From positions 41,326,135 to 41,390,134 of the forward strand of contig JAWZYU010000010.1 in assembly GCA_038380435.1 (NCBI GenBank): DNA of 64,000 nt. Reading direction: 5' to 3'. Under the pieces are notes generated by a model. It was not told the origin of the DNA, did no database searches, and saw only the letters and a program-made list of their open reading frames with translations. A program made the translations under genes and the position numbers. Every line of letters starts with the position of its first letter. Position 1 is the stretch's first letter. Origin of the DNA: Ryuthela nishihirai. Lineage: Eukaryota > Arthropoda > Arachnida > Araneae > Heptathelidae. Shown here piece by piece: positions 1 through 64,000 of the stretch.

Positions 1-144
1 ATTCGAATAGCTTCAGCTTCCGCGCTGAAAGTGGAGAAAATAGGATGGCGACTGATAGCCACATTCACTTGTAATTGTGGACATAGGATGCTTAATCCAA
101 CGCCATTGAGGGATTTGGATGCGTCTGTTCCAATAATTATGCTC

Positions 145-2280
145 TTATTGATTATTTCGGATCAGGTTGAAATCATGCAAAGTTGTACAAAGAGGATTAT
201 CAAAGGAATGTTGAAACGGGAACTTTTGAGTTGTAATCAGTATCTGAGGAGTAGACCAAGGAGAGTAGTTTAGCATTCTGGAAGAGGGTTTAACGTCGGG
301 AATCTGAGAGGCTGTCATTAGGTTTTTAGCTACGAGCAAGAATGGTCTTTGCGAAGTCTTCCATTTATAATGATTGAGATAATGCGGTGCTTGACATGCA
401 TTGCGAAAAGATGAGGCATACGGAGAGCAACGTTCTTTCAAATATATTTTGGTTGCCAGCAGGCGAGCAGCTATATTCAAAGGTATAGTTGATGTTAGTG
501 CATAGAGAATTGGGAGAGGTGTAGCTCGGGGAAGTCCAATGGCTGCTCGTAAGGCAGCGTGATAAATTGGATTAATGATGTTCCAATTTGACTGTGGAGT
601 AGAAGATAGAAAATGACCACAGTATTTATATTTCAATATTTCGATACGACTATATTCGATACGAGGGAGAATATGCACTCTTTTCCTAGTGAAAAGAAGG
701 GCTGAGCTTTTGTTGGCGTTTAGTTTTATCCTCCATTTAGTACACCAGATGTGAAAGAGTATTAACATCTGTTGCAATCGGCGAATAGCAAAATGTACGT
801 TCAATAATGAGTAAATCATAGCTGTATCGTCCGCGTATAGGGCCAACTTCACATTACACATGGTTGCGATGTCATATAGATAAATTTTAAAGAGCGTAGG
901 TCCCAATATTGAGCCCTGAGGCAATCCAGCTAAGATCTGTTTTGAAGTAGAAAATGATTCTCCAACCCTGACTTTGAAAGTTCTATTTCTCAGGTAGTCT
1001 GAAATGAGAAGAATCAACGCATCTGGGAATTTTACGTCAATAAGTTTTTTAATGAGACCATATGTCCAGATCCTGTCAAATGCTTTGGCAACATCCAAGA
1101 GCACAACAGCAGAGGATTCTTTTTTATTCCGTGCTTCTGACACTGTTTCCACCACTCTCAGATTTTGATGGACAGTGGAGTGAGATTTTCTAAAGCCAAA
1201 CTGTTCTGGCTGAATAACATTTGTGTTGCCCTAAAAAGTGTCAATTCTATTTAGAATAATTTTCTCAAATAATTTTGCAAGGCAGGATAGCAGGCTGATG
1301 GGTCTGTAGTTTTGTGGAAACAGGATCTTGGCCTGATTTGTGAATCATGGAAATTTCTGTATGTTTCCATTCATTAGGGAAGCTTGACAGACGTAAAACT
1401 CGGTTGAACATGGAAACGATCAATGTAAGTGCTTCTTCGGTAGATTTTTTAAAGCTGTGTTTGTCATTTTATCGTAACCAGCCGCTTTCTTGGTTTTCAG
1501 ATTCTTGATAATTTGTTTAATTTCACCGACATTTACATGTTTCAGTGTGGAAGTAGGTTTTTTTTAGAAAGGTGTTCACTTTTTTATTTGTGCGCTCAAT
1601 GAATTATCATCCACATGGTCATAATTAGGAGTGAACTGGGTTTCTAAAACATCAGCGAAAGCCTCTGCTTTGTCTATATCAGAATACACCAACCCATTTT
1701 TCCCATCCAATGGCGGCAGCGTAGGTTTGTACCCTTTCAATGCTTTTACCATTCTCCAAAGGGAAATCTTTGATGTTCAGCATGGTAAGCTTCTTTGTCC
1801 AGCAACCGTGCCTATGTTCATTTAGGGACTTCCTAAGTGTTGATTGCAGTTTGTTATAGGCAGTTTTGTCGTGGCGGCTTCGAGTCAGTTGCCTGTTTCG
1901 TAGAAGGCAGTTCTTTTCTTTAATCATGTTTTTCAGACCCTGTGGAAGCGGAGTGTCATATGAAACCTGCTCCTTGGCTTTGCTAAGAGATACGTATTGT
2001 AGAATGAATTTGTTCTGCAAGACGTTTAATATCTCTCGAAATTTCGGATTTACTCTGAGCATTTGTCACTCCATGTATGTTCTGATGAAGTGAAATTTTG
2101 AACTTTTCCCAGTTAACAGTAAACTGCTGTCTAACGACAGAAGTGTTGTTGGGAAACAAAGTGAACATCACAGGGTTATGGTCTGAGGAGAGTTCACTTA
2201 TTGCCTGTAGTTTGTAATGATGGTACATATTTTTATGCATAACTAAATCCAGAACATCAGGTGTATAGTATGGTGTGGCA
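145..2280 (-). mobile_element. Jockey-clade LINE fragment (endonuclease C-terminus to reverse transcriptase)
   Basis: Read on the minus strand this is the later part of a Jockey ORF2. The piece at 2240-1983 carries the endonuclease C-terminal motif SSDHNPVMF. The piece at 2062-1679 is the charged linker before the reverse transcriptase. The 336-residue frame at 1155-145 holds the reverse transcriptase, with DVAKAFDRIW, the template-grip motif LPQGSILGPTLF and the catalytic YADD (LALYADDTAMI). Jockey ORF2 makes a nicking endonuclease and reverse transcriptase for target-primed insertion. The reading frame changes several times, and the C-terminal tail and 5-prime ORF1 are absent. The upstream side stops near a hAT-like remnant. 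It is a dead copy, and the clade call rests on these motifs. Confidence 0.85.
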
Positions 2281-2289
2281 GGATAGTAC

Positions 2290-2454
2290 GTAAGTGTATT
2301 AGGAGCATCTACTAAGATTGCATATCAAGTAAAGTAATATAAGTTGACAAAAATTATAAGGTGGATTACAGATATTTATTTAGAATTTCAAGTAAAAACT
2401 TGATTTTGTTCGCGGGCCAAAAATTTTTTTGTGCGGGCCGCTAATTGGACAGCG
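2290..2454. mobile_element. hAT-type non-autonomous element remnant (one end)
   Basis: On the minus strand the right edge reads CAGCGCTGTCCAATTAGCGG, followed by two short GGCCCGC stretches around an A-rich tract. This resembles the terminal inverted repeat of the better-preserved hAT MITE at 48169-48502 (CAGGCGTGTCCAACC). The other end and a target duplication were not found. It lies between the Jockey fragment and the 3-prime end of an RTE-like LINE. Confidence 0.4.
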
Positions 2455-2730
2455 CTGCCTTAGACCTTGGTTCTACCCTCTGCGTCAGATACAATAATCT
2501 GCTACAACATGCAGAAACCATATCATACACATACATACAAAATCCTCATGCAGCCATGGGCTACGGAGATCGAACTAGACTGTGTAATTTTCCTCTCCAG
2601 ACGTTTCTCTTTTGAGCTACAGCTGCTGCATTTGGCCACTCTAGGCCAATTCTAGCAAGGTCCTGTTTGACATTGTCTGTCCATCGCAACCTAGGTCTCT
2701 CCCTTTTTCTGGAACCCTTAGGCACACTCT

Positions 2731-3790
2731 TCATAATTCTTTTGCCAATCTGCAGCTATTCTTACGGGCAACATGGCCAAACCAATGCAGTCTCTCTCTG
2801 CACAATATACTGCTCAAAAGAGGTTGATGACTCCTCCTTCTAACCTCGTCATTACTTACAAAGTCAAACCACCTAATGCGCAAGATACTGCAAAAGCATC
2901 TAGAATTAAAAGGCATCAAGTTTCTTGCTATTTTGCTTACAGAGGGTCCATGTTTCGCTACCACAACTAACTTTAGAAAGAACCAAACTATTCTACAGCC
3001 TAATTTTAGTCTTTAAATGTATACGGCTATTTTTTCACACTGTCCATAGATTCCTAAAAGTCCCAGCGGCAATCCCTATTCTTCTATTTATCTCATATCA
3101 CACATCACCAGTATCTGTTACATAGCTCCCAAGATAATTAAACAGAGACACTTGATCAAGTGTGCAGCCATTCAAAGCAACTGAAGCACCATCTGCCTGA
3201 CCAATTTTCATCACTTTAGTTTTCTCTCTGTTTATAACTAAACCTACTCTATTACCAGCCTCATCAACAGCCCTAATGAACGAATTCATCTCATCAACAT
3301 CATTGGCGAACAAGACCAAATCATCTGCATAATCTAAATCAGAAATTTAGAAATCTCTAGACCATTTAAGCCCAAAATCTTTCTCTTGCAAAGAATTTCG
3401 CATAACATAATCAATAACCAAACTAAAGAGAAAAGGAGCCAAAATGCACCCTTGTCTAATTCCACTAGCAATGCTAAACCAATCGCTGCAAGATGTATCA
3501 ACTCTCACACACGACTCAGTGTTATTATAGAGAGCTTTCATTACACTAACTAACTTATCAGGTATTCCATATGATCTAAGAATGAACCACAAATTATGTC
3601 GATCAACAGAGTCAAAAGCCTTTTTGAAATCTATAAAGCTAGTAACCACAGGTTTCTGAAACTCTAAACATTTCTCAAGAATCTGCCTAAGTGAAAATAT
3701 TTGATCAATACATCCCCTACCACTTCTGAATCCACACTGTTCATCACGCAGTTGTCCATCAACCAAATTCTTAATTATTTTTAGTATAAT
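2731..3790 (-). pseudogene. RTE-like LINE ORF, reverse transcriptase core and C-terminal tail
   Basis: This continues the ORF interrupted by the insertion at 3791-4753. The frame at 3802-3347 has the reverse transcriptase motifs DEQCGFRSGRGC, FIDFKKAFDSVDRHNLW and GIRQGCILAPFLFSLV. The frame at 3319-3098 continues from the active-site region (LFANDVDEMNSF) into LGSYVTDTGDV. The frame at 2964-2731 has the C-terminal motif WFGHVARKN that recurs at the end of the other copy. Frameshifts separate the three. It is a decayed retrotransposon polymerase gene, not a host gene. Confidence 0.8.
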
Positions 3791-4753
3791 TGTCGTGCCC
3801 ACAGAGATTTATCCTGCGGACACGACTTGGAGGGCCAAAAGGTCCTGGGATATGCGTTTTGTATGATGGAAACAAAGACTTGTTTTGTCATCAAGTTTCC
3901 ACGAAATTTTCCCTGACACCGTTTGCCACAGATGGCGAACTTCGCTCCAGGCATGGAAACTTCGAGACTAGAGAGTTCGGCCCGCATCAAAGGCCACAGG
4001 AAAGGCGTATCTATTTGAATCAGCTATCCTCGACCCTTGTCCGCGTCAGATTTACTCGTTGACAGCCGCTAGAGGTCGCGGCAAAAAAGGTGGGAAGGAT
4101 GAACTGTTAGAAGAAAGTGTGTCTTTTGTCTCTTGTTCCTCTCGCAGTCTGGTCGAGCAGTCCTCTCCCTCTGTCTCACGAGCGATGCGAGTGCCTTCGA
4201 GGAAGGTGCGTGATGATCCACCTTTGTCTTGCCCAGACTCGGCAGATAAGGTACAAGTTGCCGATGCCTGACTCCCCAGCTGATGTCTCCACAACGGCTA
4301 CATACAAAACAGGTATGGGTCACCATCATTCATAAATCTGAGATTTTCCACATTACGTTTCTGCCAGCCACTGCACTCCCAAATTGGGACCACGAACTAT
4401 AAGAACTTTAGAACTAGTAGCTCGGACTTAACATATGGACTTTGCTGGAGCAATTTTTGGCTCCCCATTGTAAAGGCTGTCATTGCCTAAGAGCTGCGTT
4501 AGAAGAAAATGTGCCCCGATGGAGGGAGTAACTTGTGATAGAGAATGTCTAAGTAGTACTTTTGTTAATAAATAGAGTGTTATTTGGTAAAACACGACTC
4601 CTCTCCATTTCTATTTATTGAAGGTGAAATTTCTTGGGTTACTCTGGAAAGAGTGTACCCTCGACAAACAGCGTAAATGGAGCACGGTCAGATATTGGAA
4701 AAGAAAGAATGTTGTACCGCCCTAATACTGAAGGGGGGGGGGGGGTCTACAAC
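3791..4753. mobile_element. 963-bp insertion with 5-bp target duplication, candidate solo LTR
   Basis: Removing 3791-4753 plus one copy of ATAAT (3786-3790 and 4754-4758) restores gapless alignment of the flanks to the uninterrupted RTE-like copy near 20465-20500, so this is a bona fide insertion. It starts with TGTCGTG and ends near CTACAAC after a long G run. It has no coding frame I recognise, and it contains a polyadenylation-like AATAAA near 4569. The length, TG start and 5-bp duplication suit a solo LTR of a Gypsy or BEL type. The end is not a clean CA, so the class is uncertain. Confidence 0.6.
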
Positions 4754-6103
4754 ATAATCATGCAAAGAACTTTACCTGGAACAGAAAGTAAACTAATTCC
4801 CCTATAGTTATCACAAGAATTGGGATCACCTTTTTTAAAATTTGGAACAATGATGGCTCTAGTAAAATCCTTAAGAACAATACCTTTATCATAAAAAATA
4901 TTCAAAATTTCAGTCAGCCATGTGACAACGCAAAAGTTCCCAGCTCTAAGCATTTCAGTGGTGATTTTTCCCACCCCTGGGGATTTATGCAGTTTTAATT
5001 TAGAGATAGCCAATGTGACTTCAGAATGTGATATAAGGCCATCATAAAAGCCAGTAGTGCATCTATCCTCATTACAAACAATGGGAGTAGAAATAATCAC
5101 ATTATTTAGAATATCTCTGAAATGCTCAGCCCACCTAGCTATCACAGAATCCTCACCTTAAACCACCTTGCCATGTTTATCCCTCAATCCCTGTGTACCT
5201 GTCTGTTTCTTCCCACATAAAACATTAACAACCCCTGCTGTTGTGCTGTCTAACTGCTTCCTCTGCTTTGTCAGCCAAGCTATCAAGCCAAAGATTCTTA
5301 TCAGCTGTTAACTGATCCTTTACACATTTATTAAGCTCGTTGTAATGCATTCTGTTAGGGCTAGTAGGATGTTGATTCATATTAATCCTGCACTTCCTCC
5401 TTTCAGAAATAAGTTCCATACCTTATCACTCAAATAATTTTGTTTCCTCTGATCCCTTTTACCCAAAAGAATACTGTTGGTTTCAAGAAAAGCCTTTTAA
5501 ACTGATCCCATTCTTTCTCAACTTCAGTAGTAAGCAAACCACGATTATCATAATGACTAAGTAGCCTATCATGGTATGCTTTGGCTGTATCTGGATCTTT
5601 CAGACCTTCAGTGTTGAAGGTAATTTTCATAACCTTAGCACAACATTTCTTAAGCTTCAGCTGCAAGACACTTTTGACCAGATAATGGTCAGACCGAATT
5701 TCGGCTCCCCTGTATGATCTGGTATTCCTAACTGAACTAGCACATTTGCTGTTAATTAAAATATAATCTATCATATTCCTGTGCAAACCATCAGGTGAAA
5801 CCCATATATATTTATAAATGTCCCAGTTTTGAAGTATGGGTTAGTTATTCGTAAACCATTAACTTTACTTACCTGTAGGAGACGTTCCCCATTGCCATTG
5901 GAACTACCAATACCAAAGGGACTTAAAACTCCTGCCCAAAGGTCAGAGTCAGTACCAACTTTAGCATTGAAGTCCCCAAGCACAAAAGAAATATCTCCTT
6001 TTTTTTTCACACAATTCAAAATATCCTGAAGCTGGCTGTAAAACGTATCCTTCTCGTTCTCATCAGAGTCCTCTATGGGGGAATAACAACAGATGACATT
6101 CAA
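4747..6103 (-). pseudogene. RTE-like LINE ORF, endonuclease to N-terminal reverse transcriptase
   Basis: Minus-strand pieces at 6103-5771, 5786-5430, 5419-5225 and 5145-4747 cover the apurinic-type endonuclease (VLGDFNAKVGTDSDLW, with the D and N of the catalytic GDFN motif) and a second endonuclease segment with RSDHYLV. Then come a basic linker and the start of the reverse transcriptase (KLHKSPGVGKITTEMLRAG, YRGISLLS). The pieces are out of frame with one another, so no functional protein is made. The last piece stops exactly where the 963-bp insertion begins. The same order of motifs is seen in the second copy near 21 kb, which confirms they were once one ORF. Confidence 0.8.
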
Positions 6104-6237
6104 GTCTTTAATTTTTGTTTTAAATTTTGCTCTAAGAAATTTTTCATTAATGCAATCAAATCCTAAGAGCTACGATAAAGTCACTTTGACGATAGAAAAT
6201 TTTAGGAGAAAAATCTAAGGTCCTCTGCTGGAAAGAG

Positions 6238-6620
6238 TGGGTTGTGGGTTGTTTTACCTCTGAGCAGTACTTTTTTGCACACCATGGGCTAAATGGCCAG
6301 GTCACATGGACCCCGAAGGCTCAGAGAAGGTTGGGGGAGGGGACCCACTGGAACAGCTGTTGGGAGACAGATGGTAGCCTCCCGTCAAAGCCATCCAGTT
6401 CTTTAACGTGCACAGGGTATGGCTCTCCCGCACACGGGGCCACGGCTTAACGTCCCATCCGACGGACAGCGGCCTTTCCAAGCCCATCGGTGTCCCCTAC
6501 TGACCGTGGCAGGGCGGGGAATTTTTGCGGAGATAAATTTCAACGCTGACCCAGCTGGGACTCGAACCTGGGAAATACAGATTACGAGCCTGGCGCGCTA
6601 CCGACTGAGCCACACCGCCC
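6238..6620 (-). mobile_element. tRNA-derived SINE, family A, with 13-bp target duplication
   Basis: The right end, read on the minus strand, is tRNA-like: GACTCAGTCGGTAGCGCGCC is seen (with small changes) as the A-box region and GGTTCGAGTCC as the B box of an internal Pol III promoter. A conserved body of about 300 bp follows, ending in AAACAACCCAC. The exact direct repeat CTGCTGGAAAGAG at 6225-6237 and 6621-6633 is the target-site duplication. Other copies lie at 14271, 26165, 43869 and 44556. It is non-autonomous and would rely on a LINE for movement. Confidence 0.9.
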
Positions 6621-6644
6621 CTGCTGGAAAGAGATGAGGATACA

Positions 6645-6960
6645 GACCCCGAAGGCTCAGAGAAGGTTGGGGGAGGGGACCCACTGGAACAGCTGTTGGG
6701 AGACAGATGGTAGCCTCCCGTCAAAGCCATCCAGCGTGTTCTTTAACGTGCACAGGGTATGGCTCTCCCACACATGGGCCACGGCTTAACGTCCCATCCG
6801 ACGGACGGCGGCCTTTCCAAGCCCATCAGTGTCCCCTACTGACCGTGGCAGGGCGGGGAATTTTTGCGGAGATAAATTTCAATGCTGACCCAGCTGGGAC
6901 TCGAACCTGGGAAATACAGATTACGAGCCTGGCGCGCTACCGACTGAGCCACCCCCACCC
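6645..6960 (-). repeat. Tandem partial second copy of the family A SINE
   Basis: This stretch repeats 6309-6620 almost exactly, at a 336-bp offset, and is followed by a third copy of the CTGCTGGAAAGAG duplication (6961-6973). It lacks the SINE segment 6238-6308. A segmental tandem duplication of the SINE plus its right target duplication explains this better than a second retroposition event, because no independent target duplication is present. Confidence 0.85.
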
Positions 6961-6973
6961 CTGCTGGAAAGAG

Positions 6974-8470
6974 ATGAGGATACAAATATGCTAACCAAAG
7001 ACAAACAAACGAAAATATAAAAATAACTATAGGCCATACTGTAACAAAAAAAATTCATCTTCACTATTAAAATATAGAACACATAATTGTGGAATACAAA
7101 AAATACCTAACTGAAAGGGCTGAATTCATAGCAAAAATAGATATACTAAGAATCTCTGATTTAACATAGTAAACGTACTCAATTACCCACTACAGAAGAA
7201 TAAATTAGTTATTTGGAACATGTTATATAATTTCCTCAGGCAAATTAATATGTACCACATCTTAAAATAATAACACTAATAAAACTCATCGACCAAATTT
7301 ATATTTAAATATAAAAGATATCATGGAAAAAGGTAGCAATAGAGATATAGTCAGTCCGAATCTTATTTCCTACCTACAATGGAAAACAAAAATAGACCTT
7401 TTTTTTTCAAAGAGGCATTAGAAGAAGAAGGATATACTTAGAAAAGGATTCCAACCCAGACCTCTTTTGCCATTTCTCAGATAGTAGCACAGTTCTCCCA
7501 AGCCTGATCCAAGAGACCAATCCTCCCCACCCACTGCATCAGTTACATACACAGCGTTTAGACTGTGGAATGTGTTGACTTCTTGGTGTTGGGATTTAAA
7601 ACTTTAACCAAAACACTCCACACGTACACGTTTTTCCCTCACAAGACGCCAATGCTAATCACCAACCCCACCCTATTTACCGGCTTAAGCTTGTGAACAT
7701 TGATCTTTCCGCCGTTCCAACATCTCCTCATTGCGCATGCGCTTATCACCAAAAGATACCACGGTATCTTCTTCAACCCTCAAACACCCCTCAAGGCTAA
7801 GGAAGGGACGGGCGGAGAGGGTGGTTTGCAGCTGGAAATCCAACACGCACGGAACGCCAAATTTCCCCAAGTCGCGATGCCGTTCCCAGTGAAAAGCTCA
7901 TTAAAGGGGATAAAGAACAGTTGGTGTGAGCCACTTAGGGAATGGCGCGTAGGAAAATGGGTCTGTGTGGTGCGGGCTTAAGGTGGGACAGGATACAACG
8001 AGACAGAGGACAAACAACACGTGGTCATCCCCAGATGTGATCCGCATTGCCTGTAGCAGGCTGGCAGAGGGGCTTGCAGACGGGACGCTGCTAAAAGGAA
8101 AACTGCAACTTCAAATTGGTTGAACATAAAAAAAAACAGAATAAAAGAAAAAAATTAAACATTTGTTTTCTAAAATAAAAAAAAAATTCTGATTTCAGTG
8201 CTAAACAGACCACACTGATGTAAAATAAATTTAAAAAAGAAGCAAACAATAAATTGCTAAGAATTTTAATTACAACTAAGCAATGTAGACTGATATGTGG
8301 AAGGAGAACTCCAAGCTGGCTAGCCGAAAGGAAGGCATTTTTCTTGTTCCCCAAGGACTCCAGCCCGGAAGTGCCAATCGGGACAACTTCACTTCTTTTC
8401 TCATCTCCTAAATCTTTTCCTTCCTTTTCCTTGCCCAAAATTTATTTTACCCCTAATTATTTTTAAATTT
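6974..8470. other. Non-coding AT-rich DNA, nothing recognised
   Basis: The stretch is AT-rich with A and T runs. The longest open frames (93 to 115 residues, for example at 7700-7981 and 8091-8438) show no domain, no codon structure and no neighbours that would make them genes. I see no transposon motif here. Confidence 0.5.
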
Positions 8471-8476
8471 ATGTTA

Positions 8477-8585
8477 AAAAAATCGATTGTTTCATTTTGT
8501 ACGGGAATAGAGCCTAAGGTCAGTTGGCAGCTGCCTCACCCAGGAATGTCTCTATTCCTGTACAAAATGAAACAATCGATTTTTT
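8477..8585. repeat. Hairpin: 36-bp inverted arms with a 37-base loop
   Basis: The arms 8477-8512 and 8550-8585 are inverted repeats matching at 35 of 36 positions. The loop 8513-8549 contains AAGGTCAGTTGGCAGC and CTGCCTCACCCAGGAATG. The same loop core recurs in a second hairpin at 9067-9147 whose arms have an unrelated sequence. Confidence 0.85.
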
Positions 8586-8599
8586 AAAAAAATCTTGCT

Positions 8600-9180
8600 G
8601 ATCTGAAATCTTACTGAAAAGACGCGGGGAGAAGGGGGAGTCAGTAAAGGTAGGCGTTCACTGGCCGGCAACCGACGCACGGCATTACCACCAGGAATTG
8701 CCATTTCCTCTGCTACCTCACTCACTTGCAAGGATTTTCCCGCCGAATTTCGCGATTCAGCTTGCTGCGCGCGCACCGAAAGTGGGAGTGGGGCAGTTTT
8801 ACAGCTTTGCGCGCATCAAAAGCAGTGGTCAAACCCCCAAACAAAGCAAGAAGGGTGGCGAGGGCCGCGCCAGTGTGATTAAGGGTTTAACATCATTAGC
8901 AGGCATGGGAATGCCGTTTGGTATTCTCCCTCTTCAATCCGTGGGCGAAATTGCCGGGGCCGATGCCTTCATTGCTTGCAAGTGAACGCTGTCTCATGAG
9001 AATGCAGGGGAGAATATTTTAATGCGTGTCTGTGTGCCTCCGTTGCTGACCAGTGAGCGCCTACCTTAACAGCGCTCGACTCTGTGTGCCAAAGGTCAGT
9101 TGGCAGCCTGCCTCGCCCAAGAATGGCAGAGTCGAGGTGAGCTGTTACTGACTCCCCCTTCTCCCTCACACAGAAAGCAA
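8600..9180. repeat. Foldback element with imperfect inverted ends, one arm carrying a hairpin insertion
   Basis: The stretch 8625-8680 reappears inverted at about 9025-9165. Matching blocks are AGAAGGGGGAGTCAGTAA against TTACTGACTCCCCCTTCT, and AAGGTAGGCGTTCACTGG against CCAGTGAGCGCCTACCTT. In the right copy these two blocks are separated by about 75 bp, a hairpin (9067-9147) that the left arm lacks. The left arm therefore acts as the empty-site reference. No transposase is present. Confidence 0.6.
9067..9147. repeat. Second hairpin sharing the loop core of the 8.5-kb hairpin
   Basis: TAACAGC plus GCTCGACTCTG (9067-9084) pairs with the inverted CAGAGTCGAGGTGAGCTGTTA (9127-9147), with a three-base bulge. 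The loop has AAGGTCAGTTGGCAGCCTG and CCTCGCCCAAGAATG at 9092-9125, nearly identical to the loop at 8516-8548. Confidence 0.75.
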
Positions 9181-9660
9181 ATCCCTTTCCTTTGTCCACT
9201 ATTAAGTTACCACCTAATAATAACACACTTGTCATTCACTACCTCATCCACTTTTTTTTCATAATTCGCAGGTGAACAATTTACATTATTTCACCTTCTC
9301 GAAAGTTGTAGGTTTGCTTCTTAGCAGGAATGCAATATTTTTGTAAATCTGATTTTAGTAATAATTTCTTGTCTTATTTCAAAGTGGGTTGTTATTTTTT
9401 TTCGTATATGATTGTTATTAAACATAACAGCAAATGATAATCTACAACAGTTTTGGAAACAAATTACAATATTCTTATTTTTACTATATTTTGAAGTAAA
9501 GATAAACGTATATCGTATCTATTTAAAAAATAGATGCGATATAGATTAATATAGATAGCCTAAAAGCTATGTTTGGTTTGTCCTAGTCTGCTGGACATGT
9601 TTGTACTTTCTAACTTCTGTTCCCAAATTCAACAATTTTCCTGTCTTCGTTTGGTTAAAC
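9181..9660. other. AT-rich non-coding DNA, nothing recognised
   Basis: No open frame of note, no inverted ends and no similarity to the other repeats in the window that I could see. Confidence 0.45.
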
Positions 9661-9671
9661 TGCTTTCTGCA

Positions 9672-9790
9672 ATTATCTCCATTGGTAACTTTGCGTTACG
9701 TAACGCAACGTTAATACTTGCGTTACGTAACGCACGCAATAATAACTTGCGTTACGTTAATTATCTCCATTGGTAACTTTGCGTTACGTT
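9672..9790. repeat. GCGTTACGTAACGC palindromes within a direct repeat
   Basis: The 14-bp perfect palindrome GCGTTACGTAACGC occurs at 9693-9706 and 9720-9733, with half-sites (GCGTTACGT) after each. The segment AATTATCTCCATTGGTAACT is repeated at about 9671 and 9757, both times followed by TTGCGTTACGT. It may be a small local duplication or a dimeric binding site array. Confidence 0.7.
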
Positions 9791-10278
9791 GGTACCTGTT
9801 CTATGGCTGCGCGACACAAACTTTGAGTTTAAAAATTGTTTTAATCGTTTTTTTACAGTTGGCCCACATCCAAAACTTTTCCCCTTTTTTAAGGGGGGGG
9901 GGGGCGTTACGGGAATAAGGGGCTTTATTAGACTAAACTTTCTTTAAGCTGCTGTTCTCATAAACCAATACAGCATATAAACTCAGAAGGACATGCAGGC
10001 AGGTACGTTAACAATGGACTAGGCAGGGATTTTTTTCGACTCATTATCGTTTCGTTCTTTTCAGGGTCATCCTCATTGCTTCGTGCTTCCCTTAAGAGCT
10101 CAAAGAGTGGGAGAAATCAAGGCATGATACTGCGTGTTTTTTATAGAACAAAAGATAAAGTATAGAACAAAAAAATGTTACATACAGATTTATAATGGTT
10201 ATTCTTACATTTCTAAAATAAATTTTTTCCCCAAATGAAAGAGGATATGCTTTTACCAATTATATTCACAGTTCATCA
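9791..10278. other. Non-coding DNA, nothing recognised
   Basis: Contains a G run at 9893-9904. No coding frame or repeat family was identified. Confidence 0.45.
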
Positions 10279-10458
10279 GCTTTTACTGGGTATTCACACT
10301 ATTACGCTGTATCTATCCACATGATGACAAAGGTATGGAGGAAATATTATCAGGGGGTCGTGGGTTCGGATCCCACCACGCTAAAGGCCACTTTTCTTCT
10401 ATATCTCTGTCATCATGAGAATAAAAACAGTATAGCAGTGTGAATACCCAACAAAAGA
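10279..10458. repeat. Foldback element with tRNA-like centre
   Basis: Arms of about 58 bp, 10279-10336 and 10401-10458, are imperfect inverted repeats (TGGGTATTCACACT against AGTGTGAATACCCA; CATGATGACA against TGTCATCATG). The 64-bp centre contains GTGGGTTCGGATCCCACCAC, which looks like a tRNA T-arm and stem or an RNA polymerase III B box. Sequences with GGATATGC flank both sides (10247-10254 and 10460-10467) and could be a target duplication. Confidence 0.65.
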
Positions 10459-11235
10459 AGGATATGCATTAAAAAAATGTGTCTTTATGTTAGCAAAATC
10501 AGTAATGACATATTCAAAATTTGTTTCTTGAAATAAATCACTTTTAGTGGATAAGAAATGATGCAAGAAAGATGTTTTTCCTATATTTTTTATGACGTGT
10601 CTATTTTTTATGACTTCCTAACTGTTATGGCTCATGGCTGAGCTCTATTAATAGGTCTAAAAATTTTCCCTCGGGAAAAAATGTGAAATTCGCGGACTAA
10701 TAACGGTGAAAAATGGCGAAGTTCGGGCCTCCCTGAAGCTGAATTCGACTTCAGATAGAAACGCACGATAATTCATCAAGTGGTCGAGAGTGTTGCTGAA
10801 TCTTTCAATAAGGCAAAATATATATATGATGACAAGACCCACTAGTTCTGCTTGAAGCACTACCAATGTAGGGAAATGCCATATTCACCACTAACTACGG
10901 TCAGGGGCAAGACAGTACCATATAGATACAGCTCATCCCCGACTACCTAATGGACTACCTAATGGCGAGCAGTACTATAGGAGTAAAGCTCATCCATCGG
11001 TCAAAATCTAAATTTAATCTGCGCCTCAGTTAGCCACAAACAAGGATATATAGATTCAAGTTGCCTCGGCTCCCGTGGTGGGAACTCTTAGTCCGGCCCG
11101 ACCGTCGGGGCCCTGTCCAACATGACCGGACCAAGTCAGTCAGCGGGGCCCTCAACTTCTGAGATAGAATCCTTAGCCTGTTCAACCGGAGCCCAAACCG
11201 GTCAGCAGAGCCTTCGACTTCGATGGGCCCTCAAG
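10459..11235. other. Non-coding DNA, nothing recognised
   Basis: The region is AT-rich, then GC-richer with short repeated words (TCAGCGGGGCCCTCAACTTC-like and GTCAGCAGAGCCTTCGACTT-like near 11140-11220). It holds no supported gene. Confidence 0.4.
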
Positions 11236-11274
11236 CCCCCCCCCCCCCCCCCCCCCCCCCACCACCACCACCAC
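11236..11274. repeat. Poly-C run followed by an ACC microsatellite
   Basis: Twenty-five consecutive C residues (11236-11260) are followed by repeated ACC to 11274. The apparent poly-glycine or poly-proline frames across it are artefacts of this tract. Confidence 0.95.
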
Positions 11275-11295
11275 GATATGGTGGTTCCCTCTCGG

Positions 11296-11930
11296 GGGCT
11301 TTGATAAGGTCTGGATCGACGGTTTCGTTTACAAAATGATCGCTGCTAAGTATTCCACAGAAATTAGCAGCATTCTGCAACCCTACCTCACGGGACACAC
11401 CTTCAAGTCCAGCAGAAAAATACTCCACAGTCAGAAATATAGGCGCTGGTGTGTCCCAAGATTCCTTGGTAAGCCCCACTCAATTCAATTTCTATCTCCA
11501 TGATATTCATAGGCTTGAAACTATAATGACTGCACTCCATGCGGATGACATCGCTCTGCTTTCATCATCCCTTTTAGTCCCAGTCTGGCCATCAATAAAC
11601 TACAAAGGCGATTGGATAGAGCGATTGTACTCGAAGTGGAGGATAAAACTTAATCCTGTAAAAAGTCAGTCCGTCCTCTTCACAAGAAAGAGAAAGATCC
11701 AGAATCTTTGGAGTTATTTGCAATATTTAGGTGTGACTTTGCACTGCAAACTTAAATGGAACGCACATGTCACCCATGTGCTTTCCAAAACACACAGTAT
11801 TAGACGATAATTTGGCCACTTTTTATGGTGGAGCTCCAAACTGCCGCCAAAGAAGAAACTATTTTTGTATAAGACGGTCATGGCTTGGTATTTGGTTTAC
11901 TTAATACGATATCCATTGGTAGAAAACGCA
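11296..11930 (+). mobile_element. Jockey-clade LINE fragment (reverse transcriptase)
   Basis: Plus-strand frames read FDKVWIDGFVYKM from 11298, then at 11451-11810 HADDIALLS (the active-site region with the first Y changed to H), then KWRIKLNPVKSQSVLFTRKR and LGVTLHCKLKWNAHV. The sequence continues after a stop into PPKKKLFLYKTVMAW. These are the usual successive blocks of Jockey reverse transcriptase and thumb. Frameshifts and the altered YADD make it inactive. The 5-prime edge abuts the C/ACC tract. Confidence 0.75.
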
Positions 11931-14261
11931 ATGTATGGAGAAACGAATCTGATTGAGCCTGATTCCGTTTCTTTCTTCTATCGCTAACTTACCGAGACGA
12001 GCGCTATTTCGGTCGGCTGCGTACCGTCGCTTATGATATTCATAACATCCTGTTGTACTTACTAATTGCAAGACTCCGCTCCGTCGATTAATTGAGGGCG
12101 GAATCTATATCACGACGAGCGTAAAGACGTGCGTTTCCGTGCTCCGTTGTTCATCCGGCTTGTTTTGTTTATCATAATTATATATTTTATTTAAGTGAAG
12201 GTTGTTCTCTGATTTTTACGCATTGCTCATTTGTTCGTAGGAAATAAGTGATTCGTTTTAAATCCATTTTCCGATGTACGCTGCTCGCTGCAGAGAGTGC
12301 TCTAAAGCATTACAAAGACTGGAAGAATCGATAGAAAAACTTCTATAAATAGCAATAAGGATCTGCGTTAGGATAAAATCACTTCAGAGCAGGGCGCACC
12401 CAGGGGGGGGGGGGGGGGTCAAGGGGCCTTGGCACCCCCAAAGAAAAAGGAAAAAAAAAACACTAGAAATTTTTCCAAAAAATTTTTCCTAATTAAAATT
12501 CATTTTTTATATTTCTGATGTGTCTATTTCTATACTACTTATGAATTAGCGATCACATAAGGTGGGACAGGGGCGTAGCCATGGGGGATGGGGGGGGGGG
12601 AGGCTCCCCCCAAAGTAACTCGGAGTTGGCAAAATTCGAAGCGACTTGGTAAAATACGAACAATTTATGAAAATTGGTATTGTTTTTGTGAAATTAAGGG
12701 GCGGAGTTTGCCGCTGGGATACCAGGCAGTATCATGGTGGGCCCCATTTGTGCCGCTCGACTTTCCAGCTTAAAAAAACTCCTCGTAAGTTTTTGCTTAT
12801 TAATACGTCACTATATCCATTTTTATTTTCATCTTGATAAAATATATGCATATTTTAAGTTTTATTTCAACAACAAGCAATGGAGCCGAGAGTTTGCCTC
12901 CTTCTACCATTCAGAAATCGTCCTCTCAATAATTAAAGTTCAGGGATATGAAGACGTGATTGCCATAAAGCAACTGCAAATTAGAGGAAATAAAAATGAT
13001 CGAAGAAACGCGATAAATACTACATCAAAACAAATACGGTAGCCTTAATATATTGCAAACGAGGGAACTGAGCTGTTAACTGTAACGGATTTACAATCCG
13101 GGACGTTTTACAATTACTCCTCGGGAGTCATTTAAACATGCGAAGGATATAACCGTAACTGAAAAGAAGGTGTCCACATCAGACTTTGTCACTTGGTTTT
13201 CGATAGCTATTCTCTTTAATCTTGAATGACAAGTCGATTTCATCAATGGTAGACTTCAGATTTCTAGAAATTGTTTCCTTGGTGGGTACGTTTTCTCAAC
13301 AACTAGCAGGAAGACAGAAATAATAATGACAGAGAACTTTCAGTGAATGATTATTTATGGCGTATGAAAGGTAAGCTGGGAGTGATGTGGGAGACAGCGT
13401 GGAGGTTGGGCATTCCGTAAGACACATGTGAAATAAGATAAAAACACTTTCAGTTACGGTTTATTTCATTTATCTATCTTTTTCGTTTGTCATATCCCCT
13501 ATATCGTGACTTGACAGTTACAGGAGAAATCATCATGCAACCAGAAGAAGAGAGGTACAAACAGCTTAAAGGTTAATACAGGGACTTTTCTCATTTCTTT
13601 CAATAGATTTATTTTTGTGTTCTTTTGTCTTTGCAAAAACAGGATGGATGATTTTCGCAAAACTGTTATCGGAATTTATGCTATAGCGTGAAATATTTTG
13701 CGCCCTTTATTTTCGGTTGTCCCCCTCCCCCTTTTTTTTTGTAAAAATCTCCAAGCAAAAAAATTCTGTGTGAAGAACTCTATCGGTGACTGCATTTTTT
13801 TTTTATATTGGGTCATTTATTGAAATTTCACGAGATTTTTGATCAACGCTAAAGCATTTTATATTGTCTTGATTTTTTCCCCTTTAGCGTTCTTAGGTAA
13901 ATCAACGTTGGAAATATATACACTTTTTTTTTTAAATAAAAAACTTTTCTTGCACCATATTTTAGCCTATATTTATTTATTTATTATTATTAATAATAAA
14001 TAAATAAATGTAGGTTAAAAATCCAGAATAGACAAAACACGTCCATTGGCCATATATTCTGACCTACACCAGATCAAACTCCTCTTTCTGAATTCGCTTT
14101 TTGTCTTTGCTTTGAGTTCTTCTTAGTCAATCTTTTTTTTGGGGGGGAGGGGGGGTGCAAGACTATCACCTTCAAAATTGCTGGATAGCTAAAGATAAGA
14201 TTAAGATTTAACGAATTTTGGTGTGTAATGTTTTTTTTTTTTCATCTGGTTTGTTATTCTG
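11931..14261. other. Long stretch without a gene; low-complexity tracts and two G-runs
   Basis: G runs at about 12402-12418 and 12588-12600 are preceded by GGGCGCACCCA and CAGGGGCGTAGCCA. The latter motif often marks DNA-transposon termini in animals, but I could not pair the ends. The rest is AT-rich with T runs. Frames of 60-100 residues near 12588-13042 have no recognisable domain. Confidence 0.4.
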
Positions 14262-14270
14262 TTACGTGTA

Positions 14271-14647
14271 GGGCGGGGGTGACTCAGTCGGTAGCGCGCC
14301 AGGCTCGTAATCTGTAGTTCCCAGGTTCGAGTCCCAGCTGGGTCAGCGTTGAGATTTATCTCCGCAAAATTCCCCGCCCTGCCCACGGTCAGTAGGGGAC
14401 ACCGATGGGCTTGGAAAGGCCGCCGTCCGTCGGATGGGGCGTTAAGCCGTGGTCCCGTGTGTGGGAGAGCCATACCCTGTGCACTTTAAAGAACACGCTG
14501 GATGGGAGGCTACCATCTGTCTCCCAACAGCTGTTCCAGTGGGTCCCCTCCCCCAACCTTCTCTGAGCCTTGGGGTCCATGTGACCTGGCAATTTAGCCC
14601 ATGGTGTGCAAAAAAGTGCCGCTCAGAGGTAAAACAACCCAACCCTA
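14271..14647 (+). mobile_element. tRNA-derived SINE, family A, full-length, 9-bp target duplication
   Basis: This is the best plus-strand copy of the family. The tRNA-like head has TGACTCAGTCGGTAGCGCG (A-box region) and CAGGTTCGAGTCCC (B box), followed by the shared body and the end AAACAACCCAACCC. TTACGTGTA at 14262-14270 and 14648-14656 is the target duplication. Apparent 60-90 residue frames within it are spurious. Confidence 0.9.
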
Positions 14648-14656
14648 TTACGTGTA

Positions 14657-15400
14657 CATTTAAACATATTAGAATCAAATAAAATAATTGCACCTGTATT
14701 TTTCACTTCCTTCCTCATTTATTTTATCTTCTCTTCCCCTAAAACCTTTCTTGCTATAGGCCTGTTCGGATTTTTTCCCTTTGATGTATCAGTTAGAGAA
14801 CAAACCAAAGCACCAGTTTTCTAATCTTTTGCTAACTCTGTTCGTCTACTGATCTTGTTTTAGTTAAATTCAGTGATTCGATTCTTTCTGAGTAAAACAT
14901 CGTCCTGAATTGGGAAAAAAAAAAATCTGAAAACAATTATTTTCAGACTTTAATCTGAATAAGAGAAATTAAACGAAAAATTTAAAAATTCCTCTGCAAA
15001 ATTTTGCGCTATAGTCTAGCTAAAGTAAATATCATTTTTACGTTTTTAGCCTGTCTTGCACAATTTTGAAATTGCAGAAAAAAACCAAAATTCCCCAAAA
15101 AGGGTTGAATGCTTTATTTTATCCTAGGGAGATCATTTGTGACTTTGATGAAGCACCTGGCCAGGATTGGCCCACATCTCTTCGTCGGGTTAAGTAGGCC
15201 AATTGCCACTGACATCATAAAATTACGCACAAGTAAAATTGAAATTAACCAAAACTTGGATCACCAGGATAGGGAGCGAGACTAACAGAAAAATTTCCAT
15301 CCTTCAAAAGAGTAATGAAAGTTATAGATCACTGTAACAAGCAGAAACATCAGTTTTAAGAGTCTTCAGTAGGGAGAATCGATATGGGCTCACTTCTGAC
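14657..15400. other. Non-coding AT-rich DNA, nothing recognised
   Basis: No coding frame, no inverted ends. CCAGGATTGGCCCACATCTC near 15163 is unlike the other repeats in the window. Confidence 0.4.
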
Positions 15401-15419
15401 TTTCTTTGGCTGCAGTGGT

Positions 15420-16164
15420 AGTCAAAGTTCAGAAGGTTTGAAATCATCATACTTGGGTTTGTGCACAAATTCTGAAAAAGAGACAGACTCCATTTCTAAG
15501 TCTTTGTGGATGTTTTTATTACTAACAAACCGTGGTGCTGATGTTACCATCCTTATGAGCTTGTTTTGGACAGGTCTGCAGTAATTCAATGGTGTTATCT
15601 TTTTCACAACCCTAGATTGGACATGCATAGGAGTAGATAGGTCTGAACACTATTCTGAAAAGTAATAGTTTATTTTCTATCGAAATCTTTGATTGTTTAC
15701 TCAGCAGTGCAATTAGATTATTCTTTGCACTGTAGGTGTTATTGATAACTAATGTGAGAAATCCAGTTCATTCTGCTGTAGAGTGAACCCAGATAGACTG
15801 CAGAAACTCTCCATGTAGTCTCCATGTAAAAAAATTAATATTCACGGGCTGTCATATTTTCTCCTATGTGTAAACATTACAGCAGAGCTCTTTGTAGCAT
15901 TAATACGAATTCGCCATTTCGTGAACCAGGTCTCTATATCTAAGATATTCAAGCTTTCTTGGATCCGTTTTACTTCAATTTTAGGACACAGGATGGAGTT
16001 AAAAGGGTAGTGTCATCTGCATAGATCACTTGAGCTTGACAAAGTCTGCAGAGTGTCTTGCAGACTTTGTCAAGCTCAAGCATGTCACTAATGTAGATAT
16101 TAAATAGAGCAGGTCCCAACAACGAGCGCTGTGGGACGCCAGCTCCTAAGTCACCTTGGGTTTT
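15420..16164 (-). mobile_element. Jockey-clade LINE fragment (reverse transcriptase to C-terminus)
   Basis: On the minus strand, 16164-15970 holds the reverse transcriptase block VPQRSLLGPALFNIYISD and the active-site YADDTTLL. The frame at 15628-15422 ends the ORF with APRFVSNKNIHKDLEMESV, a typical Jockey C-terminal block. The middle is broken by frameshifts. The YADD block and the preceding block are separated by a perfect 22-bp hairpin (16029-16080). A family A SINE remnant abuts the 5-prime side at 16165. Confidence 0.75.
16029..16080. repeat. Perfect 22-bp inverted repeat with 8-base loop inside a reverse transcriptase fragment
   Basis: The arms 16029-16050 and 16059-16080 are exact reverse complements around the loop GAGTGTCT. 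In translation it sits between the SDM block and VIYADD of the Jockey fragment, where other copies have about a dozen residues, so one arm is probably an inverted duplication of the native sequence. Confidence 0.9.
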
Positions 16165-16345
16165 ATTGATTACAGGGTATGGCTTTTCTGCACATGGAAC
16201 CACGGCTTAACGTCCCATCCAAAACTGACATCCTTTCAAGCACATCAGTGTCCTCTACTGACCGAGGGCAAGGCAGGGAGTTTACAGAAACTGGATCCCT
16301 GCAGATTACGAGACAGGCGCGCTAACAACTGAGTCACCCCTGCAC
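16165..16345 (-). mobile_element. Diverged family A SINE fragment
   Basis: ACGGCTTAACGTCCCATCC and the terminal AGATTACGAGACAGGCGCGC match the conserved body and tRNA-like head of the family A SINEs, with several substitutions and a damaged B box. Only the half nearest the tRNA-like end remains. Confidence 0.75.
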
Positions 16346-16745
16346 CTGACTCCTCGAATAAGCACCACGGCATTTAGTAGTGTCAACGTGAAATCACTAC
16401 AACACAATATTGTTCTTCCAATCGATTGATTATGCACCGTTTACGACAGGATTAATAAAATAAGCGTGGAAATATTAAGGTGCTTTTAAAATCAGTGACA
16501 TTGAAAAAGCTGATTTTCATGTTAAAAATCTTAGATTTTGTGATAAATATAAAGCCATTGAACAGGTATAGTTATCATCATGAGAAATAGATGGCGGGGT
16601 AACTGACCTGAATATAATATATATATATTTATATCCAACTTAAAATTTGTCTTAATGTTAATATTAAATAGAGAGTCACTATTATTTCTTACAGAAGGCG
16701 ATCGATGTTACTCAAAATATATAATATTCAAAGTCAATCTTAAAA
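16346..16745. other. AT-rich non-coding DNA
   Basis: Nothing recognised apart from an AT-dinucleotide tract near 16615-16630. Confidence 0.4.
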
Positions 16746-16749
16746 ATTG

Positions 16750-17087
16750 TTCTTAAATTTCGCCTAACAAATTTTTTAGAGTTTTATTCACATATCTTTG
16801 GCTTAATGATATATTTCAACAGTAGATTTGAGACTATAGATGGACCAAGACCTTTAAGCTATTAAGGCTGTAATGAGCTAAACTGTATTTAACAGTAACT
16901 TAAGGAATTGAAAAAGGTTTATTTAATAATCGACAGATGTTACGTACTGTTAAAATTATTTCATACATTGAAGTAGGCAGCGCCATCTTTTGGTGAAATT
17001 AATAATTAAATGGTCATTCCCGAAATTTTTTAGAAACCATTAAGTTATAAACACCGTCATTGTTCTTTTATCCCAAAAGAGTAATTG
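16750..17087. repeat. Interspersed repeat Y, copy 1
   Basis: About 338 bp is nearly identical, in the same orientation, to 38889-39226. Both start at TTCTTAAATTTCGCCTAACA and end at TTATCCCAAAAGAGTAA. It is non-coding. In both places a copy of repeat R1 follows directly, but in opposite orientation. Confidence 0.85.
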
Positions 17088-17119
17088 CCAGTTAAATGTT
17101 TTTGTTCATAATAGAGATA

Positions 17120-17328
17120 ATTCGGGCTCAAGTTCTGAAGAGCTTACGTCTTTTCAGCGGTTGAAGTCCTGAGAATGCAAAGTTAGGTCAAGAGGAGTGA
17201 GTCAAGGAGCCAAACTCTTCAGACTCACGAAGCATTTTAGACTTTTCATGGCCATACTGAGAATTCTCGCTATTTTAATATAAATAGTGGGTTTTCAGAT
17301 TTTAATTGCCAAACAAGCAAAATTTATT
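17120..17328 (-). repeat. Interspersed repeat R1, copy 1
   Basis: A roughly 200-bp repeat: read on the minus strand it begins near TTTGGCAATTAAAATCTGAA, then AACCCACTATTTATA, then a segment with CTAACTTTGCATTCTCAGGA and CTTCAACCGC. Other copies are at 30235-30458 (minus), 36065-36260 and 39222-39400 (plus), and in each arm of the giant palindrome. No tRNA-like head is visible. Confidence 0.7.
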
Positions 17329-17355
17329 GTGTTTTACTTTCCTTTATTTATTACT

Positions 17356-17563
17356 GTCGTGGTCGAGTGGTTAGCACGCTTGGCTACTGATCTAAGGGAC
17401 CTGGGTTCGAGCCCTGGATTTAGGCATGGATGTGTGTGTCGTTTTTCTGCTGAGGTCCTGCCAGACTCTCAGATCTCCTACTGTGGCATATAAACTGACA
17501 GGCTCCTGTCAGACCTCTGTGGCAAGCAGCTGCTTGAGGGGGTATTTATATTTTTATTTTTAA
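17356..17563 (+). mobile_element. tRNA-derived SINE, family B
   Basis: The head GTCGTGGTCGAGTGGTTAGC is a class II tRNA-like (Ser/Leu type) A-box and D-arm region. GGGTTCGAGCCC is the B box and T-arm. The body has CTGACAGGCTCCTGTCAGAC and the end GCAAGCAGCTGCTTGAGGGG, which is itself palindromic around AGCAGCT. It ends in T-rich sequence. Copies lie at 31697, 43229 and 43421. Confidence 0.85.
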
Positions 17564-17704
17564 GACAATTTAGAAAGTCATTGAGTAGGAAAGAAGCATG
17601 TGGGAGCTCTCAGTGGAAACGCCGTAACCGCCATTAAATTTGAATTTGTTCTCACTTCCAAAATTTTCGCCCTCAAAAGGTGGGAATTTAAAATAATGCA
17701 AAAT

Positions 17705-18194
17705 GTTTCAACCTGTCTACCCCATGGCTATTTGCGTTCCGTAGTAGCTGAGCCTAAAGTTATTCAATGAGTATTTTATCCCGTTCAGGAATGCATTTTA
17801 TGACAGCTGGAAAACCCGTAATAGGAGTATTTTGACTAATTTTACAGAATTTTTAAAATTAATAAAATGTGAATTCATACATATAATCAATCATCTTGCG
17901 GATATATAAATCAATGTTTGTTGCAGTTTTGTGCTCCCTGGAGCATATCGATGAATATATGTTCCTGCACTTCGTTCTAATAGTGCACTTCTATTTTTGT
18001 GGTTGATAGAAAAAGTGGCTGCTGCCATCTGTTGACAATTTATACAAGTATATATATATATATAAATATGAAACACTTGCTGTCGTATATTGGCATAGAA
18101 ATCTCAATTTATTATACTATACTAAATATTGTAGAGTGATACTACCTATTTTGCAAAATAAGATTTTATTAAGAAAAATAATTTTGATTGCTCT
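17705..18194 (-). repeat. 490-bp direct repeat, left copy (Tx1-like leader)
   Basis: Nearly identical to 25411-25898, in the same orientation. The right copy lies just upstream of the Tx1-like ORF1 (minus strand) and so looks like that LINE's 5-prime leader. This left copy abuts the truncated reverse transcriptase directly after its YADD motif. It includes an AT-dinucleotide microsatellite near 18050-18062. A third, diverged copy is at 35034-35341 in the opposite orientation. Confidence 0.85.
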
Positions 18195-19212
18195 AAATTT
18201 ATGTCGTCAGCGTAGGCGACATATTTAACCTGGACACTGGATTTTCCCGGAAGAGGGATTCCCTGGAAAAGCCGTTCAGATTGAATTTTCCTAGCTAAAG
18301 TTTCAATAGTCAAAACAAAAACCAGAGGTGACATAGGGCATCCCTGTCTTACTCCTTTGGAGACGCGGAAAAAGTCAGAGATGCTCCCATTCATACTGAC
18401 ACCACTTTCAATATTATTATATAAACATTTTAAAGTGTTTACAAAATTGTTCCCAAAGTTATGGGCTTTAAATAGATGCTACAAAAATTATGCAATAAGA
18501 TATTAATTTCCAAACAAATAGACAGCATTTGCTACGTTTTAAATTTACGTAGTCAACTGCATTTGCTAAAATGCTTAAATTTTGATTATTTTTCCTCCCC
18601 CCCACCGTGCAAGTTTGCAGAGGCCCAATGAGAACCGAAAGAACTTTACTCAATCTGATCATAATAACTTTTGCAAAAATTTTATAATCGCTATTGAGAA
18701 CAGAAATAGGTCTCCAATCATTAACAGAAAAATTATTTCCATCGGACCGTTTACCTAAGAGTGAAATTTTGGCTCTTTTCGTATCCGTAGACATTTCTCC
18801 AGAAGAAGGGGGGGTCCCTCGTGCACACCTGTTTAATACACTGATTTGGCTCGCTCTATTTCAATTTTTTTTAATACATTCAGTTTAATACATTTTTATG
18901 GCTCGCTCCATTTCAATTGATGCAATGGGCTCATCAAGCTGATTTTTGTTATCTTCAGAAATTTGAGGGCAATTAACAAGCCACTGTAACATATCCTCTT
19001 CTTGAAGCTGATCCTCACAAAACAGGGTTTCGAAAAATTTAACGAATACCTCTTTAATATTTTCGGTGCCCCCCCCCCCCCCCCCACTGAATCGCTAATG
19101 GAAGTGATGGAGGAGACTTCTTTATTTTCGGGAGCCGAGTGTTCATATACAGAGGTAAAATTGTCCTCCTTTTCTAATTTTTTTTCTACCGAAACCTGTT
19201 TTGCCTGTAGGC
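18195..19212 (-). pseudogene. Tx1-like ORF2, reverse transcriptase part
   Basis: Minus-strand reading gives the pre-reverse-transcriptase block (18990-18905: QWLVNCPQISEDNKNQLDEP), then ISLLGKRSDGNNFSVNDWRP and ISVLN at 18794-18468, then GVRQGCPMSPLVFVLTIETL and AYADDIN at 18394-18195. This is the order seen in L1/Tx1-type polymerases, which copy element RNA at the nicked target. Frames change between the blocks. A run of C residues (19071-19085) disrupts the linker. Everything after the YADD motif is missing. Confidence 0.8.
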
Positions 19213-19253
19213 CAGTTGACATATCATCATCATCATCCTCAAGCAGCCATGGG

Positions 19254-22200
19254 CTACGGAGGTCCAACCAGACCGTGCAATTTAGTTCTCCAAGCAAGTC
19301 TATCCTGAGCTACATCTACTGCATCTGGCCACTGCACACCAATTCTAACAAGGTCCTGTTTGACATTGTCTGCCCACCGCATTCTAGGTCTCCCCTTCTT
19401 TCTGAGGCATTTAGGCACACTGTTCATAACCCTATTCGCCAATCTATAATTATTCATACGGGCAACATGGCCAAACCAACGGAATCTCTCTCTGCACAAT
19501 ATGCTGCTTAAAGGAGGTTGCAAACTCCTTTGCCTAATCTCATCATTAGTTACAAAGTTGAACCACCTAATGCCCAATATACTGCGTAAGCATCTGGAAT
19601 CAAAAGCATCTAGTTTCCTGTTATCTTGTTTACAAAGTGTCCAAGTTTCACTACCATAACTAACCCTAGAAAGAACCAAACTATTATACAGCCTAATTTT
19701 AGTTTTTAGGTGTATACGCCTATTTCTCCACACTCTCCATAGGTTCTTAAAAGTCCCGGCAGCAATCCCTATTCGTCTGTTAATCTCATGCCGCACATCA
19801 CCATTATCTGCTACATAGCTCCCAAGATAATTAAACTGTGACACCTGCTCAAGACTGCAACCATTCAGATTAACTGAATCACAGCTTGCCTGACCAATTT
19901 TCATCACTTTAGTTTTCTCTTTGTTTATAACCAAACCTACTCTACTATCAGTCTCATCAACAGCTCGAATGAAAGAATACATCTCATCAACATCATTTGC
20001 CAAAAGGGGCTAAATCATCAGCATAATCTAAATCAGAAATTTTCGTATCTCCAGCCCATTTAAGGCCAAAATCTTTCCCTTGAAGTGAATTTCGCATAAC
20101 ATAATCAATAACCAAGCTAAAGAGAAAAGGAGACAAAATGCACCCTTGTCGAACACCAGAAGTAATGCTAAACCAATTGCTACAAGCCTTACCAACTCTC
20201 ACACACGACTCAGTGTTATTATAGAGAGCTTTCATAATGTTAACTAACTTGTCTGGTATACCATATAATCTCACAATCAACCACAAATTATGACGATCAA
20301 CAGAGTCGAAAGCCTTTTTGAAATCAACAAAGTTGGCAACCAAAGGTTTCTGAAACTCTAAACATTTCTCAAGAATCTGCCTAAGTGAAAATATCTGATC
20401 CACACATCCCCTACCACTTCTGAATCCACATTGCTCATCACGCAATTGACTGTCAACCAGATTCTTAATTCCATTAAGCACAATCATGGAAAGAACTTTA
20501 CCTGGAACAGAGAGTAGGCTGATACCCCTATAGTTATCACAAGAACTGCGATCACCTTTTTTGAAAATAGGGATAACAATAGCTCTGGTAAAATCCTTAG
20601 GAACCATGCCTTTATCATAAAAGATATTCAGAATTTCAGTCATCCAAGTGGTAACCGAAACATTCCCAGCTCTAAGCATTTCCGTAGTAATTTCATCTAC
20701 CACTGGGGATTTATGAAGTTTAAGTTTAGAAACAGCCAAAATAACTTTAGATTGTGTTATAGGGCCAACATTAAAGCCACCAATGCATCTATCATCATTG
20801 CAAACAATGGGAGTAGAACTAACTACATTGTTTAGAACATCACTGAAATGCTCAGCCCAACCTAGCCATGACAGAATTCTCCCCTTCTATAACCTTACCT
20901 TGTTTATCCTTCAATCCCTGTATGCCTGTCCGTTTTCTACCACACAAAACATTAACTATCTGGTACAGCTCTCTGCTGTTGTGCTGTCTAACTGCTTCCT
21001 CGGCTTTGTCAGCCAAACCATCAAGCCAAAGATTCTTATCAGCAGCTAACTGATCCTTTACAAGTTTATTAAGGTCTCTGTAATGCTTTCTATTAGGACT
21101 AGTAGGGTATTGATTAAGGGCATTCCTGCAGTTCTTTCTTTCCGAAATAAGCTCAAGTGCCTTATCACTCAGATAATTTTGCCTCTTCTGCTCCTTTTTT
21201 CCTAAAAGAGTACTGTTAGTGTCCAAAAAAGCCTGTTTAAAATGATCCCATTCTTCCTCAACTTCAGTAGTAAGCAAACCATGACTGTCATAATGACTAA
21301 GTAACCTATCATGGTAAGCTTTGGCTATAACTGGGTCTTTCAGAGCTTCAGTATTAAAAGTAAATTTTTTAACCCTAGCACAACACTCTTTAAGTTTAAG
21401 TTGCAACACACTTTTAACAAGTAATGGTCAGATCCAATTTCAGCTCCCCTATATGCCCTGGTATTCCTAACAGAACTAGCTCATTTGCTGTTAATTAATA
21501 TGTAATCAATCATATTCTTATGCAGCCCATCAGGTGAAACCCATGTGTACTTATGTATGTCGCGGTGTTTGTAATATGTGTTAGTTATTCTGAATCCATT
21601 AAGTTTACTTACCTGTAGGAGACGTTGCCCATTGCCATTGCAGCTACCAATACCAAAAGGGCCTATTACTCCTCCCCAAAGGTCAGAGTCAGTACCAACT
21701 TTGGCATTGAAGTCACCAAGAACAAGGGTAATATCTCCTTTCTTGACAGAATTCAAAATATCCTGAAGTTGTTCATAAAACCTATCCTTCTCATCCTCAT
21801 CGGCATCCTCAGTGGGGGCATAACAGCAGATAACATTCAAGTCTTTAACGCTTGTCTGAAATTTTGCTCTAAGAAACCTTTCATTAATGCACTCATATCC
21901 TAGAAGAGCATCGCTAGCGTGTCTGCTGAGAAGCAGACCCACGCCTTGGTGATGCTTATTGTCGTCCCTCCCTGAAAAGAGAAATTTAAGATTATTTTTA
22001 AGAATCTGACCCTTTATCTGTCCATCTGGTCTCTTGCAAGCCGAGAATATCTAAATTATAATGGTGGAATTCTTGTGTGAGGACATCAAGAAAAAAAGCT
22101 CTGTGCAGAGTCCTCACATTCCAACTACCTATGGAGAGAAAATGGTTAGTGGGATGTTTAAAGAAACTATGTTTATTGAGAGAGGGAATGCCGACAATAT

Positions 22201-22267
22201 CAAACAGCCCCCTAATCGCAGACATGGGGCAAAGACCCGTTCCCCCACTACTAAAGGCTGAAGCCAT
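19254..22267 (-). pseudogene. RTE-like endonuclease / reverse transcriptase ORF, broken by several frameshifts
   Basis: Five minus-strand pieces are in order. 22267-21998 is the endonuclease start with SIGSWNVRTLHRA and ILGLQETRW. 21942-21481 has VLGDFNAKVGTDSDLW. 21409-20852 is the linker. 20739-19993 has the reverse transcriptase blocks FVDFKKAFDSVDRHNLW, GVRQGCILSPFLFSLV and DYADDLA. 20003-19254 has LGSYVADNGDVRHEINRRIG and RWFGHVARMN. The piece boundaries are one-base shifts or short gaps, so this is a relatively young dead copy. The first ATG at 22267 is a plausible start, since the endonuclease motif follows about 47 residues later. Confidence 0.85.
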
Positions 22268-22269
22268 CT

Positions 22270-22817
22270 ACACTGGAAGACTTCTTCCAATGTAGAATTT
22301 GACGATGCCAATAGAAGAAAAGTGTTCAGGTGCCTGCGATGACTTCTGCTCAGGATTATCCACCAGCTGATAAACATATCCTGGGAATCTATTCACTTGG
22401 GGCTGTCAACCCACAAACGAACAGAAAACACAGCGGAAGATTTTCCCTCCACAGAAGCCCACCAGTGCAGCAAAATCAGGATCCATAATCAAGCTCAGAG
22501 CCATATATCTGTCCAATCCAGTAGGTTTATATGGTCAGCACCCGGACCCTGTGTGGTTGACCACTCCTCAGCAGGGTAGAAAAAAAAGAAAAGTAGCCAT
22601 AGTTGTCCAGATCAGTAGGCCACACTAATCTGGCAGCCCTCCCCTTCCGTTCACTTCCACAAGAGAGTATCTCTTTTGAAAATTACTAACGGTCCGCACC
22701 ACGAGAAGGCGGGGTCGGACATTAGGTGCTAGGCCTGGCCGGTTCTATGCATCATCACAGGGGATTGGTGCATAGCTCTCCTTCCAGTGACTACCTAGCT
22801 ACCATTTACAGACCAGA
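22270..22817 (-). other. 5-prime leader of the nested RTE-like LINE
   Basis: Non-coding stretch between the endonuclease start and the right target duplication. It is assigned to the LINE because it lies inside the duplication and because a diverged 300-bp copy of it (here 22480-22820) is found inverted at 45798-46100 apart from this locus. Confidence 0.75.
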
Positions 22818-23298
22818 CAGTTGACATATATATTTCAAAAATTTCATTATTTACATTTTGCACTAATAGGTGATTAGTCTCGCTTTGACATCCTCCTCTG
22901 TAAAGATTCAAAGCCATTCTCTTCAGGAAACGTAATCTTTACCTTTTCTTAGCGAGTTGCCTTCCCTCTGTTTGTAAACAAACGCGTAACCTTCCCTTAA
23001 GCCCCTCCCACCAGGAGCCGTTAAACGAGTCGGCTGACGCGATGTCTGAATCTAAAATGTCAGTCAAGGTTTGTTTCAAATTCTCATTTCCCAGATGGGA
23101 AAGGTTCATTTTCCACAAGCCCTTGCTCCTCCTATCCGCCCTGGGAATAATTATATCTCCTGAAGCGATCCGATGGTCGCTGACGTAATAACTCTGGCTG
23201 TTTACGTCAGCGATATTAAAATTGACACACTGAGAGAGGAATTGGCTGGAGACATAAATTCGATCAATTCTCCGCTGAATCTGGCAGTCCGAAGTCTG

Positions 23299-23940
23299 CT
23301 AGGTAGCGGCGAATTGATCATCATTTTTGCATCTCCAAATGTCCTCCAGATGGTATCCACTGATCAGGCTAGATAGCTGCAAGCGGCTGCCATCGCTCTG
23401 ATTAGCGGATCCATCCAAGGCGTCTAGATTTGCATCCACGATTGAATTAAAATCTCCTGCCAAAACCAGACAATCATAAGAATCATTGAGAAAATAAGAT
23501 AAATTATTATAAAACTCTAATCTCTCCTTCGATCTGTTGGGGCAGTACACATTGACCATACAGAAGCGAAAGTCGTCAATTTCAACCACAAGCTCGATTA
23601 GCCGGCCTTGTACGTCACGCTCATATTTGATAAATTTAAAATTATTGCCGTGGCCTTGGATGATCGCCACGTCTCGTGAATTGTTGGATCCGAAGGAAAA
23701 GTATGAACGGTGTCTGTCCTTTTTTAACAGTTCTTTTGCCCAACAGGCAATGTCGAGATGGGTCTCCTGAAGGAACAGAAAGTCGATGTTGTGACAATCC
23801 ATATATCCTCGGATCCAATTTTGTTTCCTGGGCGACCTTGCGACCTTGGCATTAAGAGTGGCAAGCCGAAGTTGTGGCCCCATCGACAGGAGAGTAGAGC
23901 ACAACACAAAAAAAAAGCAACAAAAAAGGACAAACAACAA
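23299..23940 (-). pseudogene. Tx1-like ORF2, endonuclease domain
   Basis: A 213-residue frame carries the endonuclease/exonuclease/phosphatase fold motifs of LINE ORF2: LRLATLNAK at the start, FLFLQETHL, VYCPN, and LVLAGDFNSIVD with the catalytic D and N. The enzyme would nick target DNA to prime reverse transcription. The frame ends at DIWR, after which the ORF continues out of frame toward 22830 and is then cut by the nested RTE-like LINE. It starts 55 bases downstream of the end of ORF1, as expected for a two-ORF LINE. The first residues are hydrophobic and may not be the real start. Confidence 0.8.
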
Positions 23941-23995
23941 AAAACAAGGGCAGAAACTGCACAGTACTACCGAAAACTAACTATACAAAGCGCTC

Positions 23996-25173
23996 TCAGA
24001 GGTTCGGAGAATAGCTCTCCGAATCCGAAAGCATAACTGTCTCTAACGAATTTTTCATGATGCCTTCGAGAAGTTCCGTCGCCGAGGTGGTTTCACACTC
24101 CATCTCTGGAGTTTCAGTACCACTTGGAGACTCTTCCTTCACCGATTCTTTTAAAAAATCCGTCCTAGGCGACGCAGAGGAAAGTTCTACGTTATTTTTA
24201 GCGGTTTTCGTTTTTTTGGCTGGTTCCGGAGTTGCCGTCCCGGCACGTTTCACTGCTGTAACGGCGATCTTTTTTTTTCCACTTGTGGCGGAATAATTTG
24301 CTGAGGTTTATGGGCTTCAGCACTCTTGGCCACCTTTGGGGTAGTGGTTGACTGTTGTGTCATTGTTCCAGCAGGTTTTGTGACATTTTTGGCAACTTCC
24401 GCACTGATGGGAGACGGTTTAGCAGTTACGGCCGTAACTTCAGCCGCTACGGCAGGCTGCTGTTTTGATGGCTGAGCAGCTTTCGGGGGCGTTTTTTTGT
24501 TTGCCAGAGCATCTGCAAAGGTGCGGACCTGACATGCGCTAAAAGTATGCCCCACAGTGTTGCATTTTTTGCATGCCAACACGCAATCTTTCTCTAAATG
24601 CGTGTTTGCACGACAGTTCTTATATACTATCGCAGTACGCTGTGCCGCGAAGTGTCCTTGTAGTGAGCCATTCTTACAAGTGATAATGACTCCGTTGTAA
24701 ACCATTATGGCAGAACATCTTGCAATGATCATAGTATTCGGCACTGTTCGTGCCATGTCCATTACCACTATTCTGGAGCCTGTGAAGGTTCCCTTAAAGC
24801 GCCTTTCCTTTTTTGTTTCATAGTCGATCGAAATTATTTTGCCATATGGGGCCAGAGCAGCTGCTATCACCTCATTTGCGACTTCGAATAGCCCCCGGTG
24901 GACCATAATAGTGAACACATTTGATCCAGCCCTCTCAATATTGACCTTTTTGCCATCAACATTGAGCTCTCCAAGTGCCAACATTTTTGACATTAATTCC
25001 ATAGTCTGCATGGTGACGTAAAGCTGATGCCCGTTCCATGCCTGGATGGCCTTCATACATTTGTCCCCATACAAGTCGGCTATGACGCCCAGAGTATTTA
25101 ATTGTGATACTCCAGTTGTTGTATACATGATGGTAAGAGGGTAGTTATTGACTGAAGTCATTTCAACGATCAA
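23996..25173 (-). pseudogene. Tx1-like ORF1 (RNA-binding, CCHC zinc knuckle)
   Basis: The 307-residue frame 25173-24250 has an N-terminal half resembling an RNA-recognition fold typical of L1/Tx1 ORF1 (ANEVIAAALAPYGKIISIDY) and one clear CX2CX4HX4C knuckle, CKKCNTVGHTFSAC, preceded by a degenerate knuckle whose Cys residues are partly lost (YKNCRANTHLEKDC). A low-complexity A/K/P/T tail follows. The continuation at 24253-23996 is in another frame and rich in E, T and S. The product would coat element RNA. One frameshift separates the two pieces. Confidence 0.75.
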
Positions 25174-25410
25174 GATATATAATAATAAGCGAGAAAGTGA
25201 CAGTTCAGAAGCTTATCCGAACGATGACAGTTCGCCAAAAAACAGGAAACAGGTACCTAGTTGTAACTAAAAAGTCACAACCTTAACGTAGAATAAATAT
25301 TCTACAAACACATAAATTCACCAAAACAGTTGTCTTCTCAAACGATCAGTTTAGCCCGTTGCAGCTGTGGTTTGCCTTACTCGTCAAATATTTAATGCGA
25401 TTTAATTAGT

Positions 25411-25898
25411 GTTTCAACCTGTCTACCCCATGGCTATTTGCGTTCCGTAGTAGCTGAGCCTAAAGTTATTCAATGAGTATTTTATCCCGTTCAGGAATGC
25501 ATTTTATGACAGCTGGAAAACCCGTAATAGGAGTATTTTGACTAATTTTACAGAATTTTTAAAATTAATAAAATGTGAATTCATACATATAATCAATCAT
25601 CTTGCGGATATATAAATCAATGTTTGTTGCAGTTTTGTGCTCCTTGGAGCATATTGATAAATATAGGTTTCTGCACTTCGTTCTAATAGTGCACTTCTAT
25701 TTTTATGGTTGATAGGAAAAGTGGCTGCTGCCATCTGTTGACAATTTACACAAGTATATATATATATAATTATGAACCACTAGCTGCCGTACATTGGCAT
25801 AGAAATCTCAATTTATTATACTATACTAAATATTGTAGAGTGATACTACCTATTTTGCAAAATAGGATTTTATTAAGAAAAATAATTTTGATTGCTCT
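25411..25898 (-). repeat. 490-bp direct repeat, right copy (Tx1-like leader)
   Basis: Matches 17705-18194 with few differences and shares the outer end GATTGCTCT. Similarity to the third copy (35034-35541) continues to the left of 25411 into 25360-25410 (TTTGCCTTACT and ATTTAATGCG words), whereas the left copy stops at 17705. This is why I read it as part of the LINE leader rather than as an LTR. Confidence 0.8.
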
Positions 25899-26164
25899 TT
25901 GTTATTTTTTCTCTAAACTAAAAAAATTATAATGGTGGCTCATGAAGGAGACATTTTGGAAATGAACATTTTTCAGAGTAAAAGTGTACATAAAATTAGT
26001 CACGTGGTGTTAGCAATGAAAACCTTGCTCAGCAGTGAATAAATAATAACTCAGGGAACTTGCTCCTCTCCCTGGCTAGGTGGCTCCACTGCAACGTACG
26101 AATTTACCCTGTTTAGAGGGCGTTAGCAATCGAAAAGTTTACGTTACGCCTATGGAAACTGGTA
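25899..26164. other. Non-coding DNA between repeats
   Basis: No coding frame or repeat was recognised. Confidence 0.4.
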
Positions 26165-26560
26165 CTTTTTTGAACACCATGGGCTAAATGGCCAGGTCAC
26201 ATGGACCCCGAAGCTCAGAGAAGGTTGGGGGAGGGAACCCACTGGAACAGCTGTTGGGAGACAGATGGTAGCCTCCCATCTGTTACATTATGCCTATGGA
26301 AATTACTCATGGCCATCCAGCGTGTTGTTTAACGTGCACAGGGTATGGCTCTCCCCACACAGAGCCACGGCTTAATGTCCCTTCCGACGGACGGCCGCCT
26401 TTTCAAACCCATTGGGTTTGTGTACCATACTGACCATGGGCAGGAGTTTTGCGGAGATAAATCTCAATTCTGACCCAGCTGGAACTGGAACCTCGGCACT
26501 GCATATTACGTGCCTGGCGCGCTGCCGACTGAGCCACACCCACCCCCGCCCACGAAGCTG
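26165..26560 (-). mobile_element. Family A SINE with a small internal insertion
   Basis: The conserved body and the tRNA-like head (right end, GCGCGCTGCCGACTGAGCCA on the plus strand) are present. The terminal GGGTTGTTTTACC segment is missing. About 30 bp at 26281-26310 (TTATGCCTATGGAAATTACT) interrupts the body and resembles the left flank at 26147-26161 (ACGCCTATGGAAACT), suggesting a local copy of flanking DNA was pasted into the SINE. Confidence 0.8.
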
Positions 26561-27705
26561 GTGTTCTTCTTCGTTAGACATTTTTTGCCTCTGCCATGGA
26601 CTTCTTGTTGACATGCAAGGATTAGTGGAAATCAGATTTGGAAACAAGTAGGTCTCCATTGACTGAAATTCTAATCTTTTTTTAATAATAGGTGAACAAA
26701 TTTCACCCATACGAGATTTGTAGTTTGCTTCTCAGCTAGAAGCGCTAGTGATACAGTTGCATACATTCTAACTATAATATATTTTGAGTAATTATTTTGG
26801 TACAGGTGGCTAAAATATTTTAGAAATTTCCATTTTTTAACGCAATAAGAAATGATAAATCTAAACAATTATGGAAAAAGATTTATATATTATTCTTTAA
26901 ACTTAAGAAATAAAAATTTTTTACAGCCTTCAATCATTTTCGATAATGTCAAATTCTTCTTACTACTCATGCGCACAATCATATTGAGTATCACAGATTA
27001 TGGTAATTGTGATTGATACATACTATTTACGGAGTGCAGGGTGAGTTCACTTCCAACACTTTTATCGCAAAACTGACTCTATGTAAATATCATGGATTTT
27101 ATCATGAAAAAAATTCATGGATAAAAGTGGCTTCCAGACTTGGAAAATTTTGGACTTGGTGCTCAGTAACGCAATAGCAGTGGAGAGTGGTTACGGTAAA
27201 GAGTGTTAAACTAATAACTAGTGCACAGATTATACTTTATCTGTGTAAATAGTGATGCCTTGTTTCATGAGAAACGTCGTAGGCATGTGAGATTGGACCC
27301 GTCCGAATTGGGGCATGACCCATCCGAATCAGAGATCGTACAGGTCTAAATGGAGTGCCAGGCTAATAGCCCTTAACCTCCTACATCGAAAGGTAAGCCA
27401 GATCCGGGGAAGACAATTGATTTCCAAGGTAAGCCAGAAATGGCATGGGAGCGAACATCTTATGGAATAAACCGCTCATAGGCGGGTACTGTGTTGGACA
27501 TGACATTTTCTGAAAGTGTTCAAAATCATGAATACCTGTTCATTAAAAAGATGCCAGGGTGTTCGTAAACAATGACAGCCTTTGGCTCTTGATGTTGTAT
27601 TTCAAAGTGTGATGGTAGTCGGGAAGTTTGTTGATGATATCACGAGGGTTGATTTCAAGCGAATCATAAAATTTAATAGAAAGCTTCTTGATATTGGTGT
27701 AGATG
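26561..27705. other. AT-rich non-coding DNA with a weak repeat shared with 35.9 kb
   Basis: No coding frame. The words GGTTACGGTAAAGAG (27191) and GGACCCGTCCGAATTGGGG (27296) are echoed by GAGTTACGGTAAAGAG (35931) and GAACCCGTTCGAGTCGGGGG (36014), with the same tail CTGATCA then ATCATAAAGGCTA at 27941 and 36037. These are diverged copies of one repeat. Confidence 0.45.
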
Positions 27706-27709
27706 TGAT

Positions 27710-28690
27710 CTACGTCCAGATCTTATAGATGCGTCTGTTGGAAACGAACCATGGTGTGTTGACTGCAGAATGGAGAATTTTATTTTGCAAAATCTGTATC
27801 TGGTTAATGTTGGTTTTAGTGCTATATCCCCAGATAGGGCAAGCACATAAAAGAGTTGGCCTGTTAATGGCTTTGTACAGCAACAGTTTGTTCTCAGTGG
27901 AAAGGCTGGAGTTTTGCCCCAACAATTGATTTAGGGGATATCCTGATCAGCGATCATAAAGGCTAATGTCTCTGTAGAAGGTGATTTGCATTAGAAAACA
28001 ATTCCATGGATGGTCTGGTCGCTCAACGCAGCCAACAAATCCACAATTATTTTTATTTCCACAAAGTAAGCTATGAAATATTTAGGCATGATACAAAACA
28101 TGTAAAACGTTAATCCTGATGGAGATGAAAGAACAACCTCTCCTGAAAGTGCAGTGCCGTTGGCAGTCGTTTTCTTCTGAGATCTAAAAATGACATTGAA
28201 GAGTAGAGGGTATTTGTTCGCGTGTGAAAAAAATATTTAGATTGTTCAAATTGTTTCACAAACGATTTATAATCACTTGCACAACGGGTATGTATGCGAA
28301 TTGTCTCGCCAGAGATCTTAGCTGAAAAGTCTTCAACAACTAACGAGACAAGGATCTTATGAAGGTTTATCCATCCTTCTTTTTTCCACAAAATAATAGG
28401 AGGAATAGTCTCTTTTTTCTTATCATTACTTGTTTTCGCATTTTCAGATTCACTCGAAATTTGATATTCGTTATCAGTCATTTCAGTGAGATTTTCGATA
28501 TCATCGTCAACTGCAAGGGGCATAAAACGGTTCTTGGTTGACGTACTGGTTCATCCGTGGATGTAAGAGATCGTTTACCTCCTTTTTTAACAACTTCAAA
28601 GTCGTTTCTTATATTCTGTGAATCATTTATGCAGCGGGAAGCCAAGTTCGAAGTTCCAGGGGTGACCGTACAACTGAATGTCTCCACGAC
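27710..28690 (-). mobile_element. Jockey-clade LINE with a large internal deletion (ORF1 plus ORF2 C-terminus)
   Basis: The minus strand starts with an ORF1-like frame at 28523-28110, in which IHTRCASDYKSFVKQFEQSK resembles the gag-like domain of Jockey ORF1. It then passes after a short gap to 27925-27710, which reads KLLLYKAINRPTLLCACPIW and NTPWFVSNRRIYK, the C-terminal blocks of Jockey ORF2. The endonuclease and reverse transcriptase core are gone. Confidence 0.65.
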
Positions 28691-29339
28691 ATCGCCTCTA
28701 GAACATTTGCTGCAGTTATATTCTCTGATAGCTTTTACAGTTCAAAAATGTTGGACAATTTGTCCATTAATGTAGTCTGATTCATCTTAGGTACTAGTAG
28801 AGTTTTTTAACTTCATCACTTATCATAAAATGTGCTGTCATTTGACGAAGATTAGGACAGGCATTGTTCATTTCGTGTCCATCAGAAGACATCGTAAAAA
28901 CCCTTTCCAAGTGTGGGTTTGTTTGTTTGTGAAACAAATTCCAATAAGGAAATACGTCAGTCAATGAAGGTGTTTTTTTAATTCTGAAATTTTCCAGAAA
29001 GCGAAAGAGTGTGATAGTAATGAAGAAGAACAAAAATTCTTGGCTCATGGTAAGAACAACAAATTAGTAACATCTGCTCTTCTGCTGCAGTCACGCAGAT
29101 CCCAGCAGCCGACGCTTCCTACCGAAATACAAAGACAATTCCCCAACTCCGAAGACAAAGAAAATTCACCTTCTGACTCTTCTGCTGTAGACATGTAGAT
29201 CTTTTAACGCTCTGTACCTTAACTCGAAAAGTTCTGTGTTTTAAAATTTAAACCTCCATTTGTAATCTCTAATTGTCCGAATGATGTGTTGGATCTGCAG
29301 CTGCCAGGGACACTGTAAGCTTGGCATGAGCCAATGATC
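28691..29339. other. Non-coding DNA
   Basis: An 84-residue minus-strand frame (29048-28794) has no recognisable domain. CTCTTCTGCTG words near 29071 and 29181 form a loose repeat. Confidence 0.4.
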
Positions 29340-30758
29340 GTACACAATATTTTGCCAATACGAGTAGTGACAACTTTAGCCAAGATCTTCTAATCGCAGT
29401 TCAGTAATGAAATGGGTCTTCAATTTTTTAATTGGGTGCAGTCTGGCGACTTTTGTAGCATCGAAATGATAGCATTTTCCATGCCAGTGGTTTCTGCCTG
29501 ATGTTGTAACAGATGATTGCATCTGATGCAGAGGGGCCGTACAAGCAACGTGGAGAATTTTTTTTTCTAATTCTGCAGTCAGCCCATCCTCTCCTGGACT
29601 TTTGCTGTTGTTCAGTGCTTTAATGGCAGAGAGGATTTCTTCGTTTGTGATATCTGCGCCGAGAGCCTCCTATTCATCTGGGGTTATGCGGGGCGTGTCA
29701 ACTAACCACATTTTTATGGATTCTGGTGAAAGGTTATCGGATGAAAAGGGATCCCTGTTATTAATGGTGAACCTCGCGCCTAATTTCAGATTGGTCCGAG
29801 ATAAGTTTCCCTCCCACCTCTAGTTGCGTCATTGCACGCTTGTCTCTGGAATTTTGTTTAAATTTGGCCAACAAACTGCTGAGGTCATTGGCCTCAGCGA
29901 GTTTGCTGCTAGCGTGGTCCAATCTCATCCCATCACCTCTCACTTTACAAATCAGTGAGAGTTTCCTTACCTTCCTTGATGTAGATGCTGTTCAGGTTGT
30001 CCGGTGCTTCTCCTTTTTTTAAAGCTACCAAAGCCCACCTCAGAAAGGATTGGCGATTTCGCTTTTCTCTAGCTATTCGCTTGCCGGTTTTAACAAAAAT
30101 TTCCCGCACCCCTTTTTTTGTCCCTTCCCACCATTTCTTGTAATGTGAGAATGAGAATAGGAAACCTGTTGTATCTCTTTCCTTTTCCTTCTCCTTTCTT
30201 TTTCAATCTCTGTTTCCTCTGAAATGAGATGAATGGTGTGTGGAATAATCGCCGAGAGAGCTTACGTTTCTTACGTTACGTTTTATCGGCGGTTGAAGTC
30301 ATAGAATGCAAAGTTAGGTCTAGCGGATGGATTCTGGGAGCCCAACTCTTTCAGAATCGTGAAGTAATTAATACTTTTCATGGAAATACTGGAAATCTTG
30401 CTGTTTTTTTTTTTTCATAAATAGTGAGTTTTCAGATTTTTAATTTCCAAACAAAAGCTGCATTCTCAGCCCCCGCGGAGTTGGTCCGAAAGGTTAAGTA
30501 ATTTTGAATACTCTGTGTACACTGTTCGTTTGCCAACAAATTACCGTTCAGTTTCCGCAGTCCCCCTCCCCTTTTGATCGAAGTGCTAAACGCCAATTTT
30601 CCCGAGACTGCTAGATGATCACTGACTAAATATTCAGGTCCATTTACTTCTATCCATTTACTTCTACAGTACAGAAATCCAAACATTGCTGAATAAATTT
30701 GCTGTTTACATATATTCTGTCTAGTCAAGAACTTTGGGGCGGATTTTTTTGAGCCCAA
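29340..30758 (-). mobile_element. Tx1/L1-like ORF2 fragment, interrupted by repeat R1
   Basis: The minus strand at 30758-30432 reads VSDHLAVSGKLAF and LRKLNGNLLANEQ, the endonuclease C-terminus and the following linker. 29720-29590 reads ITNEEILSAIKALNNSKSPG and EDGLTAELEKKI, the start of an L1-type reverse transcriptase. Between them lies a copy of repeat R1 (30235-30458). Stops and frameshifts are frequent. Confidence 0.7.
30235..30458 (-). repeat. Interspersed repeat R1, copy 2
   Basis: Matches 17120-17328 in the same orientation: GGCGGTTGAAGTCATAGAATGC, CAAAGTTAGGTC, and AGTGAGTTTTCAGATTTTTA then TTTCCAAACA. It lies inside a Tx1/L1-like ORF2 fragment. Confidence 0.7.
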
Positions 30759-30791
30759 GTGTATCCTTCCTCATTTGGGTGAAGAGACCTC

Positions 30792-32795
30792 AGTAGTGTC
30801 CTGCCAACTTGGGGCATCCCCACTAGTGCTTTCCCCATATGACGTCACCATCCACGCCCACTTCCGGCCACGCACCCAGATTAATATTCGTAATTAATAA
30901 TTCATAATTCATAATTAACAATTAATTAAAAATTAATTAATCCCCTTATTAAAACCCCCTTTATTAAAAACCCTTCCTCCCCCCTCTTTTAACCCGTGGC
31001 GCCATCTGGTGACTATGAGGAATACTTAGAAAAACCCATATTTTAGCTCTAATTTCCCGATTTTGACTCCCCCTTATTAAAACCCCTTCCTTCCCCTCCC
31101 CCTTTTAACCCCTGGCGCCATCTGGTGACTATGAGGAGTACTATTCTTAGAAAAACCCTATTTTAGTCGTAATTATTCCCAGACTACATCCTCATTAAAA
31201 ACCCCTTATCAAAAGTTCCACCCCTTTATCAAAATTCCCTCCCCTTTATTAAACACACCCTTTATTAAAATTCCCTCCCATTATCAAAAGTCCCCTTTAT
31301 TAAACTTCACAAACTCCCACGGTATCCACGTTCGTTTTCCAAGCCCAGCTAAACTTTGGGATGGCAACGATCGGTTGATGCAAGCCTCAGAATAATTGCA
31401 AAATTTGGATGGCAACCTCGCGCAGAAAGGGATGATGCAAGTCTCTAAATAATTGCAAAAGTTGCTCCTCACATAAAATCAACTCCCAAAGTTGTATATT
31501 CTATGTATTTATTCCTTATTAATTAAACACTTATCAAAACTGTCTCCTATCCTCATTAAAAATTTAATCTGTGGTGTCCAATGCGCATTTTAGTACATTT
31601 CCTGTATTTAAAAAACTCATCACAAACTCCCTTGGTTTCTATCCTTTTACAAGTCCACTAAACTCTTTTTGAATGGTGACACTCAGAATGCCTAATAAAA
31701 TAAATACCCCCTCAAGCAGCTGCTTGCCACAGAGGTCTGACATGAGCTTGTCAGTTTATATGCCATAGTAGAAGGTCTGAGAGGATGGCAGGACCTTAGC
31801 AGAAAAACGACACATACATCCATGCCTTACCTGGGGCTCGAACCCATGTCCCTTAGATCAGTAGCCAAGCGCGCTAACCACTCGGCCATGGGACGGCTGA
31901 ATGCCTAATGCAAGTCTCTAAATAATTGCAAAACTTTCGGTAGCAGTCATTCACATAAAATCAACTCCCAAAGTTGTATATTCCCTGTATTACCAATTTT
32001 TATTCCTTAGTAATTAAACACCTATCAGAAACACCGCCCCTCATCATTCAAAACCCCTGGCCGACCCTTCACGTGGTAAATCAGTTTTCTCTAGGCACAT
32101 TTAATCGGTGTCATCCAACGTCCTGTATTTAAAAAAAAAAATTCCTTCCCGACACAGTGATTTGAACCCGCTACCTTGGTGTCCACGTTTCATCCGAAAT
32201 TTGCCAAGTCCAGCTAAACTTTGGGTCGCAACCCCTCGCTGAATGGTTGATGCAATCCTTAAACAAGGTCCCCGTATTTTGCGAGTTCGACCTTCACTAG
32301 AATAAGGACTCTACCGCAGTTACTGTCCCGCAGAAAATGAAAAAATGCTATTGAGTGAAAAATTAATGATTACTCCCACAGCTGATTTTTCTTCGAGTAG
32401 CGTTACTTCCAATGCATCATGTACTGAGGATACACCGGTAATAAGTATTTTTAAACCATGTCGCGTAATGGATATACTTACGGAGAGTAATGAATTGAGA
32501 CAAACGTAAAACCACTTTCCAAGACTTCCTGACGCGGAAGCACAGATACATGATGGCATCACCCCATTGGAGACTAATACACTCAACTCTTGAAGGTTTA
32601 GGACGCATAATTTCAAAAGTCTACATGGGGTACATTGAAACGCTGACCTATCATAAAGGGTAGAATTGGGAATGGGGAGAACCGTCTCTGGACTTGTAAA
32701 AATTTCGGGTTCTAAAGTAGCGGTCAAGGCTGCGAGTGGGTTTTCATGTTGTAAGACCCGACATGAAAGCAGCGCAGATCCAAGAGTCATCTGTC
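30792..32795. mobile_element. Decayed Polinton-type element with left-arm and right-arm halves
   Basis: It begins AGTAGTGTCCTGCCA, close to the terminus of the giant palindrome (AGTAGTATCATGCCA at 48761), and shares CAGTGCTTTCCCC-like and TGACGTCACC words at about 30828-30850. The first half to about 32370 follows the order of the left arm: GGCGCCATCTGGTG and TTATTAAAAACC blocks, then the 32315-32370 block matching 50705-50760. From 32396 the sequence matches the right arm instead (32396-32460 to 59405-59485; 32722-32795 to 60221-60283). It has no intact gene. The right terminus is missing, replaced by the minisatellite. Confidence 0.6.
31697..31898 (-). mobile_element. tRNA-derived SINE, family B, 11-bp target duplication
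   Basis: A full family B copy inverted relative to 17356-17563, with CTCAAGCAGCTGCTTGCCAC at the left and the tRNA-like head (GCTAACCACTCGGCCATGGG on the plus strand) at the right. GAATGCCTAAT at 31686-31696 and 31899-31909 is the target duplication. It inserted into the decayed Polinton-type sequence and so is younger than it. Confidence 0.9.
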
Positions 32796-34290
32796 AATCC
32801 GGTAGCCAAATCCGGTTTTTCCTCCTTTGGTAACCAAATCCGGTTTTTCCTCCTTTGGTAGCAAAATCCGGTTTTTCTTTCTATGGTAGTCAAATCCCTT
32901 TTTTCTTCCTTTGCTAGCCATATCCGGTTTTTTCCTTTGGTAAACAAATCCCGTTTTTCTTCCTTTGCTAGCTAAATCCGGTTTTTCTCCCTTTGGAAGT
33001 GAAATCCGATTTTTGGTAGTGAAATCCTGTTTTTCTTCCTTTGGTAGCCAAATCCTGTTTTTCTTCTTTTCGTAGCCAAATCCGGTTTTTCCTCCTTTGG
33101 TAGCAAAATCCGATTTTTCATCCTTTGGTAGCCAAATCCGGTTTTTCTTCTTTCGGTAGCCAAATCCGGTTTTTCCTCCTTTGGTAACCAAATCCGATTT
33201 TTCTTTTGGTTCCCAAATCCGGTTTTTCCTCCTTTGGTAGCCAAATCCGGTTTTTCATCCTTTGGTAGCCAAATCCGGCTTTTCTTCTTTTGGTAGACAA
33301 ATACGGTTTTTCGTTCTTTGGTAGCAAAATCCGGTTTTTCCTGTTTTGGTAGCCAAACCCAGTTTTTCGTCCTTTGGTAGCCAAATCAGGTTTTCTTCCT
33401 TTGGTAACCAAATTTGTTTTTTCTCATTTAACACTCAAATCCGGTTTTTCTTTTTTTGGTAGCCAAATCTGGTTTTTCTTCTTTTGGTAGCCAAATCTGG
33501 TTTTTCTTCTTTTGGTAGCCAAATCCGGTTTTCCGTCCTTTCGTAGCCAAATTCTTTTTTTTTTTGGTAGACAAATTCGATTTTCCTCCTTTGGTACCCA
33601 AATCCGTTTTTTCCTCATTTGGTAGCCAAATCCGGATTTTCTTCCTTTAGTAGCCAAATCCGAATTTTCTTCCTTTAGTAGCCAAACCCTGTTTTTCTTC
33701 CTTTGGTAGCCAAATCCGGTTTTTCCCCCTTTGGTACCCAAATCAGGTTTCTCCAACTTTGGTAGCCAAATCCGGTTTTTCCTCCTTTTGTAGCCAAATC
33801 CGATTTTTCCACCTTTGGTAGCTAAATCCGGTTTTCCATCCTTTGGTAGCCAAATCCGGTTTTTCTTCCTTTGGTAGCCAAATCCGGTTTTTGATCCTTC
33901 GGTAGTCAAATTCGGTTTTTTCAGCCTTTGTTAGTTAAATCCTGTTTTTCTCCCTTTGTTAGCCAAATCCTGTTTTTTCTCATTTGGTAGCAAAATCCGG
34001 TTTTTCTTACTATAGTAGTCAAATCTCGTTTTTCTTCCTTTGCTAGCCAAATCCGGTTCTCTCCTTCGGTAACCAAATCCTGTTTTTCTTCCTTTGGTAG
34101 CCAAATCCGGTTTTTCTTCATTTGGTAGTGAAATCCTGTTTTTCTTCCTTTGGTAGTGAAATCCTGGTTTTCTTCCTTTGGTAGCCAAATCTGGTTTTTC
34201 CTCCTTTGGTAGCAAAATCCGATTTTTCATTCTTTAGTAGCCAAATCCTTTTTGTGTGTGTGTGTAGCCAAATCCTTTTTCCATGCCCCC
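32796..34290. repeat. 28-bp minisatellite, about 50 units
   Basis: Tandem units follow the pattern GGTAGCCAAATCCGGTTTTT plus an eight-base C/T-rich tail, with single-base variants and occasional one-base indels. Each unit contains the dyad TTTGG-TAG-CCAAA. Because 28 is not a multiple of three and the unit has no stop on the minus strand, all three minus frames stay open and read the same 28-residue cycle (GFGYQRKKNRIWLPKEEKPD and so on). These frames (up to 161 residues) are a by-product, with no start context or flanking coding sequence to suggest a gene. Confidence 0.95.
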
Positions 34291-34740
34291 AGGGGAGAAA
34301 AGAAAAATATATATATAAATATATAAACTTTGCTCCAAAAATATAATTCTAATTTTAAAATTAATAATTTTATGTTCCTTCTCAATACTCTCCCCCCCCC
34401 CCCCCACTTAGAGGCCCACCTCTAGCATCCCACATACTTTTTTAAAGCCAGGATAAATACACTAATTCTCACCCCCCCCCCCCCCGACTCCCATCCTTTG
34501 GGAAAAAAATCAAAAAAAAGTAAACACAATTTATGGAAAAAAAATCCGTTTCAAACATATTACTAAACTCTTTCAAAATTTTTTTCCCCTTTTTTCCTTT
34601 TCTTTTCTCACTTTAAAAAAAAAATTACTTATTTTCAAAAAAAACAACGCAATTAATGATAAAAAAAAATCTCATTCTACCATATTACAAATCTCTTTCA
34701 AAGAAAAAAAATTTTTTTTTTCTCATTTCAAAAAAACAAT
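34250..34740. repeat. Low-complexity region: TG, AT, C and A/T tracts
   Basis: A short TG microsatellite (34253-34265), an AT tract (34309-34325), two C runs (34391-34404 and 34471-34485), then A- and T-rich DNA. No gene. Confidence 0.85.
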
Positions 34741-35033
34741 CACACATTACTTTAGCCTCATCAGCTCTCTCCACCCTCCACACCATCTACCATCTACGAC
34801 TTGCTACTCATATAACCTCCCTCCCCTTCCAACATCTTCCATTCAGCCTTTCGGCGGCCTGCGGCCAATTGCCAAATTGTACGGTTGCTGGCCTTTCACT
34901 GTGCCGGATCACTTTTCTGTTGCACATCAGCACCCACTGCCCACTATGGACCTGATGATAAGAGGGCTGAGGCCCCCTTTACAAATAGGTCCAGACTAGA
35001 TGAAGGATGTTTAAGAAGAAGAAGGCCAGCCTC
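34741..35033. other. Unassigned non-coding segment ending in AAG repeats
   Basis: The stretch ending TTAAGAAGAAGAAGG (35007-35021) resembles the 3-prime end of a non-LTR element with a short microsatellite tail, but no coding motif supports a family call. Confidence 0.35.
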
Positions 35034-35541
35034 TACTCGTATCAACTACAAAAACGAACTATACTATTAGAACAAAGTGCAGACACCTATATACATCGAT
35101 ATGCTCCAGGAAACAAAACTACAACATATATTGACTTACATGTTCGCAAGATGATTAAATGTATTAATTTACATATTAATTTGAAAAATTCTGCAAAAGT
35201 ACTAAAAAAAAAAATCAGACCAGAGTTCCTCCAGGTATCGTAAAATGTACTCCTGAACGGAACAAAATACTCATTGAATAACTTTAGGGTCAGCTACCAC
35301 TGTATGCAAATAGCCGTGGGTGGGAGACAGTTTGAAACACTAATTGAAACACATTAAATATTTCTACAGTAAGGCAAAGCATAGTGGGCTAAAATGATTC
35401 CACTGCGCATGGGCAGATCGCTCCTTACAGTTGTTTCTGTGCCTTGTACACCAATTTGCTACGTTCCGCTACGAGTTCAGTTTCGGCAATATTCTGCAGT
35501 GATGCGCCACTTACGCTTGTGCGAAGCTGGCCTTTTTCTGT
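35034..35541 (+). repeat. Tx1-like leader repeat, third copy (inverted, diverged)
   Basis: The reverse complement matches 25411-25898 (for example CTCCAGGAA, CGCAAGATGATTAA, GAATAACTTTAGGGTCAGCT). It goes on past the 490-bp unit into sequence similar to 25330-25410, including TTGAAACACTAATT and AGTAAGGCAAA. It is therefore a detached leader of another Tx1-like copy in plus orientation. Confidence 0.7.
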
Positions 35542-36064
35542 ACTAACTACCCACTTGGAATGAAATCTCTATTTGTACTTTCTCTAGGGAACATGCTTTA
35601 CAACCGAATCGTAGAATTCAATTGCATTCCCCATCTTGAATGAGCTCTGTACACCAGAGACAATAGACGCTAGCTGAAGGAAAGAGTGTTTTAATGTATA
35701 ATTAAAATTTATCTAACTGATGGTAGGATTCTCTTTAAGGACTATAAGTTCTTTTTATACCAAAAGTCATAAATAATAAATTTTCTAATTATCTGTAAAC
35801 CACAAGGTGAAAAGCATACGACAATTAATTCCTTTAGGATAAAACTATTTAGATATAGGTTTTAAGACTAGAAGAAAATGCGACGTTTAGTTATGGTAAA
35901 GAGCGAGTACGATTCCTAAAGTGCTTGTGAGTTACGGTAAAGAGCGATTGATCCCTTGATCTGTGAGAAATGCCTGAAGCATGTAACCAAGACAGTCCTT
36001 GCACGTATGGTTGAACCCGTTCGAGTCGGGGGATTCCCTGATCAGCAATCATAAAGGCTATTGT
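35542..36064. other. Non-coding DNA with the repeat shared with 27.2-28.0 kb
   Basis: Sequence near 35905-36060 is the counterpart of the 27190-27990 repeat words. No open frame of interest. Confidence 0.45.
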
Positions 36065-36260
36065 CGCTGTTTGGAAATTAAAAATCCAGAGTAATAACAG
36101 TCTATAATAAGAACAGCATTACTCTTGTAGTTCCATCAGCATGTACCATCTGCTTCGCGATTCCGGAAGTGGGGACCCCCAGCATCGCTCAGCTTGACTA
36201 TGCGTTTGCATTCTCTATACTTCAACCGTTTCCGTTTCCGCACTTCAACCAAACGCACAG
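36065..36260 (+). repeat. Interspersed repeat R1, copy 3
   Basis: Starts TTTGGAAATTAAAAATCCAG and goes on to CTGCTTCGCGATTC and TTCAACCG, the plus-strand order of the family. Diverged. Confidence 0.55.
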
Positions 36261-36639
36261 AGCGATACGTCTCTCCACGGTTATTTCATACATTACAAAT
36301 AAACCTCAAGACATTCAATCAACACATTACAGCAGTAAGGAAGATTGAAAAGGATAGGGAGAAATGATAGCAAAGTGAAAGAAAACAGTCCTAATGTCAT
36401 TCACCCATTACAAAGGAAAACATATAAAGAACTCTGAAAAGTAACGTAAGCATTCAAATGTAAGAGACAAATGCATCTAATCAGCGAAGAAACAAAAGCT
36501 GGCTGACGAGAGCATACCCGCGTTAAGATCAAAGTGTAGTTTTTTGGAACTTGTTGTCGCCTATTTTCAGGTATTTATTTCTGTAGTGGTAGTTTTTGGG
36601 TTGGACTTTTTGTATTTTGTGTTCTATTTTCAGTTGGAA

Positions 36640-37145
36640 GATAAAGGGATTCTGTGGCGCCATCTGTCGGTGAACTTCATCGTCAGCGACCTCGTGGTTG
36701 GAGGAGATCATCTCTTCTCTGGAGGAGCAGTTTGGAGAGTCCTGCGGCTCCTGTCTCTCAGGCTACGGGGCTGGTCGTTTCACTCTGACCCTACGTAGCG
36801 TTGAGGTCTTTGACAGGATAGTTACGGGAGGATTCACCTTCCAGGAGAAGGTCGTCGCTGTGAAACCCCTCGACTCCAAGGAGAGGCGTCTTTTAGTGCG
36901 CAATGTCCCTTTTGAAATGGTAAAATGCTGTGATTAGTTCCTGCCTTTCCCACTACGGGAAAGTCATTAGCGTTGAGCGTGAGCGATACCTCTTCTTGAG
37001 CGTGAGCATTACCTCTTCTTTTCAGTGGGAAACAGGAAACTGTTACATCAAGATGGAAATGTCTCAGCCTGTTCCTAATTTTATTCAGGCTGGGAGTTTT
37101 CGCTTGATGGTCAACTACTCAGGTATGGCAAGAGCGTGTCGCAGG
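36640..37145 (+). pseudogene. Tx1/L1-type ORF1 fragment (RNA-binding)
   Basis: Three overlapping plus frames read as one decayed protein: EEQFGESCGSCLSGYGAGRF and TLTLRSVEVFDRIV, then RRLLVRNVPFEM, then SCLSHYGKVISVE, then MSQPVPNFIQAGSFRLMVNY and SGMARACRR. The RRLLVRNVPFE and YGKVISVE words are typical of the RNA-recognition-like fold in L1/Tx1 ORF1, and SGMARACRR is where the first zinc knuckle would begin. The frame is lost there, at a SINE family B end fragment (37149-37180). No ORF2 follows. Confidence 0.6.
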
Positions 37146-37148
37146 TAC

Positions 37149-37180
37149 CCTTTCAAGCAGCTGCTTGCCACAGAGGTCCA
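37149..37180 (-). repeat. Family B SINE end fragment
   Basis: CAAGCAGCTGCTTGCCACAG and the following AGGTC match the tail of family B SINEs exactly; the tRNA-like head is absent. It breaks the ORF1 fragment just before its zinc knuckle. Confidence 0.65.
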
Positions 37181-37214
37181 GTTATTGATATGTGGAAGAA
37201 GTTTTTTTTTAATT

Positions 37215-37920
37215 TTAGATTGTATCAGACATGTTAGATTGACGTTATCAGAATTAAAACCATCAACTGAACGCATGATGGAAAGCTATTTGGCCAGAAT
37301 GTGTAAAAAGCAAAGATCCGGTATCCCCAAATACGACTGAATATCCTAATATCATCACTTTAGCACATGCAGTTGGTGAAGAAGGATTCGATGATTTATC
37401 GCTAGCGGACATTGGTGAATGCTAGTTGACAAAGCTCTTAGCGAAGATGAAATAATAGAAGTTGTCCTTGAGACTTCTGATGAAAAAGAAAAAAACGTGA
37501 TGGTGATGAAGAGGTTCCACTCACTGCAGGTTTAATTAAAGAAGGGCTTCAAATGGCTATAAATTGGAAAGTCATTTTCTTACACATGATCCCATTGCCG
37601 AATGAGCTGAGCAATTTAAACGTGAAGTCATATATGGCGCGTTATCAAGAATTATACAAAGATCTATTCAAAGCAGGATCTCAACGATTGATTACAGAGT
37701 TCGTTGTCACTCTCAACTAATCGAACTTCAGAATCACTGGAAACAAGTGATAATTTGGTTCCCCATTCCACAGAGAGAATTTCACCATTGGAGTATGAAC
37801 ACGACGGCCAAAATGTTTCAAGCGGTGAAATTGATTTAATTCCAGTCTTATGCAAACGAATGCGTCTATTGTCAGAAATTGACAACGAAAAAAATCTAGT
37901 TAATAAGCATATGTAAATCA
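37215..37920 (+). pseudogene. Tigger/pogo-like transposase, C-terminal remnant
   Basis: Plus-strand frames give NIITLAHAVGEEGFDDLSLA (37350-37410), then DKALSEDEIIEVVLETSDEK (37432-37492), then EEVPLTAGLIKEGLQMAI (37510-37562) and HFLTHDPIAE. This order (a GFDD block, an acidic D/E-rich block, then LT.G...GL) matches the region after the DDE catalytic domain in Tigger/pogo-type Tc1-mariner transposases. The catalytic domain itself is missing, and frame changes separate the blocks. The final frame (37704-37916) may be the acidic tail. Confidence 0.65.
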
Positions 37921-38888
37921 TATTTTTCTACACTTTTGTATTCTTGAATTAGTGGCATATTATTTTCTTTATGAAGAATAATTTACTTTATATTATTAAT
38001 TATTTTTATAAGTTTATAAAATAAGAAATGTGTTTAAATTAATAAAAAACAAATAAAGATTTAATTAAATATTTTGATACGATTTGTTTGAAAACAACTT
38101 ATTATTTATACTATGATTTCACGTGTGGAACCAATCTTCAATTTTTTATATGCACTGTATTTTTTTTACACGGGTTTTTTTTCGCACATTTTTATCGGGA
38201 AAACAGAATTTGGTGTATATTATTTTTGCGAACAACGAACAGTGCTGTAAGTGTCGGTGATTGTGAGTTGCCGATTGCTGCAAGTTCAAAACCAGTACTA
38301 ATTTATTGCAGTTTGTAACTCGACCAACAGATGGAAGCACCTACTTCTATCTGTCTCGCTTCCTTCAGTACAACATACTCTTATACTGTTGGAAGCAAAT
38401 AGCTTTTATCTAACAAACAAAGAATTTACTCCGCGTGGCCGCATTCGGAAAAGTTTCCCCATAATTGATCTAAACCCTCTAAAACTGCGTTAATGTCAGA
38501 TCAAAGAGTGAGCATATTAGAGGAGAGAGATTATTGTAAAATCGGCTGGAGGTGAACACAATAAGTGAATGCTTGAAATAAGCCATGTCGCAGATTTCAA
38601 TAAATGATGGGCAGGTAGCCGACTGATTTTAATAAAGGATGCCCTCATGGCCGAATGGTTGGCTACTGATCATAAAGGATAAGTGTCGGTAGACAATTAT
38701 TTTCGTGAGTCAGCGTGTCTCTATTGGGTGAAGTTCATTATTCTTCATGGAAAGGTTGTTGAAAATAATCCAAGAAGCACTATCGCTCCAACCTGGAGGC
38801 GGCTTTTGCTCTACCCCACCTGATGACGAATTTGCCAATAAACTAACGACTCAAAGCAGCTGTTTGGCACTTAAAAATAGGTGTTAAT
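37921..38888. other. AT-rich non-coding DNA with a tRNA-like SINE head fragment
   Basis: CTCATGGCCGAATGGTTGGC (38644) followed by TACTGATCATAAAGGATAAG resembles the class II tRNA-like head of family B SINEs joined to the ATCATAAAGG repeat word. Nothing coding. Confidence 0.45.
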
Positions 38889-39226
38889 TTGTTCTTAAAT
38901 TTCGCCTAACAAATTTTTTTAGTTTTATTCACATATCTTTGGTTTAATGATATATTTCACCAGTAGATTTGAGACTATAGATGGACCAAGACCTTTAAGC
39001 TATTAAGGCTGTAATGAGCTAAACTGTATTTAACATGAACTTAAGGAATTGAAAAAGGTTTATTTAATAATCGACAGATGTTACGTACTGTGAAAATTAT
39101 TTCGTACACTGAAGTAGGCAGCGCCGTCTTTTGGTGAAATTAATAATTAAATGGTCATTCCCGAAATTTTTTAGAAACCATTAAGTTATAAACACCGTCA
39201 TTGTTCTTTTATCCCAAAAGAGTAAA
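38889..39226. repeat. Interspersed repeat Y, copy 2
   Basis: Nearly identical to 16750-17087 across about 338 bp, in the same orientation, 22 kb away. The divergence is low (scattered single-base changes such as CGCCATC against CGCCGTC). Confidence 0.85.
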
Positions 39227-39400
39227 TCTGTTTGGAAATTAAAGTCTAAAAACCCATTATTTATCTAAAAAATAGCGAGAATTCTTAGTGGTTCCATTAT
39301 AGGTACAAACTGCTTCGCGATTCTAAAGAGTTCTTCGAATCACTCCGCTAGACCTTTGCTTCTCAGAACTTCAACCGCCGAAAAAACGAAACACGAAAAT
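39222..39400 (+). repeat. Interspersed repeat R1, copy 4
   Basis: TTTGGAAATTAAAGTCTAAA, then CCCATTATTTAT, AAATAGCGAGAATTCT, CTGCTTCGCGATTC and CTTCAACCGCCGA, in family order. Confidence 0.7.
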
Positions 39401-39416
39401 TTTCAGTGACATTTTG

Positions 39417-39790
39417 TCACTGAAAATTTAACACTGAAATAGGTTTCCAATCATTAACAGAAAAATTACACCCATCAGATCGCTTTCCTAATAGGGCAAT
39501 CTTTGCCCTTCTCGTGTTGGAAGACATTTCTCCGTCGGCGATAAGCCGATTAAACAGATTATCCAGTGGAACTTGAAGCTGGCCAGCAAAGGATATATGG
39601 CTTGATGGGAAAGTCGTCTGTTCCAGCTGCACTTCATTTTCTTTATTGCATTATCCACTTCTTGTGCGGCAATGGGTTCATCTAATAAATTCTTCTCATC
39701 ATCAGAAATTTTTGGGCAATCTTGTACCCAATCAAACATGTCATATTCATTTAATGAGTCTGAGCAAAACAATTCTTCGAAAAATTTACA
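39417..39790 (-). mobile_element. Tx1-like ORF2 fragment
   Basis: The minus strand reads MFDWVQDCPKISDDEKNLLD and EPIAAQEVDNAIKKMK (39772-39640), then TRRAKIALLGKRSDGCNFSV and NDWKPISVLN (39520-39420). The same blocks, in the same order, are at 18990-18690. It is a short dead copy of the pre-reverse-transcriptase region. Confidence 0.75.
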
Positions 39791-40307
39791 AAAAACCCTT
39801 TTGAGATCTCAAAACCATTTGCATGCTGTTAAACATATGAAATAAAATTATTATTTAAAAAAAAAAGGCAGAAATGCAACAGTTTTGAAACGAAAAGCCA
39901 GCCACAAAAATAAAATAGCTGCTTGAGAATAACGAAAAATATAACTTAGAATTTTAGAATGACAATCTTAATGTTATTTTTTAACTAACGTGTTTTCGAA
40001 AGAATAAAATTTGGTTTGTGGGTCGAAAACCACAAATATGCTATAAATTACGATGGGCGTTGGCAGAATTTATTTCAATGGGGGAGGCAGAAATAGTTTT
40101 AAAAGAGCAAAAAAGCAAATCAGTGTTTCAAATAGAAATGCTTATGTCCAGCCGTTCGTTAATAAGCGCAGTTGCGAAAACAGCAATCATATACCATAAT
40201 ACAACCGAATATGCCGGAAAACAAGACGAAAAAAGGGAAACTTATTATGGAAAATATATGTCAAAGTAGTAAAGAATCACAGGATGTGTCCTGTAGACAT
40301 AGAACTC
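39791..40307. other. AT-rich non-coding DNA
   Basis: An 83-residue plus frame (40018-40269) has no recognised domain or context. Confidence 0.4.
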
Positions 40308-40772
40308 ATGAAATAATAAGCTAAAAAATTGTTTGTTTTGCCGTGGGCGGCGGAATTCGAATCCACCACATCTCCTGAAAACATGCCAGTTATGCTAACC
40401 ATGACACCATCATCGCTTCTGGAAACATGCCACTTATGCTAACCCCTATACACCATCATCGGATACCGTTTTTTCAGCTGGTGTGACATACTAAAAACTT
40501 TCTGCATATTTCATTTGATTCGCACAGTGGCTTATGAAGAAAGCATACATGTGGCTTATGAAGAAAGCATACATTAAATTTACAATCTGAAACTTCACAG
40601 TCTATATAAAGAAAGCTCCATTTCAGTGATTCCAAAAGTGAATGCCATGAAATGCCTTTCGGCCGTAGGGGAGAAGGCCCCCAATGCCATCGGCATGCTT
40701 CTAGAAGACGTAAGTTCGAATTCCACTCACGACAAAATCAATTTTTTTCAGCTTATTATTTCATATATGTAA
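40308..40772. repeat. Inverted pair of tRNA-like repeats
   Basis: 40308-40386 and 40693-40772 are imperfect inverted copies: GAAATAATAAGCTAAAAAAT against TTTTTTTCAGCTTATTATTTC, GCGGCGGAATTCGAATCC against AAGTTCGAATTCCACTC. Each contains a T-arm-like TTCGAAT core. Between them lies a 53-bp tandem duplication (AACATGCCAGTTATGCTAAC and AACATGCCACTTATGCTAAC, 40380-40460). Confidence 0.65.
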
Positions 40773-42571
40773 AAGTTTTTTTTTCCCACGTTTAAAAATA
40801 AATTTAAATAATATGATTTCATAAACAAAAGCCAGCATTACATTTCGTTAAGGAAAACGCATTTTTTCCCCCACGCCATGCCGTTGCCAATACAAACTAC
40901 ATTTGTTTAAAATCTGAAAAATATTATTGACAAGAGGGAAAAATTTCACTTTCAACTCACTTCATTTAAAAAGCATTGTAGTTAACTGTGCTATCATTAC
41001 AACTGTGATTTGCTAATTTAACAGCAAACAGACAAAATGAGTATCCAAATATTACCGAATTAAAATAATTATTTTATTGTTATTTGTGTCGTCATAATTA
41101 CGAAGAAATGTTTTCAAACTTTTGGAGAAACTGACAGGCTCCTCTCAGATTTCTATGGCAAATAGCTGCTTGAGGGGGACATTATTTATTTATATTTTTA
41201 TGTATGTATGAGAAAATCAGAGTCATGTATGTTCATAGTCTCATATGATCTTGAAAGAGATTGGCAAGGGATGCTGTAGCGTCCCGAGTCTCATAGAAGT
41301 GAGACTTTTATTGAATAATTCTTATCTTACACGTTATGTAATTGTCGCATTGGATGTTACGTGGAACGCTAGCTTCACATAGTATTGTTTGTGAGAGGCC
41401 ATTAACAGAGGCAAAACAATATTAAACTATTTATATTTGATGATTTTTTCAAGAAATTTTTTAAAAACTTATGGAAAGGAGTGGGAAACGCTAAACTGCA
41501 GTGAAAATCCAATCTCTTTGTTGGCCCTCCCTTTTACATTTTTTCGGCTCGAGTGTGTTTCTTGCCCCCCTCCTCTTTTTTGTAGATTTGGGACTGTGTG
41601 ACACCATGTAAATTACATATTCGTTATCGAGCGCTTTTCAAGAATTGTATAAATATAACTTTATACACGAATACACTATATAAATATAACTCACACAGAA
41701 TTTATATATTGCACATAAATGCATATTAAAAGTGGCCTGCAAGCAAGTAAACTCACTGTGAAAGAACATTTTCAAACTTATAATAAAAATATAGACCGTG
41801 TTCTACAATGACCCAAGAACTGCCGCAGTCGTTGTTAAGGATGTCGACTTTTTTTATACGAAACTATCAGCGACTCTGGCAGAAGTTCCACGGAATTGCG
41901 GGAAAACAAATTTTAAGCGGAAAGTACCAAATTAAAGCTTTGAAATATTCGAAAAAAAAGGTTGAAAATAAGTTTTTTTTTTTCGCAGATCGTGGTCTCC
42001 TGCTTTTGCTGCACTGTGAAAAGAAAATATCCCTCCGCCTCTGCCTTTAAGTGTTGCAGTAAACATTCCTATTGCGCGTGGTTTGCCAGGTATGCAGACC
42101 TCGTTTTGAGCAGGATTTCCTCTGCTGAAGTGCTCCTTTCAAGTCTTTGCAGCAAGCAGATGCTGAGGGACTATTATTTCACTTATATTTATTACATTAA
42201 TAAAAAAAAACCCACTAAGTTAAAAAAAAAATCACATTTTCATAGGGCTATTCATTTCAGTAATTCTATTTGATTGTAAAAATCTTGCTTCGTTTTCTGT
42301 TTTCTCATCTAGAATTTAATGTTTTGATACGCACTGACTGGTTGTTTCTATAACTTCCCAAAGATGGCGCCACATTTCAAACTGAACGTACGAACTTGTG
42401 CTTAAATTTTCTTAGGTTTTATTCACAGTTCGAAAACTAAGTTATAGTCAAAAATTTAAGTGCAACATAATTTAAATTATATGGTTACTAAATTATATAT
42501 TTTATGTAATCATTAACTTAGTTTTTATTACAATATCCTGTATTTACTAATATAAGAATGCTTTGCTTCGC
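40773..42571. other. Long non-coding stretch with SINE family B scraps
   Basis: 41128-41175 carries the family B tail (CTGACAGGCTCCTCTCAGAT and AGCTGCTTGAGGGG) without its head. 42090-42170 is a more diverged piece. Open frames of 80-103 residues at 41808-42273 have no domain and overlap T runs. Confidence 0.5.
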
Positions 42572-42643
42572 GGCTCGTTGGTCTAGGGGTATGATTCTCG
42601 CTTAGGGTGCGAGAGGTCCCGGGTTCAAATCCCGGACGAGCCC
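42572..42643 (+). tRNA. tRNA-Pro (AGG)
   Basis: The 72-base sequence folds as a complete tRNA. The acceptor GGCTCGT pairs with ACGAGCC, with discriminator C (CCA is not encoded). The D-arm contains GGTCTAGGGGTATGATT. The anticodon stem CTCGC/GCGAG encloses the loop TTAGGGT with anticodon AGG. The T-arm CCCGG/CCGGG encloses TTCAAAT. An eight-T run directly after (from 42647) is a Pol III terminator. The B box is GGTTCAAATCC. Unlike the SINE heads, every stem is intact, there is no SINE body, and no target duplication is seen, so I take this as a functional host gene. Confidence 0.95.
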
Positions 42644-42645
42644 AG

Positions 42646-42654
42646 TTTTTTTTT
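42646..42654 (+). terminator. Pol III T-run terminator of tRNA-Pro
   Basis: A run of eight T residues starts three bases after the tRNA end, the expected RNA polymerase III stop signal. Confidence 0.85.
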
Positions 42655-43228
42655 CAATTTTAAACATTCGTATAAAAGAGTCCGAATCCAGTCACAAAAT
42701 TATGAATGTTTTATGAATGCAACGGAAGGAAAGAAAAAGTTTCGAATTCTTTTTCTTCTCCTAATTCTTTTTACTGTTTAATTTATTGTTTGTTCATTGA
42801 CATACAAAACATTTTTTTTTTGCAAACTTCTAGAAGTTGAACAAATTCCGTAGAGGAAACAGGTTTTAAATTTTCTTGATCTACCTTTTCTAATGGCGTT
42901 AATTATCGTTAATTCAGAAGCATTGATTACAATATTAAAATGAAAATTTCTTTTAGGTAGGGCCGGGGGGGGGGGCGAAAGTAAGACGACCTCTATACTT
43001 CTAATCAGGGCCTTGGCTAGGCATGAGTGATCGCCAGGGGGCGCCCAAGTCGTTTATTAGATATGGATTTAAAAATATATGTTTAGAGTAGACAAAAATT
43101 TTTTATAACATAATAGACAATAATTGCAATTATGATAAAAAAAAACTAAATTTTTTATGCTTAAATTTCTTTTCACCAGGTATCATATATTCACTGTTGC
43201 GCTGACCCTGTTTCTAATCCATCTTAAT
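42655..43228. other. Non-coding DNA with a G-run
   Basis: GGGCCGGGGGGGGGGGCG at 42961 and CAGGGCCTTGGCTAGGCATG at 43007 resemble the G-run segment near 12400-12440, so they may be ends of one repeat. No gene. Confidence 0.4.
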
Positions 43229-43400
43229 GCAGAGAAAATAAATTTCCCCTCAAGCAGCTGCTTGCCAGAGATCCTGTCAATTTACACGCCAGAGTAGGTC
43301 TCTGAGGATGGTGGGACCTCAGCAGAAAAGCAACTTGGGGTTCGAACCCAGATCCCTTAGATCAATAGCCAAGCACGCTGACCACTCGTCCACGGAATAA
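43229..43400 (-). mobile_element. Family B SINE, slightly truncated
   Basis: Minus orientation. TCAAGCAGCTGCTTGCCAGA at the left, GGGGTTCGAACCCAGATCCC (B box) and a head near 43374 are present, with short deletions in the body compared with 31697-31898. Confidence 0.8.
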
Positions 43401-43420
43401 TAATAAAAATAAATAATAAA

Positions 43421-43600
43421 TACCCCCTCAAGCAGCTGCTTGCCACAGAGGTCTGACAGGAGCCTGTCAGTTTATATGCCACAGTAGAAGATCTGAGAGG
43501 ATGGCAGGACCTCAGCAGAAAAAACACACATACCATGCCTTACCCGGGGCTCGAACCCAGGTCCCGTAGATCACAAGCCAAGCGTGCTAACCAAGCAGTG
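43421..43600 (-). mobile_element. Family B SINE, second copy in tandem orientation
   Basis: Same strand as the preceding copy and about 20 bp away, but closer to the family consensus in the body (GACAGGAGCCTGTCAG intact). The tRNA-like head is cut at GCTAACCAAGCAG. The two differ too much for a recent tandem duplication, so they are separate insertions. Confidence 0.8.
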
Positions 43601-43868
43601 AATAATTCTGTAGTTAGGTTTGCACGTTTGCCAGAATAATCCGAACCTTGAGAGGCTTTTGACACGCAGATTGTCTTCAAACTTTATTAGTTGCACAAAT
43701 CTGTGCCAAACGGAGACAAAGTTTACGAGAGATAAGGGAAAAAATAATATATATATTTTTTAAGTTTGGAGAAGGGCGAAGATAATGGTCCCAACAGTGA
43801 CAGTTTCGTTCTGTCAGAACAACAGAAGGCAACCCTCATGTTTAGCAGGATTTCCTCTGCTGAGGTGT

Positions 43869-44248
43869 TTGGGTTGTTTTACCTCTGAGCTGCACTTTTT
43901 TGCACACCATGGGCTAAATGGCCAGATCACATGGACCCCGAAGGCTCAGAGAAGGTTGGGGGAGGGGACCCACTGGAACAGCTGTTGGGAGACAGATGGT
44001 AGCCTCCCGTCAAGGCCATCCAGCGTGTTCTTTAACACGCACAGGGTATGTCTCTCCCGCACACGGAGCCACGGCTTAACGTCCCATCCGATGGACGGCG
44101 GCCTTTACAAGCCCATCGGTGTCCCCTACTGACCATGGGCAGGGCGGGGAATTTTGCGGAGATAAATCTCAACGCTGACCCAGCTGGGACTCGAACCTGG
44201 GAGTACAGATTACGAGCCTGGCGCGCTACCGACTGAGCCACCCCCGCC
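43869..44248 (-). mobile_element. Family A SINE, full-length, 15-bp target duplication
   Basis: CCTCTGCTGAGGTGT at 43854-43868 and 44249-44263 brackets a complete 380-bp copy. The tRNA-like head is at the right and the TGGGTTGTTTTACC end at the left. The long exact duplication and good body match make it a relatively young insertion. Confidence 0.92.
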
Positions 44249-44555
44249 CCTCTGCTGAGGTGTCACGTGCGCTGACAGGCTCTTTACCAGGAAATCTCGG
44301 GTGATGACGCAGAGGGATTAGATTGAATAGGAATGAACCAAAACACAGCTCTAGTATTTGGTTTGTAAGAAGTGTTCTCACTAAAAAAATAGGAAAATTT
44401 ATTCTCAATAATTTATTGGCAAATATAGATTTAAAAAAAATTAAGAAATGAACTTAATCATCACGTTCTTACATTTCTAAAAAGAGTAAAACTTTTTCAT
44501 AGAATCTAATGAAGTAATGAACCCCATTGCCAGGGAGAATTACATTAACTTTAAA

Positions 44556-44875
44556 AATGGGTTGGGTTGTTTTACCTCTGAGCGGGACTCTTTTTGCACA
44601 CCATGGCGAAGTCATAAGGACCCTGAAGGCTCAGAGAAGGATTGGGGGAGGGGACCCACTGGAACAACTGTTGGGAGACAGATGGTAGCCTCCCGTCAAG
44701 GCCATCCAGCGTGTTCTTTAACGTGCACAGGGTGCGGCTCTCCCGCACTCGAAGCCACGGCTTAACGTCCCATTCGACGGACGGTGGTCTTACCAAATCC
44801 ATAGTGTCCCCTACTGACCGTGGGGAGGGCGGAAAATTTTGCTGATATAAATTTCAACGCTGATCCAGCTGGTAT
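44556..44875 (-). mobile_element. Family A SINE, head-truncated
   Basis: Begins GGGTTGGGTTGTTTTACC and follows the family body, but stops at CGCTGATCCAGCTGG before the tRNA-like head. An R1 fragment follows at 44876. The promoter-containing part is thus missing. Confidence 0.85.
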
Positions 44876-44910
44876 GGGAAGTTTTCAGTTTAATTTTCCA
44901 AACAAATTCA
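44876..44910 (-). repeat. Fragment of repeat R1
   Basis: GAAGTTTTCAGTTTAATTTT then CCAAACAAA matches the outer end of R1. Confidence 0.5.
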
Positions 44911-45361
44911 CAGCAAGACTCCAGAACCAAAAACTGTCAACGTTGTGACCATTATTATCGCCCTTCTCCAAACTTAAAAGAAAAATCCCTTTTTTCCCTT
45001 AACTCTCCAAAGGTTTGTCTCTGTCTGTCACAGACTTATGCAATTGAGAACGCTTGTAGACATTCTGTGTGGCAAAAGCCTCTCAAGGTTCAAATTATCA
45101 TCGTCATCACTAAATAGTGCAATATATGCATGTTACATTTTCACCCCCCCCCTTCCCCTTCCTATCCCCCTTCCTGCATATCACGTGATGCGACGTCAAT
45201 ATTTTGATGAAAATGTAACGAATATAAAGGAAAACAGTGAGATTTCCTGGAGCATACTTCAGTGCGTATTGATGAACGTAAGGCCATGCCATTGACGTTG
45301 ATTCGTTGGACCAGGCCGGTTCCTTCACGACGGCCCCGATTGAACCCTATAAGAAAATGGG

Positions 45362-45628
45362 GTGGCAACTGTGAGACAAAACGTTTTCTATAAACATTTA
45401 TATCCTGCAGGTTTTAATATCACATATAAGCAACATAGTTCTAGAATCCCAAAGTTGATTCTGAAACTTGAATCATTCACGGCTTGTGAAGAAGTTTTAC
45501 AGTTTCTTTATCAAGGATCCGATGCAGTTCACCCAGAACTGGACGCACCATTGCTGCTGGTAATGGATAAAAGTCACTGCCTTCAAAAACGTTCCGTGGA
45601 AACAGGATTTGCTAACATGACCAATTGA
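45362..45628 (+). pseudogene. Possible BTB/POZ-like exon remnant
   Basis: The second half of an 88-residue frame, TACEEVLQFLYQGSDAVHPE then DAPLLLVMDKSHCLQKRSVE, resembles the C-terminal helices of BTB/POZ domains (a hydrophobic LQFLYxG segment, then LL..AD.Y.L..L). The key AD.Y is MDKSH here. The first half matches nothing I know. No neighbouring exon or splice structure is evident. It could be a host exon, a retrocopy or chance. Confidence 0.3.
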
Positions 45629-45797
45629 ATTTACAAAAGAAAAATTCACAATTCAAATCATTAATCACAAATGAATAATTCACTGATTCCACGCTATCCT
45701 TGGTCTAATTTTGTATCTTACTACAAACAGCCCTTTTAAAATTCAATGGACTGTATACAGCCAAGAACAGACCACTTGGTTGTAGAGAGTACATGTA

Positions 45798-46100
45798 TAG
45801 GTCTGTAAATGGTAGCTGGGTTGTCACTGGAAGGAGAGATATACACCAATCCCCTGTGATGATGCACAGAATACTCTCTTGTGGAATGGAACGGAAGAGA
45901 TCAGTGTGGCCTACTGATCAGGAAAACTATGGCTACTTTTCTTTTTTTTTTGTATCTTGTTGAGGTACACATAGGGTACTGGTACTGACCATATAAAAGT
46001 ATATATAAAGCAAGTACTGGTACTGACCACATAGGGTACTGGTACTAACCATATAAACCAAATAGACTGGAGAAATGATTCTGAGCTTGATTATGGATCA
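45798..46100 (+). repeat. Fragment of RTE-like LINE leader, inverted copy
   Basis: The reverse complement of 22480-22820: TCTGTAAATGGTAGCTGGGT, CCAATCCCCTGTGATGATGCA, TCAGTGTGGCCTACTGATCA, CTGAGCTTGATTATGGATC. It contains a local duplication of ATAGGGTACTGGTACTGACC (45972 and 46033). No coding part of the LINE is attached. Confidence 0.75.
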
Positions 46101-46139
46101 GTAGCGAAGCGTGACTTTTTGAATAGGGGAAGCAATTTT

Positions 46140-46405
46140 CAAAGCATTGCCCAAATTCAATCGCCATTCCGGTACTTATGTTTCCAAATCATTGAACCGG
46201 AATGCCATTATTCCGGTTCCTATGTATCCAAATCATTGAGACGGAACGCCTTTACGTTACTTAAGTTTCGAAATCATTAAACGAAACTCCATTGCAATAC
46301 TTACGTTTTCAAATCATTGAACCAGAATGGCGTTTTTTTTTTCGAAATAAGAATTTTGATCAGAACACTGCTTCGTACTTGATATTTCCAAATCACTGAG
46401 TTCGG
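46140..46405. repeat. Short tandem array, unit about 55-58 bp
   Basis: Four diverged units share TTTCCAAATCATTGAACCGG and GCCATT.CGGTACTTATG words (starts near 46141, 46200, 46258 and 46315). A fifth partial unit (TATTTCCAAATCACTGAG) is near 46381. Confidence 0.75.
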
Positions 46406-46489
46406 GTAATTCTATAGTTTTTAAAACAAATATTTCTGTCTGTATATATATATATCGAATTACCATATTTTTGTATACTCAAACCGGAA

Positions 46490-47045
46490 CATCAAAGAAG
46501 AAAACCATGCCCCCTTATTAATATTCATAATTCATACTTCATAATCCATAACTCATAAAAAACCCCTGGTTGACCCACCTGTATCATCCTCATTAAAAAA
46601 ACCCTTATCAAAAATCACTCCCCTTTATTAAAAACCCTTGGCGCCATCTAGTGTACACCATAAGTACTATACTTTATTCTAGTTTAACCGAAATTTTTCC
46701 AAGTCCCAATTTTTGACTCCCCCTCATTAAAAACCCCCCTTATCAAAAGTTCCGCCTCCCTTTATTAAAAACCCTATCAAAACTGCCACACCCTCGTTAA
46801 TTAATCCGTTATCAAAAGTTCCGCCACCCTTATCAAAAATCCCTCCCCTTTATTAAAAACCCTATCAAAACTGCCACACCCTCGTAAATTAACGCGAGAT
46901 ATTTAGGTCTTATAAATCAACTCCCTGTGACTCATTATCTCCATACATTCATCGCCTCCTATTGGCCTATTATATTTCCTGAAAAACTGTATCGTTGCTC
47001 CTGATTGGTTATCCCAGATGACGCTGCTTTCTCACGTTAAATAGG
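46490..47045. repeat. Terminal-type sequence of the host Polinton
   Basis: Blocks of CCCTTTATTAAAAACC, TTATCAAAA and GGCGCCATCTAGTG recur here as in the outer 1 kb of both palindrome arms and at 30.9-32 kb. The sequence directly precedes the Polinton PC4/integrase pseudogene. The exact terminus (an AGTAGT-type end) was not found, so the boundary is approximate. Confidence 0.5.
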
Positions 47046-47047
47046 GT

Positions 47048-48078
47048 GCAACCTCCAAGTGCGTCATTGTCCACGATGAAGGCTGCAATCCATATGTGTG
47101 GTGTCTCGGTGAAGATGTTTACGTCGTGCCTTCGCTGTTCAAAAATAAGTTTTCGGTGCACGTACGTCGTTACAAGAAGTATGAAAATGGTGAACTCATC
47201 TACCCTACACCTACATGGGTTACCCTCTCAATATCTGAATGGGAGGCTTTGTGCGCAACGGTGCCCCACATCGAGGATCAAGTGAAAATCGGTCTCGATC
47301 AACAAACATGGCACATGCTGCCCGGTTTACGCGTGTATATGTACTGCAATGAAGGTGGAGAACGCTGTGTCGACTTCATCAAAGAAACAGCTGCTACAAG
47401 AACTCTAAAGTTTCGAGTTGTGAATCGCAGTGAGATCGTTCCAGTTCGCATGGGACGATCTCCCATGAATTTAAACACGGATCAAGGTACCGAATTTCCC
47501 AACAGAGTATTCCAGAAATTCCTGAAAGAGAAGGGTATTCGGTTCTTCGTCACCAACTCTGACAAAAAAGCAGCTTTGATGGAGAAATGGAATCGTACAC
47601 TACGCGAGAGACTGGGGAGATATTATACACGTAATAACACATACCAGTACTTGGACGTGTTGCAACGTGTTGTACGATGTTACAATGCAACAGTTCATAG
47701 TGCACACGATATGCCTTACACAATGAAGATGGTGTATTGGTACGACTTTACGGCAATCCACTCAAAGTAAAAGAAAAACCAGATTTAAAGTGGGGGACAT
47801 GGTTCGACTAGCCAGTCTAAAAGTATCTTTCAAGAAGGCAGGTACGCATTTGTGGACTGAAGAAATTTTTATAGTCGACCGGGTGTTACACCGCCAGCCC
47901 CTTGTATACATCATAAGGGATTCCGAGGAGGAAGTGTTGAAGGGCACATTCTATAAATCAGAACTTCAAAAGTGACCGAACCCGAACTTTACCGGGTTGA
48001 GAAAATAATCGAGAGAAAAGGTCAAAAGGCACTGGTCAAATTTGGTGGTTATCCCAAACCTTCATGGATTTTTAAAAA
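47048..48078 (+). pseudogene. Polinton PC4-like / integrase gene fusion, frameshifted
   Basis: The main frame has no stop from 47045 to 47770 and no clear ATG. Residues from VYVVPSLFKNKFSVHVRRYK through TLSISEWEALCATVPHI resemble a PC4-like (p15 coactivator) DNA-binding fold. From SPMNLNTDQGTEFPNRVFQK onward it is a retrovirus-like integrase, holding the later catalytic D and the E (MEKWNRTL); the N-terminal zinc finger and first catalytic D are missing. After a frameshift, 47790-47975 carries the C-terminal domain (HLWTEEIFIVDRVL). After another shift, YRVEKIIERKGQKALVKFGG is a chromodomain, as in Polinton integrases. The gene ends where the capsid gene starts. Confidence 0.75.
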
Positions 48079-48168
48079 ATGGATAGTTTCTACCTGACCC
48101 TACCCTCCACAGCTAGTCAGAATATTTACCCGAAGAATTCGCAGAGTGATTTCACGGTTCGTCTAGCA

Positions 48169-48502
48169 CAGGCGTGTCCAACCTTTTGACTTCCCTGGGC
48201 CACATTGAGTAAAGATTAATTGTTTTGGACCGCACATAAAATATATAATACAGTTAATGTATATGAATAATAAAACGTGCACATGGTAATGCACATAATC
48301 TGAAAATCTCAATAATAAAACTTCATTTATTTTAAGTTTTTTATTATAAAATTAGAAAAAGGGCAACATAAAACTAGTGGGATATCAAAAACTCGCTGAA
48401 AATCACATAATCATGTTGAAAGCTTATGTTGTAAGCACGTAAACTTTACGATTTTGTGGGCCGCATTACTAGCTGTCCAGGGTCACGGGTTGGATACGCA
48501 TG
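48169..48502. mobile_element. hAT-type MITE, 334 bp, 8-bp target duplication
   Basis: Terminal inverted repeats CAGGCGTGTCCAACC (48169-48183) and, on the minus strand, CATGCGTATCCAACC (48502-48488) flank a non-coding AT-rich body with GGGCCACATTG and GGGCCGCATT near the two ends. The 8-bp duplication GTCTAGCA (48161-48168 and 48503-48510) is diagnostic of the hAT superfamily. Its excision would restore the capsid frame exactly. It has no transposase. Confidence 0.92.
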
Positions 48503-48754
48503 GTCTAGCACAACCTCTAAGACTAGGGGGAAAATGGAAAGTGGGGTTAGCAGAAGTTCACTTACCTGTGAGCTGGTACAATGTTGATGGCTCTAATGAC
48601 ACGTATCAATATTATGCTCCAGCTCCCTTTGAAGAATACTGGAAAATCAAGCTTAAACCAGGCAAAATAACTCGAATGGAACTGTTCTTCGAAACACAAA
48701 CTGTTTGGTTTCACCTCTCTGCTCAGCTCCCCAAAGAAATATTGGTGTCATATA

Positions 48755-48760
48755 ACGGTG
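48755..48760 (+). repeat. Left 6-bp target duplication of the palindromic element (ACGGTG)
   Basis: ACGGTG here and at 62416-62421 directly flanks the AGTAGTATC / GATACTACT termini. A 6-bp duplication is the Polinton/Maverick signature. The capsid-gene frame runs up to it on this side and leaves it on the other. Confidence 0.92.
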
Positions 48761-48811
48761 AGTAGTATCATGCCACCCGAGCGTTCCCCCTTTGCACAGT
48801 GCTTTCCCCCC

Positions 48812-48905
48812 TATGACGTCACCGACCACGCCCCCTATGACGTCGCAGACCACGCCCCCTATGACGTCACCGACCACGCCCTCTATGACGCAGCATGACG
48901 TAATC
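48812..48905. repeat. 24-bp terminal repeats with CRE-like TGACGTCA sites (left end)
   Basis: Three units of TATGACGTCACCGACCACGC plus CCCC-type tails (48812-48883) and a partial unit. Units 1 and 3 hold TGACGTCA, the consensus of CREB/ATF-type factors; unit 2 has TGACGTCG. The right end has only two units (62317-62364). The decayed element at 30.8 kb keeps one TGACGTCACC (30840-30849). Confidence 0.85.
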
Positions 48906-50704
48906 ATTACGTAACCGACCTTTATTAATAATTCCTCCCCCTTTCACCCCCCTTTCCCCTCAGTGGCGCCATCTGTTGACAGTGAGAAGTACTATTTTCC
49001 CAAAAAAAACCTATTTTTATTCTAATTCTTCGATTTTTGATTTCCCCCTTTATAAAAAAAATTCCTCCCCCTTATGAAAAACCCCTGGCGCCATCTGGTG
49101 CCTGTGAGGAACACTAATTCTCCAAAAACCCTTATTTTAATTCTTTGATTTCCCCCTCCTATTAAAAATTACTCCCCCCTTTTAAAAATTTCTTCCCCCT
49201 TATGAAAAAACCCTGATGCCTTCTGTTGACAATGAAGAGTACTATTTTCGGAAAAACCTCCTTATTTTAACTCTAATTCCCGATTTTTCTTTATTTTGTC
49301 CCAATGGTTGACCTATATTTTAAGCCCTCCCCCTTATGAAAAACCCTCTGGTTGACCATTTTAAGGCCCCCCACTCCTTCACTCGGCTGATGCAAGTCTC
49401 AGAATAATTGCATGGAACGATTGACTGGTCTTAGAATAATTGTACAGAAAAGGATGATACAAAATTCCTTAGTAATTAAACACTCATCAAAATTCCCTTA
49501 CCTCTATTAAAAATCATCCTACAGTTGAAACTCATTTTACTCTTACTGCTTCCATAGAAAATACCATAGGGTGAAATTAATAATGGTTTAAATTATTCGT
49601 AGGGATGGCATGTTAAATCTGCTTTTAGAACACACGTCTGCAGTGGAAAAATTTTCAAACTCCGTTAATCAACTCCCTAGTAATTAAACACTCGTCAAAA
49701 TATTCCTCACCTTTATTAAAATCACTCCAAGGTCGAAATAAAAATCAGTTTTTCTGTAGATGTGTTTCACCGGAAAAAAAAAAATCGTCCCTCGCTCTGT
49801 GGATTCCGTCCGACTGTCTTGAGTTCCCAGACTATACCGTGTACTTGCTGTGGCTTAGATGCGGGTCAGATTTTTCAGATATTATAGCATTCTTTATAAC
49901 TAGCTTTTTCTATGTATTTCTTACATCAAAGCCAACACTAGCACTGAACTCTTTTGAATGCAGATCTCAAATTGTAAATCAACTCACAGAGTTGTATTTA
50001 TTCCTTAGTAATTAAAACCCTTTGCTATTCATTTAGCCAGGACGACTAAACGATTCCTTTATAATTAAAATTCCCTGCTATTAAACTCCCTAGTAATTAA
50101 ACACTCATCAAAATTCCCTTACCTTTATTAAAAAAAACAGTTTTCTGTAGAGGCGTTTTATCGAAAAAAAAAAAAAACTTCTCCTCGGCAACGAGAGTCG
50201 AACGCGCTACCCAAGCTTCACTCTGTGAACTCCTAACAAGAACCAACCTGCAATGGAAAAGGCATTCCTGAAGTCGTACGTGGAGTCATGCCCACACGTG
50301 TCCGTTTACCGGTCAGGTAGCAACGAAACATCTCCTGACACAATCGCCCTGGGAGGTTGGGTGTCCAGCGCTCAGTGTGGTGACTCATACGATGTTGTTC
50401 TCTGAGGGTAGGTGACGTCACAACAAGGGGAAAGTAACGTGGAGTGACCAGCGAGTGACACGTATCAGAAGACTGAGCACTGGGGATGTTTAACCTTCAG
50501 TATAATTTTACACAGTGTGTTAGGATTAACAACTCTTATAGCATAGTTATTGCGGGTAGGCTCCCTCTCCCACTTTTAAAATTTAGATCTTACACCGACA
50601 GTCTTTTCATATACGTATTTTTATAACCATTTTAAAACCAACACTTATTTCTTTTATCCCTAGCGATTACTGGTTGTTGCATTTTTTACTAGAAGAAACC
50701 CTAC

Positions 50705-51740
50705 CCCTGCAGTAACAGCCCCCGTAGAAAATAAAAAATGCTATCGGGCGAAAAATTAATAAAATCTGATTTTATTCGTCGTGATGAAAAATATTGATGG
50801 GGTAATAGGTTCGACTTAAAAGACTTCGTGTTCGGATCCTCACCACGGACAACCTCTCGCTGATGGATGGTTAAACCCTACGAAATTATTCCAAACGGGG
50901 AATCACAAGGTTTTTATTGACGAATGAATCTTGGACCTGTACTGCTTCCGTACATCGTGAAAACCCACTCACAGCCTTGATCCGTGTTCCCAATTTCCTT
51001 TACTAAGTCACTTCAAAAAAAAACATTGTGATTGCAAAAGTATGACTAACTGTTTTATTACGCCACGTTTTAAAAATACTTATTACTGTTGTAATCCGCG
51101 GTACGGGAGAGTAACACTGTTCGAAGAAAAAAATATTTTTTTTTGTACGAGGTAGAAAGTTAAAAGTACGTCGCGTGAAAAAACTAGTTCCATCACGAAT
51201 GCACATTAATGGAGTAGGGAGGTCGTAGTTTAATACTTCAGCTATAAAAAAATAATACAATGTCTCACGCACCCCTCTCAACTTGTCTACGCTAATCCGC
51301 TATATGCTCCGCCTAGTGCTCCCACCCTCGTTTCGACACTGCAGGCTGGTGACGTACAAAGGTCATGCGGGCTGCAGTGGAATGCATGGCTCCTGCTGAA
51401 TGCTACGCTATCAGAAATCCATGTGGTCGCCACGTTCTCCAAGCGCTCAGAATATTACTATACGTATAACTGATGTAAAGTCCGTTTTAATCAATACTTA
51501 TTTCTTTCAACTCTGCGACTATTGGCTGGCACATTTTTACTAGAAGAAGGGTTACCTTACAGTAGCAGCTCCGCAGAAAATAAAAAATCTGATTTTATTC
51601 CTCGTGAAGAAAAATATTGAAGGTAATAGGGTCGACCTAAAAGATCCTTGTTCGGATCCTCACTCCGGATGGCTTTTAACAAAAGTCCTACGAAATTAAA
51701 AAACTCCCCCGTTATGCAGCAGTGTTTAAAAATACTTATT
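50705..51740. repeat. Diverged internal duplication inside the left arm (modules B and A)
   Basis: 50705-50895 and about 51541-51700 share, in order, GTAACAGC-like / GTAGCAGC, AGAAAATAAAAAAT, TCTGATTTTATTC, AAAAATATTGA.GG..GTAATAGG, GTTCGGATCCTCAC and CCTACGAAATTA. 51061-51085 and 51724-51745 share TTTAAAAATACTTATTA. The two modules, mirrored at 59440-60480 in the right arm, come from an old tandem duplication of roughly 0.7-0.9 kb. Confidence 0.7.
51003..51281 (-). CDS. Hypothetical 92-residue ORF (left arm)
   Basis: Not recognised. The frame is identical to its mirror at 59919-60197. It is rich in F, T and R (TRRTFNFLPRTKKNIFFF, VISIFKTWRNK), with no signal peptide that I can define. Its middle (ITTVISIFKTW) resembles AIISIFKHC in the second module, so it is at least partly a product of the arm's internal duplication. 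The presence of two identical copies only reflects the palindrome and is not independent evidence of coding. It may be a non-coding frame. Confidence 0.25.
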   Translation of the reverse strand: MRGVRETLYYFFIAEVLNYDLPTPLMCIRDGTSFFTRRTFNFLPRTKKNIFFFEQCYSPVPRITTVISIFKTWRNKTVSHTFAITMFFFEVT

Positions 51741-52128
51741 ATAGCTGTATCCCTAGTACATGATGCAAACTCTTTCCGAGGAAGTAACGCTATTCGATGC
51801 ACCCCCCAGTTACATGCTTTTACAGGGTAAAGCCTGTGGCAGAATGTTAAAAGTAGAATTCATACGTTCCGTAAAACTTAAGTTCCAACATGCGTTAAAG
51901 GAGTATGGTTCGACTCACTTTGAGAGGAGCAGTCGCTCGGACCAAAAGCCTGATGGGTCTCCTGCCGAATTCTACACTTTATCAGAACACCGTGTCGGGT
52001 GCCTTCTAGAAAAGGGAACAATTTTTAATATTATAAGAAATATGTGGTGTATAATTCCATGGAAAAAATACGAAACCTTTAGTATTAACATCCTCACTTC
52101 AAATTTTCATGCGACATTCTGGGGTTAA
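51649..52128 (+). pseudogene. Hypothetical ORF, frameshifted in the left arm
   Basis: The counterpart of the 159-residue frame at 59552-59073. One extra base near 51786 (GAAGTAACGC here, GTACTTC inverted in the right arm) divides it into frames ending at 51830 and starting at 51760. The family is unknown; the second half (LKFQHALKEYGSTHFERSSR) is basic. Which arm has the original frame cannot be decided from this window. Confidence 0.3.
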
Positions 52129-53149
52129 GTTTCAACTTTTATTTTTTCCAACCGTAATAAAGCGCTGTTTCTGTGGAGCATTGGTGACTTCGACGCCAAG
52201 GACGACCCGCACTAAACGATACGACCGTGCACTAGAAAACCGTGAACGGACTTGTGTGAAACGTAATGTACAAAGCTTGACAACAGTAATATAGACTGGG
52301 ATCCTCGCTCACTATACTATCATAAGCCTCGAGAAATTATCAAATATGAATAGACCTCTGTAAAGTTCCGATCCCACAATCTTCTGAGTTCATTCCCCGG
52401 TCGATGCTGTCAGGATCACAAGGGATGTTTTACACATTCAACGACTTTTTCTGACATTCGCTAATCAAAGTGTCTATCTACACATCAGACTTGTCATTAC
52501 ATCGACAAACTACCTGTCCATAGGCTGAGTAAGCATTTAGAATGAAAAATTGAGTCAGCTTCACGACACAGATTCGTAAAACGCTCATTAATTATTTTGT
52601 GAGAGAAAGCATGCATAAAGTTCAAACACTAATACATCTTCCCTTTCTAATAAACCATACGATCAAAGTAGATAAATTGCAAGCATCATCGGATCTGATT
52701 CCGTATATCTGCTTACGACGAAAATCTCACAATAGCTTATTCAGTACTTTAACCCCCTGATACAGTATGTGACTAGGTCGTTTAACTAAATTACGTGCAT
52801 AAACGAAAATGTAAAGGGATATCTGTAAATTCGCACAACGGGATAGGTGAATATTTTCACAATTCTTTTGAAGGCAGAATAACTGTGACGAGAGAGAAAG
52901 TATAAAAATGCAGTGGGATGGCTGTAAAAACAACAGATTACAGCGCAAATACTGTAAGATAGAAAAAACGACTATTAACAAGTGTCATATAAGGAGCGAC
53001 CGATAAAAGTCACACCGTAGCGGAAGGAGTAATACAGGAAAAATCATAAAATATTAACCCCCCCTCCCCCACGCTGGTAAATCACGGTCCATTGCGTACA
53101 CATGGATGAATATCACAAAAATACTTTGCATATAGTAAAGAACCACCGA

Positions 53150-53275
53150 AGTTTGGAAATTTAAAATCTGAAAACTCACTTTTTATAGTATTTCCGTGAA
53201 AAGTCACCCCCCAGAAACGAGATCTAGCTCTGTCGCCAGTTATTCCAGCGTACTATCTCTTTTCAGCACGTTTGA
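53150..53275 (+). repeat. Repeat R1 copy inside the left arm
   Basis: GTTTGGAAATTTAAAATCTG then AAAACTCACTTTTTATAGTA and TTTCCGTGAAAAGTC match the R1 start found at 17 kb, 30 kb and 39 kb. A mirrored copy lies at 57926-58051. R1 thus also resides in the mobile element. Confidence 0.65.
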
Positions 53276-53924
53276 ATAAGTGCATGTGAAGGTGGCTAGC
53301 TGCAGACACAAGCTTTTCGACAAAGATAGGATGTTTCACTACAATCTAACACGGAGATGTCTGTTAAGTTATTTTTTCCTCCTATTTCTACACTAGTGTC
53401 GAAGTCTTAGAACAAGTGGTTCGGGTTAGCACACGTTTTTGATATTATCTTGTTTGGCAATCTGAAAGAACACTGTCTGTGGAACATTACCCCCCTGCAA
53501 GCTAGTACTAATTACTTTACGATTCTGAGGGACGAAGGTTGAAATCGTTGGCAGATATTTTTCAGAAATATGTAATCAACCATAGTGTTCGGATATTTGA
53601 TCCATAGTAAGACATGAACGATGTTTACCTGCCATCAGCGACCCCTTCTACGGATCGTATGAGAGGTAATTGTTACGCCAATTAGCTACGTGAAGTCGTG
53701 TTTATTTTTAAAAGCAAAGACACACTAATTACCGACTAGCTAGAGAACGATATATTAACCTACTAAAGTTTGATTTTAACGATCAGATAGTGTATATATC
53801 ATCACTTTTTTAGTTCATAATAATATTCCAACTTTTAAAGGAAATATTGTCTCGTTATAAGCGATTACATACAAAGAAATACACACTCTATACTTTAAAT
53901 CTATAGAGACAACGATCACTATCC

Positions 53925-54005
53925 CAGGAACACATCTGTGAAATATCACCACATTTTTGTTTTTAACGTACGGTTGAATCGTTCTACGATGCTAGCTTTG
54001 GTTTC
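53925..54005 (-). pseudogene. Integrase C-terminal catalytic fragment downstream of the left PC4-like gene
   Basis: The minus strand reads KASIVERFNRTLKTK, the block around the catalytic glutamate (E of VERFNRT) of a Polinton/retrovirus-type integrase, and is then cut short by a stop. The same 80-bp segment recurs in the inner arm at 55445-55521 with a few changes. It starts about 200 bp past the stop of the PC4-like gene, on the same strand. Confidence 0.7.
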
Positions 54006-54177
54006 CCATCCCTTTCTTTTACACCCACCCGATATAAAACATTCGACCCAACATAGCTTGCTAGCTGTGCGAGGTCTTGATACAGAGAACAATATTAACA
54101 CTTCTAAGGCTGACCTTAAAATCCCTGTTAACTATACAAAAGAAATCACATTGACAAAAATATCAGAGGCATTCATA

Positions 54178-54183
54178 TTTATT
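54178..54183 (-). promoter_or_regulatory. Polyadenylation signal of the left PC4-like gene
   Basis: AATAAA on the minus strand 22-27 bases after the stop codon at 54206. The mirror signal in the right arm is at 57018-57023. Confidence 0.7.
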
Positions 54184-54205
54184 TACATTAAGGTCACATT
54201 AATAT

Positions 54206-55108
54206 TTAGTTCGTACATACCAGTTCACCGTGCACCTCTTTTAGTACTGTTGCAAAGTTCAATTTAGACATAAACGCGACATTAGCAGGACGATTTAGTT
54301 CGATACATGATTCTTCCACAAAACTTACGGCAATATCAGTTAGATTAGCGTTTCTTACCACTTCGGGGAAATAATCGTAAGCTGATTCAGCGTTTATGGT
54401 GAGGCACGAATGGCGAAGTTGACTCGGATGATCCACTTCACACCCGAAACAGTTCTTACGTAGCAGCGTAAACAGTTCTTTTCGGAGATCTGTTTTCAAA
54501 GTCCGCTTTAAACAGTCCATAAGCTTTACGAAATCACTGCTGTCTTGTTCAAGGGGTCGATCGTTAGATGGTGGGCTTCGAGGAAGATTTGCCGCTAATT
54601 CTACCTTCCGCACTGCATTCCAAAATTTACCGTTTTCAAACTTCAGAGCCATCAAACTGTAGGTGATTGGATCGCATAAATCTGTCAACCGATGCCACTG
54701 TTCGACGCTGAGCCGAACCGATGACGAAAATACAAGTCTTCCGTCACGGGGGATGCTTTTTTTAATGACCACGCCGTGTCCACCTTTGAGCACGACGAGG
54801 CAAACCATAGCGTCCAGTTCATACTCGCCGTATTCGACATCTTCGAAAGCTTCGACGATTGTAGACGCATACGAAACCAGTCCATGCCACTGCTCTTCAG
54901 ACAGCATCACACCGTCCTTTGTAGGATATAGTTTTAACGAGTCATCACTCTGGAACACACGTATGTGCACTTTAGGATATGACCGATATTCACAAACGCT
55001 CGCAAACAAATCCGATCCGAGTTGAAACATATGGCTATCATCATCTCTAACAGCAAGTCGCTTCGCAGGAAGATCACCATTGGTCAGGGAACGTTTAGCA
55101 CAAGCCAT
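54206..55108 (-). CDS. PC4-like DNA-binding protein with zinc-like motif, left-arm copy
   Basis: An intact 300-residue gene without introns, identical to the right-arm copy. Residues about 47-88 (VHIRVFQSDDSLKLYPTKDG then VMLSEEQWHGLV) match the PC4/p15 coactivator fold: beta strands, a G, then LS.EQW..L. Residues about 105-155 repeat the pattern (SSSVRLSVEQWHRL), so there are two PC4-like units. Residues about 217-235 contain CFGCEVDHPSQLRHSC, a CX2CX3HX5HXC array that could bind zinc. The role is unproven; single-stranded DNA binding in replication or transcription is an inference. A similar PC4-like stretch precedes the integrase of the host Polinton. It reads away from the centre, divergent from the integrase remnant. 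Confidence 0.8.
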   Translation of the reverse strand: MACAKRSLTNGDLPAKRLAVRDDDSHMFQLGSDLFASVCEYRSYPKVHIRVFQSDDSLKLYPTKDGVMLSEEQWHGLVSYASTIVEAFEDVEYGEYELDAMVCLVVLKGGHGVVIKKSIPRDGRLVFSSSVRLSVEQWHRLTDLCDPITYSLMALKFENGKFWNAVRKVELAANLPRSPPSNDRPLEQDSSDFVKLMDCLKRTLKTDLRKELFTLLRKNCFGCEVDHPSQLRHSCLTINAESAYDYFPEVVRNANLTDIAVSFVEESCIELNRPANVAFMSKLNFATVLKEVHGELVCTN

Positions 55109-55162
55109 AGCAAGTCGATACTGGAAAAAATAATGCCTTACAGCCCGTCGAAGGGTAATACT

Positions 55163-55168
55163 TATACC
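55163..55168 (-). promoter_or_regulatory. TATA-like box of the left PC4-like gene
   Basis: GGTATAAGT on the minus strand, about 55 bases upstream of the ATG at 55108, in a short shared region between the PC4-like gene and the divergent integrase remnant. Confidence 0.5.
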
Positions 55169-55189
55169 TTAAACCTGTGACGTGTCCCT

Positions 55190-55521
55190 GTAACTCCATC
55201 CCATTGGTCGAGATCTGGTAGATTTCCCATCTCTTAGTAAACATGATGACGTCTACAAATATTTACGAGCCTGTATAGACGTGCTTTCGAAATATGCATG
55301 TGGTGCTCCTTTAAAACGGAAATCGTGGGAGCTTTTGATCACAAAAACCTTTCAGAATATCTCTGAAATTACAAACAGATAAGGGGGGGGGTTGAATTCA
55401 TTAACAGAGTATTTCAAAAGTATCTTAAAAACACACTCATAATGAAACCAAAGCTAGCATCGTAGAACGATTCAACCGTACGTTAAAAACAAAAACGTGG
55501 TGATATTTCACAGGTGTGTTC
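55190..55521 (+). pseudogene. Integrase catalytic core remnant, left arm, running into the axis
   Basis: Plus-strand blocks are DVYKYLRACIDVLSKYACGA then PLKRKSW (first catalytic D region), a stop after ITNR near 55380, EFINRVFQKYLKN (region of the second D, with the D itself lost), and KASIVERFNRTLKTK (catalytic E). These are the three blocks of the DDE core of Polinton-type integrases. The gene is broken by stops and shifts, and it ends about 70 bp before the palindrome axis, where terminal-repeat-like sequence begins (GGCGCCACTGAGGGGGAAAG). An active integrase is therefore not encoded. Confidence 0.75.
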
Positions 55522-55661
55522 CATGGAGGCGCCACTGAGGGGGAAAGGGGGGTGTTTTAATAAGGGGAGTGGCCTGTTACGTATTCATTACGTAATCATT
55601 ACGTAACAGGCCACTCCCCTTATTAAAACACCCCCCTTTCCCCCTCAGTGGCGCCTCCATG
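55522..55661. repeat. Palindrome axis: inverted pair of terminal-repeat fragments
   Basis: Each side of the axis contains GGCGCCACTGAGGGGGAAAG, GGGGGGTG and TTACGT words that correspond, in order, to the subterminal sequence at 62230-62300 (GGCGCCACTGAGGGGAAAGG, GGTTACGCAATGATTACG). ATTACGTAAT at 55587-55596 lies exactly on the axis, with no spacer. The axis thus looks like two element ends joined tail to tail. Confidence 0.8.
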
Positions 55662-55993
55662 GAACACACCTGTGAAATATCACCACGTTTTTGTTTTTAA
55701 CGTACGGTTGAATCGTTCTACGATGCTAGCTTTGGTTTCATTATGAGTGTGTTTTTAAGATACTTTTGAAATACTCTGTTAATGAATTCAACCCCCCCTT
55801 ATCTATTTGTAATTTCAGAGATATTCTGAAAGGTTTTTGTGATCAAAAGCTCCCACGATTTCCGTTTTAAAGGAGCACCACATGCATATTTCGAAAGCAC
55901 GTCTATACAGGCTCGTAAATATTTGTAGACGTCATCATGTTTACTAAGAGATGGGAAATCTACCAGATCTCGACCAATGGGATGGAGTTACAG
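55662..55993 (-). pseudogene. Integrase catalytic core remnant, right arm
   Basis: Mirror of 55190-55521, with the same broken D, D-region and E blocks. Small differences exist (for example six Cs at 55791-55796 here against eight Gs at 55384-55392 on the left), showing the arms have diverged slightly since formation. Confidence 0.75.
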
Positions 55994-56014
55994 GGACACG
56001 TCACAGGTTTAAGG

Positions 56015-56020
56015 TATAAG
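56015..56020 (+). promoter_or_regulatory. TATA-like box of the right PC4-like gene
   Basis: TATAAG in AAGGTATAAGTATT, 73 bases before the ATG. The leader here has an extra copy of a segment with CCAGTATCGACTT (56050 and 56077), making it longer than in the left arm. Confidence 0.5.
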
Positions 56021-56092
56021 TATTACCCTTCGACGGGCATTATTTTTTCCAGTATCGACTTAAGGCATTATTAATTCCAGTATCGACTTGCT

Positions 56093-56995
56093 ATGGCTTG
56101 TGCTAAACGTTCCCTGACCAATGGTGATCTTCCTGCGAAGCGACTTGCTGTTAGAGATGATGATAGCCATATGTTTCAACTCGGATCGGATTTGTTTGCG
56201 AGCGTTTGTGAATATCGGTCATATCCTAAAGTGCACATACGTGTGTTCCAGAGTGATGACTCGTTAAAACTATATCCTACAAAGGACGGTGTGATGCTGT
56301 CTGAAGAGCAGTGGCATGGACTGGTTTCGTATGCGTCTACAATCGTCGAAGCTTTCGAAGATGTCGAATACGGCGAGTATGAACTGGACGCTATGGTTTG
56401 CCTCGTCGTGCTCAAAGGTGGACACGGCGTGGTCATTAAAAAAAGCATCCCCCGTGACGGAAGACTTGTATTTTCGTCATCGGTTCGGCTCAGCGTCGAA
56501 CAGTGGCATCGGTTGACAGATTTATGCGATCCAATCACCTACAGTTTGATGGCTCTGAAGTTTGAAAACGGTAAATTTTGGAATGCAGTGCGGAAGGTAG
56601 AATTAGCGGCAAATCTTCCTCGAAGCCCACCATCTAACGATCGACCCCTTGAACAAGACAGCAGTGATTTCGTAAAGCTTATGGACTGTTTAAAGCGGAC
56701 TTTGAAAACAGATCTCCGAAAAGAACTGTTTACGCTGCTACGTAAGAACTGTTTCGGGTGTGAAGTGGATCATCCGAGTCAACTTCGCCATTCGTGCCTC
56801 ACCATAAACGCTGAATCAGCTTACGATTATTTCCCCGAAGTGGTAAGAAACGCTAATCTAACTGATATTGCCGTAAGTTTTGTGGAAGAATCATGTATCG
56901 AACTAAATCGTCCTGCTAATGTCGCGTTTATGTCTAAATTGAACTTTGCAACAGTACTAAAAGAGGTGCACGGTGAACTGGTATGTACGAACTAA
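56093..56995 (+). CDS. PC4-like DNA-binding protein with zinc-like motif, right-arm copy
   Basis: Predicted protein identical, over all 300 residues, to that at 54206-55108. The start ATG is preceded by TTGCT and followed by GCTTGTGCT; no earlier in-frame ATG lies in the leader after the TATA-like box. The two PC4-like units occupy roughly residues 45-90 and 105-155, and the C/H-rich motif lies near 217-235. A basic N-terminus (AKRSLTNGDLPAKRL) may serve for nuclear entry. Together the two copies are divergently transcribed away from the axis. Preservation of both frames, while the neighbouring integrase is broken, suggests recent formation, gene conversion or selection on this gene; I cannot tell which. 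Confidence 0.8.
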   Translation: MACAKRSLTNGDLPAKRLAVRDDDSHMFQLGSDLFASVCEYRSYPKVHIRVFQSDDSLKLYPTKDGVMLSEEQWHGLVSYASTIVEAFEDVEYGEYELDAMVCLVVLKGGHGVVIKKSIPRDGRLVFSSSVRLSVEQWHRLTDLCDPITYSLMALKFENGKFWNAVRKVELAANLPRSPPSNDRPLEQDSSDFVKLMDCLKRTLKTDLRKELFTLLRKNCFGCEVDHPSQLRHSCLTINAESAYDYFPEVVRNANLTDIAVSFVEESCIELNRPANVAFMSKLNFATVLKEVHGELVCTN

Positions 56996-57017
56996 ATATT
57001 AATGTGACCTTAATGTA

Positions 57018-57023
57018 AATAAA
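57018..57023 (+). promoter_or_regulatory. Polyadenylation signal of the right PC4-like gene
   Basis: AATAAA 23 bases after the TAA stop, typical of a compact virus-like gene. Confidence 0.7.
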
Positions 57024-57195
57024 TATGAATGCCTCTGATATTTTTGTCAATGTGATTTCTTTTGTATAGTTAACGGGGATTTTAAGGTCAGCCTTAGAAG
57101 TGTTAATATTGTTCTCTGTATCAAGACCTCGCACAGCTAGCAAGCTATGTTGGGTCGAATGTTTTATATCGGGTGGGTGTAAAAGAAAGGGATGG

Positions 57196-57276
57196 GAAAC
57201 CAAAGCTAGCATCGTAGAACGATTCAACCGTACGTTAAAAACAAAAATGTGGTGATATTTCACAGATGTGTTCCTG
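57196..57276 (+). pseudogene. Integrase C-terminal catalytic fragment, right arm
   Basis: Mirror of 53925-54005 (KASIVERFNRTLKTK on the plus strand), downstream of the right PC4-like gene. Confidence 0.7.
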
Positions 57277-57925
57277 GGATAGTGATCGTTGTCTCTATAG
57301 ATTTAAAGTATAGAGTGTGTATTTCTTTGTATGTAATCGCTTATAACGAGACAATATTTCCTTTAAAAGTTGGAATATTATTATGAACTAAAAAAGTGAT
57401 GATATATACACTATCTGATCGTTAAAATCAAACTTTAGTAGGTTAATATATCGTTCTCTAGCTAGTCGGTAATTAGTGTGTCTTTGCTTTTAAAAATAAA
57501 CACGACTTCACGTAGCTAATTGGCGTAACAATTACCTCTCATACGATCCGTAGAAGGGGTCGCTGATGGCAGGTAAACATCGTTCATGTCTTACTATGGA
57601 TCAAATATCCGAACACTATGGTTGATTACATATTTCTGAAAAATATCTGCCAACGATTTCAACCTTCGTCCCTCAGAATCGTAAAGTAATTAGTACTAGC
57701 TTGCAGGGGGGTAATGTTCCACAGACAGTGTTCTTTCAGATTGCCAAACAAGATAATATCAAAAACGTGTGCTAACCCGAACCACTTGTTCTAAGACTTC
57801 GACACTAGTGTAGAAATAGGAGGAAAAAATAACTTAACAGACATCTCCGTGTTAGATTGTAGTGAAACATCCTATCTTTGTCGAAAAGCTTGTGTCTGCA
57901 GCTAGCCACCTTCACATGCACTTAT

Positions 57926-58051
57926 TCAAACGTGCTGAAAAGAGATAGTACGCTGGAATAACTGGCGACAGAGCTAGATCTCGTTTCTGGGGGGTGACTT
58001 TTCACGGAAATACTATAAAAAGTGAGTTTTCAGATTTTAAATTTCCAAACT
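57926..58051 (-). repeat. Repeat R1 copy inside the right arm
   Basis: Mirror of 53150-53275: AGTGAGTTTTCAGATTTTAA then ATTTCCAAAC. Confidence 0.65.
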
Positions 58052-58219
58052 TCGGTGGTTCTTTACTATATGCAAAGTATTTTTGTGATATTCATCCATG
58101 TGTACGCAATGGACCGTGATTTACCAGCGTGGGGGAGGGGGGGTTAATATTTTATGATTTTTCCTGTATTACTCCTTCCGCTACGGTGTGACTTTTATCG
58201 GTCGCTCCTTATATGACAC

Positions 58220-58474
58220 TTGTTAATAGTCGTTTTTTCTATCTTACAGTATTTGCGCTGTAATCTGTTGTTTTTACAGCCATCCCACTGCATTTTTATA
58301 CTTTCTCTCTCGTCACAGTTATTCTGCCTTCAAAAGAATTGTGAAAATATTCACCTATCCCGTTGTGCGAATTTACAGATATCCCTTTACATTTTCGTTT
58401 ATGCACGTAATTTAGTTAAACGACCTAGTCACATACTGTATCAGGGGGTTAAAGTACTGAATAAGCTATTGTGA
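58220..58474 (+). CDS. Hypothetical 84-residue hydrophobic ORF, right arm (mirror 52727-52981)
   Basis: Not recognised. The frame starts with a hydrophobic stretch (MLIVVFSILQYLRCNLLFLQ) that could be a membrane segment, followed by an S/L/C-rich tail. Its exact mirror lies at 52981-52727 on the minus strand. With no family match, no clear promoter, and AT-rich DNA that gives hydrophobic frames by chance, coding is doubtful. Confidence 0.2.
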   Translation: MLIVVFSILQYLRCNLLFLQPSHCIFILSLSSQLFCLQKNCENIHLSRCANLQISLYIFVYARNLVKRPSHILYQGVKVLNKLL

Positions 58475-59072
58475 GATTTTCGTCGTAAGCAGATATACGG
58501 AATCAGATCCGATGATGCTTGCAATTTATCTACTTTGATCGTATGGTTTATTAGAAAGGGAAGATGTATTAGTGTTTGAACTTTATGCATGCTTTCTCTC
58601 ACAAAATAATTAATGAGCGTTTTACGAATCTGTGTCGTGAAGCTGACTCAATTTTTCATTCTAAATGCTTACTCAGCCTATGGACAGGTAGTTTGTCGAT
58701 GTAATGACAAGTCTGATGTGTAGATAGACACTTTGATTAGCGAATGTCAGAAAAAGTCGTTGAATGTGTAAAACATCCCTTGTGATCCTGACAGCATCGA
58801 CCGGGGAATGAACTCAGAAGATTGTGGGATCGGAACTTTACAGAGGTCTATTCATATTTGATAATTTCTCGAGGCTTATGATAGTATAGTGAGCGAGGAT
58901 CCCAGTCTATATTACTGTTGTCAAGCTTTGTACATTACGTTTCACACAAGTCCGTTCACGGTTTTCTAGTGCACGGTCGTATCGTTTAGTGCGGGTCGTC
59001 CTTGGCGTCGAAGTCACCAATGCTCCACAGAAACAGCGCTTTATTACGGTTGGAAAAAATAAAAGTTGAAAC

Positions 59073-59552
59073 TTAACCCCAGAATGTCGCATGAAAATTT
59101 GAAGTGAGGATGTTAATACTAAAGGTTTCGTATTTTTTCCATGGAATTATACACCACATATTTCTTATAATATTAAAAATTGTTCCCTTTTCTAGAAGGC
59201 ACCCGACACGGTGTTCTGATAAAGTGTAGAATTCGGCAGGAGACCCATCAGGCTTTTGGTCCGAGCGACTGCTCCTCTCAAAGTGAGTCGAACCATACTC
59301 CTTTAACGCATGTTGGAACTTAAGTTTTACGGAACGTATGAATTCTACTTTTAACATTCTGCCACAGGCTTTACCCTGTAAAAGCATGTAACTGGGGGGT
59401 GCATCGAATAGCGTACTTCCTCGGAAAGAGTTTGCATCATGTACTAGGGATACAGCTATAATAAGTATTTTTAAACACTGCTGCATAACGGGGGAGTTTT
59501 TTAATTTCGTAGGACTTTTGTTAAAAGCCATCCGGAGTGAGGATCCGAACAA
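59073..59552 (-). CDS. Hypothetical 159-residue ORF, right arm
   Basis: The longest unassigned frame in the element. Not recognised. The N-terminal third overlaps the arm's duplicated module (CLKILIIAVSLVHDANSFRG). The remainder (MLKVEFIRSVKLKFQHALKE, then YTLSEHRVGCLLEKG) is mixed charged and hydrophobic without repeats. Its left-arm counterpart is frameshifted by one base, so at most one copy could be functional. Direction is toward the axis, the opposite of the PC4-like gene in the same arm. Confidence 0.3.
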   Translation of the reverse strand: MFGSSLRMAFNKSPTKLKNSPVMQQCLKILIIAVSLVHDANSFRGSTLFDAPPSYMLLQGKACGRMLKVEFIRSVKLKFQHALKEYGSTHFERSSRSDQKPDGSPAEFYTLSEHRVGCLLEKGTIFNIIRNMWCIIPWKKYETFSINILTSNFHATFWG

Positions 59553-60600
59553 GGATCTTTTAGGTCGACCCTATTACCTTCAATATTTTTCTTCACGAGG
59601 AATAAAATCAGATTTTTTATTTTCTGCGGAGCTGCTACTGTAAGGTAACCCTTCTTCTAGTAAAAATGTGCCAGCCAATAGTCGCAGAGTTGAAAGAAAT
59701 AAGTATTGATTAAAACGGACTTTACATCAGTTATACGTATAGTAATATTCTGAGCGCTTGGAGAACGTGGCGACCACATGGATTTCTGATAGCGTAGCAT
59801 TCAGCAGGAGCCATGCATTCCACTGCAGCCCGCATGACCTTTGTACGTCACCAGCCTGCAGTGTCGAAACGAGGGTGGGAGCACTAGGCGGAGCATATAG
59901 CGGATTAGCGTAGACAAGTTGAGAGGGGTGCGTGAGACATTGTATTATTTTTTTATAGCTGAAGTATTAAACTACGACCTCCCTACTCCATTAATGTGCA
60001 TTCGTGATGGAACTAGTTTTTTCACGCGACGTACTTTTAACTTTCTACCTCGTACAAAAAAAAATATTTTTTTCTTCGAACAGTGTTACTCTCCCGTACC
60101 GCGGATTACAACAGTAATAAGTATTTTTAAAACGTGGCGTAATAAAACAGTTAGTCATACTTTTGCAATCACAATGTTTTTTTTTGAAGTGACTTAGTAA
60201 AGGAAATTGGGAACACGGATCAAGGCTGTGAGTGGGTTTTCACGATGTACGGAAGCAGTACAGGTCCAAGATTCATTCGTCAATAAAAACCTTGTGATTC
60301 CCCGTTTGGAATAATTTCGTAGGGTTTAACCATCCATCAGCGAGAGGTTGTCCGTGGTGAGGATCCGAACACGAAGTCTTTTAAGTCGAACCTATTACCC
60401 CATCAATATTTTTCATCACGACGAATAAAATCAGATTTTATTAATTTTTCGCCCGATAGCATTTTTTATTTTCTACGGGGGCTGTTACTGCAGGGGTAGG
60501 GTTTCTTCTAGTAAAAAATGCAACAACCAGTAATCGCTAGGGATAAAAGAAATAAGTGTTGGTTTTAAAATGGTTATAAAAATACGTATATGAAAAGACT
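59400..60600. repeat. Mirrored internal modules A and B, right arm
   Basis: Reverse complement of 50590-51790. Module A (59405-59690) and module B (60095-60500) each have the order AATAAGTATTTTTAAA, TTTCGTAGG, GTGAGGATCCGAAC, AATATTTTTC.TCACGA and TTTATTTTCT. Parts of a third copy are at 32315-32795 in the decayed element. Confidence 0.7.
59919..60197 (+). CDS. Hypothetical 92-residue ORF, right arm
   Basis: Mirror of 51003-51281, identical in sequence. Unknown family. See the module remarks there: the core overlaps repeated non-coding-looking DNA, so I give it low weight as a gene. Confidence 0.25.
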   Translation: MRGVRETLYYFFIAEVLNYDLPTPLMCIRDGTSFFTRRTFNFLPRTKKNIFFFEQCYSPVPRITTVISIFKTWRNKTVSHTFAITMFFFEVT

Positions 60601-60778
60601 GTCGGTGTAAGATCTAAATTTTAAAAGTGGGAGAGGGAGCCTACCCGCAATAACTATGCTATAAGAGTTGTTAATCCTAACACACTGTGTAAAATTATAC
60701 TGAAGGTTAAACATCCCCAGTGCTCAGTCTTCTGATACGTGTCACTCGCTGGTCACTCCACGTTACTTTCCCCTTGTT

Positions 60779-60967
60779 GTGACGTCACCTACCCTCAGAG
60801 AACAACATCGTATGAGTCACCACACTGAGCGCTGGACACCCAACCTCCCAGGGCGATTGTGTCAGGAGATGTTTCGTTGCTACCTGACCGGTAAACGGAC
60901 ACGTGTGGGCATGACTCCACGTACGACTTCAGGAATGCCTTTTCCATTGCAGGTTGGTTCTTGTTAG
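60779..60967 (+). CDS. Hypothetical 62-residue ORF (mirror 50233-50421)
   Basis: Not recognised. Basic and T/R-rich (LTGKRTRVGMTPRTTSG). It is identical in both arms, but the palindrome makes that uninformative. It is followed by a tRNA-like GGTAGCGCGTTCGACTCTCG segment (60991-61010), which is not a complete tRNA. Confidence 0.2.
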   Translation: MTSPTLREQHRMSHHTERWTPNLPGRLCQEMFRCYLTGKRTRVGMTPRTTSGMPFPLQVGSC

Positions 60968-62415
60968 GAGTTCACAGAGTGAAGCTTGGGTAGCGCGTTC
61001 GACTCTCGTTGCCGAGGAGAAGTTTTTTTTTTTTTTCGATAAAACGCCTCTACAGAAAACTGTTTTTTTTAATAAAGGTAAGGGAATTTTGATGAGTGTT
61101 TAATTACTAGGGAGTTTAATAGCAGGGAATTTTAATTATAAAGGAATCGTTTAGTCGTCCTGGCTAAATGAATAGCAAAGGGTTTTAATTACTAAGGAAT
61201 AAATACAACTCTGTGAGTTGATTTACAATTTGAGATCTGCATTCAAAAGAGTTCAGTGCTAGTGTTGGCTTTGATGTAAGAAATACATAGAAAAAGCTAG
61301 TTATAAAGAATGCTATAATATCTGAAAAATCTGACCCGCATCTAAGCCACAGCAAGTACACGGTATAGTCTGGGAACTCAAGACAGTCGGACGGAATCCA
61401 CAGAGCGAGGGACGATTTTTTTTTTTCCGGTGAAACACATCTACAGAAAAACTGATTTTTATTTCGACCTTGGAGTGATTTTAATAAAGGTGAGGAATAT
61501 TTTGACGAGTGTTTAATTACTAGGGAGTTGATTAACGGAGTTTGAAAATTTTTCCACTGCAGACGTGTGTTCTAAAAGCAGATTTAACATGCCATCCCTA
61601 CGAATAATTTAAACCATTATTAATTTCACCCTATGGTATTTTCTATGGAAGCAGTAAGAGTAAAATGAGTTTCAACTGTAGGATGATTTTTAATAGAGGT
61701 AAGGGAATTTTGATGAGTGTTTAATTACTAAGGAATTTTGTATCATCCTTTTCTGTACAATTATTCTAAGACCAGTCAATCGTTCCATGCAATTATTCTG
61801 AGACTTGCATCAGCCGAGTGAAGGAGTGGGGGGCCTTAAAATGGTCAACCAGAGGGTTTTTCATAAGGGGGAGGGCTTAAAATATAGGTCAACCATTGGG
61901 ACAAAATAAAGAAAAATCGGGAATTAGAGTTAAAATAAGGAGGTTTTTCCGAAAATAGTACTCTTCATTGTCAACAGAAGGCATCAGGGTTTTTTCATAA
62001 GGGGGAAGAAATTTTTAAAAGGGGGGAGTAATTTTTAATAGGAGGGGGAAATCAAAGAATTAAAATAAGGGTTTTTGGAGAATTAGTGTTCCTCACAGGC
62101 ACCAGATGGCGCCAGGGGTTTTTCATAAGGGGGAGGAATTTTTTTTATAAAGGGGGAAATCAAAAATCGAAGAATTAGAATAAAAATAGGGTTTTTTTGG
62201 GAAAATAGTACTTCTCACTGTCAACAGATGGCGCCACTGAGGGGAAAGGGGGGTGAAAGGGGGAGGAATTATTAATAAAGGTCGGTTACGCAATGATTAC
62301 GTCATGCTGCGTCATAGGGGGCGTGGTCTGCGACGTCATAGGGGGCGTGGTCGGTGACGTCATAGGGGGGAAAGCACTGTGCAAAGGGGGAACGCTCGGG
62401 TGGCATGATACTACT

Positions 62416-63139
62416 ACGGTGGTTACTGGGTATTCAAAGCAAGTGAGGGATACGGTTTGATGTTCCCTAAAACGTCGGGGAGGGAGAAGTCGTCGGTGAG
62501 GGAGAAGTTGACAAATCCTTCTACCAACGATTTTCTAGCAAACTTTGCAATGCCGCAACATTCGAGATAGATGATGATTGTTATTTCTACGTGATTCCTC
62601 CAGGTCGTTTCCACGAACGAAAGGTGCCACATGGACGATACGAAACTGTTGAATCATTATTCGATGCCATGAACCAAGTCATACCCTACAAGTTGAGAAA
62701 AGCTTTCCGTTTCAAGCAACAGGCCGATCACACGATGCTGATTGATACAGACATGTTACATTTCATTAAATTTCTTCATTCAAACCCAGGATTAGAAGAT
62801 ATGCTAGGAATTACTAAATTAGATTTTCCATTGAATAAAGCGGTTGGTGACCCCATCGATATGAACAGAGGAATATACGGTATTTATTTGTATTCAGATC
62901 TGATTGCACCTCAGTTGTTAGGTGATACTCATGGTGAACTATTGCATGTTGTGAATCCTGCCGTCAGAACCAATAATAAAGAAGCCATCGTTGCAGTGTA
63001 TCAACAACCTGATTACTACCCCCTGGCAAGAAACAGTTTCGAGAGTGTGAGAATCTTCCTTCGTACCGATACAGGAGAACCCCTGCATTTTAAATTTGTT
63101 AAAGTTTTAGTCAAATTATATTTCTGCCATGAGGGTTAA
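62416..63139 (+). pseudogene. Polinton penton-like minor capsid protein, 3-prime part
   Basis: It resumes the gene interrupted at 48760: after the second ACGGTG the reading continues in the frame that ended there (GYWVFKASEGYGLMFP). A one-base shift near 62540-62555 separates this from DDCYFYVIPPGRFHERKVPH and the intact frame to the TAA at 63137. The C-terminus NSFESVRIFLRTDTGEPLHF then KFVKVLVKLYF is the typical end of the Polinton minor capsid (penton) protein family. Known role: single jelly-roll vertex protein of the icosahedral capsid. The whole gene has three lesions (MITE, palindrome, frameshift). Confidence 0.82.
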
Positions 63140-63518
63140 ATTCGTTCCCCCTTCTGCAGACACCTATGTGCGCTACTACAAGAGCCAAACGGGACAGGGT
63201 GTGTTCCGCGGTCCTCGTTATCAGAGAGGTGACAGGCTCGGTAGCATCTTTGCCCCTATTGGACGTTTCATCAGCCCTCTCGTACGATCGGCACTGGCCA
63301 CCCTACGTAAGGGTGGGCTACGATTCGTTTCAGAAATGGCCCATGGACAAAATTTTAAAACGGCCGCCAAAGCAGGGTTGCGTGAAGCCAGTGAAGACCT
63401 ATTGCAACATGCCAGTTCCAAGCTGCAGGCAGGAAAAGGGATAAAACGCCGCCGTCATCGTCCTGGTGTTCATAAAGTGAAGAAAATCTGTACCGTGAAG
63501 GACGTGTTTTCATCATGA
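63129..63518 (+). CDS. Small basic minor virion protein (Polinton/adintovirus pX-like)
   Basis: An intact 129-residue frame whose ATG overlaps the end of the penton-like gene by 11 bases. It has VRYYKSQTGQGVFRGPRYQRGDRLGSIF-type N-terminal residues (a YY..Q.G.G start), a hydrophobic/amphipathic stretch (FISPLVRSALATLRKGGLRF), then GQNFKTAAKAGLREASEDLL and a basic KGIKRRRHRP tail. This layout, and its place between penton-like and major capsid genes, fits the small core or membrane-active virion proteins of Polintons and adintoviruses. The exact name (pX, pVI or other) is uncertain. It overlaps the major capsid start by four bases (ATGA), so the three genes are tightly packed. Confidence 0.65.
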   Translation: MRVKFVPPSADTYVRYYKSQTGQGVFRGPRYQRGDRLGSIFAPIGRFISPLVRSALATLRKGGLRFVSEMAHGQNFKTAAKAGLREASEDLLQHASSKLQAGKGIKRRRHRPGVHKVKKICTVKDVFSS

Positions 63519-64000
63519 GCATTCAGGAAATTCACGCTGATTCTGGCGATTGTGCCAATTCCCAACTGGACCTGTTTCTGGTTCCCCCCACTGTCTCACA
63601 ACTAGAAAGAGGCTGCTATGTCAATTATTTACCTATGGCTTCGTTGGAAGGTAATGCGCCACTTGAATTCATCGTGAAAGGAACAGATGATTACATTGAT
63701 CTATCCCGTTGCCACCTGTGCCTTGTCTTGAAAATTGTGAAATCCGATGGTACAGCCCCGTTGGAAGTGATTGCCCCCTGCAATCATTTATTCCACGCCC
63801 TGTTCATTCAAGTAGACGTCTTCCTCAACGATCACCTAGTCAGCGCTTTTCACAACCTGTACCCCTACAGGGCATACCTGGAGATTCTGTTGAATTACGT
63901 ACCGATGCCACACGAAGTCAGCTCGGTACGTCACTCTGGTACCTCGACACACCTGGTAAAATGGAACTGACCAGTCGCGAGAACGAGGGATGGCATCAGC
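63515..64000 (+). pseudogene. Polinton major capsid protein, N-terminal part, frameshifted and cut by the window edge
   Basis: The frame from ATG 63515 reads CANSQLDLFLVPPTVSQLER, then PLASL-like MASLEGNAPLEFIVKGTDDY, then HLFHALFIQVDVFLNDHLVS and YPYRAYLEILLNYVP. These blocks are typical of the N-terminal jelly roll of the Polinton double-jelly-roll major capsid protein (a family often annotated in genomes as F54H12.2-like). The frame ends at 63970; the expected continuation (YLDTPGKMELTSRENEG) is in the next frame, so there is a one-base shift near 63935-63945. The gene continues past the window. It would form the capsid facets. The shift could also be a sequencing error. Confidence 0.82.

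What the first reader, a model, noticed from the sequence alone, without database searches (positions are those of the whole stretch)
48761..62415. A 13.7-kb transposed element that is one giant palindrome
The whole insertion consists of two inverted 6.8-kb arms with no unique centre, bounded by Polinton-like termini (AGTAGTATC...) and an exact 6-bp duplication ACGGTG. Polintons normally have terminal repeats of a few hundred to about a thousand bases around 15-20 kb of unique genes. Here the terminal repeats have in effect become the entire element. I know of no described Polinton class with this form. It encodes two identical divergent PC4-like genes and no working integrase or polymerase, so it would need helper functions in trans.
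Basis: partly seen in the sequence, partly recalled or inferred. Interest (0 to 1): 0.95.

Follow-up and report, generated by a model that had tools for sequence, protein, structure and literature searches.

The report
Fully palindromic satellite transposons of Polintons
The 13.7-kb mirror-image DNA in this window is one copy of a large family of virus-like jumping elements that consist of nothing but two back-to-back halves, and the two halves of each copy are kept nearly identical, apparently by folding into a hairpin.

Summary
Confirmed and extended. Window 48761-62415 is a 13,655-bp palindrome (arms 99.85% identical apart from gaps) with (AGT)2...(ACT)2 ends and an exact 6-bp duplication. 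Its 57-nt axis occurs 101 times in this 3.1-Gb genome (at most 1 mismatch; reversed-pattern control 0). In 8 of 9 complete copies the sister arms are 99.6-99.9% identical and form a clade; the best match to any other copy is 96.9-99.2%. Two positions, -6 and -8 from the axis, differ between arms in 9 of 9 copies; both lie in the 16-nt loop of the predicted axis hairpin. Two further palindrome families have other axes. Five elements of about 17 kb with such ends, read at their midpoints, are not palindromic and look like Polintons (PolB by Pfam in 4). One 7.4-kb monomer holds a single arm plus the terminal repeat that is truncated at the axis. Best explanation: a non-autonomous Polinton snapped back on a hairpin in its terminal repeat, has since been copied as a palindrome by Polinton proteins, and its arms are re-matched when it folds. 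Mobilisation in trans and the timing of homogenisation are inferred. The papers searched describe no such element in title or abstract.

The parts
48761..62415 (.). whole palindromic element, family A copy
48755..48760 (+). target-site duplication ACGGTG, left
62416..62421 (+). target-site duplication ACGGTG, right
48761..55591 (+). left arm
55592..62415 (-). right arm, mirror of the left
48761..48790 (+). left terminus, 30-nt tag AGTAGTATCATGCCACCCGAGCGTTCCCCC
62386..62415 (-). right terminus, same tag
48807..48890 (+). 24-bp subterminal tandem repeat (one unit more than in the right arm)
62310..62369 (-). 24-bp subterminal tandem repeat, right arm
48761..50366 (+). outer 1.6 kb of the arm, 88.5% identical to the right end of a 16.8-kb Polinton (L051)
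54206..55108 (-). PC4-like gene, 300 aa
56093..56995 (+). PC4-like gene, 300 aa, identical protein
55525..55658 (.). two truncated terminal-repeat remnants joined at the axis
55576..55607 (+). 32-nt axis core GTTACGTATTCATTACGTAATCATTACGTAAC
55584..55599 (+). 16-nt predicted hairpin loop; holds the two columns that differ between arms in 9 of 9 copies
30792..31563 (+). diverged terminus (AGTAGTGTC...) of an older related element, probably the Polinton in which the palindrome is nested
48454..48765 (+). left part of the old Polinton gene interrupted by the palindrome (...VSYNG); compare L050:3305-4348
62591..63139 (+). right part of the interrupted gene

Best explanation
The element is a non-autonomous Polinton (Maverick) that became a head-to-head dimer. 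Steps. (1) SHOWN: a 7.4-kb monomer type exists with a left terminal repeat, a PC4-like gene, and an outer part matching the right end of a full Polinton; the layout is that of an internally deleted Polinton. (2) INFERRED from the axis sequence: in a molecule of this type the left end lost its outermost ~110-145 bp and snapped back on the TTACGTAATCATTACGTAA hairpin of its terminal repeat; copying back made a palindrome with the right terminus at both ends. (3) SUPPORTED by shared axis mutations: this happened once for most or all family-A copies, and palindromes begot palindromes. (4) INFERRED: proteins of the ~17-kb Polintons (PolB, integrase) recognise the shared termini and copy and insert the palindrome. 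(5) SHOWN: sister arms within a copy are more alike than arms of different copies. INFERRED mechanism: a displaced single strand folds into a 6.8-kb hairpin; mismatches between arms are repaired or copied over, except in the 16-nt loop, where nothing pairs. This accounts for the survival of the two loop mismatches.
For: 40 places, each matched on both strands (paired by eye); 101 axis matches with at most 1 mismatch, reversed-pattern control 0. 11 copies read: exact TSD in 8 of the 9 with both ends found, 5 of 6 bases in the ninth (C18); 2 of 11 had only one terminus found. Sister arms 99.6-99.9% in 8 of 9 against best other copy 96.9-99.2%; sister arms a clade in 8 of 9, support 0.999-1.0. 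Columns -6 and -8 discordant in 9 of 9 copies, the next most discordant columns in 4 of 9; both lie in the predicted 16-nt loop. In 4 of 5 further copies the sister outer arms are 99.75-100% identical, one of these being only 82% like the window. The axis is colinear with a Polinton terminal repeat, 72 of 85. The outer 1.6 kb matches the right Polinton end; the left end matches over the terminal repeat only. Monomer with exact TSD AACATA. PolB in 4 of 5 midpoints of ~17-kb elements by Pfam; integrase in the left end of one. Identical tags on both ends in 29 of 34 pairs, 4.5% expected.
Against: Copy C10:81.0 has arms only 96.5% identical; its inner half is a clade, its outer half is not. Copy L045 has a symmetrised, partly duplicated axis, and my axis search would miss such copies; at least one of the 101 axes (L049) lies in an element with one arm cut off next to the axis. 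The monomer groups with the C34 palindrome (99.1%) instead of lying outside the palindromes, so it may be a derivative, not the ancestor; its terminal repeat also reads differently at the join. PC4 of the palindrome is only 30% identical over 56 aa to the PC4-like ORF of the Polinton read, so that Polinton is not the direct parent. dN/dS of the PC4 gene is 0.84 on very low divergence, no clear selection. No intermediate molecule was observed.
Confidence: 0.62

Rival explanations
1. Same element and origin, but the arms are homogenised in the chromosome after insertion, by gene conversion between palindrome arms (as in sex-chromosome palindromes, recalled), not in a folded replication intermediate.
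For: Would also give near-identical sister arms and spare a non-pairing loop. One copy (C10:81.0) is homogenised only in its inner part, as a conversion tract would leave it.
Against: C17 and C27 have an arm interrupted by 4.1 and 3.6 kb on one side only, neither spread nor erased; residual arm differences lie along the whole arm in most copies. Neither excludes it.
Confidence: 0.25
2. Each palindrome is born separately from a monomer by snap-back at the same hairpin, so sister arms are identical because they are one strand copied once; there is no concerted evolution.
For: The monomer type exists and is closest to one palindrome, C34; families B and C and the 233-bp mini-palindrome have other axes or keep the other side of the hairpin, so snap-back-like events recur.
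Against: One monomer against 101 axes (the monomer patterns demand exact words and can miss mutated ones). All 9 copies share the asymmetric -8 T, absent from the monomer and from the two Polinton terminal repeats read. An asymmetric axis sub-variant GAAATC recurs in 16 of the 100 listed axes.
Confidence: 0.12
3. Assembly or library artefact: hairpin adapters or mis-assembly made mirror images.
For: Mirror-image reads are a known artefact (recalled).
Against: Different flanks with exact 6-bp duplications in 8 of 9 family-A copies and in 4 of 4 family B/C elements; differences private to one arm; one family-wide axis; elements of ~17 kb with the same kind of ends are not palindromic at the midpoint, 5 of 5.
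Confidence: 0.02

Closest known systems
Polinton / Maverick elements
   Same: 6-bp target duplication, (AGT)2//(ACT)2 end motif (PMC8097293, passages), terminal inverted repeats, and outer 1.6 kb homologous to a PolB- and integrase-bearing Polinton of the same genome
   Different: only a PC4-like gene found, no PolB, integrase or capsid ORF; no unique region; a full-length palindrome
Snapback (self-complementary) defective genomes of adeno-associated virus
   Same: left- or right-moiety self-complementary molecules, symmetric or asymmetric, replicating with helper functions, beside canonical genomes and deletion mutants (PMC8235507, passages)
   Different: those are packaged molecules of a parvovirus; these are inserted, inherited transposons with one shared axis in 101 places, in a protein-primed family
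Palindromic adenovirus recombinants (SYREC DNA) and incomplete particles
   Same: protein-primed linear genome turned into an inverted duplication of one end (recalled, no call)
   Different: laboratory or passage products, not a transposon lineage (recalled)
Foldback (FB) transposons
   Same: long inverted repeats make up most of the element (recalled)
   Different: recalled as tandem-repeat arms with another target duplication length and no Polinton termini

Membership tests
Polinton/Maverick, non-autonomous member | 6-bp target-site duplication | tested here: met
   exact in 8 of 9 family-A copies with both ends found and 10 of 10 further elements with such termini
Polinton/Maverick, non-autonomous member | (AGT)2 ... 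(ACT)2 end motif and terminal inverted repeats | tested here: met
   motif from PMC8097293 passages
Polinton/Maverick, non-autonomous member | terminal sequence homologous to an autonomous Polinton | tested here: met
   arm 1-1606 against Polinton right end 88.5%
Polinton/Maverick, non-autonomous member | moved by Polinton proteins | not testable with these tools
   inferred from shared termini and missing genes
Autonomous Polinton/Maverick | protein-primed PolB, retrovirus-like integrase, capsid genes in the element | tested here: not met
   no ORF over 300 aa; of 8 ORFs sent, only PC4 over a Pfam cut-off
Snapback defective genome | self-complementary genome | tested here: met
Snapback defective genome | one moiety of an identified parent genome | tested here: inconclusive
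   monomer type found but nested among palindromes; full Polinton matches only the outer 1.6 kb
Foldback transposon | arms of short tandem repeats; different TSD length (recalled) | tested here: not met
   only short subterminal arrays and small repeats in the arm; TSD 6 bp

The most novel reading that the evidence does not exclude
A lineage of transposons whose heritable form is a self-complementary strand: the genetic unit is a 6.8-kb arm, the second arm is its built-in repair template, and each round through a hairpin intermediate erases differences between the arms. Such elements exist with three different axes (families A, B, C) as satellites of Polintons in one genome, and for family A 101 axes were found against one linear monomer.
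Probability: 0.5. Interest if true: 0.92.

Novelty: new variant of a known kind. Interest (0 to 1): 0.82.

Why it matters
Polinton replication has been inferred mainly from gene content, as far as I know; no intermediate is known to me. Here many natural copies carry a written record of it: a snap-back site in the terminal repeat, arms matched up to the predicted loop, and matched terminal tags. It makes the question 'does a Polinton strand fold on itself while replicating?' directly testable by comparing orthologous insertions. It also shows how a virus-like transposon can give rise to satellites of a form known from defective viral genomes, but inherited in a germ line and copied many times.

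Tried and rejected
Rejected: (a) one-off palindrome: refuted. (b) The 6.7-kb element L030 as the monomer: terminal repeats 72.7% alike, no arm sequence but one short match, and an ORF like the capsid-side gene, so a deleted Polinton. (c) C34's extra ~550 bp as a fresh insertion in both arms: first read so, but the monomer has it too, while the family-B arm runs across that point without it, so polarity is open; either way both arms agree. (d) Axis sub-variant GAAATC as a clade on the outer arm: not supported. (e) AlphaFold model of the PC4-like protein: mean pLDDT 33, not used. (f) IMG/VR search with the PC4 protein: 2 stretches matched a pattern, none a relative. (g) Selection on PC4: dN/dS 0.84 over 145 pairs, uninformative. 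Not obtained: counts for family B and C axes, copies with the window's exact tag, total number of inner arms.

Rows dropped or limited: one search scored only 40 of 2011 first-look candidates. Searches list 100 places each; their counts are whole (825 and 101). In one search two of 11 copies (C17, C27) were left out because one terminus was not found. Of the 34 pairs I read the midpoints of 15 and five small or 6.7-kb elements whole. In one search columns further than 700 from the axis were printed only if 4 or more copies were discordant.
Full report
What is in the window. Between 48761 and 62415 lies a 13,655-bp inverted duplication with arms 48761-55591 and 55592-62415. SNP-only arm identity is 0.9985. 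An exact ACGGTG flanks it on both sides. The ends read AGTAGTATC and GATACTACT. Of 8 ORFs sent to Pfam only the 300-aa PC4-like one, present in each arm, passes a cut-off (PF02229, E 2e-8); three PDB PC4 sequences match it at E 3e-4 to 2e-3. The element sits in a gene of an older Polinton: the flanks read ...VSYNG and GYWVF..., contiguous in the homologous ORF of another Polinton (L050:3305-4348; read by eye). The old Polinton shows a PC4/integrase fragment at 47096-47770 (rve E 2.5e-4 and PC4 E 0.008, both below the cut-off), probably a diverged terminus at 30792, and, beyond the window in L029, ORFs that I read by eye as protease, ATPase and PolB pieces (no Pfam run).

It is a family. A search with 55000-56000 gave 80 matches, which pair by eye into 40 places, each hit on both strands (40 of 2011 candidates scored). 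The 57-nt axis with at most one mismatch occurs 46 + 55 = 101 times; the control, the pattern read backwards, 0. Four of the 101 lie within 0.4 kb on C28, and at least one (L049) lies in an element with one arm cut off beside the axis, so the number of whole palindromes is somewhat lower. I read ten other copies. With the window, 9 of 11 have both termini; target duplications are exact in 8 (ACGGTG, CTCCTG, GGCCGC, GACATG, AATGTG, ACAGCA, ATGGCC, GACGCT) and agree in 5 of 6 bases in C18. In C17 and C27 I found one terminus only. The same 32-nt axis core, in one orientation or the other, is in all 11, with one base changed in C18.

Sister arms. Over nine complete copies sister arms are 99.63-99.91% identical in eight, while the best match of each copy to any other copy is 96.9-99.2%. 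In a tree the sister arms form a clade in 8 of 9 (support 0.999-1.0); with the inner half alone in 9 of 9, with the outer half in 8 of 9. The exception, C10:81.0 (96.5%), has unlike outer arms, one of which falls next to the window's copy. Two columns differ between the arms in all nine copies, at -6 and -8 from the axis; the next most discordant columns differ in 4 of 9. The DNA fold of the axis gives a perfect stem closed by a 16-nt loop, and both columns lie in that loop. Five more copies, chosen for an axis sub-variant (GAAATC, 16 of the 100 listed), were sampled on the outer arm: in 4 of 5 the sister arms are 99.75-100% identical, though one of them is only 82% like the window there; in the fifth the left stretch is not arm sequence. 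The outer arm does not follow the axis variant in the tree. I read this as outer sequence being replaced now and then, the replacement then appearing in both arms.

Origin of the arm. The axis and about 70 bp on each side are a terminal-repeat sequence: 72 of 85 positions match the right terminal repeat of a 16.8-kb Polinton, 62 of 92 the left one. The outer 1.6 kb of the arm matches the right end of that Polinton at 88.5%; the left end (4.5 kb read) matches only over the terminal repeat. A pattern that joins inner-arm sequence to an intact terminal repeat found one place, control 0 (a looser one found the same single place): C21:37561391-37568799, 7.4 kb, exact duplication AACATA, terminal repeats at both ends, one arm (98.4% over 3.5 kb next to the axis), PC4-like ORF open. 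The palindrome lacks the outermost part (about 110-145 bp) of its left repeat at the axis. Its right tag equals the window's and its left tag differs by one base. PC4 reads inward from the left repeat in the monomer and in the Polinton alike. Against a simple ancestor role, the monomer groups with palindrome C34 (99.1%; other arms 95.6-98.1%) in trees of the whole and the outer arm, and with C34 and C30 on the inner arm, and its repeat reads differently at the join (ATTACATAATCACTCCCC against ATTACGTAACAGGCCACTCCCC).

Helpers and sister families. The terminus pattern AGTAGTATMNTNNCAN7GNNCCCCC has 415 + 410 matches, control 0. Among the first 100 listed, 34 pairs of facing ends are 206 bp to 17.8 kb apart. 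I read 2.4-kb midpoints of 15 pairs. All 5 of 16.8-17.8 kb are non-palindromic there and hold PolB-like ORFs, 4 of 5 with a Pfam hit. Five midpoints of 12.4-15.8 kb elements are palindromes (L038, L039, L040, L045, L047): L045 is family A; L038 and L039 are family B, with another axis inside a related PC4-like gene (42-49% amino-acid identity); L040 and L047 are family C. Sister arms at these midpoints are 98.1-99.7% identical, while L038 and L039 differ by 5.6% and L040 and L047 by about 5.5% over 0.7 kb. Four midpoints of 10-12 kb elements (L037, L042, L048, L049) hold family A or B arm sequence without symmetry about the midpoint, as after a one-sided deletion; one of 8.2 kb (L041) matches neither. 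Ten of 10 further elements tested have exact 6-bp duplications: four of families B and C, six of Polinton length (one of the six, at C1:114212269, was not read at its midpoint). The 4.5-kb left end of one Polinton (L050) has an integrase ORF (rve E 4.6e-15) and two PC4-like ORFs (E 2e-5 and 0.006, both below the Pfam cut-off). Palindromes and Polintons share exact tags: C18 with L043, and L047 with L044.

Mechanism. The evidence that palindromes descend from palindromes is the shared, asymmetric axis with its own mutations, and the scarcity of monomers. If so, the arms must be re-matched again and again. A displaced single strand of such an element would fold into a 6.8-kb duplex; repair or copying inside it would match the arms everywhere but in the loop, which is what is seen. 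Conversion between arms in the chromosome remains possible (0.25). The axes of families B and C also fold into hairpins, so snap-back on a short inverted repeat may be the common founding step; for B, shrinkage of an older palindrome at its tip is an alternative.

Known work. 6-bp duplications and (AGT)2//(ACT)2 ends are Maverick features (PMC8097293, passages). A paper search for Polinton with palindrom- gave 44 papers, 20 listed; giant palindrom-, transposon, Maverick, two of three, 376 papers, 15 listed, none of those listed with the phrase 'giant palindrom-'; Polinton with PC4, 0 papers; two of Polinton, foldback, non-autonomous Polinton, Maverick, snap-back, large palindrome, 148 papers, 15 listed. 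None of the listed papers treats such elements by title or start of abstract. PMC6431247 (passages) and PMC3671162 (word search) do not contain 'palindrom-'; nor does PMC8097293. The library lacks most subscription journals, and Repbase was not available. The nearest parallel in form is the snapback genome of adeno-associated virus (PMC8235507, passages).

Scores. I call it a new variant of a known kind (non-autonomous Polinton), with interest 0.82, since arm homogenisation with a loop signature is not something I know from any transposon.

Noticed in passing
G000, listing (first 100 of 825 termini): The terminal 30 nt are modular: five common 6-mers, about ten common 8-mers and three common 2-mers in many combinations (51 distinct 17-nt tags among 100), and both ends of an element carry the same combination in 29 of 34 pairs (4.5% expected at random). 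Looks like matched, reshuffled end tags; reason unknown.
   Followed up: partly
L034 (C3:41964984-41965216), L032 (C1:143376722-143376927): Mini-palindromes of 233 and 206 bp made only of terminal-repeat-like sequence; L034 has an exact duplication GGCGTA and its axis at a TTACGTAATGATTACGTAA hairpin like that of family A, L032 has CTCTCA/CTCTGA (duplications read by eye).
   Followed up: partly
L031 (C1:40354034-40354356): A 323-bp element whose left and right 200-bp flanks are perfect inverted copies of each other, so it sits at the centre of a larger palindrome instead of in a target duplication. May be real or an assembly fold.
   Followed up: no
G000:C28:8423857-8424265: Four family-A axis sequences within 0.4 kb, three at 122-bp spacing.
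   Followed up: no
L045 (C1:113062359-113076074): Family-A copy whose axis has become symmetric and carries a short duplication next to it, as if the hairpin tip had been nicked and recopied.
   Followed up: no
L070:5522-5944 (-), L017/L018: 141-aa ORF of unknown kind in a ~560-bp stretch present in the monomer and in both arms of C34 only, among the nine aligned copies.
   Followed up: no
family-A arms, outer versus inner half: Mean identity between copies is 0.90-0.93 in the outermost 800 alignment columns but about 0.99 in the inner part, which is mostly non-coding.
   Followed up: partly
L050:1143-1973, 1993-2355: A Polinton of this genome carries PC4-like ORFs beside the integrase (weak Pfam matches); no paper of the library holds both 'Polinton' and 'PC4'.
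   Followed up: partly
window 32801-34284: Large minisatellite with a period of about 28 bp (shifted self-matches about 80% alike), part of it open as a 161-aa ORF.
   Followed up: no
window 145-1155, 19254-20739: Reverse-transcriptase-like ORFs; Pfam RVT_1 E 9e-21 for the first, the others by eye.
   Followed up: no
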